This document shows positions 1-64,000 of a stretch of 64,000 bases of DNA, one piece after another. The notes below the pieces were generated by a model. That model worked only from the letters and a program-made list of their open reading frames with translations, searched no databases and had not been told where the DNA came from. This DNA is from an uncultured Bacteroidales bacterium. GTDB taxonomy: Bacteria; Bacteroidota; Bacteroidia; Bacteroidales; Paludibacteraceae. The DNA is taken from the NCBI GenBank assembly GCA_902782665.1, contig CACZOA010000011.1, positions 20,882 to 84,881 of the forward strand, given 5' to 3'. The translations under genes and the position numbers were made by a program. Numbering within the stretch: the stretch's first letter is position 1; each line of letters starts with the position of its first letter.

Positions 1-120
1 CTTGATATTGTTACATCTGTCATCCATGAAAAAATGTTCATCTACATTGTTTGGTATCGAAATTTCATGTTGTTTTTACTATTGCCATTACTTTTGCAAA
101 CAGAACGATTACAAAAACGC

Positions 121-597
121 ATGAATATGGAAAAACGTATATCTTCAACTATTCTTGCTACTTTTATATGTGGCTCGATGTTTGCTGGCACTTTTATCGC
201 TGGCAATGGGGTGTCTCACTCCACTGATGATTTGAGGAAACTTGTTTTCTCTAATGGAAAGGTTGAGACTTATTTTAATGACGGCAGCATGACAACCTAC
301 GATTTCTCTTCTCTGCAACGTATCTATTTCACTGATATCGTTGGGAATGATGAGCCTTCTATAGTGGATGATGTCGCCGACGGTTCTCTCCTTCTCTACC
401 CTAACCCGGCTTCGGATTTTATCAATCTAAAAGGGGTGCCAGCAGACGCGAATATCACCGTCTTCAATATAAGCGGCATGGTGATTTCAAATATGCTTGC
501 CGACGGGGATGTTTTGAGCATCGACGTCGCAAACTATAAATCAGGTGTTTATTTTATTAAAATCAACTCTGATGTTGTTAAATTTGTAAAAAAATAA
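121..597 (+). CDS. Small exported protein ending in a T9SS type A sorting domain
   Basis: A short exported protein of about 158 residues. It has a signal peptide (MEKR followed by a hydrophobic stretch to about residue 30), then a short motif of the kind seen at the N-terminus of many Prevotella/Bacteroides secreted enzymes (SNGKVETYF...DGSMTTYDFSSLQRIYF-like). The C-terminal 75 residues form a classic T9SS sorting domain: LYPNPASD, then NISGMV, then GVYFIKI, ending VVKFVKK. No catalytic domain is present. A start far upstream (position 34) is excluded because a TAnnTTTG promoter element lies at 89-96. ATG 121 and ATG 127 are both possible. It precedes a pectate lyase on the same strand and may be co-transcribed with it. 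The function is unknown; a carrier or decoy of the export system is only a guess. Confidence 0.8.
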   Translation: MNMEKRISSTILATFICGSMFAGTFIAGNGVSHSTDDLRKLVFSNGKVETYFNDGSMTTYDFSSLQRIYFTDIVGNDEPSIVDDVADGSLLLYPNPASDFINLKGVPADANITVFNISGMVISNMLADGDVLSIDVANYKSGVYFIKINSDVVKFVKK

Positions 598-691
598 AAT
601 CGTATTTCAGGCGTTCTTGTTTTCGCCAGTTAAGCGGATTTCATGCGTCTGCATATAGACGCACATTATAAACTTTGAAAAAATTAAGACT

Positions 692-2548
692 ATGAATAAT
701 AAATATATCCTTTTCAGTTTGGCTCTTGCCTCTGGATTTTCAGCATCTATGGCAGACAGTTTCAACGTCTTCATGAAGGATGGACGTGTGATTGAGTACA
801 CTACCGATATTGTCGACAGTGTGGTTTTTGTGAAGGATGGCGAATCGATCGGTCCTGTCACTCCAAACATTCCGTCGGACACAACGGCTGTGGTTCCTTC
901 TGAATCAACTACCCCTGGTGTTGTTGCAACACAGGGCGACATCAAGGTCCTCACTTCCGGTGGATGGCTTGAGACATGTTTCGCCACATGGTCGGCTTTT
1001 TCTGGGGCTTCAAAGTATAAGGTTTCTGTCAAGAAGGCTTCAGAAAATAATTATGTTGATGTAGACGACGCGTTGATCCGCAACTATGGCAGTTTCTTCC
1101 GTGCTGACGCCCTTGGTTTGGCGGCTGGAGACTATAATCTAAGTGTAGTTGCTGTGGATGCCAACGGCAAAGAGATCTGTAAGCCATCTGTGTTGAAGAT
1201 TTCGGTAAAGGCTCACGACCGTTCTGGTTTTGCTTTCTCCAACGGTAATGTGCCCGGTGCTTATAATGCCAATGGTACTTTGAAGAAGGATGCTCTCGTG
1301 CTTTATCTGACAGACAATACAAAGGATAAAGTTTCTGCTGAGATTGTCACATCAAGTAATGGCACTAAAACATCAGCTCAGGGAATCCAGAATATACTTA
1401 CTCTATACAAGAAAGGTTACGACACTCGCCCACTCTGCATCCGTTTGGTGGGAAATGTGAATGATCCTGCTGTCACTGATAAGGGTGATGTGTTGATTGA
1501 TCTTGGCGGTACAAAACAGACATGTGAAGGTGTGACTGTCGAGGGTGTTGGTGAAGATGCAGTGGCAAACGGTTGGGGTGTGAGAATCAAGAATGCCAAA
1601 CTTGTGGAGGTCCGAAACATCGGAACAATGAACTGCAACTCCAGTGAGGGTGACAACATCGGTTTGCAACAGTCTTGCGAATATGTGTGGGTTCACAACT
1701 GTGATTTCTTCTACGGTGATGCCGGAAGTGATGCGGATCAGGTGAAGGGAGACGGTGCGTTGGACTGCAAGAAGTCGACTTACATAACATTCTCATACAA
1801 CCATTTCTTCGATAATGGCAAATGTAATCTGCTAGGTTTGAGCGAGGGCTCTACAGAAGGTTTCTACATCACTTACCACCACAACTGGTATGACCATTCA
1901 GACAGCCGTCACCCACGTGTACGCTACTATTCAGCCCACGTCTACAACAATTATTATGACGGAAACGCTAAGTATGGCATCGGCTCAACTCTTGGATCGA
2001 GCGTCTTCTCTGAAAACAACTATTTCCGCTCTTGTAAATTCCCTATGCTGACATCTATGCAGGGTTCTGACCTTTATGCGGAAAACGATAAGAGCACGAC
2101 TGACAATGCGACATTCAGCAAAGAGGCTGGTGGCACAATCAAGTCGTATGGCAACAAGTTTGAGGGTAAGGTGACATACGTCTCTTATAACAATACGATA
2201 TCTGCGTTGAAGGGAGAGAAAGATACTCGTGGCATTAATGGAAAGAGTGATTTCGATTTCTACGAGGCATCATCACGCAATGAGAAAGTGCCTTCATCTG
2301 TCACTTCGCTTTCTGGCGGCAACACTTACAACAATTTCGACACTGACTCATCCATCATGTATTCTTACACACCAGATTCGGCTGAACAGGCTGTTGAGAA
2401 TGTGAAGGCTTTCGCTGGCCGTCAGAACGGTGGCGATTTCAAATGGACATTCACTACCGCTGACGATGAAAGCTATGCTGTGAATGCCTCTTTGAAGAGT
2501 GCGTTGACAAACTATAAGACTTCGTTGAAAAGCATACAGGGAGAATAA
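692..2548 (+). CDS. Secreted pectate lyase, polysaccharide lyase family 1
   Basis: A 618-residue exported enzyme that should cleave pectate or pectin by beta-elimination. The signal peptide covers about residues 1-21 (MNNKYILFSLALASG...). It is followed by the short 'FMKDGRVIEY' motif, an FN3-like beta-sandwich (about 80-175), then the parallel beta-helix lyase domain (about 185-500). Family hallmarks seen are IRLVGNV, the TVEGVGEDA stretch, the WVHNCDF strand, and YHHNWYDHSDSRHPRVR. The arginines at 406, 409 and 411 fit the PL1 catalytic-arginine segment. There is no sorting domain at its own C-terminus (it ends KSIQGE), unlike the small proteins on either side. It is the second gene of a four-gene pectin cluster. 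The extent of the N-terminal beta-sandwich is estimated by eye. Confidence 0.93.
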   Translation: MNNKYILFSLALASGFSASMADSFNVFMKDGRVIEYTTDIVDSVVFVKDGESIGPVTPNIPSDTTAVVPSESTTPGVVATQGDIKVLTSGGWLETCFATWSAFSGASKYKVSVKKASENNYVDVDDALIRNYGSFFRADALGLAAGDYNLSVVAVDANGKEICKPSVLKISVKAHDRSGFAFSNGNVPGAYNANGTLKKDALVLYLTDNTKDKVSAEIVTSSNGTKTSAQGIQNILTLYKKGYDTRPLCIRLVGNVNDPAVTDKGDVLIDLGGTKQTCEGVTVEGVGEDAVANGWGVRIKNAKLVEVRNIGTMNCNSSEGDNIGLQQSCEYVWVHNCDFFYGDAGSDADQVKGDGALDCKKSTYITFSYNHFFDNGKCNLLGLSEGSTEGFYITYHHNWYDHSDSRHPRVRYYSAHVYNNYYDGNAKYGIGSTLGSSVFSENNYFRSCKFPMLTSMQGSDLYAENDKSTTDNATFSKEAGGTIKSYGNKFEGKVTYVSYNNTISALKGEKDTRGINGKSDFDFYEASSRNEKVPSSVTSLSGGNTYNNFDTDSSIMYSYTPDSAEQAVENVKAFAGRQNGGDFKWTFTTADDESYAVNASLKSALTNYKTSLKSIQGE

Positions 2549-2611
2549 AACGAGGAGAATGATGGTTTCTAGACGTAAATAGCAAAAACAAACACTAAAA
2601 TTTTTACACAT

Positions 2612-3061
2612 ATGAAATACTTGAAAGAAATTATATTGATTGTATCCTGTCTATTGTGGTCTGGATTTGTGATGGCATCACCGGAGATAAAGGTCAATGG
2701 AGAAACTATATCAAAGTCGCCCACACAAATAAAAATCAATGGAGACAATGTGAATGTGACATTCACAGATGGCTCGACATTGTCTTTCGACATGGATGAC
2801 ATCGTTGTGAATCTAAATGCTCCGACAGACATCACGACTTTGCAGAACAATCTGTTTACAATCAACACTGCTGTTGGAGACAATTTGGTTGTTACTGGAG
2901 TTAAAGCAGGAAAGATGTTGTCGATATTGTCAGTCACAGGCATTTCCGTCTACTCATGCCATACAGAGTCAAACGAAACAAGAATAGACATTTCTAATCT
3001 TGCATCTGGCGTATATTTGCTCAATGTTGATGGAAAAGTTGTAAAATTCATTAAAAAATAA
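2612..3061 (+). CDS. Small exported protein with T9SS sorting-domain-like C-terminus
   Basis: A 149-residue protein with a signal peptide (MKYLKEIILIVSCLLWSGF, cleavage near MAS). A 'NVTFTDGSTLSFDMDD' motif follows, then a T9SS type A sorting-domain-like C-terminal region: GKMLSILSVTGISVY, then LASGVYLLNV, ending GKVVKFIKK. It is built like the first protein of the cluster and again lacks any catalytic domain. It ends 5 nt before the next pectate lyase, so the two are almost certainly co-transcribed and perhaps translationally coupled. The pairing of a mini sorting-domain protein with a lyase occurs twice in a row here, which suggests duplication of a two-gene unit. Its role is unknown. Confidence 0.8.
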   Translation: MKYLKEIILIVSCLLWSGFVMASPEIKVNGETISKSPTQIKINGDNVNVTFTDGSTLSFDMDDIVVNLNAPTDITTLQNNLFTINTAVGDNLVVTGVKAGKMLSILSVTGISVYSCHTESNETRIDISNLASGVYLLNVDGKVVKFIKK

Positions 3062-3066
3062 GACGT

Positions 3067-5664
3067 ATGAAAAAGATAATTTCAGTTTTATCAATGTGGG
3101 CAATCATGCTCACATCCGTTGACGCGCAGAACAAGGTGAAGGTGTCGATGGACAACGGTGCAGCCGAAATCTATTCATCGTCTTCAGTGGAGTCGATTGA
3201 TTTCAGCAACGACAATAATTTCAGCATCTCTTTCAATAATGGAGACGAGAAAAGAAACTACAATGGCAATGCCACACAAATCAGTTTCATCAAGCAAGCT
3301 TCCATTCAGGAAGGTGGTGTGAAAATCGTTTCAGCCGACGGATGGTTTGAGTCTGGCTTTGTGATTTGGGATCCGTTTGCTGATGCGTCGTCTTATTCCG
3401 TCTACTACAAAGAAATGGGTGGAAAATATGCGAAGGTAGATTCTGAACTTATCAGAAAGTCTGGTTCGCAATACAGAGCCGACATTTTGGGTTTGAAAAA
3501 GGGAGACTATCAATTTAAGGTCGTTCCTTTGATCGGAGGCAAAGAAGCGGATGAAAAAGCTTCTGAAACTGACCTAGTGGCAGTGGGAGCTTTCGATCGT
3601 AGCGGCTATGCTCACTTCAATTATACAGAAGGAATAGGAGCTTATAAAGATGACGGTACTCTTAAGGATGATGCGATTGTTGTCTACGTCACTGATGAGA
3701 ACAAAGACAATGTGACTATTCCTGGTTACGAGAGTGTTGGAAAAGGAATCGGATGGATTTTGAACAACAACCAGTATTCAAGTTCATCAAGCAACACCTA
3801 TACAGCTGATGCGTCGAAGAAAGGTATTTTTGCAGTGACAAAGGAGCATCCTGTTGTGATCCGTTTTATTGGAAAAGTGACGAGTCCGGAGGGATTGACT
3901 GCCTATAATTCTACAGACAATGGAGGAAGTGTGGGCGATAACGGACATTTGGCTAGAATGAAAAATGCTCAAAACCTGACTCTTGAAGGTGTTGGAGATG
4001 ATGCTCAAATCTATGGTTGGGGATTCCATTTCATCTGTTCCGACAACAAGTATGGCAAAAGTTTTGAAGCAAGAAACCTGTTGTTTGACGATTATCCAGA
4101 AGATGCGATCGGTATGGAGGGTGTGCAGGCTTCATCAAGCGTGACATCTGATTTGAGTGCGTCGGTGGAGAGATGTTGGGTACATCACTGTTCGTTCAAG
4201 CAAGGTTATTGCGCTAATCCAGCGGAGAGTGATAAAAAGGAAGGCGACGGATCTTGCGATTTCAAGCGTGGTCAGTATTACACTCTAAGTTACTGCTATT
4301 TTGAGTATGGCCATAAAACCAATCTGATTGGTGCAAGCGACGCTTCATTGCAGTTCAACATTACTTTCCACCACAATATCTGGAAGAATTGCGCTTCACG
4401 TGTGCCTCTATTGCGTAATTCCAACTTCCACTTTTACAACAATTATGTGTTTGGTGATGTGACTGATCCTGATGCAAGTTTGAGTTATATCGCGTCTTGC
4501 CGAGCAAACTCATACCGATTCTCTGAACATAACTATTTCGACGGATGTAAAAACGTATGCGAAACCACATCTGGAGGAGTATCAAAGAGTTATGGAGACA
4601 TCTATTACGCTTGTTTCGGCACCAACAATGCTGTAATCGCAAAAACAAGAGATGAAGCAGTATCAAACAACTGTCAGTTTCAGGCGAGAAATATAAATTA
4701 TAGCAAATTTGATACTGATGCCACACTATTTTATTACGATGCTTCAAAGAAACAGACAAAAGCGTACATCACAGATGCTGTGACAGCACGTAAGGAGTGT
4801 CTGATGTATTCAGGTGTGATGAAGCAGAAAAAGGTCACAAACACATCTATGAATGTCAATAGTGTGAATGGATCAATTGATATGAGTGGTTGCAAATACG
4901 ATGTGACGATGGGCACGACAAGCAACGGCATCACATTCACAAACTACAAATCTGGCAAATTCAAAGGTCAGGGCATCACATTCCGCATCGAAAGAAGTTG
5001 TAAGGTGACGATCTCCGCTGGTTCAGACTCTTATGGAGGACCATATCTCATGTGTGCTGACGGTACTAAAATTGGGCAGTTGAGTGGAACATCGTCATAC
5101 AATATCGGTGTTGGCACATACTTTATCGGCTCTGGTTCAAAAGATAAGGAGAGTTCAGTGTCTTCTATCTCTTTCATTTGTATAGATGATTCTGAAGTGT
5201 CAAATAAGGTTGATTCCAACAGTGGTGAGACAAATACTGGAGATGACAACAATAACGGAAGCCAGAGTGGAGATGGAAATGGAGACCAAAATGGAGGAAA
5301 CAGTACCAATCCGAACATAGACCTCACGTCGGACCAGACTTTGACATTCGACAATGGAGCCACAGACAAGAGCGGATTCTTCACAGTGTCTGCCAATCTA
5401 AAGAGTGGAATTGCGGCAAAAACATATAACGGAGTGACTTATACGTCTGCAATCAAGATGGAGAGCAGCACTTCTGTGACATTTACAACCGCAGCATCCA
5501 AAACACTTTACATAATCACTGACACTGCAAACGGAAGAATCAAAGTTGATGGCAACAGCATTACCGCCGATTCAGACGGAATCGTTTCTGTGAGTTTGGC
5601 ACCTGGCAACCATTCAATTACCAAGGGTGACTCACTCAATATCTATAGCCTGATTATCAAATAA
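3067..5664 (+). CDS. Large multidomain secreted pectate lyase, family PL1
   Basis: An 865-residue exported pectate lyase paralogous to the upstream enzyme. The order is signal peptide (1-20, ending VDAQ), 'VKVSMDNGAAEIYSS' motif, FN3-like domain (about 85-175, ADGWFESGFVIWDPF), PL1 beta-helix (about 185-570), a beta-sandwich module (about 595-715), a low-complexity N/G/S/D linker (about 720-755), and a second related beta-rich module (about 758-865). The lyase signature is FHHNIWKNCASRVPLLR, with Arg445 and Arg450 in the catalytic segment. The two C-terminal modules may bind carbohydrate, but that is inference. No sorting domain is visible at the end. It is the last gene of the cluster and is followed by an intrinsic terminator. 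Confidence 0.93.
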   Translation: MKKIISVLSMWAIMLTSVDAQNKVKVSMDNGAAEIYSSSSVESIDFSNDNNFSISFNNGDEKRNYNGNATQISFIKQASIQEGGVKIVSADGWFESGFVIWDPFADASSYSVYYKEMGGKYAKVDSELIRKSGSQYRADILGLKKGDYQFKVVPLIGGKEADEKASETDLVAVGAFDRSGYAHFNYTEGIGAYKDDGTLKDDAIVVYVTDENKDNVTIPGYESVGKGIGWILNNNQYSSSSSNTYTADASKKGIFAVTKEHPVVIRFIGKVTSPEGLTAYNSTDNGGSVGDNGHLARMKNAQNLTLEGVGDDAQIYGWGFHFICSDNKYGKSFEARNLLFDDYPEDAIGMEGVQASSSVTSDLSASVERCWVHHCSFKQGYCANPAESDKKEGDGSCDFKRGQYYTLSYCYFEYGHKTNLIGASDASLQFNITFHHNIWKNCASRVPLLRNSNFHFYNNYVFGDVTDPDASLSYIASCRANSYRFSEHNYFDGCKNVCETTSGGVSKSYGDIYYACFGTNNAVIAKTRDEAVSNNCQFQARNINYSKFDTDATLFYYDASKKQTKAYITDAVTARKECLMYSGVMKQKKVTNTSMNVNSVNGSIDMSGCKYDVTMGTTSNGITFTNYKSGKFKGQGITFRIERSCKVTISAGSDSYGGPYLMCADGTKIGQLSGTSSYNIGVGTYFIGSGSKDKESSVSSISFICIDDSEVSNKVDSNSGETNTGDDNNNGSQSGDGNGDQNGGNSTNPNIDLTSDQTLTFDNGATDKSGFFTVSANLKSGIAAKTYNGVTYTSAIKMESSTSVTFTTAASKTLYIITDTANGRIKVDGNSITADSDGIVSVSLAPGNHSITKGDSLNIYSLIIK

Positions 5665-5690
5665 ATGTTTCACTATACTATTTGAATGTA

Positions 5691-5728
5691 AAAAACGGAT
5701 AGATGCTATTGTATCTGTCCGTTTTTTT
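5691..5728 (+). terminator. Intrinsic terminator of the pectate lyase cluster
   Basis: A 10-bp stem (ACGGATAGAT with ATCTGTCCGT, one G-T pair) and an 8-nt loop are followed by seven T. It lies 26 nt after the stop codon of the second lyase. Confidence 0.85.
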
Positions 5729-5793
5729 ATTTGATCGACCATTGTCATAATGTTATTTTGCTACGATTGACAACTAAAAATCAACTAATTTAT

Positions 5794-5801
5794 TATCTTT
5801 G
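5794..5801 (+). promoter_or_regulatory. Bacteroidota -7 promoter element
   Basis: TATCTTTG matches TAnnTTTG and lies 70 nt before the NlpC/P60 start codon. No well-spaced -33 TTTG is seen. Confidence 0.6.
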
Positions 5802-5871
5802 CAATAAGAACTTATTTTAATACGGGGAATCTGATGTTTGTCCCCTCTTTACTAATACAAGGAACTACACA

Positions 5872-6879
5872 ATGACAAAGAGAACAATTTGGCTGGTAAT
5901 ATTGTTGTTTATCACCAATATATGCTCCTTTTCTGCAAACAGATTAGATTGGAGCGAAACAAAATATAAGGACATTGACGAATGGATTAAATTTGGAAAG
6001 AAGCATCTCCGTCGCACATACAGAAACGGTGGTGTAGGTCCGTATGCGTTCGATTGTTCTGGTTTCACCATGTATATGTATAAAGAGTTGGGATATGCAC
6101 TTCCCCACTCGTCGAGCGCTCAGTCTGACCATGGAGAAAAAATCAAAGCGACTCATATAAAGCCTGGTGATTTGGTGTTTTACTCTGGTTCTAAAGGCAG
6201 TAAAATAGGTCATGTCGGAATTGTGATTGAGGTGACTGACGAAGATTTCTCGTTTATCCACGCGTCGCTCAAACAGGGAATTTGCATCGACAAATCCACG
6301 CATCCCTACTATAAGTCTCGCTACAAGACAGCAAGACGAATCTATGATATGTCTTCTGGTAAGTCAAAGAAAAGAGATGAAGAAGAGACGTTGCCAGAGC
6401 CAACTCCTCAGCCACAGGAGGAGGAACTAGAATTGCCAGGTCAGACTACAGATATAGACACTCCGTCAAATGACAAAACCGTCGACAATAACAATTCCGT
6501 CGACAGCAATAAACACACTGTACATAAAAAGAAGAAGAAAGAGAGTCGTCGTGAGCGTCGCAAGAGAGAAAAGGCTGAAAAGCAGCGTCTTGAGAAGCAG
6601 CGTCTTGAAAAAGAAAAAGCAGATAGAAAAAAGCAGGAGAATGCTCGCAAGAATACTAATCAGAACACTAAAAAAGAGGTGGTGAAAGAGGACAAGAAAG
6701 ATTCTCTAAAAAAAGAGGAGCAGCCTGTAGTAACAAAGAAGACTCACATCGTGGAGAAAGGAGAGACGATGTACAGAATATCAAAAATGGCAGGTCTGAC
6801 TGTTGATGAACTAAAAGAGTTGAACGGTTTGACTTCCAACGATTTGAAGATCGGACAAGTGCTGATTATAGAAAAATGA
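5872..6879 (+). CDS. NlpC/P60 cysteine peptidase with C-terminal LysM
   Basis: A 335-residue exported peptidoglycan hydrolase, probably a DL-endopeptidase of murein stem peptides. A signal peptide (1-22) leads into an NlpC/P60 domain (about 30-155). It has catalytic Cys62 in DCSGF, His114 in GHVGIV and a third polar position at His130 in FIHAS. The middle (about 165-285) is a highly charged Lys/Arg/Glu-rich linker with repeated EKQRLEK-type units, probably helical. A single LysM (about 290-335, HIVEKGETMYRISK) should bind the glycan. A -7 promoter element at 5794-5801 suggests that it is transcribed on its own. The family assignment is firm; the exact bond cleaved is inferred from the family. 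Confidence 0.93.
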   Translation: MTKRTIWLVILLFITNICSFSANRLDWSETKYKDIDEWIKFGKKHLRRTYRNGGVGPYAFDCSGFTMYMYKELGYALPHSSSAQSDHGEKIKATHIKPGDLVFYSGSKGSKIGHVGIVIEVTDEDFSFIHASLKQGICIDKSTHPYYKSRYKTARRIYDMSSGKSKKRDEEETLPEPTPQPQEEELELPGQTTDIDTPSNDKTVDNNNSVDSNKHTVHKKKKKESRRERRKREKAEKQRLEKQRLEKEKADRKKQENARKNTNQNTKKEVVKEDKKDSLKKEEQPVVTKKTHIVEKGETMYRISKMAGLTVDELKELNGLTSNDLKIGQVLIIEK

Positions 6880-6888
6880 CAAAGTTTT

Positions 6889-6918
6889 TTTGTCCTCAAA
6901 TTAAAATCTGTATCTTTA
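6889..6918 (+). promoter_or_regulatory. Probable promoter of the esterase gene
   Basis: TTTG at 6889-6892 is separated by 18 nt from TATCTTTA (6911-6918), one base off the TAnnTTTG consensus. The ATG follows 31 nt later. Confidence 0.55.
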
Positions 6919-6949
6919 CGCCGAATCGTCTTCCTAAAAATAATCTAAT

Positions 6950-8281
6950 ATGAAAAAACACATTATTACTCTCTTTTTGTCTGCTATGAGTTGCACTTTG
7001 TCAGCTCAATCATTGGACAAATATGAGTCTGAATCGGTAAAAAATCAAGTAGTTTCAGAATGGAAGTCTAAGATGTCCAGTTTTTACGATGAGGCATATA
7101 AAGAGCATATCATCAGACGAGACGGATTGAGTTTGCCATTAGGATACATCATCAGAGGCAATGAACCGGTTGGAGGACGAAGTCTTTGGATATCCATGCA
7201 TGGTGGAGGCAACGCTCCCAAAGAGACGAATGACGAGCAATGGATGAATCAGATATATCTATATGAACCACAAGGAATATACGTAGCGCCAAGAGCACCA
7301 TGGGATGATTGGGACATGTGGTTCAAAGCACCTATCGACTCATTGTTTCAGGATTTGATAACCATGATGATAGTGAAGGAGAATATAAATCCCGACAAAG
7401 TATATATTTTAGGTTATTCCGCAGGAGGTGATGGAGTGTGGCGATTAGCGCCACGTCTTGCCGACCATTGGGCAGCGGCTTCCATGATGGCAGGTCATCC
7501 TGGAGACGTGGGGCTTCGTAATTTGGTCAATACTCCATTCTCCATTTGGGTCGGAGCTCTCGACTCTGCTTACGACAGAAATAAAGAGGTGAAGAAGAGA
7601 GGAGACGAAATGGATTCTTTAAGCACTACTGTTCCAGGAAAGTATATTCACCAGACAAATATCGTCGCAGGAAAAGGACATTGGATGGATCAAGCGGATA
7701 CTGTAGCTATCAGTTGGATGAATCGCTTTACACGTGATCCGCATCCAAAACAGATAATCTGGACACAAGAGGAATGTCTGCGAAAAGCATTCTACTGGGT
7801 ATCTCTACCCTCTTCTGTCACTCCTGTTCGTGGCAACACCTTTGAGGCAAATATCGACGGCAATACCATCACAATCAACAAAATGGATTATGATGAAATC
7901 ACAATCTGGTTGGACGATGATATGTTAGACCTCTCTCAACCTGTCACAATACAATACGACAACAGAACGCTTTTCAAACAGAAAGTGGAAAGAACCAAAG
8001 CTAGTATGGAGCAATCTATATACGAAAGAAAAGATCCATCGTTCTGTTTTCCTGCCAATGTGACTGTTTCAAAATATGGGAACGCTTCTGTAAAAGAAGT
8101 CGACAATTCTCTATTGTGGAGTGATGACATTCAGCGAATAGAAGTTTATGATTTGCTTGGACGTTCAATCTTCACAACCACACAACGTGATGAATATCTT
8201 CAATTTGCCGAAAACTTGAACCAGTTTCATGTCGTAAAGATATACACTAGCACAATCTGTAAGGTGGAAACGAGAAAGTAG
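6950..8281 (+). CDS. Secreted alpha/beta-hydrolase esterase with degenerate T9SS-type tail
   Basis: A 443-residue exported hydrolase. The signal peptide is 1-19 (ending CTLSAQ). The core shows HGGGNAP (oxyanion region, about 84), the nucleophile elbow GYSAGG with Ser157, a likely acid at Asp205 or Asp209 (VGALDSAYDRN), and His244 in GKGHWMD. The fold and motifs fit the polyhydroxybutyrate-depolymerase/feruloyl-esterase-like group. The substrate cannot be told from sequence, although the nearby lyases make a plant cell-wall ester plausible. The last 50 residues (IEVYDLLGRSIF...FHVVKIYT) look like a worn T9SS sorting domain. It begins 70 nt after the NlpC/P60 gene and has its own promoter-like element. 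Confidence 0.85.
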   Translation: MKKHIITLFLSAMSCTLSAQSLDKYESESVKNQVVSEWKSKMSSFYDEAYKEHIIRRDGLSLPLGYIIRGNEPVGGRSLWISMHGGGNAPKETNDEQWMNQIYLYEPQGIYVAPRAPWDDWDMWFKAPIDSLFQDLITMMIVKENINPDKVYILGYSAGGDGVWRLAPRLADHWAAASMMAGHPGDVGLRNLVNTPFSIWVGALDSAYDRNKEVKKRGDEMDSLSTTVPGKYIHQTNIVAGKGHWMDQADTVAISWMNRFTRDPHPKQIIWTQEECLRKAFYWVSLPSSVTPVRGNTFEANIDGNTITINKMDYDEITIWLDDDMLDLSQPVTIQYDNRTLFKQKVERTKASMEQSIYERKDPSFCFPANVTVSKYGNASVKEVDNSLLWSDDIQRIEVYDLLGRSIFTTTQRDEYLQFAENLNQFHVVKIYTSTICKVETRK

Positions 8282-8346
8282 AATGTAAAATTCTAAATGC
8301 TATATAATTCATTACAATTCGTCTAACTCACGTCAAATTATTTTTA

Positions 8347-8354
8347 TAATTTTG
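8347..8354 (+). promoter_or_regulatory. Bacteroidota -7 promoter element
   Basis: TAATTTTG fits TAnnTTTG and lies 46 nt before the tcdA start codon. No clear -33 element. Confidence 0.55.
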
Positions 8355-8400
8355 CGACGAAATTGTAACAAATAAAACTGAATATTTCAATCACAATAAA

Positions 8401-9204
8401 ATGGGCAGAGATAGTGCACTATTCAATCGTCAGACCCTACTTTTGGGAGAAGATGTGATGCAATCCATAGAAAGCAAACGTGTTATAATTTTTGGAGTTG
8501 GAGGTGTAGGCAGCTGGTGCGCTGAGAGTTTGGTGAGGAGTGGAATACGGCATCTAACCATTGTAGATAGCGACAGAGTCTGTATAACAAATGTCAACAG
8601 ACAATTGCAAGCCACCACCAAAACGATAGGAATGGTGAAAGTGGACGTGCTTAAGGAACGTCTACTTGAGATCAACCCTCAGGCTAAAATAAATGCAGTC
8701 CAGGAGATTTATTCTGCTGAAAACGACCATCTCTTTCATATAGAGGAGTATGATTATATCATAGATGCGATAGATAGTTTGGAGAATAAAGCAAACTTAA
8801 TTTTGAAAGCGACACAATGTGATGGCAAATTCTTTTCCGCTATGGGTGCCGCGCTAAAAATGGATCCAACTAAAATCCAAGTGTCTGAATTTTGGAAAGT
8901 TAATGGATGTCCGTTAGCAAGAGCCATCAGAAAAAAGTTCAGACATATAAACAAATATCCACGAAAGAAATTTCTTTGTGTTTATTCGCCAGAATTGCTC
9001 GAGAACAAAGGTAAAGCATCATCATGTGGAACGAGTGCTTGTGTATGTCCCAAAGCAAAAATAGCTGCCGGCAATCCAAATCTGATAAACCATGAATGGT
9101 GTTCATCAAAAGCGCAAATAAATGGAACTGTTGCTCACATTACAGCAATTTTTGGTTTCACTATAGCTGGGCTTGTCATACAGGATATCACGGAAAAGAA
9201 ATAA
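8401..9204 (+). CDS. tcdA: tRNA threonylcarbamoyladenosine dehydratase (TcdA/CsdL)
   Basis: A 267-residue ThiF/E1-like enzyme. TcdA uses ATP to cyclise t6A at position 37 of ANN-decoding tRNAs to ct6A in the cytoplasm. The Rossmann nucleotide-binding motif is VIIFGVGGVGSW (about residues 29-39). It is followed by the E1-type IVDSDRVCITNVNRQ segment and the conserved YDYIIDAIDSLENK. Cys-rich CGTSACVCPKAK and a second nucleotide-site region follow. The length matches the family (about 250-270). Other ThiF-like proteins such as MoeB are less likely because no molybdopterin or thiamine genes are nearby. It stands alone with its own -7 element. Confidence 0.92.
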   Translation: MGRDSALFNRQTLLLGEDVMQSIESKRVIIFGVGGVGSWCAESLVRSGIRHLTIVDSDRVCITNVNRQLQATTKTIGMVKVDVLKERLLEINPQAKINAVQEIYSAENDHLFHIEEYDYIIDAIDSLENKANLILKATQCDGKFFSAMGAALKMDPTKIQVSEFWKVNGCPLARAIRKKFRHINKYPRKKFLCVYSPELLENKGKASSCGTSACVCPKAKIAAGNPNLINHEWCSSKAQINGTVAHITAIFGFTIAGLVIQDITEKK

Positions 9205-9334
9205 ATATTTTATAATCCTAATTTGATTCATTATATTTAATTATTTGACAGTCTCTTAGCGACAAATTGTCAAACTCGCGTTAAACAGATTTAAAAAATC
9301 TTTAGTATATTTCATTTCACATACATAAAATTTT

Positions 9335-9342
9335 TATATTTG
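9335..9342 (+). promoter_or_regulatory. Bacteroidota -7 promoter element
   Basis: TATATTTG fits TAnnTTTG and sits 38 nt before the start codon of the DUF4832-like gene. A weak TTTC at 9310-9313 is near the -33 position. Confidence 0.5.
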
Positions 9343-9379
9343 TGATGTTATTGAGAAATTAATGTGAAACTTAGATTGA

Positions 9380-10867
9380 ATGAAGATGAAAAGAATTGCA
9401 CTTCCTTTTTTAATCAATACTGTTATTGTGGTGAATGGTATTGCAGCTGACTGGAAAACAATCAGCATCGATTCTCATGTCTCTAACGTGCAGCCTATGA
9501 CAGGACTGGTGTTATGGCCAGATGAAGCAGAGGATCGTTTTAAGACGTATGGCAAAAGTCATGCTTTGGAGTTCTCGTATGTGGCACCATGCAAGGTGGT
9601 GAAAGGTTGTGATGACGATGGCACTATACAATATGATTGGAGCTATCTTGATGATCTTCTCGACGAGATCAAAAGCCGTAACCATCAGGCTGTGCTCCGT
9701 TTCTTCTACGAATATCCGGGAGAAAAGATGGTCGACAATGAACCCGGCACATCTGCCGTGCCTGCGTATATCAAGGCAAGATCCGACTATCATGATGTAA
9801 GCAAGAAGGTGAAAGGAGACGGAATCACTCACTATGCCGATTGGAGCAACAAAGAGTTGAAACGCTTTACAAAACAGTTTTTTACAGATTTCTCAAAGAG
9901 ATACGAAACAGATCCTCGTATCGCATTTGTAGAGGTTGGTTTTGGACACTGGTCGGAATACCACATTTATGATGAGAATGGTGTGGATATTAAATTCGAC
10001 GGTAATTTTCCATCGAAAGAATACCAGAAGGAGTTCTTCATGCACATCACAAAAGTGATGGCGAATATCCCTTGGGCTATCAGTATCGACGCTGCTGACG
10101 ATGACTATACTCCATTTACGAAAGACAAAGATCTTCAGAAGTTGGAGTTCGGATTGTTCGACGACTCATTCATGCATGAGGGGCATGAGAAAAGTTCAGG
10201 TGATGGTTATAACGAGTCGTGTTGGAACGCAATGGGCAAAGAGCGTTGGAAAACAGGTGTTTGTGGCGGTGAGATAAGTTATTATGAAGACAGTGATCAG
10301 GAAAAATTTACCAATCCGTCAGGTATGTACGGACATACTTGGGAGGAACAGTCGGAAAAGTATCATATCACATTTATGATTGCCAACAACAATCCGTCTG
10401 GAAAGAATTCATACAACACGGCCTCACGTTTCAAAGAATGCAGTATGGCCACTGGCTATCATTTCGTGGTTACTGGTTGTCAGAGCGACGGTACGCAGAC
10501 CAAGATCACTGTGAAGAATACCGGCGTCGCTCCACTCTATCGAGATGCCTATTTTGCAATCGGATCGATTCGTTCGGGCGAAACACTACGTGGTTTGTTG
10601 CCAGAAGAGTCGAAAGAGATAATCATTGATGCCGCATTGGAAAGTGACAATAATGGAAAAGCAATCACTAATCCTGTGATTGTCAGCGACTATATCCTTG
10701 ACACTCAAACTATTGAGTACGACTGCGACATTACAATAACTGATGTGAGTGACATAGTATCGTCAGACACAAACGATGGTCAACGATATAATATCAACGG
10801 ACAGAATGTTTCGGATGATTATCGTGGATTGGTGATCATCAATGGAGAGAAGAAATTGAATAAATAA
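9380..10867 (+). CDS. Exported glycoside-hydrolase-like protein (DUF4832/DUF4874-type)
   Basis: A 495-residue exported protein with a signal peptide (1-22, ending GIAA). The body looks like a TIM barrel of the type annotated DUF4874/DUF4832 in Bacteroidota. It has an N-terminal 'NVQPMTGLVLWPDE' segment, YSYLDDLLDEI-like helices, the strand FEYPG-like 'RFFYEYPGEKM', and 'IAFVEVGFGHWSEYH', whose Glu may be catalytic. A final beta domain (about 370-425, ITVKNTGVAPLYRDAYFAI) matches the C-terminal beta-sandwich of that family. A short tail (RYNINGQNV...GLVIINGEK) resembles a worn sorting domain. The activity is unknown; a polysaccharide substrate is inferred from family and neighbourhood. ATG 9386 is an alternative start. 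Confidence 0.75.
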   Translation: MKMKRIALPFLINTVIVVNGIAADWKTISIDSHVSNVQPMTGLVLWPDEAEDRFKTYGKSHALEFSYVAPCKVVKGCDDDGTIQYDWSYLDDLLDEIKSRNHQAVLRFFYEYPGEKMVDNEPGTSAVPAYIKARSDYHDVSKKVKGDGITHYADWSNKELKRFTKQFFTDFSKRYETDPRIAFVEVGFGHWSEYHIYDENGVDIKFDGNFPSKEYQKEFFMHITKVMANIPWAISIDAADDDYTPFTKDKDLQKLEFGLFDDSFMHEGHEKSSGDGYNESCWNAMGKERWKTGVCGGEISYYEDSDQEKFTNPSGMYGHTWEEQSEKYHITFMIANNNPSGKNSYNTASRFKECSMATGYHFVVTGCQSDGTQTKITVKNTGVAPLYRDAYFAIGSIRSGETLRGLLPEESKEIIIDAALESDNNGKAITNPVIVSDYILDTQTIEYDCDITITDVSDIVSSDTNDGQRYNINGQNVSDDYRGLVIINGEKKLNK

Positions 10868-10933
10868 TTCGTTTATATCCTACACGGCATGGATTCTTTT
10901 AATAACAGAATCTTGATCGTGGAAATGGTTTTC

Positions 10934-10990
10934 AAAACAGGTCATGGTTGGCAAAACGTATATTGTTTTGGCTATCGTGGCCTGTTTTTT
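10934..10990 (+). terminator. Long hairpin terminator
   Basis: AAAACAGG at 10934-10941 pairs with CCTGTTTT at 10981-10988. An inner GCAAAAC/GTTTTGGC helix continues the stem and T residues follow. It closes the DUF4832-like gene. Confidence 0.7.
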
Positions 10991-11210
10991 TAATTCGTAA
11001 TGCATAATTCGTAATTTTTTGGGGTGGCTGGACTTTTCGTGGAATTGTTAATTGAAAATTTTTTTCGATAACTTTGTTATCAGTAATTATGACGTTGTTA
11101 TAGCTGTTGTCCAAAATGAGGATTGTTAAGGGCGGAATGCCCTAACCTTCTTCTCAGTGCGAGCCGTAGGCGAGCACACCGAACTAATATAAAGTTTAAT
11201 TCGTAATGTT
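10991..11210. repeat. Intergenic repeats: TAATTCGTAATGCATAATT type and a copy of the GGGCG hairpin family
   Basis: This gap of more than 300 nt holds no gene. It has an AATTCGTAATG/CATAATT repeat at 10991-11017 and a shorter copy at 11196-11210. Between them, at about 11117-11186, lies an inverted copy of a roughly 65-nt repeat (GGGCGgaatGCCC hairpin plus GCGAGC... arm) also found near 26584 and 51825. The rest is AT-rich. Confidence 0.6.
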
Positions 11211-11279
11211 TTGGTGAATGAAATGCAATGTCGTTCAACAAATACGCATCCATCCATTCCGTCATTATGAAAAAATCAC

Positions 11280-11287
11280 TACATTTG
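11280..11287 (+). promoter_or_regulatory. Bacteroidota -7 promoter element
   Basis: TACATTTG fits TAnnTTTG. Its predicted start of transcription lies about 12 nt before ATG 11306, which favours that start over upstream in-frame codons. Confidence 0.5.
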
Positions 11288-11305
11288 CAGTTATATATTC
11301 GCAAA

Positions 11306-12559
11306 ATGACAAAAAAATTATTCATATTCCTGACATTCTTATTCTGTATCCTTTCTGATTCATTAGCAGGCTACCGTACAGAGACGTTCAATGACGCTTA
11401 TAAATCATTGCAAGTGAAAGTGTATGGCATCGATATGAGTGAGCCTACAATCTTTTTGGACTCAGATGACAGGATTGAAATATCATTCGACGAGATGTCT
11501 CGCACTCCACGTGACCTTGTTTATATCGTGGAGCATTGCTCTGCACTTTGGGAATCTTCCGAACTTGACAAAATAGACTATCTTGAAGGTTTTGACCAAC
11601 AAGATGTTACCGACTATGAGTATGCCCGCAATACTACTTTCGACTATACTCACTACTCTCTCCTACTGCCTAACGATGATGTGAAAATGACATTGTCGGG
11701 CAACTATGTGGTGAAGATCGCCGACAGAGAAAAACCAGACAGTGTGCTTCTCACCGCTTGTTTCAGTGTAGCAGAGAGACTTGTTGACATTAATGCTGAA
11801 GTGAAGTCAAACACTATGTATGGCATCAACACTAAATATCAGCAGGTGAATCTGGAACTTGGATTTGATAAACTTGGGGTCACTCCGAGCGACCGTGAAC
11901 TTATCGCGATAGTCCGCCAGAATGTACGTTGGGATAACGCCGCTTACCTTAACATTCCTAATTTCACCCGTGCCAACACACTGATTTGGGAAAATGACGA
12001 GAAATTGCTGTTTGATGCAGGTAACGAATGGTACAGAATTGATTTTTCCGACAAGATCAACTTCAATGGTGAAATCAGAAGAATCCAGTTCCACCGCCCT
12101 TATTATCATGTTGAGGTTTTGCCTGGATTCTACCCTTCCAAACCAGACTATGAATGGTTTGAAGACCAGGACGGACGCTATAGAATACATGGTCAAAATA
12201 TAACGTCTTACTATGATATCGACTATTCTATTGTTCATTTCGCCTACAAGACGGACTGGGAATGGCCGGACGGATTTGTCTTTGTGGCAGGAGATTTCAA
12301 TCATGGTTATCTCAACGAGCGTAACCTGATGAAGTGGAACAACGAAAGAAAACAGTATGAGCTCGATATCGTACTAAAGAACGGAGGCTACAATTTCCAG
12401 TATGTGTTCCTTCCTAACGGAGAACGCAAAGCAAGCCCCGACCGACTGACTATCAGCCATTGGCAGACAGAGAATGAATATTACATCTACGTCTACTATA
12501 AACGACTTGGAGAGAGATATTATAGACTAATCGGATCAAAGAAAATCAAGAACAAATAA
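11306..12559 (+). CDS. Type IX secretion system plug protein (DUF5103)
   Basis: A 417-residue exported protein with signal peptide MTKKLFIFLTFLFCILSDSLAG. The rest is beta-rich and matches the DUF5103 family, now recognised as the plug that closes the outer-membrane SprA translocon of T9SS. Supporting stretches are an N-terminal immunoglobulin-like domain with 'RDLVYIVEHCSALWE', 'VYGIDMSEPTIFLDS', 'YNFQYVFLPNG', and a C-terminal 'YYIYVYYKRLGERYYRLIG'. The start at 11306 is chosen because it gives a proper signal peptide and follows a -7 element. The stop codon is 1 nt from the next ATG, so the aminotransferase gene is translationally coupled. It agrees with the sorting-domain proteins elsewhere in the window. 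Confidence 0.82.
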   Translation: MTKKLFIFLTFLFCILSDSLAGYRTETFNDAYKSLQVKVYGIDMSEPTIFLDSDDRIEISFDEMSRTPRDLVYIVEHCSALWESSELDKIDYLEGFDQQDVTDYEYARNTTFDYTHYSLLLPNDDVKMTLSGNYVVKIADREKPDSVLLTACFSVAERLVDINAEVKSNTMYGINTKYQQVNLELGFDKLGVTPSDRELIAIVRQNVRWDNAAYLNIPNFTRANTLIWENDEKLLFDAGNEWYRIDFSDKINFNGEIRRIQFHRPYYHVEVLPGFYPSKPDYEWFEDQDGRYRIHGQNITSYYDIDYSIVHFAYKTDWEWPDGFVFVAGDFNHGYLNERNLMKWNNERKQYELDIVLKNGGYNFQYVFLPNGERKASPDRLTISHWQTENEYYIYVYYKRLGERYYRLIGSKKIKNK

Positions 12560-12560
12560 G

Positions 12561-13709
12561 ATGGCAACAAAGGTGAATCCAAATGTAGAGAAGATGACAT
12601 CGTTCATCGTAATGGATGTGTTGGAGCGTGCTAAAGAACTTCAGGAAAAAGGAGTTGACGTGATTCATTTAGAGGTAGGTGAACCAGATTTTGAACCTTC
12701 TGACGAGGTTGTTGTGGCAGGAATAAAGGCCTTTGCAGAGGGAGAAACCCACTATACTCACTCTCTTGGTGATATTGAGCTGAGACGTGAGATTGCCAAG
12801 TTCTACAAGAGCGAATACGGTGTTTCGGTTGATGAAGACAACATCGTCGTAACATCAGGATCATCCCCTGCTATCCTTATGGCTCTTCAGCTTCTTTGTG
12901 AACCGGGCAGCGAGGTGATCATGACCAATCCCGGCTATGCCTGCTACAAAAATTTCACACTGGCTGCCAACGCTGTGCCTGTGCCGATCACTGTGAAAGC
13001 TGAAGACGGATTCCAATATCCGATTGAGGCGTTGAAGGCTGCAATCACACCGAAGACTCGTGCCATCTTCGTCAACTCACCGATGAACCCTACCGGCACT
13101 CTCGTCTCCAAAGAGACATACGCGGAGATCGCCAAACTTGGTATTCCGATCATTTCCGACGAGATCTACCATGGACTTGTCTACAACGGCACTCCCGTCA
13201 GCGTGCTAGAAGTGACAGACAATGCATTTGTGCTTAATGGTTTCTCAAAAAGATATGCGATGACGGGATTGCGTCTCGGCTATATGATCGCTCCTAAACA
13301 ATATATGAAACATATCCAGACAATGCAGCAAAACCTTGCCATCTGCGCGCCAAGCATGTCGCAGAAAGCAGGAATCGCAGCTTTGAGATATGGAGAGGAT
13401 GATGTGAAGAAACGACTTGAGATCTACAATGAACGCCGTGTCTACATGATCGACCGTCTGCGTAAGATGGGGTTTGTGATTGAGACAGAGCCACAGGGAG
13501 CCTTCTACATCTTCGCCAACGCGAAAAAATTCACCAATGACTGCTACAAATTCGCATTCGATGTGCTTGAGAATGCCCACGTCGGCATCACACCTGGTGT
13601 TGATTTCGGAACGAATGGAGAGGGATATGTGAGATTGTCGTATGCAAATTCGCTTGATAATATTAAAGTGGCATTGGACAGAATCGAAAAATACCTGAAG
13701 AAATGCTGA
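12561..13709 (+). CDS. PLP-dependent class I/II aminotransferase (aspartate aminotransferase-like)
   Basis: A 382-residue cytoplasmic fold-type I aminotransferase that transfers an amino group between an amino acid and a 2-oxo acid. Key sites are the PLP Schiff-base lysine Lys230 in NGFSKRYAMTGLRLGY, Asn176 in MNPTGT, Asp200 and Tyr203 in ISDEIYHGLVY, and the glycine-rich VTSGSSPA cofactor-phosphate loop (about 98-103). The length is normal for the AspC/AlaT/DapL group. The sequence alone does not fix the substrate. It follows the T9SS plug gene by one base, an unexpected partner. No terminator is seen after it, only degenerate repeat sequence. Confidence 0.92.
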   Translation: MATKVNPNVEKMTSFIVMDVLERAKELQEKGVDVIHLEVGEPDFEPSDEVVVAGIKAFAEGETHYTHSLGDIELRREIAKFYKSEYGVSVDEDNIVVTSGSSPAILMALQLLCEPGSEVIMTNPGYACYKNFTLAANAVPVPITVKAEDGFQYPIEALKAAITPKTRAIFVNSPMNPTGTLVSKETYAEIAKLGIPIISDEIYHGLVYNGTPVSVLEVTDNAFVLNGFSKRYAMTGLRLGYMIAPKQYMKHIQTMQQNLAICAPSMSQKAGIAALRYGEDDVKKRLEIYNERRVYMIDRLRKMGFVIETEPQGAFYIFANAKKFTNDCYKFAFDVLENAHVGITPGVDFGTNGEGYVRLSYANSLDNIKVALDRIEKYLKKC

Positions 13710-13740
13710 ATTATAAATGCGAAATGCTAAATGAAGTATC

Positions 13741-13848
13741 ACCGCATCTGGAAGACGCTATTTCAGTAGCTGTAAACACCGAACGCAGTGCTGTTTGCTG
13801 ATAAGAGGATACGCAGTCCAGGCAGGTTTGATACCTGCCACTACGATA
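13741..13848 (+). repeat. Degenerate copy of hairpin repeat family A plus a GGCAGGT hairpin
   Basis: It contains GAAGACGCTATTTCAGTAGC and AAACACcgaacgcagtGCTGTTT, diverged versions of the units at 15971, 16053 and 17366. A separate perfect hairpin GGCAGGTttgatACCTGCC occupies 13821-13839, just before the J-domain gene. Confidence 0.65.
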
Positions 13849-13863
13849 AAAAATCAACCAATT

Positions 13864-14982
13864 ATGGCAAAAGAGTTATTCGATTCACCTAGATACGGCA
13901 AGAAAGGATTTATCAGCCAATACGATATTTTTCTATATTTTTGGTTGATAAGTGGTATTACATTCATTTCTATAGGCGCATATATTACAAATAAATTTCA
14001 TCTTGATGATGCGACATTCTTATATTTTAGCATATTTGGAGTAGTTATTGTTCCTATTGTATTTGCCTTCGGAAAATTCAAATACAGACAATACAAGAAA
14101 ATACTTGAAGACCAGAAAGATTTGTTCCATTCCAATGGTAAAACACCTTATGTCGCCCCACATGAATTTGGAATGTCCGTGTCGGATACAAACTATTCTC
14201 TCTATCTGGATCTCTCATTACGTCTACTTTCCATCATAATGAAAGCGGATAAAGAGGAGAAAGTGCTTGAAATGGATGTTGTAAAGACATTTATTAAAAA
14301 GATGAATCCGTCGGATTTCAAAAAGACATTGGTTAAATTCAATGATTATCTGAAAGAAGATTTTGCTGTGGAAGATGTGGCGTTCGCTATGTATTGGTGG
14401 TTTGAAATTAAAGATGAATCCCAAAAAGACGATGACAAAAGATATTATACATTAATGCAATTGTTTGAGCTTGCATATTCCGACGGCGATTTCTGCGAAG
14501 AAGAGGAATATATGTTGAGATATATTGCATATCACATGCGTCTCACTGAAGCTGAATATGAAAAAACATTAAAAAGATACATATATAAATATCAAAAAAA
14601 TAATTACGATGAATATTACAACCAGTATATGAAAGCCCGCTATAAAAGGGTTGGCGGATACTGGTATCGCGACAGAAAAGGTCGCAAGCAATGGTATTCA
14701 TTCAAAGATGATGAGCAGACGGGAGACTATTCATCTTCGTCTGGAAACAACAACACTACTACCCCATCCATTTCAGCTGAACTGCAGAAAGCCTACGCCG
14801 TGCTTGGCATTTCCGTCGACGCTACTCCGTCTGAAATCAAAGCATGCAAACGAAACCTTCTCCGTCTAAACCATCCGGATCTGTTTTCTACCAGAGGTCA
14901 GGAGGCTGTCTCTGCCGCAACGTTGAAATGCCAGAAAATAAACCAGGCATACGAATTGTTGAAGGCTAATGGAAAATGCTGA
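13864..14982 (+). CDS. Membrane-anchored TerB/J-domain protein (DjlA-like co-chaperone)
   Basis: A 372-residue protein. Two N-terminal membrane helices (about residues 20-45 and 52-72, FLYFWLISGITFISIG and FSIFGVVIVPIVF) are followed by an acidic helical TerB-like domain (about 115-235, DGDFCEEEEYMLRYIAYHMRLT) and a basic/aromatic linker. A C-terminal J domain (about 308-370) keeps the HPD tripeptide (LNHPDLF) that stimulates DnaK. The TerB-plus-J order matches DjlA. The start at 13864 is preferred because the upstream in-frame codons lie in repeat DNA. The likely role is recruiting DnaK to the inner membrane; the client is unknown. Confidence 0.85.
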   Translation: MAKELFDSPRYGKKGFISQYDIFLYFWLISGITFISIGAYITNKFHLDDATFLYFSIFGVVIVPIVFAFGKFKYRQYKKILEDQKDLFHSNGKTPYVAPHEFGMSVSDTNYSLYLDLSLRLLSIIMKADKEEKVLEMDVVKTFIKKMNPSDFKKTLVKFNDYLKEDFAVEDVAFAMYWWFEIKDESQKDDDKRYYTLMQLFELAYSDGDFCEEEEYMLRYIAYHMRLTEAEYEKTLKRYIYKYQKNNYDEYYNQYMKARYKRVGGYWYRDRKGRKQWYSFKDDEQTGDYSSSSGNNNTTTPSISAELQKAYAVLGISVDATPSEIKACKRNLLRLNHPDLFSTRGQEAVSAATLKCQKINQAYELLKANGKC

Positions 14983-14984
14983 AA

Positions 14985-15117
14985 ATAATTCATAATTCGT
15001 AATTGTTGAGATAATCCATCCATGGAATTGAACCGTAGGGGCGATTCCTTGTGGTCGCCCATCGTTTGGCAACGAATCCCAACCATGACCGAAATAATTC
15101 GTAATGCATAATTAATT
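14985..15117. repeat. Intergenic repeats flanking a GGGCGA hairpin
   Basis: AATTCATAATTCGTAATT (14985-15004) and AATTCGTAATGCATAATT (15093-15117) flank a hairpin GGGCGAttccttgtggTCGCCC (15039-15060). The layout looks like a small non-coding mobile or REP-like unit. Confidence 0.55.
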
Positions 15118-15131
15118 GGAAATCAGAATGT

Positions 15132-15162
15132 ATTGAATTCTGATAAATAATTCATATTTTTG
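15132..15162 (+). promoter_or_regulatory. Promoter with -33 and -7 elements
   Basis: ATTG (15132-15135), a 19-nt spacer and TATTTTTG (15155-15162). Predicted transcription starts near 15169, so translation should begin at ATG 15196 and not at 15166. Confidence 0.65.
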
Positions 15163-15195
15163 TATATGTCATTACGAAAAGAAAATAAAATAGAA

Positions 15196-15960
15196 ATGAA
15201 GATAATCGACTTGTTAAAGACAATAATTAATGCTGTTGGAGGGACACCCAAGTCTGAGGAAAAAGAATGTAGAATTCATTTGACCCCAAAAGAAATGTTA
15301 GAAAAAATAACAACGTTGTTGTCCGAAGACGATTTCTTCCGAGACTTCAAATTTCGGAAAAGCGATTGTTGTTTTATTTCTAAAAATGGTGGATTCAGAA
15401 AGGAAGTACATCTTGATCATTATTGTAAATATGACGAACTTGTATTTTATCCTATTTTTGATGTCAAGTTTGATGTCTTGTTGAATTGGTTTAAGAAATA
15501 CAATTTCAAAACAATTCAAGACCAAAAGGATAATCATAGTTTTGGATTCTCTAGTTGTATGTTAGGAAAAAAATCAAGCTATTATTATTTTGGTTTGGAT
15601 GGGAAAGATTTTCAATCGAAATTTGATTCTTTCAAAAAAGAAATAATCGAATGCTCTAATTGGGTGTTTACAAATTATGCGACGTTAGACCTTGCCTATC
15701 AACAAAAAATAGTTCCTTTGTTGAATGGGGAAAAGGAAATGCCTGATGGAGGAATTGAGTGGGCCTTTATCGACTTGACATTATGCAGGATTGTGGCACC
15801 TCAGAATTATGATGTCCTAAAGAAAATGATTTTGGAAAGGATTGAATTCTTGCATGGTAGAAACGAACCTAATCTTGCCCACTATTACGATAAATTAGAT
15901 GAAATTATCGCTTACATGGAAAGTTTAAGCGTCGAAGAATTAGAGAATTGCAAATTGTAA
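15196..15960 (+). CDS. Unrecognised 254-residue protein
   Basis: No family is recognised. It is a soluble protein without signal peptide or membrane segment. It has a charged N-terminus (MKIIDLLKTIINAVGG), an alpha/beta central part rich in Phe, Tyr and Lys (DDFFRDFKFRKSDC, YYYFGLDGKDF), and a helical C-terminus (KKMILERIEFLHGRNEP...LDEIIAYMESL). The shape (a single small alpha/beta domain beside other orphan genes) is like that of immunity-type proteins in toxin islands, but nothing in the sequence proves this. The start is fixed by the promoter whose -7 box overlaps the upstream codons. Confidence 0.7.
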   Translation: MKIIDLLKTIINAVGGTPKSEEKECRIHLTPKEMLEKITTLLSEDDFFRDFKFRKSDCCFISKNGGFRKEVHLDHYCKYDELVFYPIFDVKFDVLLNWFKKYNFKTIQDQKDNHSFGFSSCMLGKKSSYYYFGLDGKDFQSKFDSFKKEIIECSNWVFTNYATLDLAYQQKIVPLLNGEKEMPDGGIEWAFIDLTLCRIVAPQNYDVLKKMILERIEFLHGRNEPNLAHYYDKLDEIIAYMESLSVEELENCKL

Positions 15961-15970
15961 ATCCTCTTCA

Positions 15971-16135
15971 GCGTCTGTAAGACGCTATCTCAGTAGCCGT
16001 AAACACCGAACAAAGTGGTGTTTGCGAATAAAAGAATACGAAGATGAGCGTTGCGTCTGTAAGACGCTATCTCCATAGCCGTATGTGCCGAACGCAGTGG
16101 CACGTGCGGATGAGAGAATGTGCGGAAGAGAGAAC
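15971..16135 (+). repeat. Two adjacent copies of hairpin repeat family A
   Basis: Copy 1 has GCGTCTgtaAGACGC (15971-15985), 'tatctcagtagccgta' and AAACACCgaacaaagtGGTGTTT. Copy 2 has GCGTCTgtaAGACGC (16053-16067), 'tatctccatagccgta' and GTGCCgaacgcagtGGCAC. The second stem differs between copies but stays paired (AACACC/GGTGTT versus GTGCC/GGCAC). Confidence 0.8.
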
Positions 16136-16180
16136 AAAGTGGCATGTGAGGGCAAAGCAATATATAAAAACAAATGGATA

Positions 16181-16999
16181 ATGAAAGAAGAAACGATTCT
16201 GAAAAACGAGTGGATCAATCATTTTGGATTAACGGCCATATCCACATGGAAGTACTATAAAATCGTAGGATGTTTTCTCATCGGTTTTGAACAGATAAGG
16301 ACACGTGGAGAACTCCAGCCTCATTTTATGATTTATCCTTTATGGGGAAACGATATAAAAGAATGCCTTAATGGATATTGCCTTTATCATTGCATAGAAG
16401 ATTCAAAGGGATTTAGTTACCAGATTTCAGTGTCAAAAATGTTGGCACACAAAGACGAAATGTTCCTTAATGCAGAGAAATACATGGGGTTTGATTTGAC
16501 CAAGGATATCCATAAAAATCAAATTCTCGACATTTTCAACAGATATTCAAAAGAATGGGACTCGAACCCTGTTCGTCAGAAAGCAATTATTGTGCTCAAA
16601 ATTCATATGGCAGCCTACTTGAACGACAAAAAACTCTTTGACGATACTTTGTCTTCATCTTCTATGAAAACAATGGAAGAATATGCCCGCACGAAACCTC
16701 AATGGTTTGAAGAGATGTTCGGTAAATATGAATCTTGGAAAGAGGATCTTATTTCTGTATTTTTAAACAGGCAAACCATTATAGACAAAATCAATGCGAA
16801 CATCGCCTCTGGGAAAATCAAGCAAAGACTTAATTTATTGTGTGAAGATGTGAATGGAGTTAAATATGAAAAGGGAAAGAATATTGATGGACATCACAAA
16901 GAGTCTGTCTCTATGCATCCTGAAATAATGACGGATCATAGAAATATTGAGTTTATGAAGAAAGAAGATTATATTAAAAATCATAGAGGACATGAGTAG
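16181..16999 (+). CDS. Unrecognised protein with C-terminal GHH/HNH-nuclease-like motif
   Basis: A 272-residue soluble protein with no signal peptide. The first 230 residues are unrecognised (WKYYKIVGCFLIGFEQ, a helical middle with EYARTKPQWFEEMF). The last 38 residues carry a pattern typical of GHH-signature HNH/Endo VII nuclease toxin domains: Gly237-His238-His239, then HPE (246-248), Asp252, Asn255-Ile, and a final His268. The glycine/asparagine tail that usually follows is missing, so the domain may be shortened or inactive. The start at 16181 is chosen because upstream in-frame codons lie inside the repeat. Neighbouring small orphan genes would suit an immunity role. The nuclease assignment is inference from motif spacing. 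Confidence 0.65.
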   Translation: MKEETILKNEWINHFGLTAISTWKYYKIVGCFLIGFEQIRTRGELQPHFMIYPLWGNDIKECLNGYCLYHCIEDSKGFSYQISVSKMLAHKDEMFLNAEKYMGFDLTKDIHKNQILDIFNRYSKEWDSNPVRQKAIIVLKIHMAAYLNDKKLFDDTLSSSSMKTMEEYARTKPQWFEEMFGKYESWKEDLISVFLNRQTIIDKINANIASGKIKQRLNLLCEDVNGVKYEKGKNIDGHHKESVSMHPEIMTDHRNIEFMKKEDYIKNHRGHE

Positions 17000-17076
17000 A
17001 AAGAAATTTAAGATAAGTCATCGAAAACTTTTTAAAGAAATTTGGGATAGAATGATTTGACAAATAAATAAACACA

Positions 17077-17361
17077 ATGGACAAATTCATTTTAATCGTA
17101 AGTTTGATTTATGCCATATGGTATTTGGTGGAAGTCATATTGGAATCACAGGGCGTAGGAAGAGTTGAAACCAGAGAATACTGGCAATTTTTCTCTTTGG
17201 CATCATTATTTGTCCAAGGCATATACATGTTGATTTTGAGGACCATTTTGATTCATTTGCCAATTTCAGACACACAAAGAAATATAATTTTTACAGTTTT
17301 GCTTATTTTGTTTTTGCCTTTCTTGTGGTTTCTCTTGATTATTGCAGCATGGGGTACTTGA
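17077..17361 (+). CDS. Small three-helix membrane protein
   Basis: A 94-residue protein that is almost entirely membrane-spanning, with helices at about 3-23 (FILIVSLIYAIWYLVEVI), 38-60 (FFSLASLFVQGIYMLILRTI) and 69-92 (IIFTVLLILFLPFLWFLLII). There are no recognisable motifs. It lies 77 nt after the GHH-motif gene and ends at the edge of a hairpin repeat. It may be an immunity-like membrane protein, but this is only positional inference. Confidence 0.65.
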   Translation: MDKFILIVSLIYAIWYLVEVILESQGVGRVETREYWQFFSLASLFVQGIYMLILRTILIHLPISDTQRNIIFTVLLILFLPFLWFLLIIAAWGT

Positions 17362-17365
17362 TTCA

Positions 17366-17480
17366 GCGTCTGTAAGACGCTATCTCCATAGCCGTATGTG
17401 CCGAACGAAGTGGCACGCACGTGCGGATAAGAAAACGAAGTGGTGTTTGCGGATAAACGTGCGGATTGGTGTTTGCGGTT
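17366..17480 (+). repeat. Hairpin repeat family A, fourth copy
   Basis: GCGTCTgtaAGACGC (17366-17380) is followed by the 'tatctccatagccgta' core and GTGCCgaacgaagtGGCAC. Two shortened echoes 'tggtgtttgcgg' follow, ending near 17480. Confidence 0.75.
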
Positions 17481-17667
17481 AAAAAAATGTGTGGATATGA
17501 GGATATGCAGTGCGAGATGGTCCATGGTTTTGCAATATTTTTCAAAGAAACCTCAATAATTGACAAAAGAATCGTATCTTAGTCAAGATTTAATGTGATT
17601 TTGATTGATATCCCGTCGTCTACAGAGAATATATAAAAAAGAAGCTTTACTAATAAATATTACGCTT

Positions 17668-18018
17668 ATGGGAAAATTAACTGAACATTTCGGTGACTTG
17701 TCTTTAATAGATATCGTATACGCAGATGACGAAAAAAACTGTGCAGTCTTGGTCCTTGTTGCTGCTGGACATATTGATGGCAGTAAAGAAACTCAAACTG
17801 ACCTACTTGACAAAATGGAAGGTTATCTCAACCACATTCAATCTGAAGAATTCAAGAAAGATTATCCTCAGGAAAACGTGTATATAGATGTCTGCTTTGA
17901 TGATATTCCAGATGTTCTTATCACTGATTTATTATTTGAATGTCAAAATTGGGTGAAAGAAAATGGAGCCATATTAAGACTTAAAATTGGTGACGACTAT
18001 GTGCATTTTACCAATTAA
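17668..18018 (+). CDS. DUF6572-like small protein
   Basis: A 116-residue soluble alpha/beta protein. Its pattern resembles the DUF6572 family often seen as single genes in accessory clusters: SLIDIVYADDEKNCAVLVLVA, then LLDKMEGYLNHIQSEEF, YPQENVYIDVCF, and a final 'NGAILRLKIGDDYV' strand. In that family the protein consists of this one domain. The start at 17668 fits the domain; upstream codons add an unrelated basic stretch. The function is unknown; an immunity or antitoxin role is only suggested by the setting. Confidence 0.6.
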   Translation: MGKLTEHFGDLSLIDIVYADDEKNCAVLVLVAAGHIDGSKETQTDLLDKMEGYLNHIQSEEFKKDYPQENVYIDVCFDDIPDVLITDLLFECQNWVKENGAILRLKIGDDYVHFTN

Positions 18019-18077
18019 CAGGATGTCTTGATAAACCCAAAGATGTTTACTTTATCCGTCAGCAATAACCTAAAAAT

Positions 18078-19355
18078 ATGATTATGAGTTTTTTTGATAG
18101 CATTATCGACAAAATCAGATCGATTAAAAGTAAATCGAATGACAAGATGTACAAAAGGTACTTCAAGGGAATGTCGTTGAGTATTGATTCCAAATATATT
18201 AGAATGAGTACAGAATATGAGCTGTATGATCACGGATGTCTTACTCATACAATGTGTGGAGGTATCCCAGCATTCAGATTGCCAAGAAATTGTAGCAATG
18301 AAGATTTTTTGAATAGTTTGAAAATCTGTTATGAAAGCAGCGGTGGCATATCCGAAAAAGAGTATGACGATACTGGAGGTTGGGATGCTGTAAAGAAAGA
18401 GCTGAAAATAAGAAGTCTAAAACAATATTATCTGTCTTCTGTCGGATTTTCCTTAAAATGGGAGCAAAAAGAAGACGCGAATGTTCACATAGATGTGTGG
18501 ATATCTGAAGGTAAAAGCTATCAAACCACATCCGGAGATAGTTTTTATCTGAAATACGATGAAAATTCCATTGATGAATTCGTGGTAAATCTTAGACGGA
18601 TAATGGAAGAGATGTATGAAAAACATCAAGTGAAATCGAATAGTGAAATTCGCAGAATAGAAAATGAGACATACCAAGCAGAAATTAAAAATGCGTTAAG
18701 AGAATTAAAAAAACAATCCAATTCAGCCAAAAAGATTGCTTTGAAAAAATATGGTTGGAATCAAGACGGCAAAGTCGAAAAAATATGGAAAGTAGAAAGC
18801 GGATATTATTTTATTTTAGAACATTTGGATATAAGCGTTCCTGCAACTTTGTATGTCAAGCCACTTTATATAGACAATTTATGGAGGAAAATCACAGGAG
18901 AGACAGAAGAAACGGAAACTTTAATTGAAGGTGTCAGATTGATGAATTTTCCTCTGTTTAAGGATATAAATGAGCAGAGTCATAATTGCGGGTATAGTTT
19001 GGATAAAATAAGACACTATTCAGAAGAGGAGACAAAAAAAGTCTGGGACGACACATTCCAGCAACTTGAAGAGGCAGTGAATCGTTTTCTTCAAGAAAAC
19101 CCCGACCCCGATTCCTATTTCCCTGGGGAGGACGTTTGTGAGGAAGAGTATACTCTTTTGACTTATTTACACTCCGGAGACAAACAAAAAGTTCTGAAGA
19201 CGATAGCGAAGTTTAGAGATAAAGACAAAAAAATATATTATCGGAATGAGGATCCCAAAGAAGATGAAAAATCCGACATCCACGTCTACGATGCAATGGC
19301 AAGTTGGCGGTTGGATAACTATGATAAAATAGAAGCATGGTGCAAGAAAAATTAG
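18078..19355 (+). CDS. Unrecognised 425-residue protein
   Basis: No family is recognised. It is a soluble, highly charged protein without signal peptide. The N-terminal half has aromatic-rich strands (YYLSSVGFSLKW, DSFYLKYDENSIDEFV). A lysine/glutamate-rich helix follows near 195-230, then a second alpha/beta region (YYFILEHLDISVPATLYVK). The acidic C-terminus contains DPDSYFPGEDVCEEEY and ends EAWCKKN. ATG 18084 is an alternative start. It is one of a run of orphan genes between repeats. Confidence 0.7.
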   Translation: MIMSFFDSIIDKIRSIKSKSNDKMYKRYFKGMSLSIDSKYIRMSTEYELYDHGCLTHTMCGGIPAFRLPRNCSNEDFLNSLKICYESSGGISEKEYDDTGGWDAVKKELKIRSLKQYYLSSVGFSLKWEQKEDANVHIDVWISEGKSYQTTSGDSFYLKYDENSIDEFVVNLRRIMEEMYEKHQVKSNSEIRRIENETYQAEIKNALRELKKQSNSAKKIALKKYGWNQDGKVEKIWKVESGYYFILEHLDISVPATLYVKPLYIDNLWRKITGETEETETLIEGVRLMNFPLFKDINEQSHNCGYSLDKIRHYSEEETKKVWDDTFQQLEEAVNRFLQENPDPDSYFPGEDVCEEEYTLLTYLHSGDKQKVLKTIAKFRDKDKKIYYRNEDPKEDEKSDIHVYDAMASWRLDNYDKIEAWCKKN

Positions 19356-19671
19356 AATTTGCTGCTTGTTTGGGCTCAACAAACGCTTCATGTTCTGTAT
19401 AATTTTACATCTTCTGCATATTTTTTAATGTTTTTTAAACAGAAAACAGTATTTTTATTAATTTTGGCATTGGAAAGCCACAAACAAATTTGTTTCTAGA
19501 AACTTTAACGGAGAAATAATAGGTGAAAAACACATATATTTTTACCACGTTGTTTGTTTTCAATGTCGTTTATGACATGTTTTCCTACATCAACAATGAA
19601 GTTGCATTTTTGTGATGCGATTTCATATGTGAAACTAAAAAATCAATTAGAAAAATTTAATTAATTTGAAA
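19356..19671 (+). other. Gene-free AT-rich gap with promoter and palindromes
   Basis: No coding sequence is seen. It holds TAATTTTG (19459-19466, a possible -7 element). About 15 nt downstream lie two overlapping palindromes, AAACAAATTTGTTT (19482-19495) and TTTCTAGAAA (19493-19502). Roughly 170 nt of possible leader then precede the DUF1963-like gene. Confidence 0.45.
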
Positions 19672-20682
19672 ATGTCTAAATACGTTTATCTGTTTATAAT
19701 TTTATTTTTTATAATTAACACTATATTCAATTTATGCATGTCTAAATATATTTATATATTTGTCGCTCTAGTTCTCGTATTTGGTTTTATCATCAATACA
19801 GTTCGTCATTGGGGCGATTGGAAAATCGACGACTATAAAAAAAAGCATGGGCTATTAAGTAATGAGATGGAGTTAAAAATAGCCTTAGGTAAGTTTCAAT
19901 TGTCTAAATATTATGATTCCATCGCTCCTCTGATACGTTGGGGAATTGATGTGAGATTGACAGAGACAGAGGAGAGCCGACTTCTTATAGGATCCTCAAA
20001 ATTTGGTGGACGTCCAGATCTTCCTTCAGACGTGGAATGGCCGAAGGAAGGCAATGGGACACCTATGGAGTTTGTCGCTCAAATTAACCTTGAGGAGGCA
20101 CGTCTGGCCGATGTGGAAGAACAGATGCCTGCACATGGAATCGTCTACCTATTCTTCAGTTTTACTTATGCGGTGGAAGATTATAGGGATCCACAATGTT
20201 TCAAGGTGATCTACGTAGAAAAGCCCGAAGGATTGTCGCGTAGAGATTTTCCAGAAGACGTGGAGAGAAAACAACCGTCTAAAAAGATTGATTTCATCGA
20301 ATATCTGAGTCTTCCTACGTTTGACTGGAGTGATTTGAAGAAGATGGGAATGACAGAAGCCGAGCAGGACGCTTATTACGAGTTGTGCGGCACACATTTC
20401 CAGATTGTCATGTTGGGTCATATCCTTACTGTTCAGGGACCTATGGAATATGATTGTGAAGACCAACGTCTGCAAAGGAACATGGGAAACCTTTTGCCAG
20501 AGAGTTGGGAGGAAAGAAACGCGTTGTTCACTCAATTAGACAGTTGGATTCCATTCTTCTATCTTAATAATGACTGGTTGGATCCTAACGGTGATGGTTC
20601 GGATATCGCATTCTATATCCAGAAACAGGATCTGAAAAACGGTGATTTCAATAAAATGTGTCTTGTTATACAAGCAGACTGA
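19672..20682 (+). CDS. DUF1963 (YwqG-like) protein with N-terminal membrane helices
   Basis: A 336-residue protein. Two hydrophobic helices (about 3-22 and 25-45) precede a DUF1963/YwqG-like domain (about 100-335) recognised by 'SSKFGGRPDLPSDVEWP', 'MEFVAQINLEEA', 'HGIVYLFFSF', and the C-terminal 'PFFYLNNDWLDPNGDGSDIAFYIQ'. The family's biochemical role is unknown; members are common beside polymorphic toxins. The first ATG is followed 66 nt later by a second ATG with a near-identical context (MSKYVYLF and MSKYIYIF), so either could be the start. ATG 19672 is chosen because it gives two helices. Confidence 0.82.
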   Translation: MSKYVYLFIILFFIINTIFNLCMSKYIYIFVALVLVFGFIINTVRHWGDWKIDDYKKKHGLLSNEMELKIALGKFQLSKYYDSIAPLIRWGIDVRLTETEESRLLIGSSKFGGRPDLPSDVEWPKEGNGTPMEFVAQINLEEARLADVEEQMPAHGIVYLFFSFTYAVEDYRDPQCFKVIYVEKPEGLSRRDFPEDVERKQPSKKIDFIEYLSLPTFDWSDLKKMGMTEAEQDAYYELCGTHFQIVMLGHILTVQGPMEYDCEDQRLQRNMGNLLPESWEERNALFTQLDSWIPFFYLNNDWLDPNGDGSDIAFYIQKQDLKNGDFNKMCLVIQAD

Positions 20683-20708
20683 TTAATTCATAATGCATAA
20701 TGCGTAAT
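20683..20708 (+). repeat. AATTCATAATGCATAATGCGTAAT repeat copy
   Basis: Another copy of the AT-rich intergenic repeat. It directly abuts, and may even supply, the first ATG of the next gene. Confidence 0.5.
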
Positions 20709-21048
20709 GAGTGACATGAAAGAAGAAATAAAAGATTGGTTTTTGAAATTGAAATATGGAAAAATCAAGACTCCATTTCAACATTATACCGTTTTGCTCG
20801 ATGTCTATGCAGAAAAAGAGATAACAGACTACAATTCAAATGTTTGTCCGGAAGGTAATGCATGGATGAGTGTGAAAGTGTGGGCGAATGACACGGATGA
20901 AGCAGCTGACATAGCTTGTGCTCTTGCTTCAAACCTCGGTTTGGCATTAAATAAAAACAATAGTATCCAAGTATTTTCCACAAAACCAGAAATGCCTCCA
21001 CAGGAAAAACCTTTTGCCTATGACAGTAAATTCACTCCGTATAAATAA
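20707..21048 (+). CDS. Unrecognised 113-residue protein
   Basis: A small soluble alpha/beta protein with no recognised family (HYTVLLDVYAEKEITDY, GNAWMSVKVWANDTDEAADIACALA). The arrangement of a strand, a 'D-x-A-x-D-A' helix and a proline-rich tail is unremarkable. The first ATG lies at the edge of an intergenic repeat, so ATG 20716 (MKEEIKDW) may be the true start. It is the last + strand gene before the shared terminator facing metK. Confidence 0.65.
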   Translation: MSDMKEEIKDWFLKLKYGKIKTPFQHYTVLLDVYAEKEITDYNSNVCPEGNAWMSVKVWANDTDEAADIACALASNLGLALNKNNSIQVFSTKPEMPPQEKPFAYDSKFTPYK

Positions 21049-21052
21049 AAAG

Positions 21053-21085
21053 ATGGCCACGGTTGAGATTTTCAACCGTGGCCTA
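21053..21085. terminator. Bidirectional terminator between converging genes
   Basis: A perfect 12-bp stem GGCCACGGTTGA/TCAACCGTGGCC (21055-21066 with 21072-21083) has A residues before it and a T-containing tail after it. It serves the orphan gene (+) and metK (-). Confidence 0.8.
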
Positions 21086-21104
21086 TTAATATTGTAAGAT
21101 CAGA

Positions 21105-22388
21105 TTATTTGAAAAGCTTCTTCAAATCATCCACCTTATCTGTCTTTTCCCATGTGAACAATTCCACAGTACGCTCAAAGACATTGCCATTAGCATCTTT
21201 GAATGTCTTGTCAACCTTCACTGGTTTACGGCCTACATGTCCGTAAGCTGCAGTCTCTAAATAGATAGGCTGACGAAGTTTCAACCTCTCCTCTATCGCC
21301 TTTGGACGGAAGTCGAATAAACCGCTTTTGCTGATCTTGTCTGCCATCTCGCCGTCTGAAATGCCTGTTGTTGAAGTGCCGTAAGTGTTGATGTATAGAT
21401 TCATTGGCTCAGCCACACCGATAGCGTATGCCACCTGTACCAAACACTCTTTTGCCAAACCAGCAGCAACAATGTTCTTAGCCAAGTGACGAGCTGCGTA
21501 TGCTGCTGAACGGTCTACCTTACTTGGATCTTTTCCTGAGAATGCTCCACCACCGTGAGCTCCCTTGCCACCGTATGTGTCAACGATGATCTTACGACCT
21601 GTCAAACCAGTGTCTCCGTGAGGTCCACCGATCACAAACTTACCAGTTGGGTTGACAAACAACTTATAGTCGCCAGCCTTTAGAAGCTCAGCGTAAACCT
21701 TAGATTGTTTAGCCACACGAGGAAGAAGAATCTTCTCCACGTCTTCCTTGATCTTTGCGACCATCTGCTTATCCGCAGCATCCTGGTTTATACCATTGCC
21801 AGCCAACACAAACTCATCATGCTGAGTACTGATAACAATTGCGTCGATACGCTTAGGACGATTATCATCTCCATATTCGATTGTCACCTGACTCTTTGCG
21901 TCTGGGCGTAGATACGGCATCAATTTACCCTCTTTTCTGATTGCCGACAACTCACGAAGGATAGCGTGCGACAAATCAAGAGAGATAGGCATATAGTTTT
22001 CAGTCTCATCAGTAGCGTAACCGAACATCATACCCTGGTCGCCGGCACCCTGCTCCTCATCCTTTCTGTCCACACCACGGTTGATATCCGGGCTCTGGCC
22101 ATGGATGGCAGAAAACACACCACATGAATTACCGTCAAACATATATTCACTCTTAGTGTAACCGATCTTGTTGATCACTTCACGAGCAACCTCCTGAAGA
22201 TTAACGTAAGCACGGCTGTTAACCTCACCTGCAAGCACCACCTGACCGGTAGTGACAAGAGTCTCACATGCTACTTTCGACTCAGGATACTGAGCTAGAA
22301 AATTGTCGAGCACTGCGTCTGAAATCTGGTCAGCCACTTTGTCTGGATGACCTTCAGAAACTGATTCTGATGTAAAGAAATATCCCAT
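21105..22388 (-). CDS. metK: S-adenosylmethionine synthetase
   Basis: A 427-residue cytoplasmic enzyme making SAM from methionine and ATP. All three MetK signatures are present: N-terminal [19 protein letters not shown] with the catalytic His, the hexapeptide [12 protein letters not shown] (about 115-126), and the P-loop-like [19 protein letters not shown] (about 280-298). It is a little longer than E. coli MetK (384), as is usual for Bacteroidota. The gene is monocistronic: an upstream promoter and SAM-II riboswitch drive it, and the hairpin at 21053-21085 ends it. The regulation is therefore feedback by its own product. Confidence 0.97.
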
Positions 22389-22466
22389 AATTCTATTATT
22401 TTATTCTATTTTTTCTGACGACGGTGAAAATGATAGCCTGAGGCATTTGAAGACGGGTTCATGTTT

Positions 22467-22500
22467 AAAAACAAAAAACGCAAATACGGATGTATCTGCG
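22467..22500 (-). terminator. Leader terminator of metK (riboswitch expression platform)
   Basis: On the minus strand CGCAGATAC (22500-22492), a 4-nt loop and GTATTTGCG (22487-22479) form a 9-bp stem followed by TTTTTTGTTTTT. It lies between the SAM-II aptamer and the metK start, about 80 nt before the ATG. Confidence 0.8.
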
Positions 22501-22536
22501 ATTCATAAAAAACAACTAAAAACATTGAAGAAACTA

Positions 22537-22586
22537 CCGTTTTAGCATTTTTTTATTGTGGTTGCAATCGCACAAATCCGTCCACA
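22537..22586 (-). promoter_or_regulatory. SAM-II riboswitch aptamer upstream of metK
   Basis: Read on the minus strand, P1 is UGUGG (22586-22582) pairing with CCACA (22561-22557). The P1 loop contains GAUUU and ends UUGCAA right before the 3' arm of P1. An A-rich stretch then leads to GCUAAAACGG (22546-22537). This order and the conserved GAUUU, UUGCAA and GCUAAA blocks are those of the SAM-II (metA-motif) pseudoknot. UUGC pairs with GC-UAA, and CG in the loop pairs with CG at the 3' end. The aptamer starts about 9 nt after the predicted transcription start and is followed by a terminator. SAM binding should lower metK expression. Confidence 0.82.
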
Positions 22587-22600
22587 TTTCATTTTCATTG

Positions 22601-22631
22601 CAAAATTACTAAAAAATCAGAAACTCCAAAA
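22601..22631 (-). promoter_or_regulatory. metK promoter
   Basis: On the minus strand TTTG (22631-22628), a 19-nt spacer and TAATTTTG (22608-22601) match both Bacteroidota promoter elements. The predicted start near 22595 leaves a leader of about 205 nt. Confidence 0.75.
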
Positions 22632-22777
22632 GAATGGTATTAAAATTATCATCGCCTATTTTGGGTAGATTTTCCCTCATTTCTTCCAATAGTGTATTTA
22701 TATTCTTTTTTTATACATTTAAGTTTCATTTTGTAGAAAAAATGTAAAAAAGAAAGTGCTATTTTATATTTTTTTTC

Positions 22778-22785
22778 TAATTTTG
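22778..22785 (+). promoter_or_regulatory. Bacteroidota -7 promoter element of the PFOR gene
   Basis: TAATTTTG fits TAnnTTTG and lies 48 nt before the PFOR start codon. No clear -33 TTTG. Confidence 0.55.
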
Positions 22786-22833
22786 CTTTATCTATTGTGA
22801 ATAGAAAAAACAAAAAACTATACATATTAAATT

Positions 22834-25800
22834 ATGGCTAAAGAAAAAAAATTCATCACTTGTGATGGTAACCAGGCAGCTGCACATATTTCATATATGT
22901 TCAGCGAATGTGCTTGTATCTACCCAATCACACCATCGTCTACAATGGCAGAATATGTAGATGAGTGGGCTGCTGCAGGCAGAAAGAACATTTTTGGTGA
23001 GACTGTATCGGTTACAGAAATGCAGTCAGAGGCTGGTGCTGCAGGTGCAGTACACGGATCAATCCAGGCAGGTGCGTTGACATCTACTTACACAGCTTCT
23101 CAGGGATTGCTTCTTATGATTCCTAACATGTACAAGATTGCTGCAGAGAAGATGCCAGCAGTTTTCCATGTTTCAGCACGTACAATCGCTTCTCACACAT
23201 TATGTATCTTTGGTGACCACCAGGACGTATACGCTTGTCGTCAGACTGGTTTCGCTATGCTTGCTGAAGGTTCAGTACAGGAAGTGATGGATCTTGCAGG
23301 TGTTGCACACCTTTCAACAATCAAGAGCCAGGTTCCATTCCTTAACTTCTTCGATGGATTCCGTACATCACACGAGATCCAGAAGATCGAGATGCTTGAG
23401 AACGACGATCTTGCTCCACTAATCGATCAGGAGAAACTTGCTGAGTTCCGTCAGCGTGCTCTTTCACCACTTCACCCAGTAATGCGTGGTATGGCTGAGA
23501 ACCCTGACACATTCTTTACTCACCGTGAGTCTTGCAACACAATGTACAACAATGTGCCTGCAATCGTAGAGAACTACATGAAGGAGATCTCAAAGATCAC
23601 TGGCCGTGAGTACAACCTATTTGACTACTACGGAGCAAAGGATGCTGAGTACGTAATCGTTGCTATGGGTTCAGTAACAGAGTGTATCCGTGAGACAATC
23701 GACTACCTAACAAAGCAGGGTAAGAAGGTTGGTCTAGTTGCAGTTCACTTGTTCCGTCCATTCTCAACTAAGCATTTGCTTGCTGCAGTTCCTTCAACTT
23801 GTAAGGTACTTACAGTTCTTGACAGAACTAAGGAGCCAGGAGCAAACGGAGATCCTCTATATCTTGATGTATGCGAGGCTTACAACGGTGTTAAGAACGC
23901 TCCTAAGATTATCGCTGGTCGTTACGGTCTTGGATCAAACGACACTACTCCAGCCCAGATGATCTCAGTATACGAGAACGCTGCAATGAACGAGCCTAAG
24001 CACCACTTCACAGTAGGTATCGTTGATGACGTTACATTCACATCACTTCCTAAGAAGGAGGAGATCGCTGTTTCAGGTGAGGGTATGTTCGAGGCTAAGT
24101 TCTTCGGTCTTGGTGCCGACGGTACTGTAGGTGCTAACAAGAACTCAATCAAGATCATCGGTGACAACACAAACAAGTATTGCCAGGCTTACTTCTCATA
24201 CGACTCTAAGAAGTCAGGAGGTTTCACTTGTTCACACCTTCGTTTCGGTGACAACCAGATCCGTTCTACATATTTGGTAACTACTCCTAATTTCGTAGCT
24301 TGCCACGTTCAGGCTTACTTGAAGATGTACGATGTGACTCGTGGTCTTCGTAAGAACGGTACATTCCTATTGAACACAATCTGGGATGGTGAGGAGTTGG
24401 TTAAGAACCTTCCAAACAATGTAAAGAGATATTTCGCACAGAACAATATCACAGTTTACTACATCAACGCTACTAAGATTGCTCAGGAGATTGGTCTAGG
24501 CAACAGAACTAACACAATCCTTCAGTCAGCATTCTTCCGTATCACAGAGGTTATCCCTGTTGATCTTGCAGTAGAGCAGATGAAGAAGTTCATCGTTAAG
24601 TCTTACGGTAAGAAGGGTCAGGACGTTGTTGATAAGAACTACGCTGCAGTTGATCGCGGTGGTGAGTACAAGAAGTTGACAGTAGATGCTTCATGGGCAA
24701 ATCTTGCTGACGACAAGGAGGAGGCACACAACGATCCTAAGTTCATCCACGATGTTGTACGTACAATCAACGCTCAGAACGGTGACCTTCTACCAGTTTC
24801 TGCATTCAAGGGTATTGAGTGTGGTGAGTGGCCTGCAGGTACAGCTGCTTACGAGAAGCGTGGAGTATCAACATTCGTTCCAGTTTGGAACGCAGCAGAC
24901 TGTGTAGAGTGTAACAACTGTGCATATGTATGTCCTCACTCATGTATCCGTCCAATCGTTATGGATGCTAACGAGGTTAAGGGCATCAAGGGTGATGTTC
25001 GTGAGATGAAGGCACCAGCTGCTTTGAAGGGTATGAACTTCAGAATCCAGGTAGGTGTTATGGACTGTCTAGGTTGTGGTAACTGTGTAGACGTATGTCT
25101 TGGTAACAACGACGAGAAGGGTAAGAATGCTCTTAAGATGGTTCCATTCGATCCAAGTTCAGCTGCTACAGCTACTGAGGCTGCTAACTGGGATTACGCA
25201 GTTAAGAACGTTAAGTCAAAGCAGAACCTAGTTGATATCACAGCTAATGTTAAGAACAGCCAGTTGGCTACTCCATTGTTCGAGTTCTCTGGAGCATGTT
25301 CAGGTTGTGGTGAGACTCCATACGTTAAGTTGATTTCTCAGTTGTTCGGTGAGCGTGAGATCGTAGCTAACGCAACAGGATGTTCTTCAATCTACTCTGG
25401 TTCAATTCCTTCAACTCCATACACAACTAACGAGAAGGGTCACGGTCCAGCTTGGGCTAACTCTTTGTTCGAGGACTTCTGTGAGTTCGGTCTAGGAATG
25501 GAGCTTGCAAACGAGAAGATGCGCGCAAGAATTGAGGCTGTAATGAATGACGCTATCGCTTCAGACTGCACACCAGCAGACGCTAAGGAGTTGTTCAAGT
25601 CATGGATCGAGAACAAGAACGACGCTGCTAAGTCATCTGAGATCTGCGACAAGTTGTTCCCAATGATCGACGCTAACAAAGATAAGTGCAACCACTGCAA
25701 GCAGTTGTCAGAGCTTAAGGGTTACATGATCAAGAGAAGCCAGTGGATCATCGGTGGAGACGGTGCTTCATACGATATCGGTTACGGTGGTCTAGACCAT

Positions 25801-26391
25801 GTTATCGCATCTGGTAAGAATGTAAACATCCTAGTACTTGATACTGAGGTTTACTCTAACACTGGTGGTCAGTCATCTAAGGCTACTCCACTTGGTGCTA
25901 TCGCTAAGTTCGCTGCATCAGGTAAGAGAGTACGTAAGAAAGACCTTGGTATGATCGCAACTACTTACGGTTATGTTTACGTTGCTCAGATCGCTATGGG
26001 AGCTAATCCTGCACAGTGCTTGAAGGCATTGAAGGAGGCAGAGGCATACGACGGTCCATCTTTGGTTATCGCTTACGCACCATGTATCAACCACGGTTTG
26101 AAGGCAGGTATGGGTAAGGCACAGGCTGAGGAGAAGAAGGCTGTTGAGTGCGGTTACTGGCACCTATGGAGATTCAACCCAGCTCTTGAGGCAGAGGGTA
26201 AGAATCCATTCACTCTTGACTCTAAGGAGCCTGACTACACTAAGTTCCAGGATTTCTTGAAGGGTGAGAACCGTTACGCTTCAGTAATGAAGATGTACCC
26301 TTCTGAGGCTCAGGAGTTGTTCAACGCAAGCGAGGAAATGGCTAAGAAGCGTTACCAGAGCTACGTTCGTATGAGCAAAATGGAATATTAA
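22834..26391 (+). CDS. nifJ: Pyruvate:ferredoxin (flavodoxin) oxidoreductase, single-chain
   Basis: A 1185-residue cytoplasmic enzyme that oxidatively decarboxylates pyruvate to acetyl-CoA, reducing ferredoxin or flavodoxin. It is the central carbon entry step of anaerobes. The domains run in the usual single-chain order: pyruvate/TPP pyrimidine-binding domain (about 1-255, AAAHISYMFSECACIYPITPSS), transketolase-C-like domain (about 260-390), gamma domain (about 420-610) and a linker. Two [4Fe-4S] motifs follow (CVECNNCAYVCPHSC near 690 and CLGCGNCVDVCLGN near 750). The C-terminal TPP domain has ACSGCGETPYVK, the GDGASYDIGYGG Mg-binding site and VYSNTGGQSSKATP. The length matches the family. 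Codon use is strongly biased (AAG, GAG, GGT, AAC), as expected for a highly expressed gene. Confidence 0.97.
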   Translation: MAKEKKFITCDGNQAAAHISYMFSECACIYPITPSSTMAEYVDEWAAAGRKNIFGETVSVTEMQSEAGAAGAVHGSIQAGALTSTYTASQGLLLMIPNMYKIAAEKMPAVFHVSARTIASHTLCIFGDHQDVYACRQTGFAMLAEGSVQEVMDLAGVAHLSTIKSQVPFLNFFDGFRTSHEIQKIEMLENDDLAPLIDQEKLAEFRQRALSPLHPVMRGMAENPDTFFTHRESCNTMYNNVPAIVENYMKEISKITGREYNLFDYYGAKDAEYVIVAMGSVTECIRETIDYLTKQGKKVGLVAVHLFRPFSTKHLLAAVPSTCKVLTVLDRTKEPGANGDPLYLDVCEAYNGVKNAPKIIAGRYGLGSNDTTPAQMISVYENAAMNEPKHHFTVGIVDDVTFTSLPKKEEIAVSGEGMFEAKFFGLGADGTVGANKNSIKIIGDNTNKYCQAYFSYDSKKSGGFTCSHLRFGDNQIRSTYLVTTPNFVACHVQAYLKMYDVTRGLRKNGTFLLNTIWDGEELVKNLPNNVKRYFAQNNITVYYINATKIAQEIGLGNRTNTILQSAFFRITEVIPVDLAVEQMKKFIVKSYGKKGQDVVDKNYAAVDRGGEYKKLTVDASWANLADDKEEAHNDPKFIHDVVRTINAQNGDLLPVSAFKGIECGEWPAGTAAYEKRGVSTFVPVWNAADCVECNNCAYVCPHSCIRPIVMDANEVKGIKGDVREMKAPAALKGMNFRIQVGVMDCLGCGNCVDVCLGNNDEKGKNALKMVPFDPSSAATATEAANWDYAVKNVKSKQNLVDITANVKNSQLATPLFEFSGACSGCGETPYVKLISQLFGEREIVANATGCSSIYSGSIPSTPYTTNEKGHGPAWANSLFEDFCEFGLGMELANEKMRARIEAVMNDAIASDCTPADAKELFKSWIENKNDAAKSSEICDKLFPMIDANKDKCNHCKQLSELKGYMIKRSQWIIGGDGASYDIGYGGLDHVIASGKNVNILVLDTEVYSNTGGQSSKATPLGAIAKFAASGKRVRKKDLGMIATTYGYVYVAQIAMGANPAQCLKALKEAEAYDGPSLVIAYAPCINHGLKAGMGKAQAEEKKAVECGYWHLWRFNPALEAEGKNPFTLDSKEPDYTKFQDFLKGENRYASVMKMYPSEAQELFNASEEMAKKRYQSYVRMSKMEY

Positions 26392-26411
26392 TAGATAATC
26401 CATTATAACAA

Positions 26412-26446
26412 TGAGAGCGGCATTTTTCAATGCCGCTCTTTTTGTT
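26412..26446 (+). terminator. Terminator after the PFOR gene
   Basis: AGAGCGGCATT and AATGCCGCTCT form an 11-bp perfect stem with a TTTC loop and a run of T, 20 nt after the stop codon. Confidence 0.9.
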
Positions 26447-26583
26447 TATTTAAATATGTATGTCTGTTAGATTTTAATATTCTGTTTCTTAAAATAGATG
26501 ATTGTCAAGGGACGATGTTTTATGAATTTTGGGCCTGCCCCATTCTACCGTGCGAATTTTAAGCGAGCACTTAATAAAAATTG

Positions 26584-26647
26584 ATCCGCTCACCCTACGG
26601 GTTCGCGGAGAAAGAGAAGGTAAGGGCGTTCCGCCCTTTGGAATCCT
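26584..26647 (+). repeat. GGGCG hairpin repeat family B, copy 2
   Basis: GCTCaccctacgGGTTCGCGGAG, an A/G-rich spacer, then a perfect AGGGCGttcCGCCCT hairpin and a final 'gaatcct'. It matches the copy at 51825-51889 and, inverted, the one at 11117-11186. The rest of the gap 26447-26761 is AT-rich, without a gene. Confidence 0.65.
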
Positions 26648-26761
26648 CTATATATGAAAGACCGTCTATTATATTTGACTCAATTAAAGTATTCTTAAAT
26701 CAATGGGGATAATTTTGGGATATGTCTGCCATATATTTGAGATTGGCAAAAATGGTTACCC

Positions 26762-27748
26762 CTACCCAAAATATTTTTTTAATACTGCCAAGGAAATCAA
26801 ATCCTCTCGTTTTTTATCCATGAATTGAGCAACATATTCATGCGCGTGCTCAATAATTGCCTTTGCTTCTTCAGGATGGTCGTGATAATATCGCACACGT
26901 TCCTCAACATCGGAGAAATCAGATGCCACCTCCACATAATGGTAATTAGGAATCAATGTTCCCTCCATAAACCATGTCTCACAAGTGGGACGAGGCATCA
27001 CTGCCAAAGAATTGGATGACATCACCCATTTAAGATTGCTGGCGACGTCGTTTCCCTCAATAGCCATTATGAACTGATAATCAAGGTGCTCCTCGATAGT
27101 CATCTTGCCTGTCCTCCACTCTATTGGCGAATCGGTCTTGCGTCCCACGTCTCCTACATCAAAGAGAGGATTGCCATAAAACTTCGTCATGAAATCCTTT
27201 CTTGACTGTTTTCCTGCAATTTTTCCACGAAAAATCACTTTGAATTCTTTTTCTTCGAATTGTTTGCTATCATTCACAAAAATGAAATGACGAACCTTGT
27301 CGAGTTTTAATACAATTGAATTGCGATTATCATCACATAATGGACGACTCTTCACAACAGACGGGATTTCTGGCACATACGTTACATCGCCAGGCTCAAA
27401 TCCCCATCTTTTATCTCCGGGAAAAAAGCGTGTAAACTCGTATGTATCATGCATATACACATTCCCACCCCACACTTTTTTCCACGATTCACTTAATCGT
27501 TCCGCAGATTCTGGCAAAACAACCGGAGAGTCAATTTGACAATAATAATCCACACGCTTCATAATATAGTCACGATCTTTTCGTGATTCAATTTGAGCAA
27601 GTAGATGTGGCAAACGATTTCGACAAAAACAACGAGGCATCAACAGCCTCATATAACAACGCAGATAGTAGGCGAATTTCATATTCTTCCCACTATTCAA
27701 AGTATAATATATCTTTCTTAACATCCGATTGTCTGTATTAGTCAACAC
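26762..27748 (-). CDS. Glycosyltransferase family 90 (CAP10/LPS-modifying type)
   Basis: A 328-residue probable glycosyltransferase of the GT90 (CAP10-like, 'lipopolysaccharide A protein') family, which moves a sugar such as xylose or glucose to a surface glycan. Family features seen are 'GNVYMHDTYEFTRFFPGD', 'VPSVVKSRP' region strands, 'FRGKIAGKQSRKDFM', and the C-terminal acceptor/donor region 'EGNDVASNLKWVMSSNSLAVMP...ETWFMEGTLIPNYHYVEV'. There is no signal peptide, so it probably acts on the cytoplasmic face. A -7 element sits just upstream, divergent from the lipoprotein gene. Alternative starts at 27724 and 27682 are possible. Confidence 0.85.
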   Translation of the reverse strand: MLTNTDNRMLRKIYYTLNSGKNMKFAYYLRCYMRLLMPRCFCRNRLPHLLAQIESRKDRDYIMKRVDYYCQIDSPVVLPESAERLSESWKKVWGGNVYMHDTYEFTRFFPGDKRWGFEPGDVTYVPEIPSVVKSRPLCDDNRNSIVLKLDKVRHFIFVNDSKQFEEKEFKVIFRGKIAGKQSRKDFMTKFYGNPLFDVGDVGRKTDSPIEWRTGKMTIEEHLDYQFIMAIEGNDVASNLKWVMSSNSLAVMPRPTCETWFMEGTLIPNYHYVEVASDFSDVEERVRYYHDHPEEAKAIIEHAHEYVAQFMDKKREDLISLAVLKKYFG

Positions 27749-27777
27749 TATGCCATACAGATAATTGCACAGCGTGG

Positions 27778-27785
27778 CAAAATTA
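27778..27785 (-). promoter_or_regulatory. Bacteroidota -7 promoter element of the GT90 gene
   Basis: On the minus strand TAATTTTG, 29 nt upstream of the first ATG. No obvious -33. Confidence 0.45.
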
Positions 27786-27796
27786 ACAATATTTTA

Positions 27797-27828
27797 TTTG
27801 TTTTGTTGTAGACTAATTGATAATTTTG
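27797..27828 (+). promoter_or_regulatory. Promoter of the lipoprotein gene
   Basis: TTTG (27797-27800), a 20-nt spacer and TAATTTTG (27821-27828) match both elements. The predicted leader is about 68 nt. Confidence 0.75.
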
Positions 27829-27902
27829 CAAATGAATGGAATTTCAAAATAGTTTTGAAATTTTAGTCCAGAATTTTATAAAACAACAAAATATAAAGAA
27901 CA

Positions 27903-28760
27903 ATGACTATCAAAGCATTAAACGGAGGTAAGCTCCTATGCCTTATGGCAACAGTAGCAGGTGTTATGACACTTGGATCTTGTAACAAAGACGATGACGA
28001 ACCAGAACCAGAACCTGCACCAGTGGTTCCTGTAGACCCAACACCAAAGAAGGTTGTCTACCCAGACCAGTTCTCTTTCAGACTTAACAATTCAACACCA
28101 GACTCACTTAACTCAGGAGACACAATCAAGGCAAACACATTGCTTGCTGATGGTGTTAACTCAGATAGCGTTAGCGTAGACGTGGTTCTTCGCAACAAGA
28201 CAATGGTAGATCCTGCATCTGTAACATTCACAGTTTCTAACTCAATCCTAGGAAAGGTTAACGTTTCAGGTAACGCTTCTATCACAGACTCTATCTACAG
28301 CATCACATTCCCTGCTATTGAGGGTTCTTACGCTTTGTCTATCAACGGTAAGGCAAGAAACTTTACTGTTGCTGGTACAGGAAAAGCAATTACTGCTAGT
28401 TCAAGAAACTTCTCTAACAGCTATGTTGTTGTATTTACATCAGACAATGCTAAAGCTGGTGAATTTACATTTACTCCATATTCAGAAACAGAGGATGGTT
28501 CTGTATATGCTAAACTATCTGGAAATGGTAAGTTTGTTGCATTAACAGAAGATGATTACAACGGTTATCTATCTGGAAATAAAGGTCTTTTGGAAGTGGC
28601 ATTGAAAGATGTTGCTGATGAGGATTGGAAGTCAAGCATTAATAATGCAAATTATTTTGCTTATCAGTCAGGAGATAAGATCTTTTTAGGAAAGGTTTCT
28701 AATTTCGTAGGAGCATCTCTTCGTGAAGCATCTTCAATGACAGTTTCATTGACATTCTAA
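27903..28760 (+). CDS. Surface or periplasmic lipoprotein of unknown function
   Basis: A 285-residue lipoprotein. The lipobox TLGSC places the lipidated cysteine near residue 27. A run of Asp and Glu/Pro (NKDDDEPEPEPAP) follows, an acidic stretch of the kind that marks Bacteroidota lipoproteins for export to the cell surface. The body is beta-rich with an immunoglobulin-like feel (DSVSVDVVLRNKTMVDPASVTFTVSN) and no catalytic motif. Codon usage shifts from C-ending to A/T-ending codons around 28380-28450. It has its own promoter and terminator. The function is unknown. Confidence 0.8.
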   Translation: MTIKALNGGKLLCLMATVAGVMTLGSCNKDDDEPEPEPAPVVPVDPTPKKVVYPDQFSFRLNNSTPDSLNSGDTIKANTLLADGVNSDSVSVDVVLRNKTMVDPASVTFTVSNSILGKVNVSGNASITDSIYSITFPAIEGSYALSINGKARNFTVAGTGKAITASSRNFSNSYVVVFTSDNAKAGEFTFTPYSETEDGSVYAKLSGNGKFVALTEDDYNGYLSGNKGLLEVALKDVADEDWKSSINNANYFAYQSGDKIFLGKVSNFVGASLREASSMTVSLTF

Positions 28761-28803
28761 TGATAATGTAGTTTCAAACGAGACTACAGCATCATCAATT
28801 CAT

Positions 28804-28835
28804 AAGCCCGGCATTTATATGTCGGGCTTTTTTTA
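28804..28835 (+). terminator. Terminator after the lipoprotein gene
   Basis: GCCCGGCAT/ATGTCGGGC stem (one G-T pair), a short loop and seven T. Confidence 0.9.
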
Positions 28836-28846
28836 GATATAATATT

Positions 28847-28984
28847 CTAATTTGTTGACTTCCACTCCTCAAAATAAGAATCGTAATCAAACGCTGCTAA
28901 AATTATGCGTGTGACGGCTACATTATCTTCCATATTACATTCGTAAGTGACTGAGGAATGTGCACCTACACAGCCAGTAGATAT
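28847..28984 (-). pseudogene. Possible 3' remnant of a broken gene
   Basis: On the minus strand 45 codons stay open between stops. They encode a protein-like tail (EDNVAVTRIILAAFDYDSYF then EEWKSTN) with a mixed hydrophobic/acidic pattern. Only the last 28 residues follow a Met. No family is recognised and no promoter is seen. It may be the end of a deleted gene or chance. Confidence 0.25.
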
Positions 28985-29045
28985 TTATAATATTCCATAA
29001 GTATTATGTTTTGTTTGTCAGAAAAATATCATGTTGAGAATGAAT

Positions 29046-29783
29046 TTATTTTAAAACCGCACGGACAGGTAATCCTTCTGTGCGATTGACATTGTAGAAA
29101 GTCCCGTGCTTTGTTTTAAGAAATTCCAAATAGTGAGCGGATATATTGGACTCTTCATTTAACGAAGAAGACCAATAGAGTCCACCGAACGCATCTCTCC
29201 AATGTTCCGAACCCTTACGAGAGCCCGCAGCTGGAAGAAAAATAGAATTTCCATTCTTGCCTGTGAATTTTGCTCCGAACACTCCGTTTTGTTCTGTCAA
29301 ACTGCGGTCACAGTATCTCCAAAGTTCAGATAGTTCTTCAAATGTAGGCATGCGCCATTCAGATCCCCAATTGACGGTGGCAGCGTCATCCTCTGGAAGA
29401 AGAGTGGAAAGACTGTCAACTATTCCGTCGTCTTCATTTATACAATATTTTCTACAGAAATACATATCCCACCCCAATTGATCTGACTTTTCTGTTTCTA
29501 ACACTACTTGATTTTTTTTATTAAACGTAATGTATTTATATGTGGTTTCGTCGTATACATCCTTAGTCTTTGTCTCACCCCAAGCGAAATAGGCTCCATA
29601 TTCTTCAGGTTTTGTTGCTCCGACGTTGCACGTCGCCCACTTTGTACCGCTTGGAAGACCAAGGTCGACATATTCATGTCCACCTGCAATATTTTTGCCT
29701 TTGGTCTTCAATTTATTCTGTGCGGAACATCCAACTCCGCAGACCATTAGCAACATTATTATCTGAAGTATAAACTTCTTCAT
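29046..29783 (-). CDS. Exported FISUMP-like/DUF1566-type protein
   Basis: A 245-residue exported protein with a lipobox-like N-terminus (MKKFILQIIMLLMVCGVGC). It has the Bacteroidales 'HEYVDLGLPSGTKWATCNVG' module (Fibrobacter major-paralogous-domain-like, C-type-lectin-like fold). Hallmarks are AYFAWGE, the WRMPTFEELSELW motif, GNSIFLPAAGSR, YWSSS and the closing 'GLPVRAV'. Such domains are abundant, secreted and of unknown ligand. It begins 22 nt after the end of the preceding minus-strand gene, so the two form a small operon. Confidence 0.85.
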   Translation of the reverse strand: MKKFILQIIMLLMVCGVGCSAQNKLKTKGKNIAGGHEYVDLGLPSGTKWATCNVGATKPEEYGAYFAWGETKTKDVYDETTYKYITFNKKNQVVLETEKSDQLGWDMYFCRKYCINEDDGIVDSLSTLLPEDDAATVNWGSEWRMPTFEELSELWRYCDRSLTEQNGVFGAKFTGKNGNSIFLPAAGSRKGSEHWRDAFGGLYWSSSLNEESNISAHYLEFLKTKHGTFYNVNRTEGLPVRAVLK

Positions 29784-29805
29784 ATTGTATATGATTTTTT
29801 AATTA

Positions 29806-30438
29806 TCAATTTCCAAAATATTGTATAAGCCATCCCAAATTGAACAGAAATGAATGTTCTTTGATTTTGGTTCCTTTATAATTTCCAATACTGGTTAAAT
29901 CGTGATTAAAACCAGTTCCAAAATAAATTCCATTACTGAACATTATCTTAAATTGGTAAGTGCCACCAAAAATAAATGGCTTATAATCAAACGGAATGGA
30001 TTTTCTTCCGGGATTAAATGTAAAATCTGGAGCAAATGAAATGTATCCCACGTGTCCCTTCCCCTCGTCGTACGCAATCTTACCAAATATAGGAAGAGGA
30101 ATAGCAATTGTTGGATTTATGGAAATATGGTTGGATTTAAACTTTGTCTCTTTGCCATAAATATCATAGAATGTATTATTTCCTTGTGAGAAAACAATAT
30201 TCAACTCAAATGGATCACTTTTTGCGCCACAGGAAATTCTAACACCAGGATTAGATTCAATCGAACAACAATCTTCTTTAAGCTTATTGATGAATGACTT
30301 ATTATAATGGTCTATGTGCACTCCACCATCCACAGATATTCCAGCCTTAGGTGGATAATAGCCTCCTGCAAACACAGATGATCCACAAAGAAGCAAGGAT
30401 ATTGTGATTCCTATTCTCACAAGTTTGGCCAACTTCAT
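29806..30438 (-). CDS. Exported small beta-barrel-like protein
   Basis: A 210-residue protein with a signal peptide (cleavage near SSVFA). Alternating hydrophobic/polar strands are typical of an outer-membrane barrel (GISVDGGVHIDHY, ISINPTIAIPLP, GHVGYISFAPDFTF, FIFGGTYQFKIMF), and it ends LFNLGWLIQYFGN. The family is not recognised. A good promoter lies upstream (minus strand ATTG, 21 nt, TATATTTG). It is co-transcribed with the FISUMP-like gene. Confidence 0.7.
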   Translation of the reverse strand: MKLAKLVRIGITISLLLCGSSVFAGGYYPPKAGISVDGGVHIDHYNKSFINKLKEDCCSIESNPGVRISCGAKSDPFELNIVFSQGNNTFYDIYGKETKFKSNHISINPTIAIPLPIFGKIAYDEGKGHVGYISFAPDFTFNPGRKSIPFDYKPFIFGGTYQFKIMFSNGIYFGTGFNHDLTSIGNYKGTKIKEHSFLFNLGWLIQYFGN

Positions 30439-30471
30439 AATTTCTAAATTTATGATTTCTGATATTCTCTA

Positions 30472-30504
30472 CAAATATAATTTTAATAAACGACTGTTGC
30501 CAAT
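30472..30504 (-). promoter_or_regulatory. Promoter of the two-gene exported-protein operon
   Basis: Minus strand ATTG (30504-30501), a 21-nt spacer and TATATTTG (30479-30472). It lies 34 nt before the start codon. Confidence 0.65.
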
Positions 30505-30563
30505 AATCAAGAGGAAATGAAAAACTCGGTAGATAAATTTGATTTGGTTTAAGTGTCAATAAT

Positions 30564-30592
30564 AAAAAAAGAGACGCGATTCCCCGCGTCTC
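30564..30592 (-). terminator. Terminator after cstA
   Basis: Minus strand GAGACGCG/CGCGTCTC 8-bp stem with a 6-nt loop, followed by TTT and a T-run (A-run at 30564-30570 on the plus strand). Confidence 0.85.
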
Positions 30593-30618
30593 TTTACATC
30601 AATATTTCACATCAGGAT

Positions 30619-32055
30619 TTATTTCACAATCAAATCACTTGAATCTTTTTTAGATTTCATATTCTTCAAGAAGACCATAACTGTCATGATTGTCACTACA
30701 GCTCCTGCTGTATATGAGATCGTTTTGTCGAGATGCAAACACTCAGGAGCGATAAAGATGTATGTAGAGCAAACCATTGTCATGAAGATTGCTGGCACAA
30801 ATGTCACCCACCAATAGTTTCCTCTTTTTCTCAAGTAGACGGTGATCGCCCACAATGTGAATACCGACAATGCCTGATTACACCATGCGAAATATCTCCA
30901 GATCAGATTGAATCCCTCTTTGTCGCTGACACTGTAGATCAACACAATCAAAGTGACTGCAAAGATAGGCAAACTGATTGCCAATCTGCTTTTGATTGTT
31001 TTCTGCTCTTTATTCAAGAAATCAGCAACGATCAGACGTGCACTTCTCAATGCTGTATCTCCACTAGTGATCGGTGCAAAAACGACTCCTAAAAGTGCCA
31101 ATACACTACCTACTTGACCCAACCAATTCGTTGTGATATTATCCACAATCAGTGCGGCATTGTTTTCTTCCATACCATGCTCGTTGAAGAAATAGTTGGC
31201 AGCGGCAGCCCAAATAAGAGCAACAATACCCTCTGTGATCATAGCACCGTAGAAGATCGGTCTACCATGTTTCTCATTTGTCATACAACGTGCCATAAGC
31301 GGACTCTGTGTGGCATGGAATCCACTGATAGCTCCACATGCGATGCTCACAAACATCATTGGGAACAAAGGCATCGCATCCTCTCCTGCAGGATGTGTGT
31401 TCTCCAAACCATCCCAAATCTCTGGTAGTGCAGGATTTGTCTTGACCAACATAACCAACACTCCTACAGCCATAAAAATCAATGCGATAGCAAATAGTGG
31501 ATAAACCTTTCCAATAACTTTGTCTATTGGCAACAATGTAGCCAAGATATAATAGATGAAAATGACTCCGAACCATATAGTTGGATCAAGAGATGTCAGT
31601 TTTCCTAAAATAGCCGATGGACCACTTACAAACACAGCTCCAACAAGAATCATCAAGATCACAGTGAAGACACGCATTATCTTTTTTGCGTTCATTCCAA
31701 GATGACGGCCGATAATGTCGGGCAAACTCTCTCCGCCCTCTCTCAAACTCATCATTCCTGCAAGATAATCGTGTACGGCTCCAGCGAAAATACAACCGAA
31801 CACAATCCACAAGTAAGATGCGGCACCAAACTTAGCACCCATAATGGCACCAAAAATTGGTCCGAGACCTGCGATGTTCAAAAACTGAATCATGAAGATT
31901 CGCCATGTTGGCAATGGCATGAAATCAACTCCATCCTGCTTCTCAATAGCTGGAGTAACTCTCTTAGGATCTGGGCCAAAGACGTTCTCAACAAACTTTC
32001 CGTAAAAGAAATAGCCCAAAATAAGTGCGACAAACGCAACGTAAAAAGAACTCAT
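30619..32055 (-). CDS. cstA: Carbon starvation protein CstA, peptide/pyruvate transporter family
   Basis: A 478-residue inner-membrane transporter with about 13 helices. Family motifs seen are FKR-like 'DFMPLPTWRIFMIQFLNIAGLGPIFGAIMGA' (broken here: GLGPIFGAI and FLNIAGL), 'GAVHDYLAGMMSLREGG', 'ISGFHATQSPLMARCM', and 'FAPITSGDTALRSARLI'. CstA/BtsT proteins import peptides or pyruvate under carbon limitation; which substrate applies here is unknown. It is shorter than E. coli CstA (about 700) because the C-terminal part is reduced, a form common in Bacteroidota. A terminator-like hairpin lies immediately upstream of its start codon. Confidence 0.93.
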   Translation of the reverse strand: MSSFYVAFVALILGYFFYGKFVENVFGPDPKRVTPAIEKQDGVDFMPLPTWRIFMIQFLNIAGLGPIFGAIMGAKFGAASYLWIVFGCIFAGAVHDYLAGMMSLREGGESLPDIIGRHLGMNAKKIMRVFTVILMILVGAVFVSGPSAILGKLTSLDPTIWFGVIFIYYILATLLPIDKVIGKVYPLFAIALIFMAVGVLVMLVKTNPALPEIWDGLENTHPAGEDAMPLFPMMFVSIACGAISGFHATQSPLMARCMTNEKHGRPIFYGAMITEGIVALIWAAAANYFFNEHGMEENNAALIVDNITTNWLGQVGSVLALLGVVFAPITSGDTALRSARLIVADFLNKEQKTIKSRLAISLPIFAVTLIVLIYSVSDKEGFNLIWRYFAWCNQALSVFTLWAITVYLRKRGNYWWVTFVPAIFMTMVCSTYIFIAPECLHLDKTISYTAGAVVTIMTVMVFLKNMKSKKDSSDLIVK

Positions 32056-32062
32056 CTTTTTC

Positions 32063-32098
32063 TAAAATAAAAAACTTGGGTGGACTCACGTCCACCCA
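32063..32098 (-). terminator. Hairpin with T-run just before cstA
   Basis: Minus strand TGGGTGGAC, a 4-nt loop and GTCCACCCA form a 9-bp perfect stem. It is followed by a T-rich tract ending 8 nt before the cstA ATG. It ends manC transcription or attenuates cstA. Confidence 0.7.
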
Positions 32099-32111
32099 TA
32101 TTGATTAATTG

Positions 32112-33197
32112 TTAAATATAATCTTCTCCAAAAGCTTCTTTTGTTTCACTTACATAATCGCGGATATGCTGTTCTTCCGACTTTCTGCAAATAAGCAGAA
32201 CATTATCGTCGTCTACAACAATCATATCATCCAAACCTTCCACGATCGCGATCTTGTTTTCAGCTAGGCTGATCACATTTCCTTTTGAATTATGATATTT
32301 CACCCTACCCTTCAATGTGGCGTTCTGATTCACATCTTTTGCGTCAGACAAATCGTAAAGACTGCCCCATGTGCCAAGGTCTGACCATCCGAAATCAGCC
32401 GCTATCACATTCACATTCTGTGCTTTCTCCATGATCGCATAGTCGATCGAAAGATTCTTGCTTGTCTGATAAATCGAATCGATATATTCCTGCTCTTTTG
32501 GTGTGTTGTAATAGCTGCTGCCAGCCTTAAACTTGTTCCAAATTTCTGGTTCATGCTGCTCGAACGCATTCGAAATAGCCTTCACATTCCACAAGAACAT
32601 ACCTGAATTCCACAAAAACTCGTCGCTTTCAAAGAATATCTTTGCCAACTCCAGATTTGGTTTCTCTGTGAATGTCTTCACTTTGAAGATAGAATCTGTG
32701 GATGATCCGTTCTCGATCTGAATATATCCGTATCCTGTCTCTGGACGGGATGGCTTGATACCAAGTGTCATCAACACCTCATTATTGGCAGTGAAATTCA
32801 AACCTTTCTCAATTGTGTTTAGAAATTCCTGCTCTTTCAAAACCAAATGGTCCGACGGTGCGATCACAACGTTTGCATTTGGATTAAACGACGCTATCTT
32901 GTTCATTGCGTATGCAATACAAGGTGCTGTGTTGCGACGTGCTGGCTCCAAAAGCAACTGACGTTCTGTCAACATTGGCAACTGCTCAAGAATCAAATCT
33001 TTATATTGTACGTTAGACGCAATAAAGATATTCTCAGTAGGTATGATCTTTGCAAAACGATCAAATGTCTGCTGCAAAAGAGTTCGGCCAGTGCCAAAGA
33101 AATCTAAAAACTGTTTTGGTCTGTTCGAACGTGAGCATGGCCAAAAACGTGTGCCTGCTCCACCAGCCATAATAACTAAAAATCTGTTCTTATCCAT
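32112..33197 (-). CDS. manC: Mannose-1-phosphate guanylyltransferase
   Basis: A 361-residue cytoplasmic nucleotidyltransferase making GDP-mannose from GTP and mannose-1-phosphate for capsule, O-antigen and glycoprotein synthesis. The pyrophosphorylase signature GGAGTRFWPCSRSNRPKQF is at residues 12-30. 'PSDHLV', 'FTEKPN' and 'WNSGMFLW' follow in family order. There is no fused phosphomannose isomerase cupin domain, so it is the short, single-function form. It follows the Bax-inhibitor gene by 6 nt, suggesting co-transcription. Naming it manC rather than cpsB follows common use for this short form. Confidence 0.93.
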   Translation of the reverse strand: MDKNRFLVIMAGGAGTRFWPCSRSNRPKQFLDFFGTGRTLLQQTFDRFAKIIPTENIFIASNVQYKDLILEQLPMLTERQLLLEPARRNTAPCIAYAMNKIASFNPNANVVIAPSDHLVLKEQEFLNTIEKGLNFTANNEVLMTLGIKPSRPETGYGYIQIENGSSTDSIFKVKTFTEKPNLELAKIFFESDEFLWNSGMFLWNVKAISNAFEQHEPEIWNKFKAGSSYYNTPKEQEYIDSIYQTSKNLSIDYAIMEKAQNVNVIAADFGWSDLGTWGSLYDLSDAKDVNQNATLKGRVKYHNSKGNVISLAENKIAIVEGLDDMIVVDDDNVLLICRKSEEQHIRDYVSETKEAFGEDYI

Positions 33198-33203
33198 TTT
33201 TAA

Positions 33204-33935
33204 TTAGTCTCTGCTTCGTCCTAAAATTTTCAAGATATAAAGGAATAGGTTGATGAAGTCCAAGTATAGCTCCAAAGCGCCATACACTACCCATCTCTGC
33301 TGATCTTCCTCTGCCAAATAGTGGAAACCTCCATTCTTCAATTTCTGTGTGTCATACGCAGTCAAAACTACGAATACACCTACCATAGCATAGTTGATTA
33401 TCCAATCTAAAGTAGAACTAGCCATGAACATATTCACAATTGTAGCGATGATTCCTCCAATCAAAATGAAGAATGCTATTCTTCCGATAGTAGAAAGATC
33501 TTTCTTAATCTTGTATCCAATGAATGAACATGCTCCGAATGTACCTGCGGTTATGAAGAATGCAGTCTCAATCAATCCCAATTCATAAACTAGGAATATC
33601 GCAGACAATGTCAAACCGTTCACAATCGAATATATGACAAACAAGATATTCAATGTCTTAGCCTCAAACTTTTGAATTCCTGCACTGATTGCGATGACAA
33701 GACCAAGTTCAACCAATGCCCAAATCCAGAATGAACCAAGGAAAATGTTGCGCAATGTCTCTGAATGTGCCACTACCCAAGCAGAAGCTCCAGTCAAAAG
33801 CAATGCATAACACATCATCTTATAAACCGATGTCATATATTTTGATAGAGCTACCTTCTCATGATCAACATACTGTCCTTCAGAAGTAGAGCTATTGATC
33901 CTCTCTTCTTTTGAATAATTTTCTAGTTCTCCCAT
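33204..33935 (-). CDS. Bax inhibitor-1/YccA family membrane protein
   Basis: A 243-residue inner-membrane protein with seven helices after a polar N-terminus of about 35 residues (MGELENYSKEERINSS...). The family pattern is clear: 'VYKMMCYALLLTGASAWVV', 'IVNGLTLSAIFLVYEL', 'SCAFGACSFIGYKIKKDLS'-like strand order, and the C-terminal 'DTQKLKNGG...ALELYLDFINLFLYILKILG' that is the BI-1 signature. Bacterial members are pH-sensitive calcium-leak channels or FtsH-linked (YccA-like). It is the first gene of a likely BI-1/manC unit with a -7 element upstream. Confidence 0.93.
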   Translation of the reverse strand: MGELENYSKEERINSSTSEGQYVDHEKVALSKYMTSVYKMMCYALLLTGASAWVVAHSETLRNIFLGSFWIWALVELGLVIAISAGIQKFEAKTLNILFVIYSIVNGLTLSAIFLVYELGLIETAFFITAGTFGACSFIGYKIKKDLSTIGRIAFFILIGGIIATIVNMFMASSTLDWIINYAMVGVFVVLTAYDTQKLKNGGFHYLAEEDQQRWVVYGALELYLDFINLFLYILKILGRSRD

Positions 33936-33975
33936 ATCCTTTTTGTTATTTAGTTACGCAAGTTTTATTTTTCTG

Positions 33976-33983
33976 CAAAAATA
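33976..33983 (-). promoter_or_regulatory. Bacteroidota -7 promoter element
   Basis: Minus strand TATTTTTG, 40 nt before the BI-1 start. No matching -33. Confidence 0.5.
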
Positions 33984-34080
33984 ATCAAAAAACGCTTTCT
34001 TTGAAAATGTGAATTTGATTTTTAGAAATTTTTAAGAAAACCCATATCCGATAGTCAATTTGCAGATGTTTTTGTTTTGA

Positions 34081-35268
34081 TTATTCGTTTGTATTAAGCT
34101 GATACTCGTTTGTACCGTGCAATTTTACATTGAATGTCATGATCTCACCCTGTCTGTCGACGGTGACTTTCACCTCATCGCCTGGGCTGAATCGCGTCAA
34201 TCTGTCTTGGATCTCAGCCACTGATTTCACTTTAGCGTTGTCGACGGCAATGATGACATCTCCGTTCTGCATTCCAGCATCTTTTGCTCCTCCATTTTGT
34301 CCGACTTCCACAACAAAGACTCCATCCAGACGGTTGACATAGTTGGCTTTAGCAAACTCGTTTGAGATGTCTGTTATCACAATTCCAAGCAACGCTCTCT
34401 GTACAGATCCAAACTGTTTCAAGTCTGACACAATCTTTGTCATTATCGACACCGGAATCGCAAACGCATATCCTGCGAATGAGCCTGTCTGTGAGGCAAT
34501 GGCGGAATTTATACCGACCAATTCTCCATTCAAGTTCACAAGCGCTCCTCCACTGTTTCCTGGATTCACTGCGGCATCTGTCTGAATGAATGATTCTATC
34601 TTCATGTCTCCAGACAAAATATTGATATTACGTCCTTTGGCACTCACAATTCCAGCAGTCACTGTTGATGTGAGGTTAAACGGATTACCCACCGCCAACA
34701 CCCACTCTCCTACTTTCAGATTGTCGGAATTGCCAATTTCAATTGGAGAAAGATCCTCTGCTTCTATTTTAAGCAAGGCCAAATCTGTTGATGGATCCAA
34801 ACCTATGATTTGTGCTTCAAACTCTCGTTTATCATTAAGAGTGACAGTCACACGGTCGGCTCCCTGCACTACGTGGTTGTTCGTCACTATGTAGCCGAGA
34901 TTGTCAAGTATCACTCCCGAACCAGAGCCAACCGGTCTTGGATTTGTGTTTTGTGGCTGGCGACGTGGCTGTCCGAAGAATGAACCGAACAAATCCTCCA
35001 GAGTCACGACATTGGACTGTCTGCCTTTGGAATATGTGATGATATGGACAACTGAATTAAGCGATTTCTCTGCAGCGACAGTGAAATCAACTCCCGTCGA
35101 GACATATTTTGCTGAAGAACTTGAAGAATTAACCGCAGTAGACTCTCTCAACAAAGCATTTGTATCGTTATCGGAAGAAAGCTTTGTATGCTCCTTGCAT
35201 GACAGAAGCAATGATGAAAAAATGGCAATCGAACATGCCGTCAAAACACTCCTTTTCATACCCTTCAA
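34081..35268 (-). CDS. Lipoprotein HtrA/DegP-family serine protease
   Basis: A 395-residue trypsin-like protease for envelope protein quality control. The signal peptide ends in a lipobox (LLSC, Cys24), so it is a lipid-anchored periplasmic or outer-membrane enzyme, unlike soluble DegP. The catalytic triad is His132 (TNNHVVQG), Asp162 (STDLALLK) and Ser239 (GNSGGAL). A single PDZ domain (about 285-385, ALLGIVITDIS...GMQNGDVIIAVDN) follows; many Bacteroidota homologues have two. ATG 35259 is an alternative start. A -7 element lies just upstream and the gene appears monocistronic. Confidence 0.94.
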   Translation of the reverse strand: MKGMKRSVLTACSIAIFSSLLLSCKEHTKLSSDNDTNALLRESTAVNSSSSSAKYVSTGVDFTVAAEKSLNSVVHIITYSKGRQSNVVTLEDLFGSFFGQPRRQPQNTNPRPVGSGSGVILDNLGYIVTNNHVVQGADRVTVTLNDKREFEAQIIGLDPSTDLALLKIEAEDLSPIEIGNSDNLKVGEWVLAVGNPFNLTSTVTAGIVSAKGRNINILSGDMKIESFIQTDAAVNPGNSGGALVNLNGELVGINSAIASQTGSFAGYAFAIPVSIMTKIVSDLKQFGSVQRALLGIVITDISNEFAKANYVNRLDGVFVVEVGQNGGAKDAGMQNGDVIIAVDNAKVKSVAEIQDRLTRFSPGDEVKVTVDRQGEIMTFNVKLHGTNEYQLNTNE

Positions 35269-35595
35269 TTTTTTTATTACCTTTCTACAAAAATAACGAA
35301 ATTAAAGCTTTTTTATTGTGTGAAAAGATGAATTTTCTCCAAACTCGTACAAATAGACATCACAATCAAACTAAATGTTAAATAACTATTTACTTTAGTT
35401 ATCAAATAGAGAATTGTTAATGGTCCGTTTTATTAATTTGAACCTATCCGCCCTCTTCAGTCCAAAGAAAAATAAGATACTATGATCTATATAACAACTT
35501 GTTTGTTCGTTTTCCGAGCATCACCAAACATGTATGCTGTTTTCTGTTTAAACCAATAATTTGAGAATGAAAAACATGTGTACAGTACATCTGTA
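35269..35595. other. Gene-free gap with the htrA promoter
   Basis: AT-rich, no coding sequence. Minus strand TATTTTTG at 35288-35295 is the likely -7 element of the HtrA gene, 20 nt from its start codon. The remaining part, up to the end of the 589-residue membrane protein gene, shows no clear terminator. Confidence 0.45.
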
Positions 35596-37365
35596 TTACG
35601 CAATCACAATTCTTCTCACAAAATCACTCTTTTTGAAAGACGGGATTGTTCCAATCACAAATTTATCCGCCTGCATATCGCATACATAATAGATATTGTC
35701 GTTGTACGAGAAGACATCATTACGTATCGCTCCACACAAATCTGGACAAACATTCTCTTTTTCTGCCACTTCCAACGCCACTCGTCCGTCTCGCGACTGA
35801 AGTATATTGACTTTGTAATCCATTGTTGCATAAATTGTTGCAGCAAGCATCGCACGATCCATGGCTGTCGCTTTTTTGCTGTATAGTATCTCTTCCGCAG
35901 AACGGAGTCTGCCAGATGTCAAACTGTTCTCCACTCTTTCAAATGACTCTCTGTCTTGAACAAAATCCAGTATCATCTGCATCCTCTGCACACTCGACAA
36001 TCCTCGTCCGAGAGTTATATCGTCCACAAACCAACAGATCTTTTTTATATGCAATGAATCTTTCTCTTCCTCGACGAAATATTTTGCCACATCAGCAGGA
36101 TCCCCGTCGGAATTCAACAGTTCTGAATTATCATAACCAGCTGTCAATCTCAACATCTTCTCTTTGTCAAACTTCAGGCGGAGCACGCATTTGTTGTTTG
36201 CATTCAACCCTGAAATTGTCCAATCATAACTGTTGATCGCAAACAGATTGGTATTCGGATTCGGCTCGTCAGCACCGTCGTCTACTCTATTATCATCAAT
36301 CTCATTCTGCTTTAGCATCGGAATCAATGGATCGTCTACTTTCCACAAATTATAATTGTATCTGCCATAAGTCTGAACGGTCAGCAAAATGCTAAAGAAC
36401 TCCAGATATTTGTAGTAAATTATAGAAAGAAAGATGCCTACTATCGAAATCACTTCAAAAATTCTTTGGGAAGTTCTCATTCCTGTGCATCTGTTGAGCA
36501 AACGTAGAAATTGTGTGAATTTTGTATTTTTATATGTCGACTCAACATGTATTTCATACAAAATCCACCACATTAATGAGAAAACAAGTGGACTAACGAC
36601 CATAATAAATGGGAAAAGTAAATCCTGATATGGGAAAATCAACACAACAGGAATATAGATGGCTGTAAAGAGCAACAATGCAAGATATACAGTCTCTTTC
36701 TTTTGTGGTTTTTTATGAGTAGCGTGCGAGCCATCTGCCACTGTTTTGTCAAGACGCTTATGTATATCGTCCTGAATAGCAAGGTATCCACACATCAGTT
36801 TACGCATCGGCAGAATCTGGTCAACTTCTTTTTTTAGCCTTCCAAACTCTCTGATTTTATAGAATTTTCTATCAGTCTTAATTTCAGACGCGTCTTCCGA
36901 GTCTTCGCCATCACTTTTTATTAGAGCTTCCTTCTTTACCTGTTTCTCTATAACAGCTTTATAATCATGTCTGGAAAAGAATGCCAAGAACCAATTCTTT
37001 ATCTCCTCAAACGATAGTTTGCCAGCACTCTCATCAACACTTTTCAATCCTACCTGACATCCTTTAAACACCTCGTCGTCTGCCACCCACGATTCTATTG
37101 GTTCAAAGTCTACAATCACATCATCCTCAAACTCTTTTCTGATGTGTATTTCGGCCTTATTATTTTTGATATAAATATGGCCAATCGGATTCACTGTTTC
37201 AGGGAAGAACGAATCATAAATGGCATAGCAATCCTTCTCGCACTGTATTCGACACTTGTCGACCTGAGTTCGAGGCCAAAATTTATACCATATAAAGCAG
37301 CCCAACGCATATAGTAGCGTCGGGATCAGGATTCCACCCAATATCATCAATATTAGATCACTCAT
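35596..37365 (-). CDS. Multi-pass membrane protein of the vWA/tubulin-like operon
   Basis: A 589-residue protein with no recognised family. One helix at the N-terminus (about 4-28, ILMILGGILIPTLLYALG), then a soluble alpha/beta region, a helical hairpin near 225-275 (VYLALLLFTAIYIPVVL and PFIMVVSPLVFSLMWWIL) and another helix near 305-330. A long C-terminal cytoplasmic domain follows (about 340-589) with 'FVDDITLGRGLSSVQRMQMILDFVQ' and 'AMDRAMLAATIYATMDYKVNILQSRDGRVALEV'. The latter resembles a transglutaminase-like or scaffold segment, which is a guess. It overlaps the preceding gene by 4 nt (ATGA), so it is translationally coupled. It is the last gene of the operon. Confidence 0.78.
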   Translation of the reverse strand: MSDLILMILGGILIPTLLYALGCFIWYKFWPRTQVDKCRIQCEKDCYAIYDSFFPETVNPIGHIYIKNNKAEIHIRKEFEDDVIVDFEPIESWVADDEVFKGCQVGLKSVDESAGKLSFEEIKNWFLAFFSRHDYKAVIEKQVKKEALIKSDGEDSEDASEIKTDRKFYKIREFGRLKKEVDQILPMRKLMCGYLAIQDDIHKRLDKTVADGSHATHKKPQKKETVYLALLLFTAIYIPVVLIFPYQDLLFPFIMVVSPLVFSLMWWILYEIHVESTYKNTKFTQFLRLLNRCTGMRTSQRIFEVISIVGIFLSIIYYKYLEFFSILLTVQTYGRYNYNLWKVDDPLIPMLKQNEIDDNRVDDGADEPNPNTNLFAINSYDWTISGLNANNKCVLRLKFDKEKMLRLTAGYDNSELLNSDGDPADVAKYFVEEEKDSLHIKKICWFVDDITLGRGLSSVQRMQMILDFVQDRESFERVENSLTSGRLRSAEEILYSKKATAMDRAMLAATIYATMDYKVNILQSRDGRVALEVAEKENVCPDLCGAIRNDVFSYNDNIYYVCDMQADKFVIGTIPSFKKSDFVRRIVIA

Positions 37366-39884
37366 GCCTTGTATTCATAATTAATTCCTCCAAGTGCATC
37401 CCATGGAGTAAACTCTTCCTCTGTTGAATCTTCTATATATTGGCTAAAAATTTCATCTCTATAAGATGACGGTGCTTCTTGAATCAGATCATCTTCCTCC
37501 TCATAATTACATTTCAATCTCCAATCTATCTGATCCTCAATCTTTTGCCATGTAACAACAAACAGATATGGATCTGTATTATGCTGTTTGCAAACTAATG
37601 GATCAAGCTCATATCTGCGTGCTTCATCCATTTCAAACAATTCATGTCTGGCTTTTGCTGCAAATTCTTTATCTGCGGCACGAAGCAACATTGGCTCCTC
37701 GTCATTCGTAGTGATGAACATGCCATTGATTTCGGCCATTTTGTAAAGCGGACGGAATGTGATGCAGTCGCCATAATCACGATGGAAATCAGCGAAGTCT
37801 TTTGGTACATTCGGCAGATTATCCGTGAAGCATTTCTCTATGCGACGGTGCAACATCTCGTAATCATCTGTCGCTTTTTCTGCTTCATAATCAGCGTCTT
37901 CCTTGCCAAACAAACGGTTTCCTGGAAGTGTCACAATCTCTGATATGAACTTGTCAGCAAACAATTTCTGCAGCATATCCTTGTAATCCTCTTTCGTAAG
38001 TTCTGATAGTTTACGCGTCTTACGATTCAGATAAAGCATCGGTTCAAGCAATTCTGGATTTTTTACCAATGTCTCACCTTCAAACTTTGCCTGGGTGAGA
38101 TGTTGGTTGAACATTGTCTCCTTTACATCAACTGTCCACCAATCTGGTTTTTCCATTGACAATTCACGTTTCGCCTTATCAATAAGCTTCATGACATGTC
38201 GTTTCTGCTGAGAACAGAAATCGTAAAGATCATTGTAAAGATAATCAACCTGGTCCTCATAGTCCTGACGCATATTCCTATTTACCTCAAGCAATGTGTT
38301 CGCAAGCAACATCATCTTTAATTTTTTGATATACTTACAGTTACGAACATATTTACCTATAGAGTAAAACCAAGGCGTCACAGCACCATAGATCATATAA
38401 AAAATATTAATCGCATCATATTCTACATATTTTCGATATTCCGGAAGATAATCTTTAATGAACTGAATAAGCAGTATGATAGTTATCACTACCGTTATAC
38501 TTGTCATTAGTGTGCGCGTGAGCAATCCAAGCAATGGTGGCTCAGAATCAATCACTGCACTTATTTCCTTCACTATATCTGTATTTCTCTGTTCTGAAGA
38601 TCTACCCTCGTCATATTTAAAATCCAGATAAAAATCCTGGATGAACTTTGGACATTTGACAATATCTTCCTTATCCTCTTTTGCTCGCTCCTTATACTTG
38701 CAGATCTCTTCCTGAATAGCGTCATAATACGCAAGTGTCTGAGGCAGAGTGACATCCGGATTGTATGAACTTCCAATAAAATATGAGGCAGACTCACGGA
38801 TTGTGCTTGCGGCACGCTCATAGATTGCTTCACGATTCTTCACCATCGTGTCGACGGATTTGTATCTCAACGAATACGAAATCTGCTGATGTCGTTTCAC
38901 CAGTGTCGACGGAAGATGTTTCAGATATGTCTGGAAATAGTCACGAAGCAGATTGTATCTGTAGAAATCATAGATCGGATGTGGATCAGGATTCTCATAA
39001 AGTTTGTTGAAGACGTCGCACAAATCGCAACCTGACTTTAGTTTTCCACTCACTTTCGCAACATTACGCGCTATCTCATCATCTTCTGCTATGTCATTAT
39101 TAATGAAATCATAATCGAGATCTTTGTCACGCAACATCGCTTTCAATAAATTGCGTCGGATTTCCCAAGCATACATATTATGTTGGGCATTGCCATCATA
39201 GAAGACAGATGCCGCGCCAAGTGAATAGTAGCCATTCTGTGTGGCGAGATCGTTGCCAAACACTGTGGCATCATTATCTCCACAGAAGTATACCGACAAC
39301 ATATATTGGAACAACAAATCTGTCAACTCATTGGTTTGCAATTGACAATAGAATCTGTTCGCAACGTACTGATTCTCCTGATACAACACAACTCTGGCAA
39401 ACTTTTTCTTTGCCATCATAACATTGAGCTGTTCAAGAAACTTCACACATCTGCGTTTGTGCTGCAAGTCGTGAGATTGGTTGATTGACTCCTTCACACA
39501 CAACATTCCCGTCTGCTCTAATCCACGATTTAGATGAGTGGAGAGAATGTCTCCGAATTTTTCATCCAGAATTGTCGGCAACAGATGGAAAATCTGCTGT
39601 GTCAGTTTTTCTTCCGCATTACCGAGAATACAGACCTGAAGATTGATGAACGGAAATCCCTTTTCTAGGAAATAGTTCACCATACGCTGCCCTTCCCTTA
39701 CCGTATAATCAATTGTCGCATCAAAGGAATCTTTGTCTTCTATTCCTCCGACGCATCGACGATTGGCAAGGTTGGTCACACGCCAACAGTGACGCTGCTC
39801 GCGAGAAAGTTTGCGGAGATTTTCCGCCAACCTCTTGCGAACATCTATATCCTCATTAAGATTTATTACCCAAACAGGTGTCAT
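37362..39884 (-). CDS. Large two-helix membrane protein of the vWA/tubulin-like operon
   Basis: An 840-residue protein with no recognised family. A long N-terminal domain (1-450) has Rossmann-like strands (VWVINLNEDID, FINLQVCILGNA, ARVVLYQENQ). Two membrane helices follow at about 455-475 (RTLMTSITVVITIILLIQFI) and 488-508. A C-terminal domain (510-840) has coiled-coil-like helices and ends in an acidic tail. The start codon shares one base with the stop of the tubulin-like gene, and its own end overlaps the next gene by 4 nt. Tight coupling implies fixed stoichiometry with the tubulin-like protein. It may be its membrane anchor, which is inference. Confidence 0.78.
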   Translation of the reverse strand: MTPVWVINLNEDIDVRKRLAENLRKLSREQRHCWRVTNLANRRCVGGIEDKDSFDATIDYTVREGQRMVNYFLEKGFPFINLQVCILGNAEEKLTQQIFHLLPTILDEKFGDILSTHLNRGLEQTGMLCVKESINQSHDLQHKRRCVKFLEQLNVMMAKKKFARVVLYQENQYVANRFYCQLQTNELTDLLFQYMLSVYFCGDNDATVFGNDLATQNGYYSLGAASVFYDGNAQHNMYAWEIRRNLLKAMLRDKDLDYDFINNDIAEDDEIARNVAKVSGKLKSGCDLCDVFNKLYENPDPHPIYDFYRYNLLRDYFQTYLKHLPSTLVKRHQQISYSLRYKSVDTMVKNREAIYERAASTIRESASYFIGSSYNPDVTLPQTLAYYDAIQEEICKYKERAKEDKEDIVKCPKFIQDFYLDFKYDEGRSSEQRNTDIVKEISAVIDSEPPLLGLLTRTLMTSITVVITIILLIQFIKDYLPEYRKYVEYDAINIFYMIYGAVTPWFYSIGKYVRNCKYIKKLKMMLLANTLLEVNRNMRQDYEDQVDYLYNDLYDFCSQQKRHVMKLIDKAKRELSMEKPDWWTVDVKETMFNQHLTQAKFEGETLVKNPELLEPMLYLNRKTRKLSELTKEDYKDMLQKLFADKFISEIVTLPGNRLFGKEDADYEAEKATDDYEMLHRRIEKCFTDNLPNVPKDFADFHRDYGDCITFRPLYKMAEINGMFITTNDEEPMLLRAADKEFAAKARHELFEMDEARRYELDPLVCKQHNTDPYLFVVTWQKIEDQIDWRLKCNYEEEDDLIQEAPSSYRDEIFSQYIEDSTEEEFTPWDALGGINYEYKA

Positions 39885-42800
39885 CAGTCTTTACAAGTGA
39901 AATCCTCGAATGTCTTGAATTTGTCGTTAAGCACACGCAACATCTCTTTCAATGTCTCCATTTCCTGGAAACTTTGTGCAGCTCGTGCATCTCTATATTT
40001 GGCATCAAGAAGTGTCTCAACTTTCTGTTTCGCCTGATTGAAGCCTTGAACCAATATATTGTTATCCAATGCATTGACTGCCTGCATATAACGTTCAATG
40101 AAGTTGTCGTAGTGGTCGCTCAAATAACGTTTTCCAAACTCATTGCTCAACTCTGTATAGAAGAGATTGCAGTAGCATGGAGTGTATTTACGTCCCTTCT
40201 CAGCAATGTTGATCTGGATCTTCTTGTCTCCTTGGATTTCAAGCGACAGGTCTGTAGCCCAAACTACCGAATTGCTTTTCACCTCGAATGGAGTCTGTCC
40301 ATAAACACCCTCCAAATATGATTTGTCTGGAATCACTATGAATTTCTTCATTGTAGACTCGTCATAATTACCAAGAATCATCAATTTAAGCATTGCGATA
40401 GTCGCGTTTGACGCGCCAATTGGCAACAGACTCTTGATTTCATCCACGTCTCCACCTGTTCTTGCAAATGCCTGATGGAAATGGTAGTACTCTTTCTTAT
40501 CACATTTATCGTATTCCGACTTGATATTATGGTAAGTGCGGTAGTACTCGAAATTCATTCCTGTTTTGGCAGTTATGATGTAGAACAACTCAGAGTTGCT
40601 ATGGCCAATAAACTTCTGTGAGCTTGACTCCTGGAAATTAAACACCTTCTTTGCATTGTCTCTGTTGTCTGCCACACAGAAATCTCTCTGCTCAAGCACA
40701 CCGTCCATCTGGCCGATATTGTAAGAGAAGAACAATGTTGGAGAAAGTCGTTTAGTCACCTCATCAAGCTGATCTGTAGTAAGTTCATTGATCAAATCAG
40801 GCAATTTCTTGTCGTACCATCCATTCACAGCTGAATTTCTGCGGCACATCAATCCAAATGCCTTGTATGCGAAGTTCATAATATCGTCGATAGTCTTCTC
40901 CGCGCTACGTTCTGTGTTGATAAAGAACTTAGATTTTAGAGTTGCCTCTCCATTCTCATCCAAAGACTCCACAATATAATTAGCGCTCTTCAAATCAGCC
41001 TCGATCTGGTTCTTCATTGTATGGAAGAAATCTGTCAAAGCCTCTGTTGTAGGCACACGTACATTGCCAGAAACAGCCTCTTTGTCTGGAGTAATCAATT
41101 TCTCATAATACTCAGCAAACAAGTTGTCTCTCTTCCAACCGTCGCCATTAGCGAACTCGCATATATTAGGCAAGTAGACGGAAGTGATATCCTCTTTCTT
41201 TGATCTGAACGTCTCCGCAAGATTCTTGAAGCTCTGTTTTGGTCCTTTCTCGCTCAACAATGCGGTTTTTGCAGCCTCCGACAATGCTCTCAAATGACGT
41301 GCCACGACATCCAAGAAGCCATTTTCACCATAGCAGAACGACTTTATAAGTTCAAATATCTTGTTTTCAATCAGAATCTCACGTTTAAGTTCCAAGCCTC
41401 TCTTGTAGACGCTGTAAACATTGGCGATATCATCAGCATTATTGTTGATATGAACCATCTCAAGGAACGTTCTCTCCTCAGCCTTCTCTCTTGCTGAATC
41501 AAGATCACTCTTCTCTTTGCTGCTTGAAGATTTCTCATATTTAGTGTTCTGACGGTTCAATTCGCTCTTTGTCTGCAAATGCGACGCGAAATCAGCGATG
41601 ATTGAGTCTTGAATCATATCTTTGTCCTTGTCGTAGTGGTTGAACAAAGATGTGCACTCTTCATCCAGTCTCTCTACAGCAGCGATAGTGTTCTGAAGAC
41701 CGATAGCTGTAACCATTTCCTCAACACACGACCAAATCTTTTGTTCAAGTGCCTCTTGAGTGGATTTCTGCAATGCGTCATTATCCTGGTCGTCAATCAC
41801 ATCAGCAAGACTCTGCGTCGTCTTCTTGACCGCTGAATTCATCTTGCCGGCATCAAACTTGTCAACTCGTTTATCGCCCTCGATTACTCCGGCACGAGAT
41901 TCGGAGAAATTAGTCTTGATTGCCTGAGTCATCTGACTGCGGATTTCGCTGAAATAGTTGTTATCTCCGTCAGGATTAAGCACATATGCATTGATAGTGT
42001 CTTTGATAAGATCCTCGACAACCTTATTCAAATCTACTTTATTCGCCTTGTCGTTGACCGACTTTCCCAGGATACAATGTTCAAGCAAATCAGCCTGAAT
42101 ACGGCATTTCATATAGTCGTCAAAATCAGCACTTGGCTTCTTCAACGCTACATATCCCATCGGAAGTAAGAAATTCTTCTCTGTGCCAGGAGCCACTTCT
42201 CCATCACGGGTGTTATCCATGAACGACTCGAAACCTCTTGCTCCAGGACCATCGTGAAGATAACAAAGAAGTTCAGCTGTATTTGAATACATACTGTCAA
42301 GATTACCGAGATTGTTTCCAGCTTCTGTCTGGAAATCAACTGGAATCAACGCTTCAAATGGTCTGTATGGTAGCGATGTATTGATACGTGAATAACGGTC
42401 GTTCAGAGCCAGACGGTGGAACAATGTGGCTGTCTCCGGTTTCTTTGACCATGCCATCTCAGCCTCCAACTCAGACATCACAGCAAAAGCATTGCGTGGA
42501 TACTTCTCGTTGCGTCCATTGTGGTCGATATACCACTGTGGCATATACATTGTAAGGATAACCTTTGGATCGGCCTCGTCGATAGTCGCCTTGTGCATCA
42601 TGTTCACAAAATACAACACATCATTGATGATACCTGAACCAGTACCGCCCAAACTTGAACAAACGACCCAGTAGCATACTGTGTTGTTGTCGGCAGCGTT
42701 ATCCTCTATCTTATTCAAATCCTGGATATTCTTCACCAGTTTCTCACAGAACTGATCGGCAAGACGGGCGAACGCGGTACGTGATTTCAAACGGAATGCT

Positions 42801-43192
42801 CCAGCACCGAATTTTAAGGCACGATTATCCATGTGCATAGCCACTTCGTCATCACAAGCTTCAATTATTCGCTTGTTGATTTGAATCTCTTGAGCCGCTT
42901 TCGCTTTCTGATATATGACGTATGGATTTTGTGTTCCAAGGTTTATAAGCTCGTTCGTGGAAAGCATTTTCACACGTCCGTTCTCATATTTGGTACGGTA
43001 TTTCTCATTAAGGTTGTCAATGTCTCCGGCGTCAGTGTCAATGAACATGAAACGGTAGTTGTCATTCATCACGTCAACCTTGCTACGGTTGCCACTGACA
43101 TTCTGAAGGCTTTCATACACCTTCATCTTGATAAGAGCCACAGTCTTCGATCCTGCGCCTCCACAGCCGATAAAAATATGTTTTCTTGCCAT
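39884..43192 (-). CDS. Tubulin/FtsZ-like protein (Tubulin_2 / FtsZ-like family)
   Basis: A 1102-residue cytoplasmic protein. Its N-terminus fits the nucleotide-binding fold of the FtsZ-tubulin superfamily: a glycine-rich first loop (FIGCGGAGSKTV, about 7-19), an acidic FIDTDAGDIDN strand (about 50-60), and the tubulin signature loop GGTGSG at 182-187 after 'WVVCSSL'. The rest is much longer than FtsZ (about 380) and largely helical, with an acidic middle. Comparative genomics (Makarova and Koonin) has predicted that a widespread FtsZ-like family works with vWA proteins in membrane remodelling. This operon has a vWA gene upstream and two membrane proteins downstream. GTP binding and polymerisation are inferred, not shown. 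Confidence 0.85.
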   Translation of the reverse strand: MARKHIFIGCGGAGSKTVALIKMKVYESLQNVSGNRSKVDVMNDNYRFMFIDTDAGDIDNLNEKYRTKYENGRVKMLSTNELINLGTQNPYVIYQKAKAAQEIQINKRIIEACDDEVAMHMDNRALKFGAGAFRLKSRTAFARLADQFCEKLVKNIQDLNKIEDNAADNNTVCYWVVCSSLGGTGSGIINDVLYFVNMMHKATIDEADPKVILTMYMPQWYIDHNGRNEKYPRNAFAVMSELEAEMAWSKKPETATLFHRLALNDRYSRINTSLPYRPFEALIPVDFQTEAGNNLGNLDSMYSNTAELLCYLHDGPGARGFESFMDNTRDGEVAPGTEKNFLLPMGYVALKKPSADFDDYMKCRIQADLLEHCILGKSVNDKANKVDLNKVVEDLIKDTINAYVLNPDGDNNYFSEIRSQMTQAIKTNFSESRAGVIEGDKRVDKFDAGKMNSAVKKTTQSLADVIDDQDNDALQKSTQEALEQKIWSCVEEMVTAIGLQNTIAAVERLDEECTSLFNHYDKDKDMIQDSIIADFASHLQTKSELNRQNTKYEKSSSSKEKSDLDSAREKAEERTFLEMVHINNNADDIANVYSVYKRGLELKREILIENKIFELIKSFCYGENGFLDVVARHLRALSEAAKTALLSEKGPKQSFKNLAETFRSKKEDITSVYLPNICEFANGDGWKRDNLFAEYYEKLITPDKEAVSGNVRVPTTEALTDFFHTMKNQIEADLKSANYIVESLDENGEATLKSKFFINTERSAEKTIDDIMNFAYKAFGLMCRRNSAVNGWYDKKLPDLINELTTDQLDEVTKRLSPTLFFSYNIGQMDGVLEQRDFCVADNRDNAKKVFNFQESSSQKFIGHSNSELFYIITAKTGMNFEYYRTYHNIKSEYDKCDKKEYYHFHQAFARTGGDVDEIKSLLPIGASNATIAMLKLMILGNYDESTMKKFIVIPDKSYLEGVYGQTPFEVKSNSVVWATDLSLEIQGDKKIQINIAEKGRKYTPCYCNLFYTELSNEFGKRYLSDHYDNFIERYMQAVNALDNNILVQGFNQAKQKVETLLDAKYRDARAAQSFQEMETLKEMLRVLNDKFKTFEDFTCKD

Positions 43193-43258
43193 ATATTATG
43201 TGTATTTTTTTCTATTTTAAATCAATTTAGCATTTAGAATTCAACATTTCTAATTTTA

Positions 43259-44914
43259 TCACACGTTTCCATCAATATCAAGATTGATGTCTTTGCCTCC
43301 ACGTGGATCTCTGATCTGCAATGGTATCGTAGTGGAATATTTTATAGTGGATGAACCGCCTGACGTGTAATCATCACCTCCATTCAGACTATATTCCTGT
43401 GAATTGGTGACAGTCACCTCATATTTTGGCTCGACACTCCAATGCAGAATCGGAATGAACAGTTTTGAAATATATTTTTTCTGTTTGAAGACGACATTGC
43501 ACTCTGCCTTTTCGACGTCAATTGTAAGATTGCTCACATGTCCGTTGATCTCTTCTGTACAGATTTTTTTCGTTCCTTGAGTAAGCGTGTATTCGCCACG
43601 AAGTTTATATTTATCACTACAATTACGCTTTATGCAGAGGATCACACTCAATATGTAGATAATAATAAGTATCCACATGATGCAGTACCATTTGAATGCC
43701 ATCGGATGACAGAATACATTTTCCTGTGGCAACTCGATGCTTGCCTCAATGGTTTGGTTATCCTTACCCATCAGTTTGATCAACTCCGCCTCATACGGCA
43801 CTTTGAAAGAGATGTGTGCCTTCAACCTACCATTAGGCTTCTCAAAATGCGGATTAAAAAAAGCTTCGTCATCACCTCTGATCTGAGCTATATTCACGAA
43901 TGACTCTTCACTTCCGTCGCTACTCATCAAATGAGGCAATTTCAATTCTGGATGATCTTCACACTCATCTTCATCAGCCATCACAAGATGCATTCTGCGG
44001 TCGGTGATGGAAAGAGAGTCGAGTGTAATCGCATCAAACACATCGTTTGAAACCCACGACATAGTCATCGACATGTGTCCGTCAATATCCACGTCGACGG
44101 AATTGATTGTGGCTCCAGCCTCCTGAGTCATTTTACCAATCAAAAACTGTTTGAATTTCTCAAGAGCGATATCATTCTTCATCTGGTCAAACCAACTCTG
44201 CAAAGCCTGTTCGTTTGATACAGGGATTGTCTGAGGCTTAAACATTGAGAATGCGTTCATTATATCATCAGTACTCGTCTCTCCACTACCCATCTTAGGC
44301 AATTCCAAAGCAACAAGTTTGATATTCTTTCCAGCCAACTCCTTCTCTATTCTCGAACGGTAATCGTCAAGATGAAGTTTTTTTGAATGTCCAGCGACGG
44401 GATCATTAAGGAAATCAGTGATAAGGAACACAAACTTAAGGTTATTTCTGCCTGTGCGTGTCAAATCCTTTTCCAGATATTCAAGCATATTAAGTAAATC
44501 CGTATAGGCTGTAAATTTCTTTCGTTCTTCCGCCGACGCTGGTTTATCATACACACGGTCGGCATAATTGACAAGACTCTGTCTCATTGCTGAGTTTACG
44601 ATACCGAAACCGTTTGGCTCATTCTTTGCCTCACCTCCAAACTTGATGACAGATACATAATCACCGTCTTGAACAGAACGGAAAAAACTTTTCAAAGCAG
44701 GAACAACTATTTTCTCATATTTATTCATGGTTCCAGACACATCAATAGCGAAGACGTAATCTGCGTGTTCATTTTTAAGTTCTTCGCCGAATTTTTTCAT
44801 AAGTTCAGGAAAATCATTTGCCAACGCATCGAAAGCACGGTTGTCTTGTGCATAAGACGTTGCAAATCCAAGCATCATCAACAAAAAAGAGATGTATATC
44901 TTAATCAATTTCAT
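43259..44914 (-). CDS. Membrane-anchored von Willebrand A-domain protein
   Basis: A 551-residue protein. Signal peptide 1-22 (ending SYAQ), then a vWA domain (about 50-240) with an intact metal-binding MIDAS DVSGT (Asp58, Ser60, Thr62) in VFAIDVSGTMNKY. A beta-rich region follows, then one membrane helix near 410-428 (WILIIIYILSVILC), a basic stop-transfer stretch, and a cytoplasmic beta-rich tail of about 120 residues. The vWA part should sit in the periplasm and the tail in the cytoplasm, where it could meet the tubulin-like protein encoded 66 nt downstream. It is the first gene of the operon; no clear promoter was found in the 550-nt gap ahead. Confidence 0.88.
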   Translation of the reverse strand: MKLIKIYISFLLMMLGFATSYAQDNRAFDALANDFPELMKKFGEELKNEHADYVFAIDVSGTMNKYEKIVVPALKSFFRSVQDGDYVSVIKFGGEAKNEPNGFGIVNSAMRQSLVNYADRVYDKPASAEERKKFTAYTDLLNMLEYLEKDLTRTGRNNLKFVFLITDFLNDPVAGHSKKLHLDDYRSRIEKELAGKNIKLVALELPKMGSGETSTDDIMNAFSMFKPQTIPVSNEQALQSWFDQMKNDIALEKFKQFLIGKMTQEAGATINSVDVDIDGHMSMTMSWVSNDVFDAITLDSLSITDRRMHLVMADEDECEDHPELKLPHLMSSDGSEESFVNIAQIRGDDEAFFNPHFEKPNGRLKAHISFKVPYEAELIKLMGKDNQTIEASIELPQENVFCHPMAFKWYCIMWILIIIYILSVILCIKRNCSDKYKLRGEYTLTQGTKKICTEEINGHVSNLTIDVEKAECNVVFKQKKYISKLFIPILHWSVEPKYEVTVTNSQEYSLNGGDDYTSGGSSTIKYSTTIPLQIRDPRGGKDINLDIDGNV

Positions 44915-45464
44915 ATAAACTTTGGTCTAAATCTAAAATCCTTTTTGTAATCATCTGTCTATTACAAAACAGAGCATAATACTCTATAAAAATACTATAA
45001 AATAAAATACACCTCACACTGTAAATTATATTTTTTTACACAATTAACTATTTTTAATTTTTACAGATGTTGTGTGGCAGAAAAAAAAGAACAAGAATGG
45101 TATATCGGCATCATATCATGTAGTTACATTAATGTTTTTCCAAACACTACTCTATGCATGTATGTTTGGTTTATACAAACTGATTTTGATTACATATCCA
45201 AAGGGAATGGCTTCAAATGACAAAAAATGAGATGATGACGAGCAAAATAAGTGTTAACCTTAAATAGTTTTATAATCGTTATGTAAACGCTTAAATATGC
45301 AGTGGAATCGGGCGATAAATGACGTCCTTTTCCACCTGTACTTTCTACCGTAACCAACCGGCGTGCATTTAAGAAAATACGACTGAACTATTATAAGATT
45401 GTCTGCACAATCATATATCAAACATCAACAGGCACATTATTCATAATTAATCGCATCCAGTTTT
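44915..45464. other. Gene-free 550-nt gap with a GC-richer structured patch
   Basis: No coding sequence is supported. A patch at about 45291-45374 is visibly GC-richer than its surroundings. CTTAAAT-(AT)-GCA and TGCATTTAAG can pair around an inner GTGG/CCAC helix and a CCG/CGG helix. The rest is AT-rich without a recognisable -7 element for the vWA gene. Confidence 0.35.
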
Positions 45465-46049
45465 TTACTTAAATATCCACAACAATATACTCTTATTGCT
45501 GGAAGCTTTGATCTTCTTATCAAGATAAATCATCATATCATCGCATATTACCGGACATCCCAAACTGGCGGTGGTTGGATTATCACAGTAAGCATATTCG
45601 TAGGAATGAAGCACAATGTATCGCTTGTATGCATTGCTGTTTGTACTTTCCAATCCATGCATTTTATAATGGTAATGCACTCCGAATTTGCTATACGAAC
45701 GTATTCCTAGTCTGTATTTTCCTTCCGACGAGCATCCACTTCCTTCTACATTGCTGAACACAACATTGTCGGCATCACTTCCACCACCTACTCCATGGCT
45801 TACCAATGCTGTCTCTATTATCTTTCCGTTCTTCAGATCATAGATGAACATTCTTTTGGTAAACAGATTATAAGAAAAATCAATCAAGATACACCAATCC
45901 TGGTTCATGCCTTTTTGAGCCACAAACTTTTTCGCTTCTGCTGCTTTTTTATGGATCTTCGAAAGATCCGTCACCTCTGTGATTTCCACTCCTAAAGATG
46001 ACAAACAAAAGCTGAATAAAAACAAAATAATACCTAATATTCTTTTCAT
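45465..46049 (-). CDS. Exported murein L,D-transpeptidase-like protein (YkuD_2 type)
   Basis: A 194-residue exported protein with a signal peptide (MKRILGIILFLFSFCLSSLG). It belongs to the 'murein L,D-transpeptidase catalytic domain' family: 'CILIDFSYNLFTKRMFIYDLKNGKII' strands, SHGVGGG, IVLHS (family histidine), and the active-site loop SLGCPV with the likely catalytic Cys. Such enzymes cross-link peptidoglycan or attach proteins to it; the exact reaction here is unknown. ATG 46049 is chosen because it gives the signal peptide; upstream codons add a polar stretch. Confidence 0.85.
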   Translation of the reverse strand: MKRILGIILFLFSFCLSSLGVEITEVTDLSKIHKKAAEAKKFVAQKGMNQDWCILIDFSYNLFTKRMFIYDLKNGKIIETALVSHGVGGGSDADNVVFSNVEGSGCSSEGKYRLGIRSYSKFGVHYHYKMHGLESTNSNAYKRYIVLHSYEYAYCDNPTTASLGCPVICDDMMIYLDKKIKASSNKSILLWIFK

Positions 46050-46121
46050 ATCACATACTTTAATATTGATGGACTCACGTCTCCCTTCCTCCATTTGCTA
46101 ATCTTATTGTCCTTTTTTCCT

Positions 46122-47312
46122 TTATTCCGAACCTGTTTGTATATCTTTTTTCTTCTCTTCATCTGCCAATCTGAAATAGATTGGCAAAGAAAACTTACTA
46201 CGAATAGGATCTCCCTTTCTCATTGCAGGCTGCCATTTCGGCATCATACTCACAACACGGACAGCCTCTTCATCCAAAACTGGATATACACTTCGTGCGA
46301 CTTCAACATCTGTGATAGAGCCGTCTTTTTCAACTGTAAATCTAACAATAACTCTACCTTGAATACTTGAGTCTTGTGCGGCTTTAGGATAAACCAAATT
46401 AGATTTTAGAAAATCAAGTAAAGCTCTATCTCCGCCTGGAAATTCTGCTCGATGTTCACCAACAATCATACCCATAATCATATCATCATCGTCGTCATCA
46501 TCTGATTCTGATTTTGAACCCATTTCTTTTTTACTAGATGTAGAATCTACGTCACATCTGACCAACCCAAGTGTTGTAACAAGACTATCAGATTGATAAT
46601 TTGGTTCGGGATAAGGAATATTGAGGAACATAATAGTAACATGAAATTTTGAACGGACCTGTCTGCCATTACTCATTGCAGGAGTCCACTTCTCCATCTT
46701 CTGTACTACACGAATAGCTTCTTTATCAAAATCTGGATGTACAGGGTCTTTTACTCTCACATTTGAAATTGATCCATCTTCATCCACATTAAAAATCACA
46801 ACGACAGGAATCTCGTTAGGAGTCTCTGGATTTAGCTTCGTAATTGGATGGTTTAGATTGTTTATCAAAAAATCTACAATGTCATAAGGACATTCAGCAT
46901 GCACTATCTCATCAAACAGATCTTCTCCCTCAGCATAAACCGTATCTTCGACTGGAACAAAAGGTTTTTCTGGAAGATTTTCCACCTCTATTCTACGACG
47001 ATCAACAATTTCTCCTTCCATTTCATCTCCTACTTCCAATTTAGGATTATAACTATCTGTAGTGCTTATCGAATTGCACGCAGCCATCGTCATCATCGTC
47101 GCCAAACCAACAATCTTCACCGCTTTGCCTGCCATCTTGCGTATATTCAGCTGATTCTCAATATATCGCATCTCCGACTCACACGCAGGACACGTGCCCA
47201 TACAGTCGCCTTTGTGTGTACAAACCACTGGTTCGTATGGAATTTCATTTGCATCCGCTATCTGTTTGCGGATGGACTTTAATGTCTCACATGTCTTTTT
47301 TCCTTTGTACAT
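46122..47312 (-). CDS. TonB-family protein with N-terminal Cys-cluster module and two TonB C-terminal domains
   Basis: A 396-residue protein. The N-terminal module (1-58) has Cys8 and C31-x5-C37-x3-C41-x2-C44 (CTHKGDCMGTCPAC), probably binding zinc or an iron-sulfur cluster. A hydrophobic stretch follows (about 60-78, AGKAVKIVGLATMMTMAAC) with a lipobox-like end. Two TonB C-terminal-like domains come next (about 130-230 and 305-396), each with the PG-like ALLDFLKSNLVYP, 'VIVRFTVEKDGSITDVEVAR' and 'LDEEAVRVVSMMPKWQPA' pattern. TonB domains carry inner-membrane energy to outer-membrane transporters. It is the last of six tandem paralogues on this strand. Confidence 0.88.
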   Translation of the reverse strand: MYKGKKTCETLKSIRKQIADANEIPYEPVVCTHKGDCMGTCPACESEMRYIENQLNIRKMAGKAVKIVGLATMMTMAACNSISTTDSYNPKLEVGDEMEGEIVDRRRIEVENLPEKPFVPVEDTVYAEGEDLFDEIVHAECPYDIVDFLINNLNHPITKLNPETPNEIPVVVIFNVDEDGSISNVRVKDPVHPDFDKEAIRVVQKMEKWTPAMSNGRQVRSKFHVTIMFLNIPYPEPNYQSDSLVTTLGLVRCDVDSTSSKKEMGSKSESDDDDDDDMIMGMIVGEHRAEFPGGDRALLDFLKSNLVYPKAAQDSSIQGRVIVRFTVEKDGSITDVEVARSVYPVLDEEAVRVVSMMPKWQPAMRKGDPIRSKFSLPIYFRLADEEKKKDIQTGSE

Positions 47313-47353
47313 AAGCTATCTATAATTAGGTTTGATCCTACAAAAATAAAAGA

Positions 47354-48472
47354 TTACTGGTTTAACCGAAAATCTATAGGTAAAATAATAGAAGAATTAA
47401 TCCTATGTTCTGCTTGCTTTCCAGGGGCCCAACATGGCATTCTTTTAATGACACGCACTGCCTCCTTATCCAAAAGCGGATGTACTGATTTTATGACTTC
47501 GATATGGTTTATCATACCATCTTTTTCGACTACAAATCGCACGAAAACCTTGCCACTGATACCTTCTTCCTGTGCTGCCATAGGATAAACTATATTCTTT
47601 TTAAGAAATTCCATCATGGCTTTCTGCCCACCAGGGAATTCAGCTTTAACCTCATTGGGATAAAAGATAGGATCTTCATCAATATCACCTTCTATTCCTT
47701 CACCAAAAGTATCAATTTCAAAGAGTCCTGTCACATCTGTAATTATTGGACATTTTGAAGGCTTTTTGGTATTTGATTTTTCTTCAGTTAATGCCAGTGT
47801 GTTAAGAGACAATGTAATCATGGAACGAGCTTCTCCACCATTGTAAGTGGCAGGTTTCCACTTTGGCATCATCTTGATGACTCGAATCACCTCCTTATCA
47901 AACGCAGGATTTACAGATTTCCTGATTTTAACATTAGATGTGGAACCGTCTCTTGCGATAAAAAATTCAACAACGGTCAAATCTAAACCATTGTCTTTCT
48001 TTGTCGTATCTAAATTGTATAAATTTGTTTCAAAATATTCCATCATAGCGTCTATACCTCCCGGATATTCGGCATAGGTTTCATCATCATATAGATCTTC
48101 GCCCTCCGAATAGACTATCTGCTCTATAGGACTAAAGGGCATAGGTGGCTCTGGGTATGGACACTGATTATCATAAGGAACAATAGTATCTCCCGATAAA
48201 TAATCTGTTTCATTCTCTACCCTACTTGTAGAATTGCACGCAGCCATCGTCATCACCGTTGCCAAACCAACAATCTTCACCGCTTTACCTGCCATTTTGC
48301 GTATATTCAGCTGATTCTCAATATATCGCATCTCCGACTCACACGCAGGACATGTGCCCATACAATCGCCTTTATGTGTACACACTCTTGGTTCGTATGG
48401 AATATCATTGGCATCCGCTATCTGTTTGCGGATGGATTTTAATGTCTCACACGTCTTTTTTCCTTTGTACAT
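47354..48472 (-). CDS. TonB-family protein with N-terminal Cys-cluster module and two TonB C-terminal domains
   Basis: A 372-residue paralogue of the neighbour at 46122-47312 with the same layout: Cys module (Cys8, 31, 37, 41, 44), hydrophobic segment GLATVMTMAAC, and two TonB C-terminal-like domains (about 120-215 and 275-372). The first 180 nt are almost identical to those of the flanking copies, while the rest diverges. Its first 34 nt overlap the 3' end of the upstream gene, out of frame. The two-domain form could arise from tandem duplication within the gene. Confidence 0.87.
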   Translation of the reverse strand: MYKGKKTCETLKSIRKQIADANDIPYEPRVCTHKGDCMGTCPACESEMRYIENQLNIRKMAGKAVKIVGLATVMTMAACNSTSRVENETDYLSGDTIVPYDNQCPYPEPPMPFSPIEQIVYSEGEDLYDDETYAEYPGGIDAMMEYFETNLYNLDTTKKDNGLDLTVVEFFIARDGSTSNVKIRKSVNPAFDKEVIRVIKMMPKWKPATYNGGEARSMITLSLNTLALTEEKSNTKKPSKCPIITDVTGLFEIDTFGEGIEGDIDEDPIFYPNEVKAEFPGGQKAMMEFLKKNIVYPMAAQEEGISGKVFVRFVVEKDGMINHIEVIKSVHPLLDKEAVRVIKRMPCWAPGKQAEHRINSSIILPIDFRLNQ

Positions 48473-49113
48473 TTTTTTACTGGTTTACGTGAATACATTC
48501 GGTTAAATCTTCCTTTTACAATAATAATATCACCCATTAAAGATTCTTCGTCATCTAATAAAGTCACATTCAATACATTTGACGTTTTATTAGTGGCTTT
48601 TATACTTTTATTCATATATCCAATGGAAGAAAACTCAAGAACTGCATGCTCTGGCACCTCTATTTCGTAGTAACCGTCCATATCTGTGTTCGTACCAATT
48701 GCAGTTCCTTCAATCACTACATTGACGAATGGCAGAGGTGTATTCTTCTCATCTTTGACAACACCTTTTATCGTAATATATTTAGAAGAATCATTTTCTA
48801 AGATTGATTTATTAGACGCCACTGATTCTTCCTGCTTAAAATCATTAGAAATCTCAGTTTCATTGCTAGCCGCGACACTTGAAGCCATCGTCATCACCGT
48901 TGTCAAGCCCACAATCTTCACAGCTTTGCCAGCCATCTTGCGTATATTCAGTTGATTCTCAATATAACGCATCTCCGACTCGCACGCAGGACATGTACCC
49001 ATACAATCGCCTTTATGTGTACACACTCTTGGCTCGTATGGAATTTCATTTGCATCCGCAATCTGTTTACGGATGGATTTTAATGTCTCACATGTCTTTT
49101 TTCCTTTGTACAT
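48439..49113 (-). CDS. Cys-cluster module fused to a carboxypeptidase-regulatory-like domain
   Basis: A 224-residue member of the array in which the TonB domain is replaced. The N-terminal Cys module (same five Cys) and hydrophobic segment are kept, but the lipobox-like Cys is lost (MTMASSVAAS). A CarboxypepD_reg-like domain follows (about 115-200): 'IKGVVKDEKNTPLPFVNVVIEGT', 'GTNTDMDGYYEIEVPE', 'LEFSSIGYMNKSI'. This is the domain that starts SusC-type outer-membrane transporters, after which the protein ends in a basic tail (KKCTKEKRRVRH). The 3' end overlaps the next gene by 34 nt. Domain swapping inside the array is the simplest reading. Confidence 0.85.
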   Translation of the reverse strand: MYKGKKTCETLKSIRKQIADANEIPYEPRVCTHKGDCMGTCPACESEMRYIENQLNIRKMAGKAVKIVGLTTVMTMASSVAASNETEISNDFKQEESVASNKSILENDSSKYITIKGVVKDEKNTPLPFVNVVIEGTAIGTNTDMDGYYEIEVPEHAVLEFSSIGYMNKSIKATNKTSNVLNVTLLDDEESLMGDIIIVKGRFNRMYSRKPVKKCTKEKRRVRH

Positions 49114-49119
49114 ATTAAT

Positions 49120-49584
49120 TTATTTTTCAGATAAATCAAATAAAATGGGTAATCTGAACCTAGACCTATAAGGTCTGCCATCATTATTCAGAGCTGGCTT
49201 AAATTTATTCATCTTTTGAATAATAAAGATTGCCTCTTCATCAAATATAGGATCTATACCCTGTACGACTTCTATGTATGATATAGAGCCATCTCTTTCC
49301 ACAATAAATTCAACAACTACTGTCCCATGTTTACCTGTAATATGTTCTTTTTCAGTACAAACTAAATCAGATGCCAGTCTGTCTATCTTTATCTCCTTGC
49401 CGGCCAGCTTACGTATATTCAGTTGATTTTCAATATAACGCATCTCCGACTCGCACGCAGGACATGTGCCCATACAGTCGCCTTGATGTTTGCATACTAT
49501 TGGTTCGTACGGGATATCATTTACATCTGCAATTCTTTTACGAATAGACTTTAATGTTTCACATTTTATTTTTCCCTTGTACAT
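49120..49584 (-). CDS. Short Cys-cluster/TonB C-terminal-domain protein lacking the membrane segment
   Basis: A 154-residue paralogue. The Cys module is intact (CKHQGDCMGTCPAC), but the hydrophobic stretch has become polar (AGKEIKIDRLASDLVCTEKE) and the proline-rich spacer is gone. The Cys module therefore leads almost directly into one TonB C-terminal-like domain (about 85-154, GTVVVEFIVERDGSISYIEVV). Without a membrane segment this copy is probably soluble. It may be a deleted, decaying copy or a cytoplasmic variant. It lies 6 nt upstream of the carboxypeptidase-regulatory fusion. Confidence 0.8.
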   Translation of the reverse strand: MYKGKIKCETLKSIRKRIADVNDIPYEPIVCKHQGDCMGTCPACESEMRYIENQLNIRKLAGKEIKIDRLASDLVCTEKEHITGKHGTVVVEFIVERDGSISYIEVVQGIDPIFDEEAIFIIQKMNKFKPALNNDGRPYRSRFRLPILFDLSEK

Positions 49585-49685
49585 TAAATCTTTGTATTAA
49601 GGTTAGTTTATACAAAAATAGGAGAAATGATGAATTTAGAAAAATCACATAAACAGTTTTCATTAAGCATTTGCCTATAGCTCAT

Positions 49686-50450
49686 TTATATTTTGAACAA
49701 GATAGGCAAATATAATCTGCTTCTGACAATTTTTCCCTTATTCGTCGCAGGAATCCACTTTGGCATCTTGTTCACAACATTGATAGCCGCTTCATCCAAT
49801 GAGCGATGAACACTTCGAACGATATCAACATTGGTAATAGAGCCGTCTTTCTCAACAACAAAGCCTACAATCACTCGTCCCTGAACACCCCCATCGCTAG
49901 GATAAACTAAATTATTCTTAATAAATGTCATAAGCGAGTCTTTCCCTTGAGGATATTGAGCTTTTTGATCTACTATTGAAAAAATCGCCGTATCTTCTCG
50001 TGCTTCATCTATTGCATCCCAGGAATCCATTTCCTCTTTAGACGGGTGATACCCAGGACATACAACAAATGGTGCTGGCGGCGTAGGCGGTGGTGTATCT
50101 ATAGGTTCACTTGCTGCTTCAAATGAAGAATCTGCGGATTCTGGGATCAATTCCACTGTGTCGACGGGAATGTTTTCAGCAGATGGTTGTGGCTGAGGAT
50201 GTTGAACATCATTGCACGATGCCAATGTCATCACCGTCGCCAGCCCAACAATCTTCACAGCTTTGCCAGCCATTTTACGTATGTTCAGCTGATCTTCTAT
50301 ATAACGCATCTCCGACTCACATGTAGGGCATGTGCCAAGACAATCTTCCTCAAGTGCACATTTAATAGGAGCATATGGGATGTCGTTGGCATCAGCGATC
50401 TGTTTGCGGATGGATTTTAATGTATCACATATTGGTTTTCCATGGTTCAT
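49686..50450 (-). CDS. TonB-family protein with variant Cys-cluster module, one TonB C-terminal domain
   Basis: A 254-residue, more diverged paralogue. The module reads CALEEDCLGTCPTC, keeping all Cys but losing the His at position 33. The hydrophobic segment ends TLASC (lipobox-like). A Pro/Glu/Ser-rich spacer (about 80-130, with EPIDTPPPTPPAP) of the periplasm-spanning TonB type precedes one TonB C-terminal domain (about 165-254). Of the six, this one looks most like a classic TonB protein. Confidence 0.87.
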   Translation of the reverse strand: MNHGKPICDTLKSIRKQIADANDIPYAPIKCALEEDCLGTCPTCESEMRYIEDQLNIRKMAGKAVKIVGLATVMTLASCNDVQHPQPQPSAENIPVDTVELIPESADSSFEAASEPIDTPPPTPPAPFVVCPGYHPSKEEMDSWDAIDEAREDTAIFSIVDQKAQYPQGKDSLMTFIKNNLVYPSDGGVQGRVIVGFVVEKDGSITNVDIVRSVHRSLDEAAINVVNKMPKWIPATNKGKIVRSRLYLPILFKI

Positions 50451-50493
50451 AAGATTCTTTTATTTCGTATTGATTATCAACTATTTTTCTATA

Positions 50494-51672
50494 TCACTCA
50501 TCTAACTTGAAAAGGACAGGCAATTTAAAGTTTGACCTGACAGCTGTATTCCTAATTGTTCCAGGCTTCCATTTCGGCATCTTTTTAACGACTCGAAAGG
50601 CCTCTTCTCTTAATAATTTATCATCACAAGATGAATGTATATTTGACAAAGATCCGTCCTTTTCTACAACAAACTCCACAATGACACTATAATACTTGCC
50701 TGTATCCAAAGGCATGTCATCAGCATAGATAGTATTACAACGTCTTTCCTTCAAATCACTGCAAACCCAAAATCTACCAATATCATCAAAATCAAACTGA
50801 TTATCATATAAATAATAAGAGTCCAGCTCTTCTAAATCAGATTTTGAGTAGACTAAATTTTCTTTTAAGAAATCAAACAAGGCCTTTTTTCCACCTGGAA
50901 ATTCCGCCTGCTTCTCTACTCTTACAAAACTTAAATCTCGATCGTCTGGAATATTGATATTGCAATGATCAAACGTTTTTCGAGGGACAAAAAATCCTAA
51001 TGATTCATACCTGAAAAATATTGGCACATGGAACTTTGAACGTACAGGTTTGCCATTACACATTGCAGGTTTCCACTTCTCCATTCCCTTCACCACACGA
51101 ACAGCTTCTTCGTCTAAACATGGATATAGAGGTTTTTTAACCGCAACATTTGAAATTGATCCATCTTTCTCAACAATAAAAGAAATCGTGGCCGTACCTT
51201 CAATTCCTTCAACCATTGCGGCTTCTTTATAATGTACATTAAATATAAAATAAAATGCAAGACTATCTGGAGCTACAGCATGTTCCAATGTATCAAAAAG
51301 AACACTGTAATCAGCACATATTTCATCCTCTATAGGAATAAACGGAGTTTCTCCTTCTCTGTCTCCGATATAGTCATAAACTAATTCTTTTTGATTTAAT
51401 TCATCAGGAAGTATTGAAACACTATCTGTAATATTACACGCAGACATAGACATCGCCGTCGCCAAACCAACAATCTTTACTGCCTTGCCAGCCATTTTAC
51501 GTATGTTCAGCTGATCCTCAATATAACGCATCTCCGACTCGCACGCAGGACATGTACCCATACAGTCGCCTTGGTGCGTACAAACCACTGGTTCGTATGG
51601 AATTTCATTAGCGTCTGCTATCCGCTTACGAATTGCTTTTAATGTCTCGCATTTATGTTTTCCTTGGTACAT
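50494..51672 (-). CDS. TonB-family protein with N-terminal Cys-cluster module and two TonB C-terminal-like domains
   Basis: A 392-residue paralogue and the first gene of the array on the minus strand. Cys module as in the others (CTHQGDCMGTCPAC), hydrophobic segment GLATAMSMSAC, then two TonB C-terminal-like domains (about 110-210 and 255-392). The second carries a long insertion with 'SDLEELDSYYLYDNQFDFDD' before its 'VIVEFVVEKDGSLSN' strand. ATG 51672 is chosen because it lines up with the MY(K/Q)GK start of the other copies; the frame is open 6 nt further to a TTG. Confidence 0.86.
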   Translation of the reverse strand: MYQGKHKCETLKAIRKRIADANEIPYEPVVCTHQGDCMGTCPACESEMRYIEDQLNIRKMAGKAVKIVGLATAMSMSACNITDSVSILPDELNQKELVYDYIGDREGETPFIPIEDEICADYSVLFDTLEHAVAPDSLAFYFIFNVHYKEAAMVEGIEGTATISFIVEKDGSISNVAVKKPLYPCLDEEAVRVVKGMEKWKPAMCNGKPVRSKFHVPIFFRYESLGFFVPRKTFDHCNINIPDDRDLSFVRVEKQAEFPGGKKALFDFLKENLVYSKSDLEELDSYYLYDNQFDFDDIGRFWVCSDLKERRCNTIYADDMPLDTGKYYSVIVEFVVEKDGSLSNIHSSCDDKLLREEAFRVVKKMPKWKPGTIRNTAVRSNFKLPVLFKLDE

Positions 51673-51824
51673 AGGCAAATTTTATTATGTTCGACGGAAT
51701 GTCTTGCCATCAAATTAATATTGCAAAAATAGGATTATTGATGAATTATGAAAACTTTTAACTGACTATATAGCAAAACAAATATAGATAGATTGACATA
51801 TAAAACAGAAGATTTAAATTTTTA

Positions 51825-51889
51825 CTGCTCGTTCTTGCGAACTCGCAGAAGAGATCGGAGTTAGGGCGTTCCGCCCTTAACAATCCTTA
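51825..51889 (+). repeat. GGGCG hairpin repeat family B, copy 3
   Basis: TGCTCgttcttgcgaACTCGCAG, an A/G-rich spacer, then AGGGCGttcCGCCCT and 'taacaatcct'. It lies in the 318-nt gap between the TonB array and guaB, which also holds the guaB terminator and no gene. Confidence 0.65.
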
Positions 51890-51920
51890 TTCGACCAATA
51901 CAAATGCATTAATTTACTAA

Positions 51921-51953
51921 ACAAAAAAGGAGACGCTACATAGCAACGTCTCC
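51921..51953 (-). terminator. guaB terminator
   Basis: Minus strand GGAGACG/CGTCTCC stem followed by TTTTTTGT. It lies 38 nt after the guaB stop. Confidence 0.8.
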
Positions 51954-51990
51954 AATTCTTATCTCTTAACTCTTAATTTTTAATTAAGAA

Positions 51991-53487
51991 TTATTGCTGT
52001 GTCTCTTTCAAAATCACATCGTGTGCACCACCCTCGATGATAGATGTAGATGATACAAGTGTAATCTTGGCATTCTTCTGTAGTTCAGGGATTGTGATTG
52101 CTCCACATGAACACATTGTTGCGATTATCTTACCTAGAGTGACACGCAAATTGTCTTTCATCTTACCTGCGTATGGAACGTAGCTGTCAACACCTTCCTC
52201 AAACTTAAGTGCTGCGGCTCCTCCCATATCGTAACGCTGCCAGTTCTTTGCTCTGTTTGAACCTTCACCCCAATACTCCTTAACAATACGGTTTCCGATT
52301 GTAAGTTTCTTTGTTGGAGACTCGTCGAAACGTGCGAAATAACGACCCATCATCAAGAAGTCAGCACCCATTGCAAGAGCTAGAACCATGTGATAGTCAT
52401 GAACTAATCCACCGTCTGAACAAACAGGAACGTAAATACCTGTCTCCTTGAAATATTCGTCACGAGCACGGCAAACATCAATAAGAGCTGTAGCCTGACC
52501 ACGACCGATACCCTTCTGCTCACGTGTGATACAGATTGAACCGCCACCGATACCAACTTTGATAAAGTCTGCACCTGCTTCAACCAAATATCTGAAACCT
52601 TCTGCGTCTACTACGTTTCCAGCTCCAACTTTAACTGAATCACCGTACTGAGAACGGATCCATGCGATAGTGTCTTTCTGCCACTCAGAGAAACCATCAG
52701 ATGAGTCGATACATAGAACATCTGCTCCAGCCTCTACCAATGCAGGGACTCTCTCTTTGTAGTCACGTGAGTTGATACCAGCACCGACAAGAAGTTTCTT
52801 GTCGCCATCCGACAACTCATTTGGATTCTCACGATGTGAATCGTAATCCTTTCTGAACACGAAATACATCAACTTCTGGTTGTCGTCGATGATTGGCAAT
52901 GTATTCAATTTCTGCTCCCAGATGATCTTGTTAGCCTCAGAAAGAGTCATTCCATACTTTCCTACTACCAACTTCTCAAATGGAGTCATATAATTCTTCA
53001 CTGGATTTGAAAGGTCCTCCTTGTCAGCACGGTAATCACGGCTTGTAAGGATACCAAGCAACTGTCCGTTTGGAGTTCCGTCGCTAGTCACACCGATTGT
53101 TGAGTGACCAGTTGTCTCAATCAACGCCAAAGCATCAGCAAGTGTGCTGTCTGGCTTAAGGTTAGAATCAGAAACTACAAAACCAGCCTTGAAATTCTTT
53201 ACCTTTCTTACCATATCAGCCTGCGACGCGATTGGCTGTGAACCAAATATAAACGATAGTCCACCATTGTGTGCCAACTCAATTGCCAATCCTGAATCTG
53301 AAACAGCCTGCATGATTGCCGACACGAAAGGAATGTTAAGTGTGATCTTAGATGTCTCTCCCTTCTTGAATTTTACTAATGGTGTCTTCAAAGACACATT
53401 TGTAGGCAGACACTCTTTTGTTGTAAGTCCCGGTATCAAAAGGTACTCACCGAATGTTCTGCTGACTTCATTTACAAATATTGCCAT
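51991..53487 (-). CDS. guaB: Inosine-5'-monophosphate dehydrogenase
   Basis: A 498-residue cytoplasmic enzyme oxidising IMP to XMP with NAD+, the committed step of guanine nucleotide synthesis. The catalytic barrel is interrupted by a CBS pair (about 95-215, [25 protein letters not shown]). The active-site loop [13 protein letters not shown] has Cys319, and the flap region '[21 protein letters not shown]' carries the family features. The length is typical. It is monocistronic with a -7 element upstream (minus TACCTTTG at 53525-53532) and a terminator behind. Confidence 0.96.
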
Positions 53488-53524
53488 CGTTATATAGTTT
53501 TATCTTATTTTCTAAATATTTCGG

Positions 53525-53532
53525 CAAAGGTA
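53525..53532 (-). promoter_or_regulatory. Bacteroidota -7 promoter element of guaB
   Basis: Minus strand TACCTTTG, 37 nt before the guaB start codon. Confidence 0.5.
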
Positions 53533-53566
53533 ATGCTTTTTAACAACTTTTAAGCATTTCCAGCCG

Positions 53567-54334
53567 TTAATTGCTGTAAAAATGTGCCACTGGCATCATA
53601 AATTTCAATACCAAAGCCAAATTATGTGTGCTGGTTCTCTGGAAAAGCTCCATCTTTCCACATTCATACAAATCATGGGTACCGTAATTCCAACGTATCT
53701 CCAACATCGGATGTGCCTTTTCCAAATGCAAATCAAAACCTATAGCGGCACATAGAGAAAGATCATATTTGCTTGTTTCAATATCCGGGTTGACGCGAGG
53801 GTCTCTCAACGTCAGTGTCTGCTTCTGTAGCTCTGACACCACTGTCTTATCTTTCTCTTTTATCAGGAAGCTGACTTGTGGCCCGAAATTGACGTAGGCT
53901 CTTGCTTTTCTGCCAAAATATATATGTGCAAGCAATGGAATATCGATATAGGTCAACTCTCTGTCCAAATCAACACCATTGAAATCCACATTGTCTGAAC
54001 CGACCAATCTTTCTGTCTGACCATTTCTCGCTCTGAATTTCTCACACCAACCTTTCTGCGTAAGATTGCACTCCAAGAACACACCGAAATGATTCTGAGC
54101 GATATAAAGAGCATTCACACCGGCTGTCATACCTCGCTGATTTAGAAGCGATTGGTCGCCGATCATACTGGTATATGAAGTATTGTTGTGCAAGAATCTC
54201 ACCTGTGACATATTGACACCGCCAGAGACTCCGACCGCAACCTCCTGCTCGAAATTGCGTCTTTCCTGAGCCTGCGATGAGAACAAACACGTCGCAGCAA
54301 GCAATGATGAAACTATGATTTTGGCTACTCTCAT
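53567..54334 (-). CDS. PorT-like outer-membrane beta-barrel protein
   Basis: A 255-residue exported protein. Signal peptide 1-22 (ending SSQAQ). Alternating strands typical of small outer-membrane barrels (VAVGVSGGVNMSQVRF, RGMTAGVNALYIAQNHFGVFLEC, YIDIPLLAHIYFGRKARAYVNFGPQVSF) and a final strand ending HFYSN. The pattern fits the PorT/outer-membrane-beta-barrel family; PorT is an accessory T9SS protein, but many paralogues have other roles. It starts 2 nt after the LysM/binding-protein gene, so the two are one operon. Confidence 0.75.
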   Translation of the reverse strand: MRVAKIIVSSLLAATCLFSSQAQERRNFEQEVAVGVSGGVNMSQVRFLHNNTSYTSMIGDQSLLNQRGMTAGVNALYIAQNHFGVFLECNLTQKGWCEKFRARNGQTERLVGSDNVDFNGVDLDRELTYIDIPLLAHIYFGRKARAYVNFGPQVSFLIKEKDKTVVSELQKQTLTLRDPRVNPDIETSKYDLSLCAAIGFDLHLEKAHPMLEIRWNYGTHDLYECGKMELFQRTSTHNLALVLKFMMPVAHFYSN

Positions 54335-54336
54335 AT

Positions 54337-56577
54337 TTATTTAGCAAACATTTTGCAGCCGTTAGTCTCGCTGTTCTCTATGATGAAATGACGTGAATTG
54401 ATAAATCCTCCCGTCTCTCCTACTCTATTGAATTTGAAATCAGATTGCAATGTAGACGGTGCGATCTTATCCAACGCCCACTCGAAATCGTGTCCATACT
54501 TCTGCATCGACTCGCAGAAATACATCATCATGTCATATCCAAGGATAGCATACATAGGATGCGAATTAGTTGGCTCCGCATTATAATATGCACGGTATTT
54601 TCTCAAGAATTTGATTGTCTCCTCGCTCTTGAAATCGATAAAGAACGGAGATGTGAAATAAGTGTCGTAATGGAACAACTCCTTGCTGATACTGTTGTAG
54701 TTCTGCCATTCATTGAATCCGAACACCGCAATTTCTGTGTCTTTAGCCTTCAACATGTTGATGATAGGAAGAATCTGGTTCAATGCGACCTGGTTGGTTG
54801 TCACTGGGAAAATCAAATTCTTTTTCTTTTTATCCACCGTCTTCTTCAACTCTGTATAATTAGAGAAAACGACATCTTTGTTCTTGACTCCCATCGCATC
54901 AAGAGTGAACTTCAAAGTGTCAGCCCAAACCGCCTTATCATTATACTTAGGATCAGAGAACGATACAATTACTATATTGTAGTCCTTGAAATTCTGAGCT
55001 ATCTGCAAAGCGACGTCGGCTGCGCTTTCATTCTGAGGTGCGTTTATCTGGAACACACTTGCATTACTCTTCACCTCATCTGATTTGGAAGTGAACGGAA
55101 TGACAAGCTTCACATTGTTTGCCAACGCGAAATCAGCCATAGTCTTGATCTGCGACTGATAAGCAGGACCGATGATGAAGTCCATATTCTTCAACTCGTT
55201 ATACGAGACAAGAGTCTGAGCCTCCGCATCTGTCTTACCAGAATCGTAAACACGAAGATTGATGTTCAAACCAGTCTTACGCAATGTGTCGGCTGCAAGA
55301 AGCATACCATTGTAGAATTCGATAAACTTTTCAGTATTTGCATCTATCTTGCTGGTTTCTGTTACCTTGGCAAAATTCCATGGCAATGCAAGTGCACATT
55401 CAATCGATGTTTTAGGCTCGGAATTGAAAACCTTCTCAAGCGAAGTGCTGATAGAATCGGCTGTGTTTATCTCAGCAATTTCTGTAGAATTCAAAGGTAT
55501 TCTCAATATTTTGCCTGCCATCAAACCGTTAGCGACATCAGGATTAGCCTTGATCAAATCCTCCTGAGTGATCTGATATTGTTTGCAGATTCCAAAAATT
55601 GTCTCTTCCTGCTTTACAATATGAATCTTATGCGACGGTGCATGGTTCTGCTCAGGTTCAACAAACGAGTTGCTTTGGAATACAGGTGGAACGATAAGCA
55701 TCTTGCCCTCCTGAAGTTCTTTGTCGATTCCTGGATTTCTTGAAATCAACGCATCCTGGCTGACACCATATTGTTTTGAAATGCTATATACTGTCTCTCC
55801 TTTCTTTACAATATGAGTCTTCAACTCACTTTTCTTAGTAGTATTGTCTACTGGAGCAGTTGTATTAGCGTATGTAGGCGGAATAATAAGGATCTGACCG
55901 ATTTTCACACCCTCTTTAGCATCCGGATTAAGCTTAACGATCTCATCCGCAGACACATTATGTTGTTTGCTTATACTATAAAGTGTCTCTCCCTTCTTCA
56001 CCTCATGAGCAGCGAAATTAGGACGTTTTGTCTCAGTATTAGCTGTCGATGGAGCAGGAGTAGTAGATGGTGCTGTCGACGGTGTTTTTTCCACTGGTTT
56101 AGTCACAACAGGAGCAGGAGTATTCTTAACTGGTTCGGAAGCCTCCTTTTCTGCCTTGTTACGACGGGCCACAAGTTCCTTCTTCTGTGGAATACGAATG
56201 CTTGTACCTTCAATCAAACCACGAGTCTTCAATGAAGGGTTTGCCTCATAAAGATCATCGTAAGTCAGACCGTATTTCTGCTTAAGCGAAAACAAAGTCT
56301 CACTTTTCTGCACCTTATGCATCACACCCTGAGTATTCTTCTTTGGAATAAGCAAATGCTCGCCCTCCTTCAGACCATTCTTAGTCTGAGGGTTCGCCTC
56401 CTGTATCTCTGCCTGAGTGACACCGAACTTCTTGGAAATCGAATAGAAACCTTCGCTCTTTGCCACCGAATATTCATAGTAAGGTTTGCCTCCAACAATT
56501 TTGGTAGGATATTCCCCAGCCAACATCATAGAGACAGACAATGATGCAAGTATGCTCGCAAAAATTCTTCCAGTCAT
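54337..56577 (-). CDS. Five-LysM protein fused to a periplasmic ligand-binding domain
   Basis: A 746-residue exported protein. A signal peptide (1-20) is followed by five LysM repeats. The first lies at about 33-77, the second at about 82-132, and three more (YSISKQ/FGICKQ cores) lie between about 190 and 360, with a Thr/Pro/Ser linker at about 145-190. A type I periplasmic-binding-protein domain (about 390-746) follows, with FYNGMLLAADTLRK, MDFIIGPAYQSQ, 'YNIVIVSFSDPKYND' and 'IAVFGFNEWQN' strands of the amino-acid ABC substrate-binding fold. LysM should hold the binding domain on peptidoglycan. The ligand is unknown and no ABC transporter genes are nearby. Confidence 0.88.
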   Translation of the reverse strand: MTGRIFASILASLSVSMMLAGEYPTKIVGGKPYYEYSVAKSEGFYSISKKFGVTQAEIQEANPQTKNGLKEGEHLLIPKKNTQGVMHKVQKSETLFSLKQKYGLTYDDLYEANPSLKTRGLIEGTSIRIPQKKELVARRNKAEKEASEPVKNTPAPVVTKPVEKTPSTAPSTTPAPSTANTETKRPNFAAHEVKKGETLYSISKQHNVSADEIVKLNPDAKEGVKIGQILIIPPTYANTTAPVDNTTKKSELKTHIVKKGETVYSISKQYGVSQDALISRNPGIDKELQEGKMLIVPPVFQSNSFVEPEQNHAPSHKIHIVKQEETIFGICKQYQITQEDLIKANPDVANGLMAGKILRIPLNSTEIAEINTADSISTSLEKVFNSEPKTSIECALALPWNFAKVTETSKIDANTEKFIEFYNGMLLAADTLRKTGLNINLRVYDSGKTDAEAQTLVSYNELKNMDFIIGPAYQSQIKTMADFALANNVKLVIPFTSKSDEVKSNASVFQINAPQNESAADVALQIAQNFKDYNIVIVSFSDPKYNDKAVWADTLKFTLDAMGVKNKDVVFSNYTELKKTVDKKKKNLIFPVTTNQVALNQILPIINMLKAKDTEIAVFGFNEWQNYNSISKELFHYDTYFTSPFFIDFKSEETIKFLRKYRAYYNAEPTNSHPMYAILGYDMMMYFCESMQKYGHDFEWALDKIAPSTLQSDFKFNRVGETGGFINSRHFIIENSETNGCKMFAK

Positions 56578-56600
56578 ATAAATAGCAGTTTATATTTTCG

Positions 56601-56608
56601 CAAAATTA
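56601..56608 (-). promoter_or_regulatory. Bacteroidota -7 promoter element of the LysM gene
   Basis: Minus strand TAATTTTG, 23 nt before the start codon. TATTTTTG at 56610-56617 is an alternative. Confidence 0.45.
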
Positions 56609-56734
56609 GCAAAAATATATAGATAATCTGCATTTTTTTCGCAAAAATCAGTTTCGACATAAGTTAAAGCAAATATCTCAAATCATAAAAAGACACTTAA
56701 TTCGTTAAGGACAAACAAAATCACTTTTTTTTAT

Positions 56735-56742
56735 TATTTTTG
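56735..56742 (+). promoter_or_regulatory. Bacteroidota -7 promoter element
   Basis: TATTTTTG fits TAnnTTTG. The start of the GT-B-like gene is 28 nt downstream. Confidence 0.5.
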
Positions 56743-56770
56743 CATAACATTTGAATATCAAAATAAAGCA

Positions 56771-58333
56771 ATGAAAAGTAATTCATCAAAGCATTACACA
56801 ATATTCACTCCGTTTAAAACTATGTGTTTTATCCCAGACCACTATTCTGTTGTTCTGGATAATGCAGAGGATTTAGCTGAACAAGGTAACAATATAGATC
56901 TCGTCTACTGTGATGGGAAAGCAATAAAAAACTGTATCTACAATTGCTATGGCGACAAGAAAGTCTGCAAGGCATGTGTTAGTTACCAGCACTATTTTCA
57001 CAGACATATCACACACAAAGACGAAATCAAACCAATACCAATATCTCAATTTTTAAAACCAGACATGGTTGATTTTGAGCAGTTTGCGAAAGGTCTTAAA
57101 TACGAATCTGTAGAGGATATCAAGGAGATAACACACAAAGGAGCACATATCGGTCTTGCTGCGGTTTCTTCATATCTTACATTAAGCAGAAACCTTTATC
57201 CACTTATTGATGATGAGTTCAGAGAATTCATGAACAGATACCTTTTCATGAGTGCAAGGACAACTGATTTGGTGGATGAAGCTATCAACCAACTGCATCC
57301 AGATTCTGTATCATGCTTTAACGGCAGATTGATTTGTAATCGTCCGATTGTTGATTTGTGTATCAACAAAGGTATGCCATTCCAAACATACGAAGTTGGC
57401 TACAACGAAGAAAATAGAATCAACAAAAAGATTTTCAACAATAACCTTCCTCACGACCCAGACGTCAACACCTTAATGATTAATGAATTATGGGAATCTG
57501 AAGGAAAAAGTAAGGAAGAACGAATCGCTACAGCCAAACGATTCTTCGATAAAAGAAGAAATGCTATTGTCAGCGGAGATAAGGTGGCATACACTAAGAA
57601 TCAGAGCATAGGTCTGCTTCCTGATGATTGGGATAAATCAAAAATAAACATCTCTATTTTCAATAGTTCAGAAGATGAATTCGCCTCTTTGGGAGAGAAA
57701 TTTGCAAGACTATCTCTTTTCCCAAACCAACTGACTGGTATCAAATATATATTTGAGAAATTCAAGGATAATGAAGATATTCATTTTTATCTAAGAATTC
57801 ATCCTAATTTGACCAACGTGAAATACAAATATCACAAGTGTCTATACGAATTAAACCAGTATAAGAATGTGACTATCATCCCTGCAAGTTCAAAGATTAG
57901 CACATACACTCTGATCGACAACTCAGATAAAATCATTGTGTTTGGATCATCAGTTGGATTTGAAGCAGCCTACGCTAACAAGCCGGTTATCTTATTGGGA
58001 TGTACTATGTATCGTGATTTAGGCATCTGTCATGTGGCTCATACGACTGATGAGTTAGACAAATATATTTTGGATAAGGATTTGAAGCCATTGGATAACA
58101 CTGGTGCATTGAAATATGCCTACTTCCTCGTCAATTCAGAGTTTCCTCTTCCAAAGTATTTCGCTGACCATAAAAAATCAACTAAAAAGATTTTTGGTAA
58201 AAAGTTCATACTTACGAGAAGCGTCATATCAAACTCACCATTGTCTCCTTACATAAGTTATTGCTACCAAATTATTGGCAAATATCTATGGTCTAAATCA
58301 AAATGTGAATATCCGACCAAGGAGGCAGAATAA
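56771..58333 (+). CDS. Capsule-biosynthesis/GT-B-like protein with N-terminal Cys motif
   Basis: A 520-residue soluble protein. The C-terminal half looks like the donor domain of capsule polysaccharide biosynthesis (KpsS/Kdo-transferase-like) GT-B proteins: 'FYLRIHPNLTNVKY', 'VTIIPASSKISTYTLIDNSDKIIVFGSS' region, 'VGFEAAYANKPVILLG'. The N-terminal half has 'GNNIDLVYCDG' and a C-x3-C-x6-C-x2-C cluster (CIYNCYGDKKVCKAC) seen in some surface-glycan transferases of this class. The acceptor is unknown. It is the only + strand gene between 28.8 kb and the right edge; no other glycan genes are nearby. Confidence 0.7.
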   Translation: MKSNSSKHYTIFTPFKTMCFIPDHYSVVLDNAEDLAEQGNNIDLVYCDGKAIKNCIYNCYGDKKVCKACVSYQHYFHRHITHKDEIKPIPISQFLKPDMVDFEQFAKGLKYESVEDIKEITHKGAHIGLAAVSSYLTLSRNLYPLIDDEFREFMNRYLFMSARTTDLVDEAINQLHPDSVSCFNGRLICNRPIVDLCINKGMPFQTYEVGYNEENRINKKIFNNNLPHDPDVNTLMINELWESEGKSKEERIATAKRFFDKRRNAIVSGDKVAYTKNQSIGLLPDDWDKSKINISIFNSSEDEFASLGEKFARLSLFPNQLTGIKYIFEKFKDNEDIHFYLRIHPNLTNVKYKYHKCLYELNQYKNVTIIPASSKISTYTLIDNSDKIIVFGSSVGFEAAYANKPVILLGCTMYRDLGICHVAHTTDELDKYILDKDLKPLDNTGALKYAYFLVNSEFPLPKYFADHKKSTKKIFGKKFILTRSVISNSPLSPYISYCYQIIGKYLWSKSKCEYPTKEAE

Positions 58334-58417
58334 AGTTAGACAACAAACAAATAATATGGGGAATATCAAGAATTTGATACTCCCCTATTTATTTTCAATT
58401 TATAATGACAAAAGCAA

Positions 58418-59191
58418 TTATCGTCTCTCAATCTCCTCAAAAGTCTGTGCAACGAGATACAAATGAGAAGGATTCTTCATAGAAAGCTCAATTGCTTTGT
58501 TAACCGCCATTTCTGCCTTATTATAAAGGGCGACGGAATTATCCTCACGAACGTAATAATCCCATGCCGAATCACCACTACCCATAACTGGTTTATTTGT
58601 TATGATCTGGAAACCTTCTTTCTGACAATAGAATGGAGAGTGTCCATCGTTGAAATTGTCGTTGAAGAAGATAATCTTACCGTCGCGAACAACACAATAT
58701 CTCTTCAAAACAGACAACACATACGCATCTTTGAATGATGAATTAGGGTCTACCCTATCATACTCATCGTATGAACAAAGATATGAGAACGACTGAGACG
58801 CAAAGAAATAATTTTTATCTGACATCTCAAAAAGATCAATCTTCGACGATGGGTAATTATAATATGTAAGTCCGGCGAAATTTGTTTTTGAATCAGATGA
58901 AGCCATCTCACTTGTGACTCTGCTTGTGAAACGAGAAGAATTGTCTTTTTTCATCACCACATCAGTGTTGTTCTCATTCACATCTCTATTTTGATTTTGA
59001 GTCTTTCCTGTAGTGTTTTTGATAAGCTCATTGATCAAATTGTTGAATGCACCGATACTTGAATCAGCCAAATCCTTGAATGACATCAAATTGCCGACAT
59101 TCGACAAAATCTTGTTCAACAACTCAGGATTCTTGCTATCCAAATCCTCAAACAACTTTCTGTTGTTTGCATGTAGTTCTTCATTATTCAT
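58418..59191 (-). CDS. Unrecognised 257-residue protein
   Basis: No family is recognised and there is no signal peptide. It starts with helical repeats (NNEELHANNRKLFEDLDSKN, LLNKILSNVGNLMSF), then an Asn/Thr/Ser-rich linker (about 60-85) and a C-terminal alpha/beta domain rich in Tyr and Phe (KNYFFASQSFSYLCSYDEYD, VVRDGKIIFFNDNFNDG). It ends in a helix (NKAIELSMKNPSHLYLVAQ). It is transcribed in the same direction as the next gene, 152 nt away. Confidence 0.6.
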   Translation of the reverse strand: MNNEELHANNRKLFEDLDSKNPELLNKILSNVGNLMSFKDLADSSIGAFNNLINELIKNTTGKTQNQNRDVNENNTDVVMKKDNSSRFTSRVTSEMASSDSKTNFAGLTYYNYPSSKIDLFEMSDKNYFFASQSFSYLCSYDEYDRVDPNSSFKDAYVLSVLKRYCVVRDGKIIFFNDNFNDGHSPFYCQKEGFQIITNKPVMGSGDSAWDYYVREDNSVALYNKAEMAVNKAIELSMKNPSHLYLVAQTFEEIERR

Positions 59192-59343
59192 AGCCTCAGA
59201 TTTTAATTTGTAGTTTGTTATACAATGTAAATATACAATTAAATTGAATCCGTCATATACGTCATTACGATTTTAACCTTTATTTAAGATTTCGTATACT
59301 TATTTAACAAAATGAAAATCTGAATAAATTCTTAAACAGTTTC

Positions 59344-61212
59344 TTATATTTTATGCTTTTTTTGCCAGTACACACATCCCAATATAATGAGCACAGTGAA
59401 AATCAATGCACCTATCAATACGGATAGCGGGATCTCTCTATTCAATATGACAACTTTTGGAGTAGCTTCTTCCTGCTCTAAAACAGAAACAGTGTCTGAA
59501 ATTCCATCTTCATCTATTTCTTCACTGAAATAAGAATAAGACATAAGTGTTCCTGTATAGAAACTATTCTTTGACCTATTCATAAGTTCGATTATATTCT
59601 GAAATATAGGGAATTTACTCTCTTTGTCTTGTCTTAACATATCTCCCATATCTGAAGGAATTGGTAAAAACCATAATTCAGTGATCTTAGTTGTATCTTG
59701 GTTTTTATTTCCCATAAAACAATCTTCTATAGTCAAACGATATCTTCCAGCTGGAAAATAATTTATCCCTACAACACTGTTTATACGATGCCAATTATAC
59801 AACAATGGGAAACGTCGCATATCATATTTGGACAAATTATAAGAAATTGTATCAGATTCAGTCTCAAATCGATTAAGTTTGATTTTCTTAATCCAATTGC
59901 AATTGTATATAGATGTATCAGTAGAGAAATCAGTCTTTTTTTCATCATATGTCATAAATCGTCCATCTATTGATTCGAAAACTCTATCTGATTCATTAAG
60001 AATTTTTTTGAACTCATTAAGATCATTTTGTGTGTCAAAGTTACCATTTGTGCCATTACAAATGAATGGTCCTATTGCATCTTGAGATAACGTAAAATCT
60101 AATTTTGCATTTTTCCAATCCACAATAGAACAAGAAGTAAATTGACTCTTGTCCATGGCTGCATTGGCATTAATCCACAATGATGAGCGAACATCCTTCA
60201 ATGGTATTGATTTTAATTCATCATACTTTGGTTCAGGGAAATATTCATGGTCATACGAGGAAGTATAGTTCTGAAAGAACTTAAAATAATCCCCCTCGAC
60301 TGGTTTATAATTATTTTTATAATATATGCCACAGTGTTCCAACTCGTTACAACACAAGTAATCAAAACTGCTATTTAAATAATTCTTGGATACGCTTTTC
60401 ATATCACAATTAAGGGTCGCCACCATAAATGATTGAATATTACCCTTCCACGTGCCACCAGTAGATATATCATAAGTGTAACCATATTCACCATTGTAAT
60501 TCTGTTTCATCGACTCAACTCTATATTTTACGACCACTTTGGAATAAGCATTTGGCAAAAACTTTAGTTGATGATGAAAATGAAATTGCATTTTTATCTC
60601 TTTTGAAGAGACGGAGCTCTCGATTCCTACATTTTGAATATCAACAAATTGTCCATTCTGTTCTATCTCGCATTCAGGAATATATGAGTTTTCACTAAAA
60701 CTAGTAGACATGGAGTTTTCCAATTCTAAAGAATCTATATATCCGACATAGTTTTTCCAACTCATCACACGCAACTCTTTATCATGTTGTTGGATCAACT
60801 CCTTTATCCTATCATTTATAGCAATAGAACCATCCAGACCAACAACTTCTTTTGGATCAATTGTATCTTTAGTTCCCAACAACATCCTTAAAACACGGAA
60901 TGAGTAACATCTCCATAATTCATACTCATTTTCCTTGACATTTTCTATAGTATAAGGAAGCACAACATCAATCGGGAATGCACAGTCTACAGTCACCGTG
61001 TCATCTGTAGTGTTTTTGAAGACAAAAATAGCAGTAATGCTGTCCATAGAGCAAACCATCAACTCTTTCTCCAATGCAATTTTGTCGTTTGGCTCTTTCA
61101 CATAGATATTGCCGTATGTCCAATCCTCTACATTAGTTGTACCTCCGTCGTCTGCCATAAGAGAAAAAATGGCAGATAGCTGTATGAATAGAAAGAAAAG
61201 TATTCGTTTCAT
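59344..61212 (-). CDS. Exported protein anchored by one C-terminal membrane helix
   Basis: A 622-residue protein. Signal peptide 1-20 (ending SLMA), a large exported beta-rich region with several Cys (VCSMDSITAIFVFKN and TVDCAFPIDVVLPY), and a single C-terminal membrane helix (about 592-615, PLSVLIGALIFTVLIILGCVYW) with a short basic tail. This topology places the body outside the inner membrane. The start of the mature part (about 25-95) is loosely like DUF4424. The function is unknown. A -7 element (minus TATCTTTG, 61236-61243) lies upstream. Confidence 0.7.
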   Translation of the reverse strand: MKRILFFLFIQLSAIFSLMADDGGTTNVEDWTYGNIYVKEPNDKIALEKELMVCSMDSITAIFVFKNTTDDTVTVDCAFPIDVVLPYTIENVKENEYELWRCYSFRVLRMLLGTKDTIDPKEVVGLDGSIAINDRIKELIQQHDKELRVMSWKNYVGYIDSLELENSMSTSFSENSYIPECEIEQNGQFVDIQNVGIESSVSSKEIKMQFHFHHQLKFLPNAYSKVVVKYRVESMKQNYNGEYGYTYDISTGGTWKGNIQSFMVATLNCDMKSVSKNYLNSSFDYLCCNELEHCGIYYKNNYKPVEGDYFKFFQNYTSSYDHEYFPEPKYDELKSIPLKDVRSSLWINANAAMDKSQFTSCSIVDWKNAKLDFTLSQDAIGPFICNGTNGNFDTQNDLNEFKKILNESDRVFESIDGRFMTYDEKKTDFSTDTSIYNCNWIKKIKLNRFETESDTISYNLSKYDMRRFPLLYNWHRINSVVGINYFPAGRYRLTIEDCFMGNKNQDTTKITELWFLPIPSDMGDMLRQDKESKFPIFQNIIELMNRSKNSFYTGTLMSYSYFSEEIDEDGISDTVSVLEQEEATPKVVILNREIPLSVLIGALIFTVLIILGCVYWQKKHKI

Positions 61213-61235
61213 AGTATAGTCCTGATTTTAGGATG

Positions 61236-61243
61236 CAAAGATA
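61236..61243 (-). promoter_or_regulatory. Bacteroidota -7 promoter element
   Basis: Minus strand TATCTTTG, 23 nt before the start of the 622-residue protein gene. Confidence 0.5.
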
Positions 61244-61287
61244 ATCGTATTTAGGCATCATCTATTTTATTAGATATTAAAAAATCA

Positions 61288-61343
61288 TAAAAAAAGCCTA
61301 CAGTAGTGAACTTGTCTTTACGACAACCCCAATACTGTAGGCT
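61288..61343 (-). terminator. ileS terminator
   Basis: Minus strand AGCCTACAGTA pairs with TACTGTAGGCT (11 bp) around an inner TTGTC/GACAA hairpin, followed by a T-run. It lies 42 nt after the ileS stop. Confidence 0.85.
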
Positions 61344-61385
61344 AATATTTAAGTTTGACCGTTTTCACGGTCTCAAATCATCAAC

Positions 61386-64000
61386 TTACGCTTTTACGAC
61401 CTTGACATTTACCTTGTAATCATCAAAGTCAAGTTCAGTTGCACCGCTGATTGAATCAACAAGTTTAACCTCGTTTGCCAATACCTGTGAAGCGATATAC
61501 TGTGCGAAGTGCTCAACAGCAGCGTTGATCTCTGCCTTCTTCTCAATCTCAACAAGAATCTTGTCTGTGATCTCGAATCCTGAAGACTTACGGATGTTCT
61601 GGATTCTGTTGACAAACTCACGTGCTATACCCTCTTCCTTCAACTCATCTGTAATTGTCACGTCTAGAGCAATTGTGATCTGACCATTGTTGGCAACCAA
61701 CCATCCTGGAATATCCTCTGAAAGAATCTCCACGTCGCCCTTCTCCACAACTACAGACGCACCTGCGACATCAAGTGTATACTGTCCGTTCTTCTCCAAC
61801 TCAGCGATCTGCTCCTGAGAGAACTCTGTAAGCATCTGAGCCACAGTCTTCATGTTCTTGCCACACTTAGGTCCAAGTTTCTTGAAGTCTGGCTTGATTC
61901 TCTTGACAAGGATTCCAGAAGCATCTGTAACGAAGTTGATTGCCTTAACGTTAACCTCGTTCATAATCAAATCCTTGACTGCCTCGATATTCTCCTGCTC
62001 ATTATCAGAAAGAATAGGCACCATGATCTGAGTAAGTGGCTGACGAACCTTGATGTTTTCCTTCTTACGAAGAGCAAGTGTCATTGAAGAGATATCCTGA
62101 GCAAGCTGCATTCTCTCCTCAAGAGTCTTGTTGATCAACTTTTCGTCTGCAACTGGGAATTTAGCCAAATGAACACTCTCACTCTTATCCTTACCTGTTG
62201 CAGCGTTAAGATCAAGGAATACTCTGTCTGCATAGAATGGCGAGATAGGAGCCATAAGTCGTGACACTGTCTCAAGACATGTGTAAAGTGTCTGGTATGC
62301 AGAAAGTTTATCCTTTGTCATCTCACCACCCCAGAATCTCTTGCGGCAAAGACGAACATACCAGTTAGACAAGTTATCGCAAACGAATGTAGAGATTGCA
62401 CGACCTGCCTTAGTTGGCTCGTAGTCGGAATATGCAGCGTCTACATCCTTTACCAATGTGTTCAAAAGTGAAATGATCCAACGGTCGATCTCCTGACGCT
62501 CGTTCATTGGAACCTCTGCCTGAGAGTAGTCGAATCCGTCTACGTTCGCATATAGAGCGAAGAATGAATATGTGTTGTAAAGTGTGCCGAAGAACTTTCT
62601 TCTGACCTCATCAACACCCTCTTCGTCGAATCTTAGGTTATCCCAAGGCGACGCGTTAGTGATCATATACCAACGTAGTGGATCGGAACCATATTTTTCG
62701 ATAGCGCCGAATGGGTCAACTGCATTGCCCAAACGCTTACTCATCTTGTTTCCGTTTTTGTCAAGCACAAGTCCATTAGAGATAACAGCCTTAAATGCGA
62801 CGCTGTCCTTCACCATTGTTGAGATTGCGTGAAGAGTGAAGAACCATCCACGTGTCTGGTCAACACCCTCTGCGATGAAGTTAGCTGGGTAGAACTCACC
62901 GTTGTCTACAACATCCTTATTCTCAAATGGATAGTGCATCTGTGCGAATGGCATGGCACCTGAATCAAACCATACGTCGATCAAGTCAGTCTCTCTCTTC
63001 ATCGGTTTGCCACTGTCGCTGACAAGAATAATATTGTCAACGTATGGACGGTGAAGATCGATATTCTTAGGATCGTAATTCTCCTTTGAATAATCTCCAA
63101 CCTTGAAGTTAGGCCATGGATTAGACTTCATGAATCCTGCTTTGACAGACTTGTCAATCTCAGCCATCAACTCCTCTAGTGAACCGATACATTTCTCTTC
63201 TGCACCGTCTTCTGTTCTCCAAATAGGAAGCGGAGTTCCCCAATATCTTGAACGAGATAGATTCCAGTCGTTCAAATTCTCAAGCCACTTTCCAAAACGT
63301 CCAGTACCTGTTGATTCTGGCTTCCAAAGGATTGTCTTGTTAAGCTCGATCATTCTCTCTCTTGCTGCAGTCGACTTGATGAACCAGCTGTCAAGTGGAT
63401 AGTAAAGCACTGGCTTGTCTGTTCTCCAGCAGTGAGGATAGTTGTGGACATGTTTCTCTATCTTGAACGCTTTGTTTGTAGCCTTCATAAGCATACAGAT
63501 AGCGACGTCGAGAGTCTCATCCTTATCTGTCAAGTTCTTGTCGTATGCGTTCTTCACGAAACGACCCTCGAACTGCTTGTATTCATCAACATTGATATGA
63601 GTCTTCACATATTCGTCATCAAGATCTGATAGAAGGTAGAATTTACCAGTCAAATCCACTGATGGACGAAGATTGCCGTTTTTGTCGAGCAACTGAAGTG
63701 GTGGAATACCTGCAGCCTTGGCAACCTTGGCGTCGTCAGCACCAAATGTAGGCGCGATATGTACGATACCAGTACCGTCTTCTGTAGTGACATAATCACC
63801 AGGGATTACACGGAATGCCTGATCAGCATTCTCTGGAGTGATCCAAGGAAGAAGCTGCTCATATTTCATACCCACAAGGTCAGTACCCTTATATTCAGCA
63901 ACGACCTTGAAAGGAACAAGTTTGTCTCCAGCCTTATAATCCTCAAATGCTATCTCTGCAGCCTTTGGATTGAAATGAGCGTTAAGCAATGCCTTCGCAC
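61386..64000 (-). CDS. ileS: Isoleucyl-tRNA synthetase, 5' part beyond the window
   Basis: The last roughly 870 residues of IleRS, which charges tRNA-Ile with isoleucine in the cytoplasm. The reading frame is open through the right edge, so the N-terminus with the HIGH motif is missing. Seen are the editing-domain part (FRVIPGDYVTTEDGTGIVHIAPTFG), RYWGTPLPIW, 'DVWFDSGAMPFAQ', the KMSKR motif (DKNGNKMSKRLGNAVDP), and the anticodon-binding helix bundle (NWYVRLCRKRFW). The protein ends in a C-terminal 'KVNVKVVKA' tail. No zinc-binding Cys cluster is visible at the C-terminus, which points to the eukaryote-like IleRS class found in Bacteroidota. Confidence 0.96.
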   Translation of the reverse strand, partial: AKALLNAHFNPKAAEIAFEDYKAGDKLVPFKVVAEYKGTDLVGMKYEQLLPWITPENADQAFRVIPGDYVTTEDGTGIVHIAPTFGADDAKVAKAAGIPPLQLLDKNGNLRPSVDLTGKFYLLSDLDDEYVKTHINVDEYKQFEGRFVKNAYDKNLTDKDETLDVAICMLMKATNKAFKIEKHVHNYPHCWRTDKPVLYYPLDSWFIKSTAARERMIELNKTILWKPESTGTGRFGKWLENLNDWNLSRSRYWGTPLPIWRTEDGAEEKCIGSLEELMAEIDKSVKAGFMKSNPWPNFKVGDYSKENYDPKNIDLHRPYVDNIILVSDSGKPMKRETDLIDVWFDSGAMPFAQMHYPFENKDVVDNGEFYPANFIAEGVDQTRGWFFTLHAISTMVKDSVAFKAVISNGLVLDKNGNKMSKRLGNAVDPFGAIEKYGSDPLRWYMITNASPWDNLRFDEEGVDEVRRKFFGTLYNTYSFFALYANVDGFDYSQAEVPMNERQEIDRWIISLLNTLVKDVDAAYSDYEPTKAGRAISTFVCDNLSNWYVRLCRKRFWGGEMTKDKLSAYQTLYTCLETVSRLMAPISPFYADRVFLDLNAATGKDKSESVHLAKFPVADEKLINKTLEERMQLAQDISSMTLALRKKENIKVRQPLTQIMVPILSDNEQENIEAVKDLIMNEVNVKAINFVTDASGILVKRIKPDFKKLGPKCGKNMKTVAQMLTEFSQEQIAELEKNGQYTLDVAGASVVVEKGDVEILSEDIPGWLVANNGQITIALDVTITDELKEEGIAREFVNRIQNIRKSSGFEITDKILVEIEKKAEINAAVEHFAQYIASQVLANEVKLVDSISGATELDFDDYKVNVKVVKA

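Follow-up and report, generated by a model that had tools for sequence, protein, structure and literature searches.

Organization and conservation of the V-A-B-C operon

The window (the whole 64,000-nt stretch of DNA that was analysed, from a gut Bacteroidota genome) contains a four-gene operon, V-A-B-C, formed by minus-strand ORFs from 44914 to 35596 (Table 1). The same four ORFs had been described in an earlier note on this DNA, which had them joined by overlaps of 1 nt and 4 nt. This holds for A/B (1 nt) and B/C (4 nt); because a gap of 66 nt separates V from A, only two of the three junctions are overlaps. HtrA (34081-35268) was rejected as a candidate fifth operon gene, because it is 327 nt distant and a different ORF follows C in locus L021.

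Table 1. Positions of the operon genes and their features in the window
Feature	Position	Strand	Evidence
V, exported vWA protein, 551 aa	43259..44914	-	VWA_2 match, MIDAS conservation, TM by hydropathy
V MIDAS motif D-V-S-G-T, residues 58-62	44729..44743	-	Sequence; conservation across V rows
A, FtsZl1/Tubulin_2, 1102 aa; tubulin-like region 6-368 and long extension	39884..43192	-	PF13809; FtsZ profile
A T4 loop GGTGSG, residues 182-187	42632..42649	-	G182 and G183 conserved
B, 840 aa; cytosolic N-terminal half, TM hairpin, cytosolic C-terminal part	37362..39884	-	Inferred topology
B region paralogous to A post-T4 half (residues about 80-450), diverged and without GTP-loop glycines (putative pseudo-tubulin)	38535..39647	-	hhalign and decoys
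B TM hairpin	38361..38513	-	TM prediction, window and L038/L040
B residues 391-540, tract common to window and L021, against L020 and L017	38265..38714	-	84 to 3 informative sites
C, 589 aa; multi-TM, degenerate transglutaminase-like C-terminal domain	35596..37365	-	Family assignment via relatives; TM prediction
C transglutaminase-like region (residues about 484-582), catalytic Cys and His absent	35620..35916	-	Sequence comparison
C tract common to window and L021, residues 1-360 with the first loop and TMs	36286..37365	-	178 to 16 informative sites

Conserved linkage of the four genes in relatives, set as a check in the earlier note, was found: the order V-A-B-C was present in 32/32 genomes carrying the type of A seen here, with no departure as far as contigs reach, the count being limited by contig ends. 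The A tree and the B tree had 28 of 34 splits in common. As compared across these genomes, V, A, B and C are co-inherited genes in fixed order. An exported zincin-like protein (E) is added to the operon in most relatives. Among 390 genomes from the phylum, B was present in one, the window's own. No GTPase, kinase or OmpA partner was detected among the four operon genes and the four flanking proteins scanned, in agreement with the earlier statement that GTPase and OmpA partners are absent.

The exported vWA protein and the tubulin-like protein

The sequence of V is that of an exported vWA protein bearing a MIDAS and one TM. Its predicted architecture consists of a signal peptide, a vWA domain at about 54-168 and a single TM at 410-428 (hydropathy), and the predicted topology places the C-terminal tail in the cytosol. 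The VWA_2 match in Pfam (5e-5, 24.3 bits) was just below the cut-off of 27. MIDAS residues D58, S60, T62, T138 and D167 (S/T allowed) were conserved in all 36 V rows with letters there (38 V rows in total). Glyco_hydro_77 and Rho_GDI matches in V were regarded as chance.

A is an FtsZl1/Tubulin_2 protein with intact T1 and T4 glycines. Its PF13809 (Tubulin_2) match was 7e-23 (81.9 bits; cut-off 27), and the GTP-loop motif GG(G)TG(S/T)G was found as GGTGSG, with G182 and G183 invariant in 60/60 A rows. The same genome encodes FtsZ proper at a different place. The profile of this FtsZ matched the A family (P 1.4e-7) with the alignment in the T1-T4 half, and no alignment to FtsZ was obtained for the post-T4 half. 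A D-x-Q segment of A was tested as the tubulin T6 loop; it gave a visual hint only and was unsupported. The sequence of A alone had no match among PDB sequences, and the two matches of its profile (E 1.4 and 1.9) were both chance. The AlphaFold model of A 1-410, built from six rows only (window and five related loci), had a mean pLDDT of 34.8, and a Foldseek search with this low-confidence model found nothing at E 0.001 or below. The first description of V (a vWA protein that is exported and anchored and has an intact MIDAS) and of A (a tubulin/FtsZ-like protein of 1102 residues with GGTGSG) is borne out.

The membrane-bound proteins B and C

B and C had been described as two large membrane proteins of no known family. 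Neither B nor the window's own C had a significant Pfam or NCBIfam match. Contrary to the first description, B is predicted to be no large membrane protein but mostly cytosolic, with a TM hairpin: one TM (458-476) was clear, and the second (about 490-508) was sub-threshold in the window and predicted in L038 and L040. Comparison of B and A profiles by hhalign (38 B rows, 60 A rows) revealed a match with a score of 62.0 (P 6.4e-6), colinear across 367 columns. Decoys scored lower: 60 shuffles reached at most 32.4, and reversed profiles gave 17-19. The globular part of B alone scored 47.8 against A (P 6e-5), vs 27.0 for the part after it; when post-T4 parts alone were compared, the score was 37.5, vs at most 21.1 in 40 shuffles. 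B did not match the T1-T4 half of A (P 0.32), nor FtsZ in profile comparison, and GG[TS]G was absent from all 38 B rows. These profile comparisons indicate that the cytosolic half of B and the A post-T4 half are diverged paralogues, B being without the GTP-loop glycines and having a TM hairpin. Because B matches neither the T1-T4 half of A nor FtsZ, and the post-T4 half of A is unalignable to FtsZ, the part common to B and A need not be a tubulin fold. B is probably a membrane-anchored pseudo-tubulin. No match was found in A-C, B-C or V-B profile comparisons, nor between the B profile and PDB sequences. The AlphaFold model of B 1-455, from the same six rows only, had a mean pLDDT of 36.2.

Proteins encoded at the place of B in other loci were also compared. 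The L047 protein matched the same part of A as B did (hmmsearch 0.0018; hhalign P 6e-5 or 0.0019 by direction) and B weakly (0.029); the L048 protein matched B (P 1.4e-5) and gave no match to A. Weak matches to the same part of A were obtained for the L084-type protein (five rows; P 0.003; 38.3 vs at most 31.1 in 40 shuffles) and the L087 protein (P 0.006); neither matched its own neighbouring A protein, and the L084-type had no match to FtsZ. The L044 and L092 proteins gave no match. Only L047 and L048 were counted as support for kinship of B and A. It is conceivable that B is no relative of tubulin and that the match arises from common helical or coiled-coil composition, in which case B and C would simply be membrane scaffolds for an FtsZl1 protein acting alone. 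The hhalign probabilities (44-86% depending on direction), the absence of a match with profiles of seven rows each and the lack of an FtsZ match are consistent with this explanation. However, the higher score of the globular part, the low scores of the shuffles, the colinear alignment and the independent L047 match to the same part of A make it unlikely.

Comparison with its relatives places C, a multi-TM protein, in a transglutaminase-like family; in the window's genus its Cys and His have been lost. Thus, its description as a membrane protein stands, and that as having no known family does not. Family membership rests on relatives only: of eight relatives scanned, PF04473 was above the cut-off in the C of three (L038, L068 and L076) and below it in three. 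GDC...H is present in C of relatives, and the catalytic Cys is conserved in 12 of 32 C copies; Cys and His are both missing in the window, L016, L017, L018, L020 and L021. Against PDB sequences, the C profile gave seven matches (E 0.1 to 6.8), which in every case fell within or close to the TM part and were rejected, and L047 C gave three, the best being 4fgo at 0.015. PHROGs matches were weak, the best being 0.0035 for C.

The mosaic alleles of B and C (Table 1), which amount to one or two events among six genomes, show that the predicted TM hairpin of B and TM half of C were co-inherited; two natural haplotypes occur, one of the window/L021 type and one of the L016/L020 type. This natural co-inheritance of the membrane parts points to a B-C contact surface.

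Proposed mechanism and comparison with known systems

A vWA/FtsZl1 system was predicted by Makarova and Koonin in 2010 (PMC2875224). V-A-B-C has the linked vWA gene with MIDAS and the PF13809 protein of that system, to which the earlier note had likened it, and is a real Bacteroidota subtype of it and no new kind. Our literature searches found no report of a tested FtsZl1 function. The specific reading we favour, at somewhat less than even odds, is that A/B assembly in this subtype is coupled across the membrane via V and acts on the envelope. A would bind GTP and polymerise in the cytosol. B, as a pseudo-tubulin in the inner membrane, would serve as a docking or capping subunit of A and pack against C within the membrane. 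In the periplasm, the vWA domain of V would bind a ligand or an envelope protein through its metal site, and V would pass its state across its TM; in this way, we propose, A/B assembly would be linked to an event beyond the membrane. At its site of assembly the machine would act on the envelope or remodel it, and a function in envelope or membrane remodelling is what we infer. Protein processing may be a further activity in relatives whose transglutaminase-like and zincin-like partners are intact; in the window's genus, transglutaminase-like activity would be gone and C kept as structure.

A 2010 reviewer asked how an FtsZ-like protein in the cytosol comes into contact with partners in the periplasm, and raised transmembrane transport or signalling as an alternative (PMC2875224). 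In such a device the vWA domain would read a periplasmic ligand and A/B would relay or gate, with no membrane remodelling. Consistent with this, V is membrane-spanning and both B and C are bound to the membrane; however, no transporter or solute-binding partner was found among the four operon genes and four flanking proteins scanned, and the long tubulin-like protein points to assembly. We consider this alternative rather improbable, if less so than the others.

A conflict (defence) device, one option of the earlier note, would have vWA or A/B sense an invader and trigger an effector, as proposed for GAP1-N2 systems, which centre on a GTPase and include tubulins and vWA proteins (Burroughs et al. 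2020, PMC7159879). Those systems have comparable components (tubulin, vWA, TM proteins), and the operon's distribution is patchy: within the family, 45 of 358 genomes have any A-like match. However, its place is fixed among genus relatives, and pairwise dN/dS within the genus was low for all four genes (V 0.02-0.06, A 0.01-0.04, B 0.08-0.21, C 0.09-0.24; dS saturated in several pairs). The candidate effector enzyme, C, is dead in the window's genus, and the operon showed neither the GAP1 GTPase nor the FNIII partner of the described systems. PADLOC gave one weak match among six proteins scanned (V, 0.0057, 13.6 bits over 48 residues). Nothing supports defence in particular, and we regard it as the least likely explanation.

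Generalizing the favoured reading, FtsZl1 systems may be two-subunit tubulin systems, a suggestion we hold just as tentatively. A cytosolic GTP-binding tubulin-like protein would be joined by an inner-membrane pseudo-tubulin linking the filament to the periplasmic vWA sensor, with the dead transglutaminase-like TM protein as its membrane partner. If true, the pseudo-tubulin is the missing link between cytosolic filament and periplasmic sensor, the point doubted by the reviewer (PMC2875224); a membrane-anchored A paralogue, adjacent and co-inherited, offers a testable answer to that objection. It would also mean a tubulin pair in which one partner lacks the GTP loop and has gained a membrane anchor. 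Pairing of an active and a modified subunit is reminiscent of alpha/beta-tubulin.

A resembles canonical FtsZ/tubulins in its T1-T4 half, which aligns with own-genome FtsZ, and differs in its unalignable post-T4 half and long extension. C is like transglutaminase-like proteins (PF04473, PF01841, LapG type) in the GDC...H and PF04473 matches of its relatives, and unlike them in being TM-anchored and tied to FtsZl1, with Cys/His lost in the window's genus. GAP1-N2 systems likewise have tubulin-domain proteins with C-terminal extensions beside vWA proteins, and their Firmicutes versions have two tubulin genes (PMC7159879). In contrast, V-A-B-C belongs to another phylum and has no GAP1 GTPase or FNIII protein, and its second tubulin-like protein is membrane-bound, with the GTP loop lost. 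FtsZl1 proteins are found across many bacterial phyla and also in archaea, and their operons hold lineage-specific TM proteins (families A1-A2, B1-B9) (PMC2875224); B and C may be among the B1-B9 families. A GTPase, kinase or OmpA partner is frequent, not universal, in the 2010 system, and V-A-B-C has none. The operon has in common with that system the long C-terminal FtsZl1 extension, the MIDAS vWA neighbour and lineage-specific TM partners, which here are resolved as B (FtsZl1 paralogue), C (transglutaminase-like) and, in relatives, E (zincin-like).

Conservation of the operon

The source genome of the window is a 3.33-Mb draft, 87.7% complete, in 114 contigs. Its closest named relatives are the MAGs Bacteroidales bacterium, Paludibacteraceae bacterium and Candidatus Scybalocola fimicaballi. 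The four ORFs described in the earlier note were all found: V (exported vWA protein), A (FtsZl1/Tubulin_2 protein), B (protein with a TM hairpin) and C (multi-TM protein). V and A are 66 nt apart; A and B overlap by 1 nt, and B and C by 4 nt.

The A profile matched 45 of 358 same-family genomes. The window's type of A, set by a score over 1,200 bits, was present in 32, all of which entered the type survey, with a second copy in genome G639 left out. The order V-A-B-C on a single strand was found in 30 of these, V being truncated by a contig end at two loci (L016 and L061); L016-L021 were assigned to genomes of the survey from position and the length of the contig. The other two are limited by contig ends: L070 has A-B-C, with C broken into two ORFs, and its contig stops before V; L019 has V-A, and its contig stops within A. 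The proposed linkage of the four genes was thus borne out in relatives. Six more genomes (L077-L082) had V-A-B and gave no match to C, and the remaining 7 of the 45 had other FtsZl1 types with different neighbours.

At the order level, 5 of 393 genomes matched the A profile, its own genome counted. Tubulin_2 was detected at the phylum level in 13 of 395 genomes at 0.001 (10 above the cut-off). B was present in seven of the nine genomes of the window's genus, and at the phylum level in 1 of 390, the window's own. FastTree phylogenies of A and B for 37 shared loci had 28 of 34 splits in common. In G007, classed in the window's genus, the operon (locus L040, on contig C17) has diverged to about 32% identity in A and falls with genus g27 in both trees, which may reflect transfer or misfiling.

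Other arrangements were observed. Five further FtsZl1 operons (L084, L085, L086, L089, L091) had a vWA-like gene upstream and, directly after the FtsZl1 gene, a 940-1230 aa TM protein weakly similar to post-T4 A. A gene for a zinc-ribbon-like protein comes after the FtsZl1 gene in L043 and L083; the one in L043 includes a MORN repeat (2.3e-7), and we read these proteins as a further partner type. The ORFs upstream of the operon in L078 are a possible hint of a defence context in one genome.

Coordinates of the window and of neighbouring or related features
Feature	Location	Strand	Observation
Window	contig C11, 20882-84881		
Gene row	window 46122-51678	minus	about six genes in a row with common start MYKGKKTCETLKSIRKQIADAN
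Scanned member of the row	window 46122-47312		two TonB_C stretches; other members similar in look
FtsZl1 neighbour	L043 12618-13262		zinc-ribbon-like protein
ORFs upstream of V-A-B	L078 1931-6679		three ORFs, starts IFISYSRKDFDK-like, TIR-like by eye
FtsZ pair	L053 (G000:C108) 2605-5326	minus	two different neighbouring FtsZ genes, 449 and 463 aa, GGGTGTG in both

Relationship of B to A

A had a Tubulin_2 match of 81.9 bits and was the sole Tubulin_2 protein detected in its genome; FtsZ proper is encoded away from the operon. G182 and G183 were kept in 60 of 60 rows. A two-FtsZ profile of the same genome matched the A family from T1 to T4 (P=1.4e-7; reverse direction, 8.7e-5). A partial FtsZ-type match on contig C14 is a third beside the FtsZ pair of L053.

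Pfam scans of B in the window and relatives revealed nothing above the cut-off. When iterated profiles built from 38 rows of B and 60 of A were compared by hhalign, A columns 165-560 aligned with B columns 86-474 (P=6.4e-6, probability 85%; reverse direction, P=2.4e-4, 44%). Trimmed profiles scored 62.0, compared with 17.3 for reversed A, 18.9 for reversed B, at most 19.3 in 30 column shuffles and at most 32.4 in 30 twelve-column block shuffles. The globular part alone scored 47.8 (35.5 in reverse) and the part following 27.0; the post-T4 parts alone scored 37.5, whereas none of 40 block shuffles exceeded 21.1. No match was found between B and the first 200 columns of A (P 0.32). Opposite GGTGSG of A stands a B stretch resembling LG-N/D-x-x-E, and GG[TS]G occurred in none of the 38 B rows. 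As judged by profile comparison, B was shown to be kin of the post-T4 half of A; we infer that it may be a pseudo-tubulin.

In the window's B, one TM (458-476) is clear and a second near 490-508 falls under threshold. Because both TMs are predicted in B of L038 and L040, and seven K/R follow the second in L040, the positive-inside rule would place both large parts of B on the cytosolic side.

Proteins C and E and their degenerate copies

Among eight relatives' C proteins scanned, the transglutaminase-like domain PF04473 was above the cut-off in three (L038, L068, L076), below it in three (L039, L047, L071) and absent in two (L040, L066); the window's C gave no PF04473 match. C of L047 matched the C profile (P=8.7e-39), and its best match among solved structures was 4fgo (E 0.015), a LapG structure. 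Motifs were counted by search expressions, which second repeats may have escaped. Twelve of 32 C proteins (L038, L040, L047, L065, L067-L071, L074-L076) had GDC in one repeat or more, and a downstream His was present in all nine whose repeat was viewed, the second repeats of L074-L076 lying outside that count. Cys was replaced by Ser with His retained in 11 (L039, L055-L064); L072 and L073 had Ser in the single repeat scored, and L066 had Tyr. In the window's C and those of five genus relatives, Cys and His are both absent. The window's C is evidently a transglutaminase-like protein that is degenerate and subject to purifying selection (dN/dS of C 0.09-0.24). TMs above threshold numbered four in the window's C and five in L020; judging from K/R counts, the first loop and the C-terminal domain are probably cytosolic.

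A fifth gene, E (about 350 aa, N-terminal signal or TM), was found at 22 of 31 loci with C, and was absent from the window, L016-L018, L020, L021, L060, L061 and L071. HExxH and a downstream glutamate were kept in 14 of the 22 and degenerate in eight, all of genus g21. Because Pfam matches among nine E proteins scanned were weak (DUF2268 in one at 0.0035, BSP in two at 0.0078 and Peptidase_MA_2 in one at 0.17), the putative label "zincin-like" is based mainly on the motif. Genus g21 (L068-L070, L072-L076) retains E though HExxH is degenerate (RELAYY and similar), apparently as a second retained dead enzyme of this operon. In the window's genus, E was present in one of nine genomes, G007, whose operon is the g27-grouped one. 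An E-related fragment lies upstream of V in L048, from another family.

Mosaic tracts and a possible membrane bridge

V and A of the window are near-identical to those of L020 (dN 0.005 and 0.001). Informative sites joined the window to the more distant L021, not L020, in B 391-540 (84 to 3) and C 1-360 (178 to 16). Elsewhere the window went with L020 (L021 against L020 sites: V, 4 to 74; A, 0 to 125; B 1-390, 10 to 54; B 541-840, 6 to 45; C 361-589, 5 to 50), and a third pattern accounted for 2 to 7 sites per part. Misassembly is an unlikely source of the mosaic, because L021 comes from an assembly of its own, both reading frames are uninterrupted, and the tracts are for the most part close to 90% identical to those of L021, with 67-81% where the C tract nears its end. 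Six genomes fell into two haplotypes (window and L021; L016, L017, L018 and L020), so that independent events were few, perhaps one or two. Since the membrane tracts of B and C share L021 history, with about 900 nt of other history between them, the simplest reading is that the TM hairpin of B must match, and would contact, the first loop and TMs of C.

Among the open-licence PMC papers listed for FtsZl1, Tubulin_2/PF13809, pseudo-tubulins and FtsZ-like proteins with vWA and transglutaminase, none was recognisable as a description of a B- or C-like partner; the supplement on the 2010 partner families lies outside this set. In the 2010 paper (PMC2875224), a reviewer asked how a cytosolic FtsZ-like protein would act with periplasmic partners, and also remarked that T6-H7 is missing. 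A test of the latter point on A was negative. As to the former, B and the TM of V would form a bridge between the cytosolic FtsZ-like protein and periplasmic partners, which would answer the reviewer's question.
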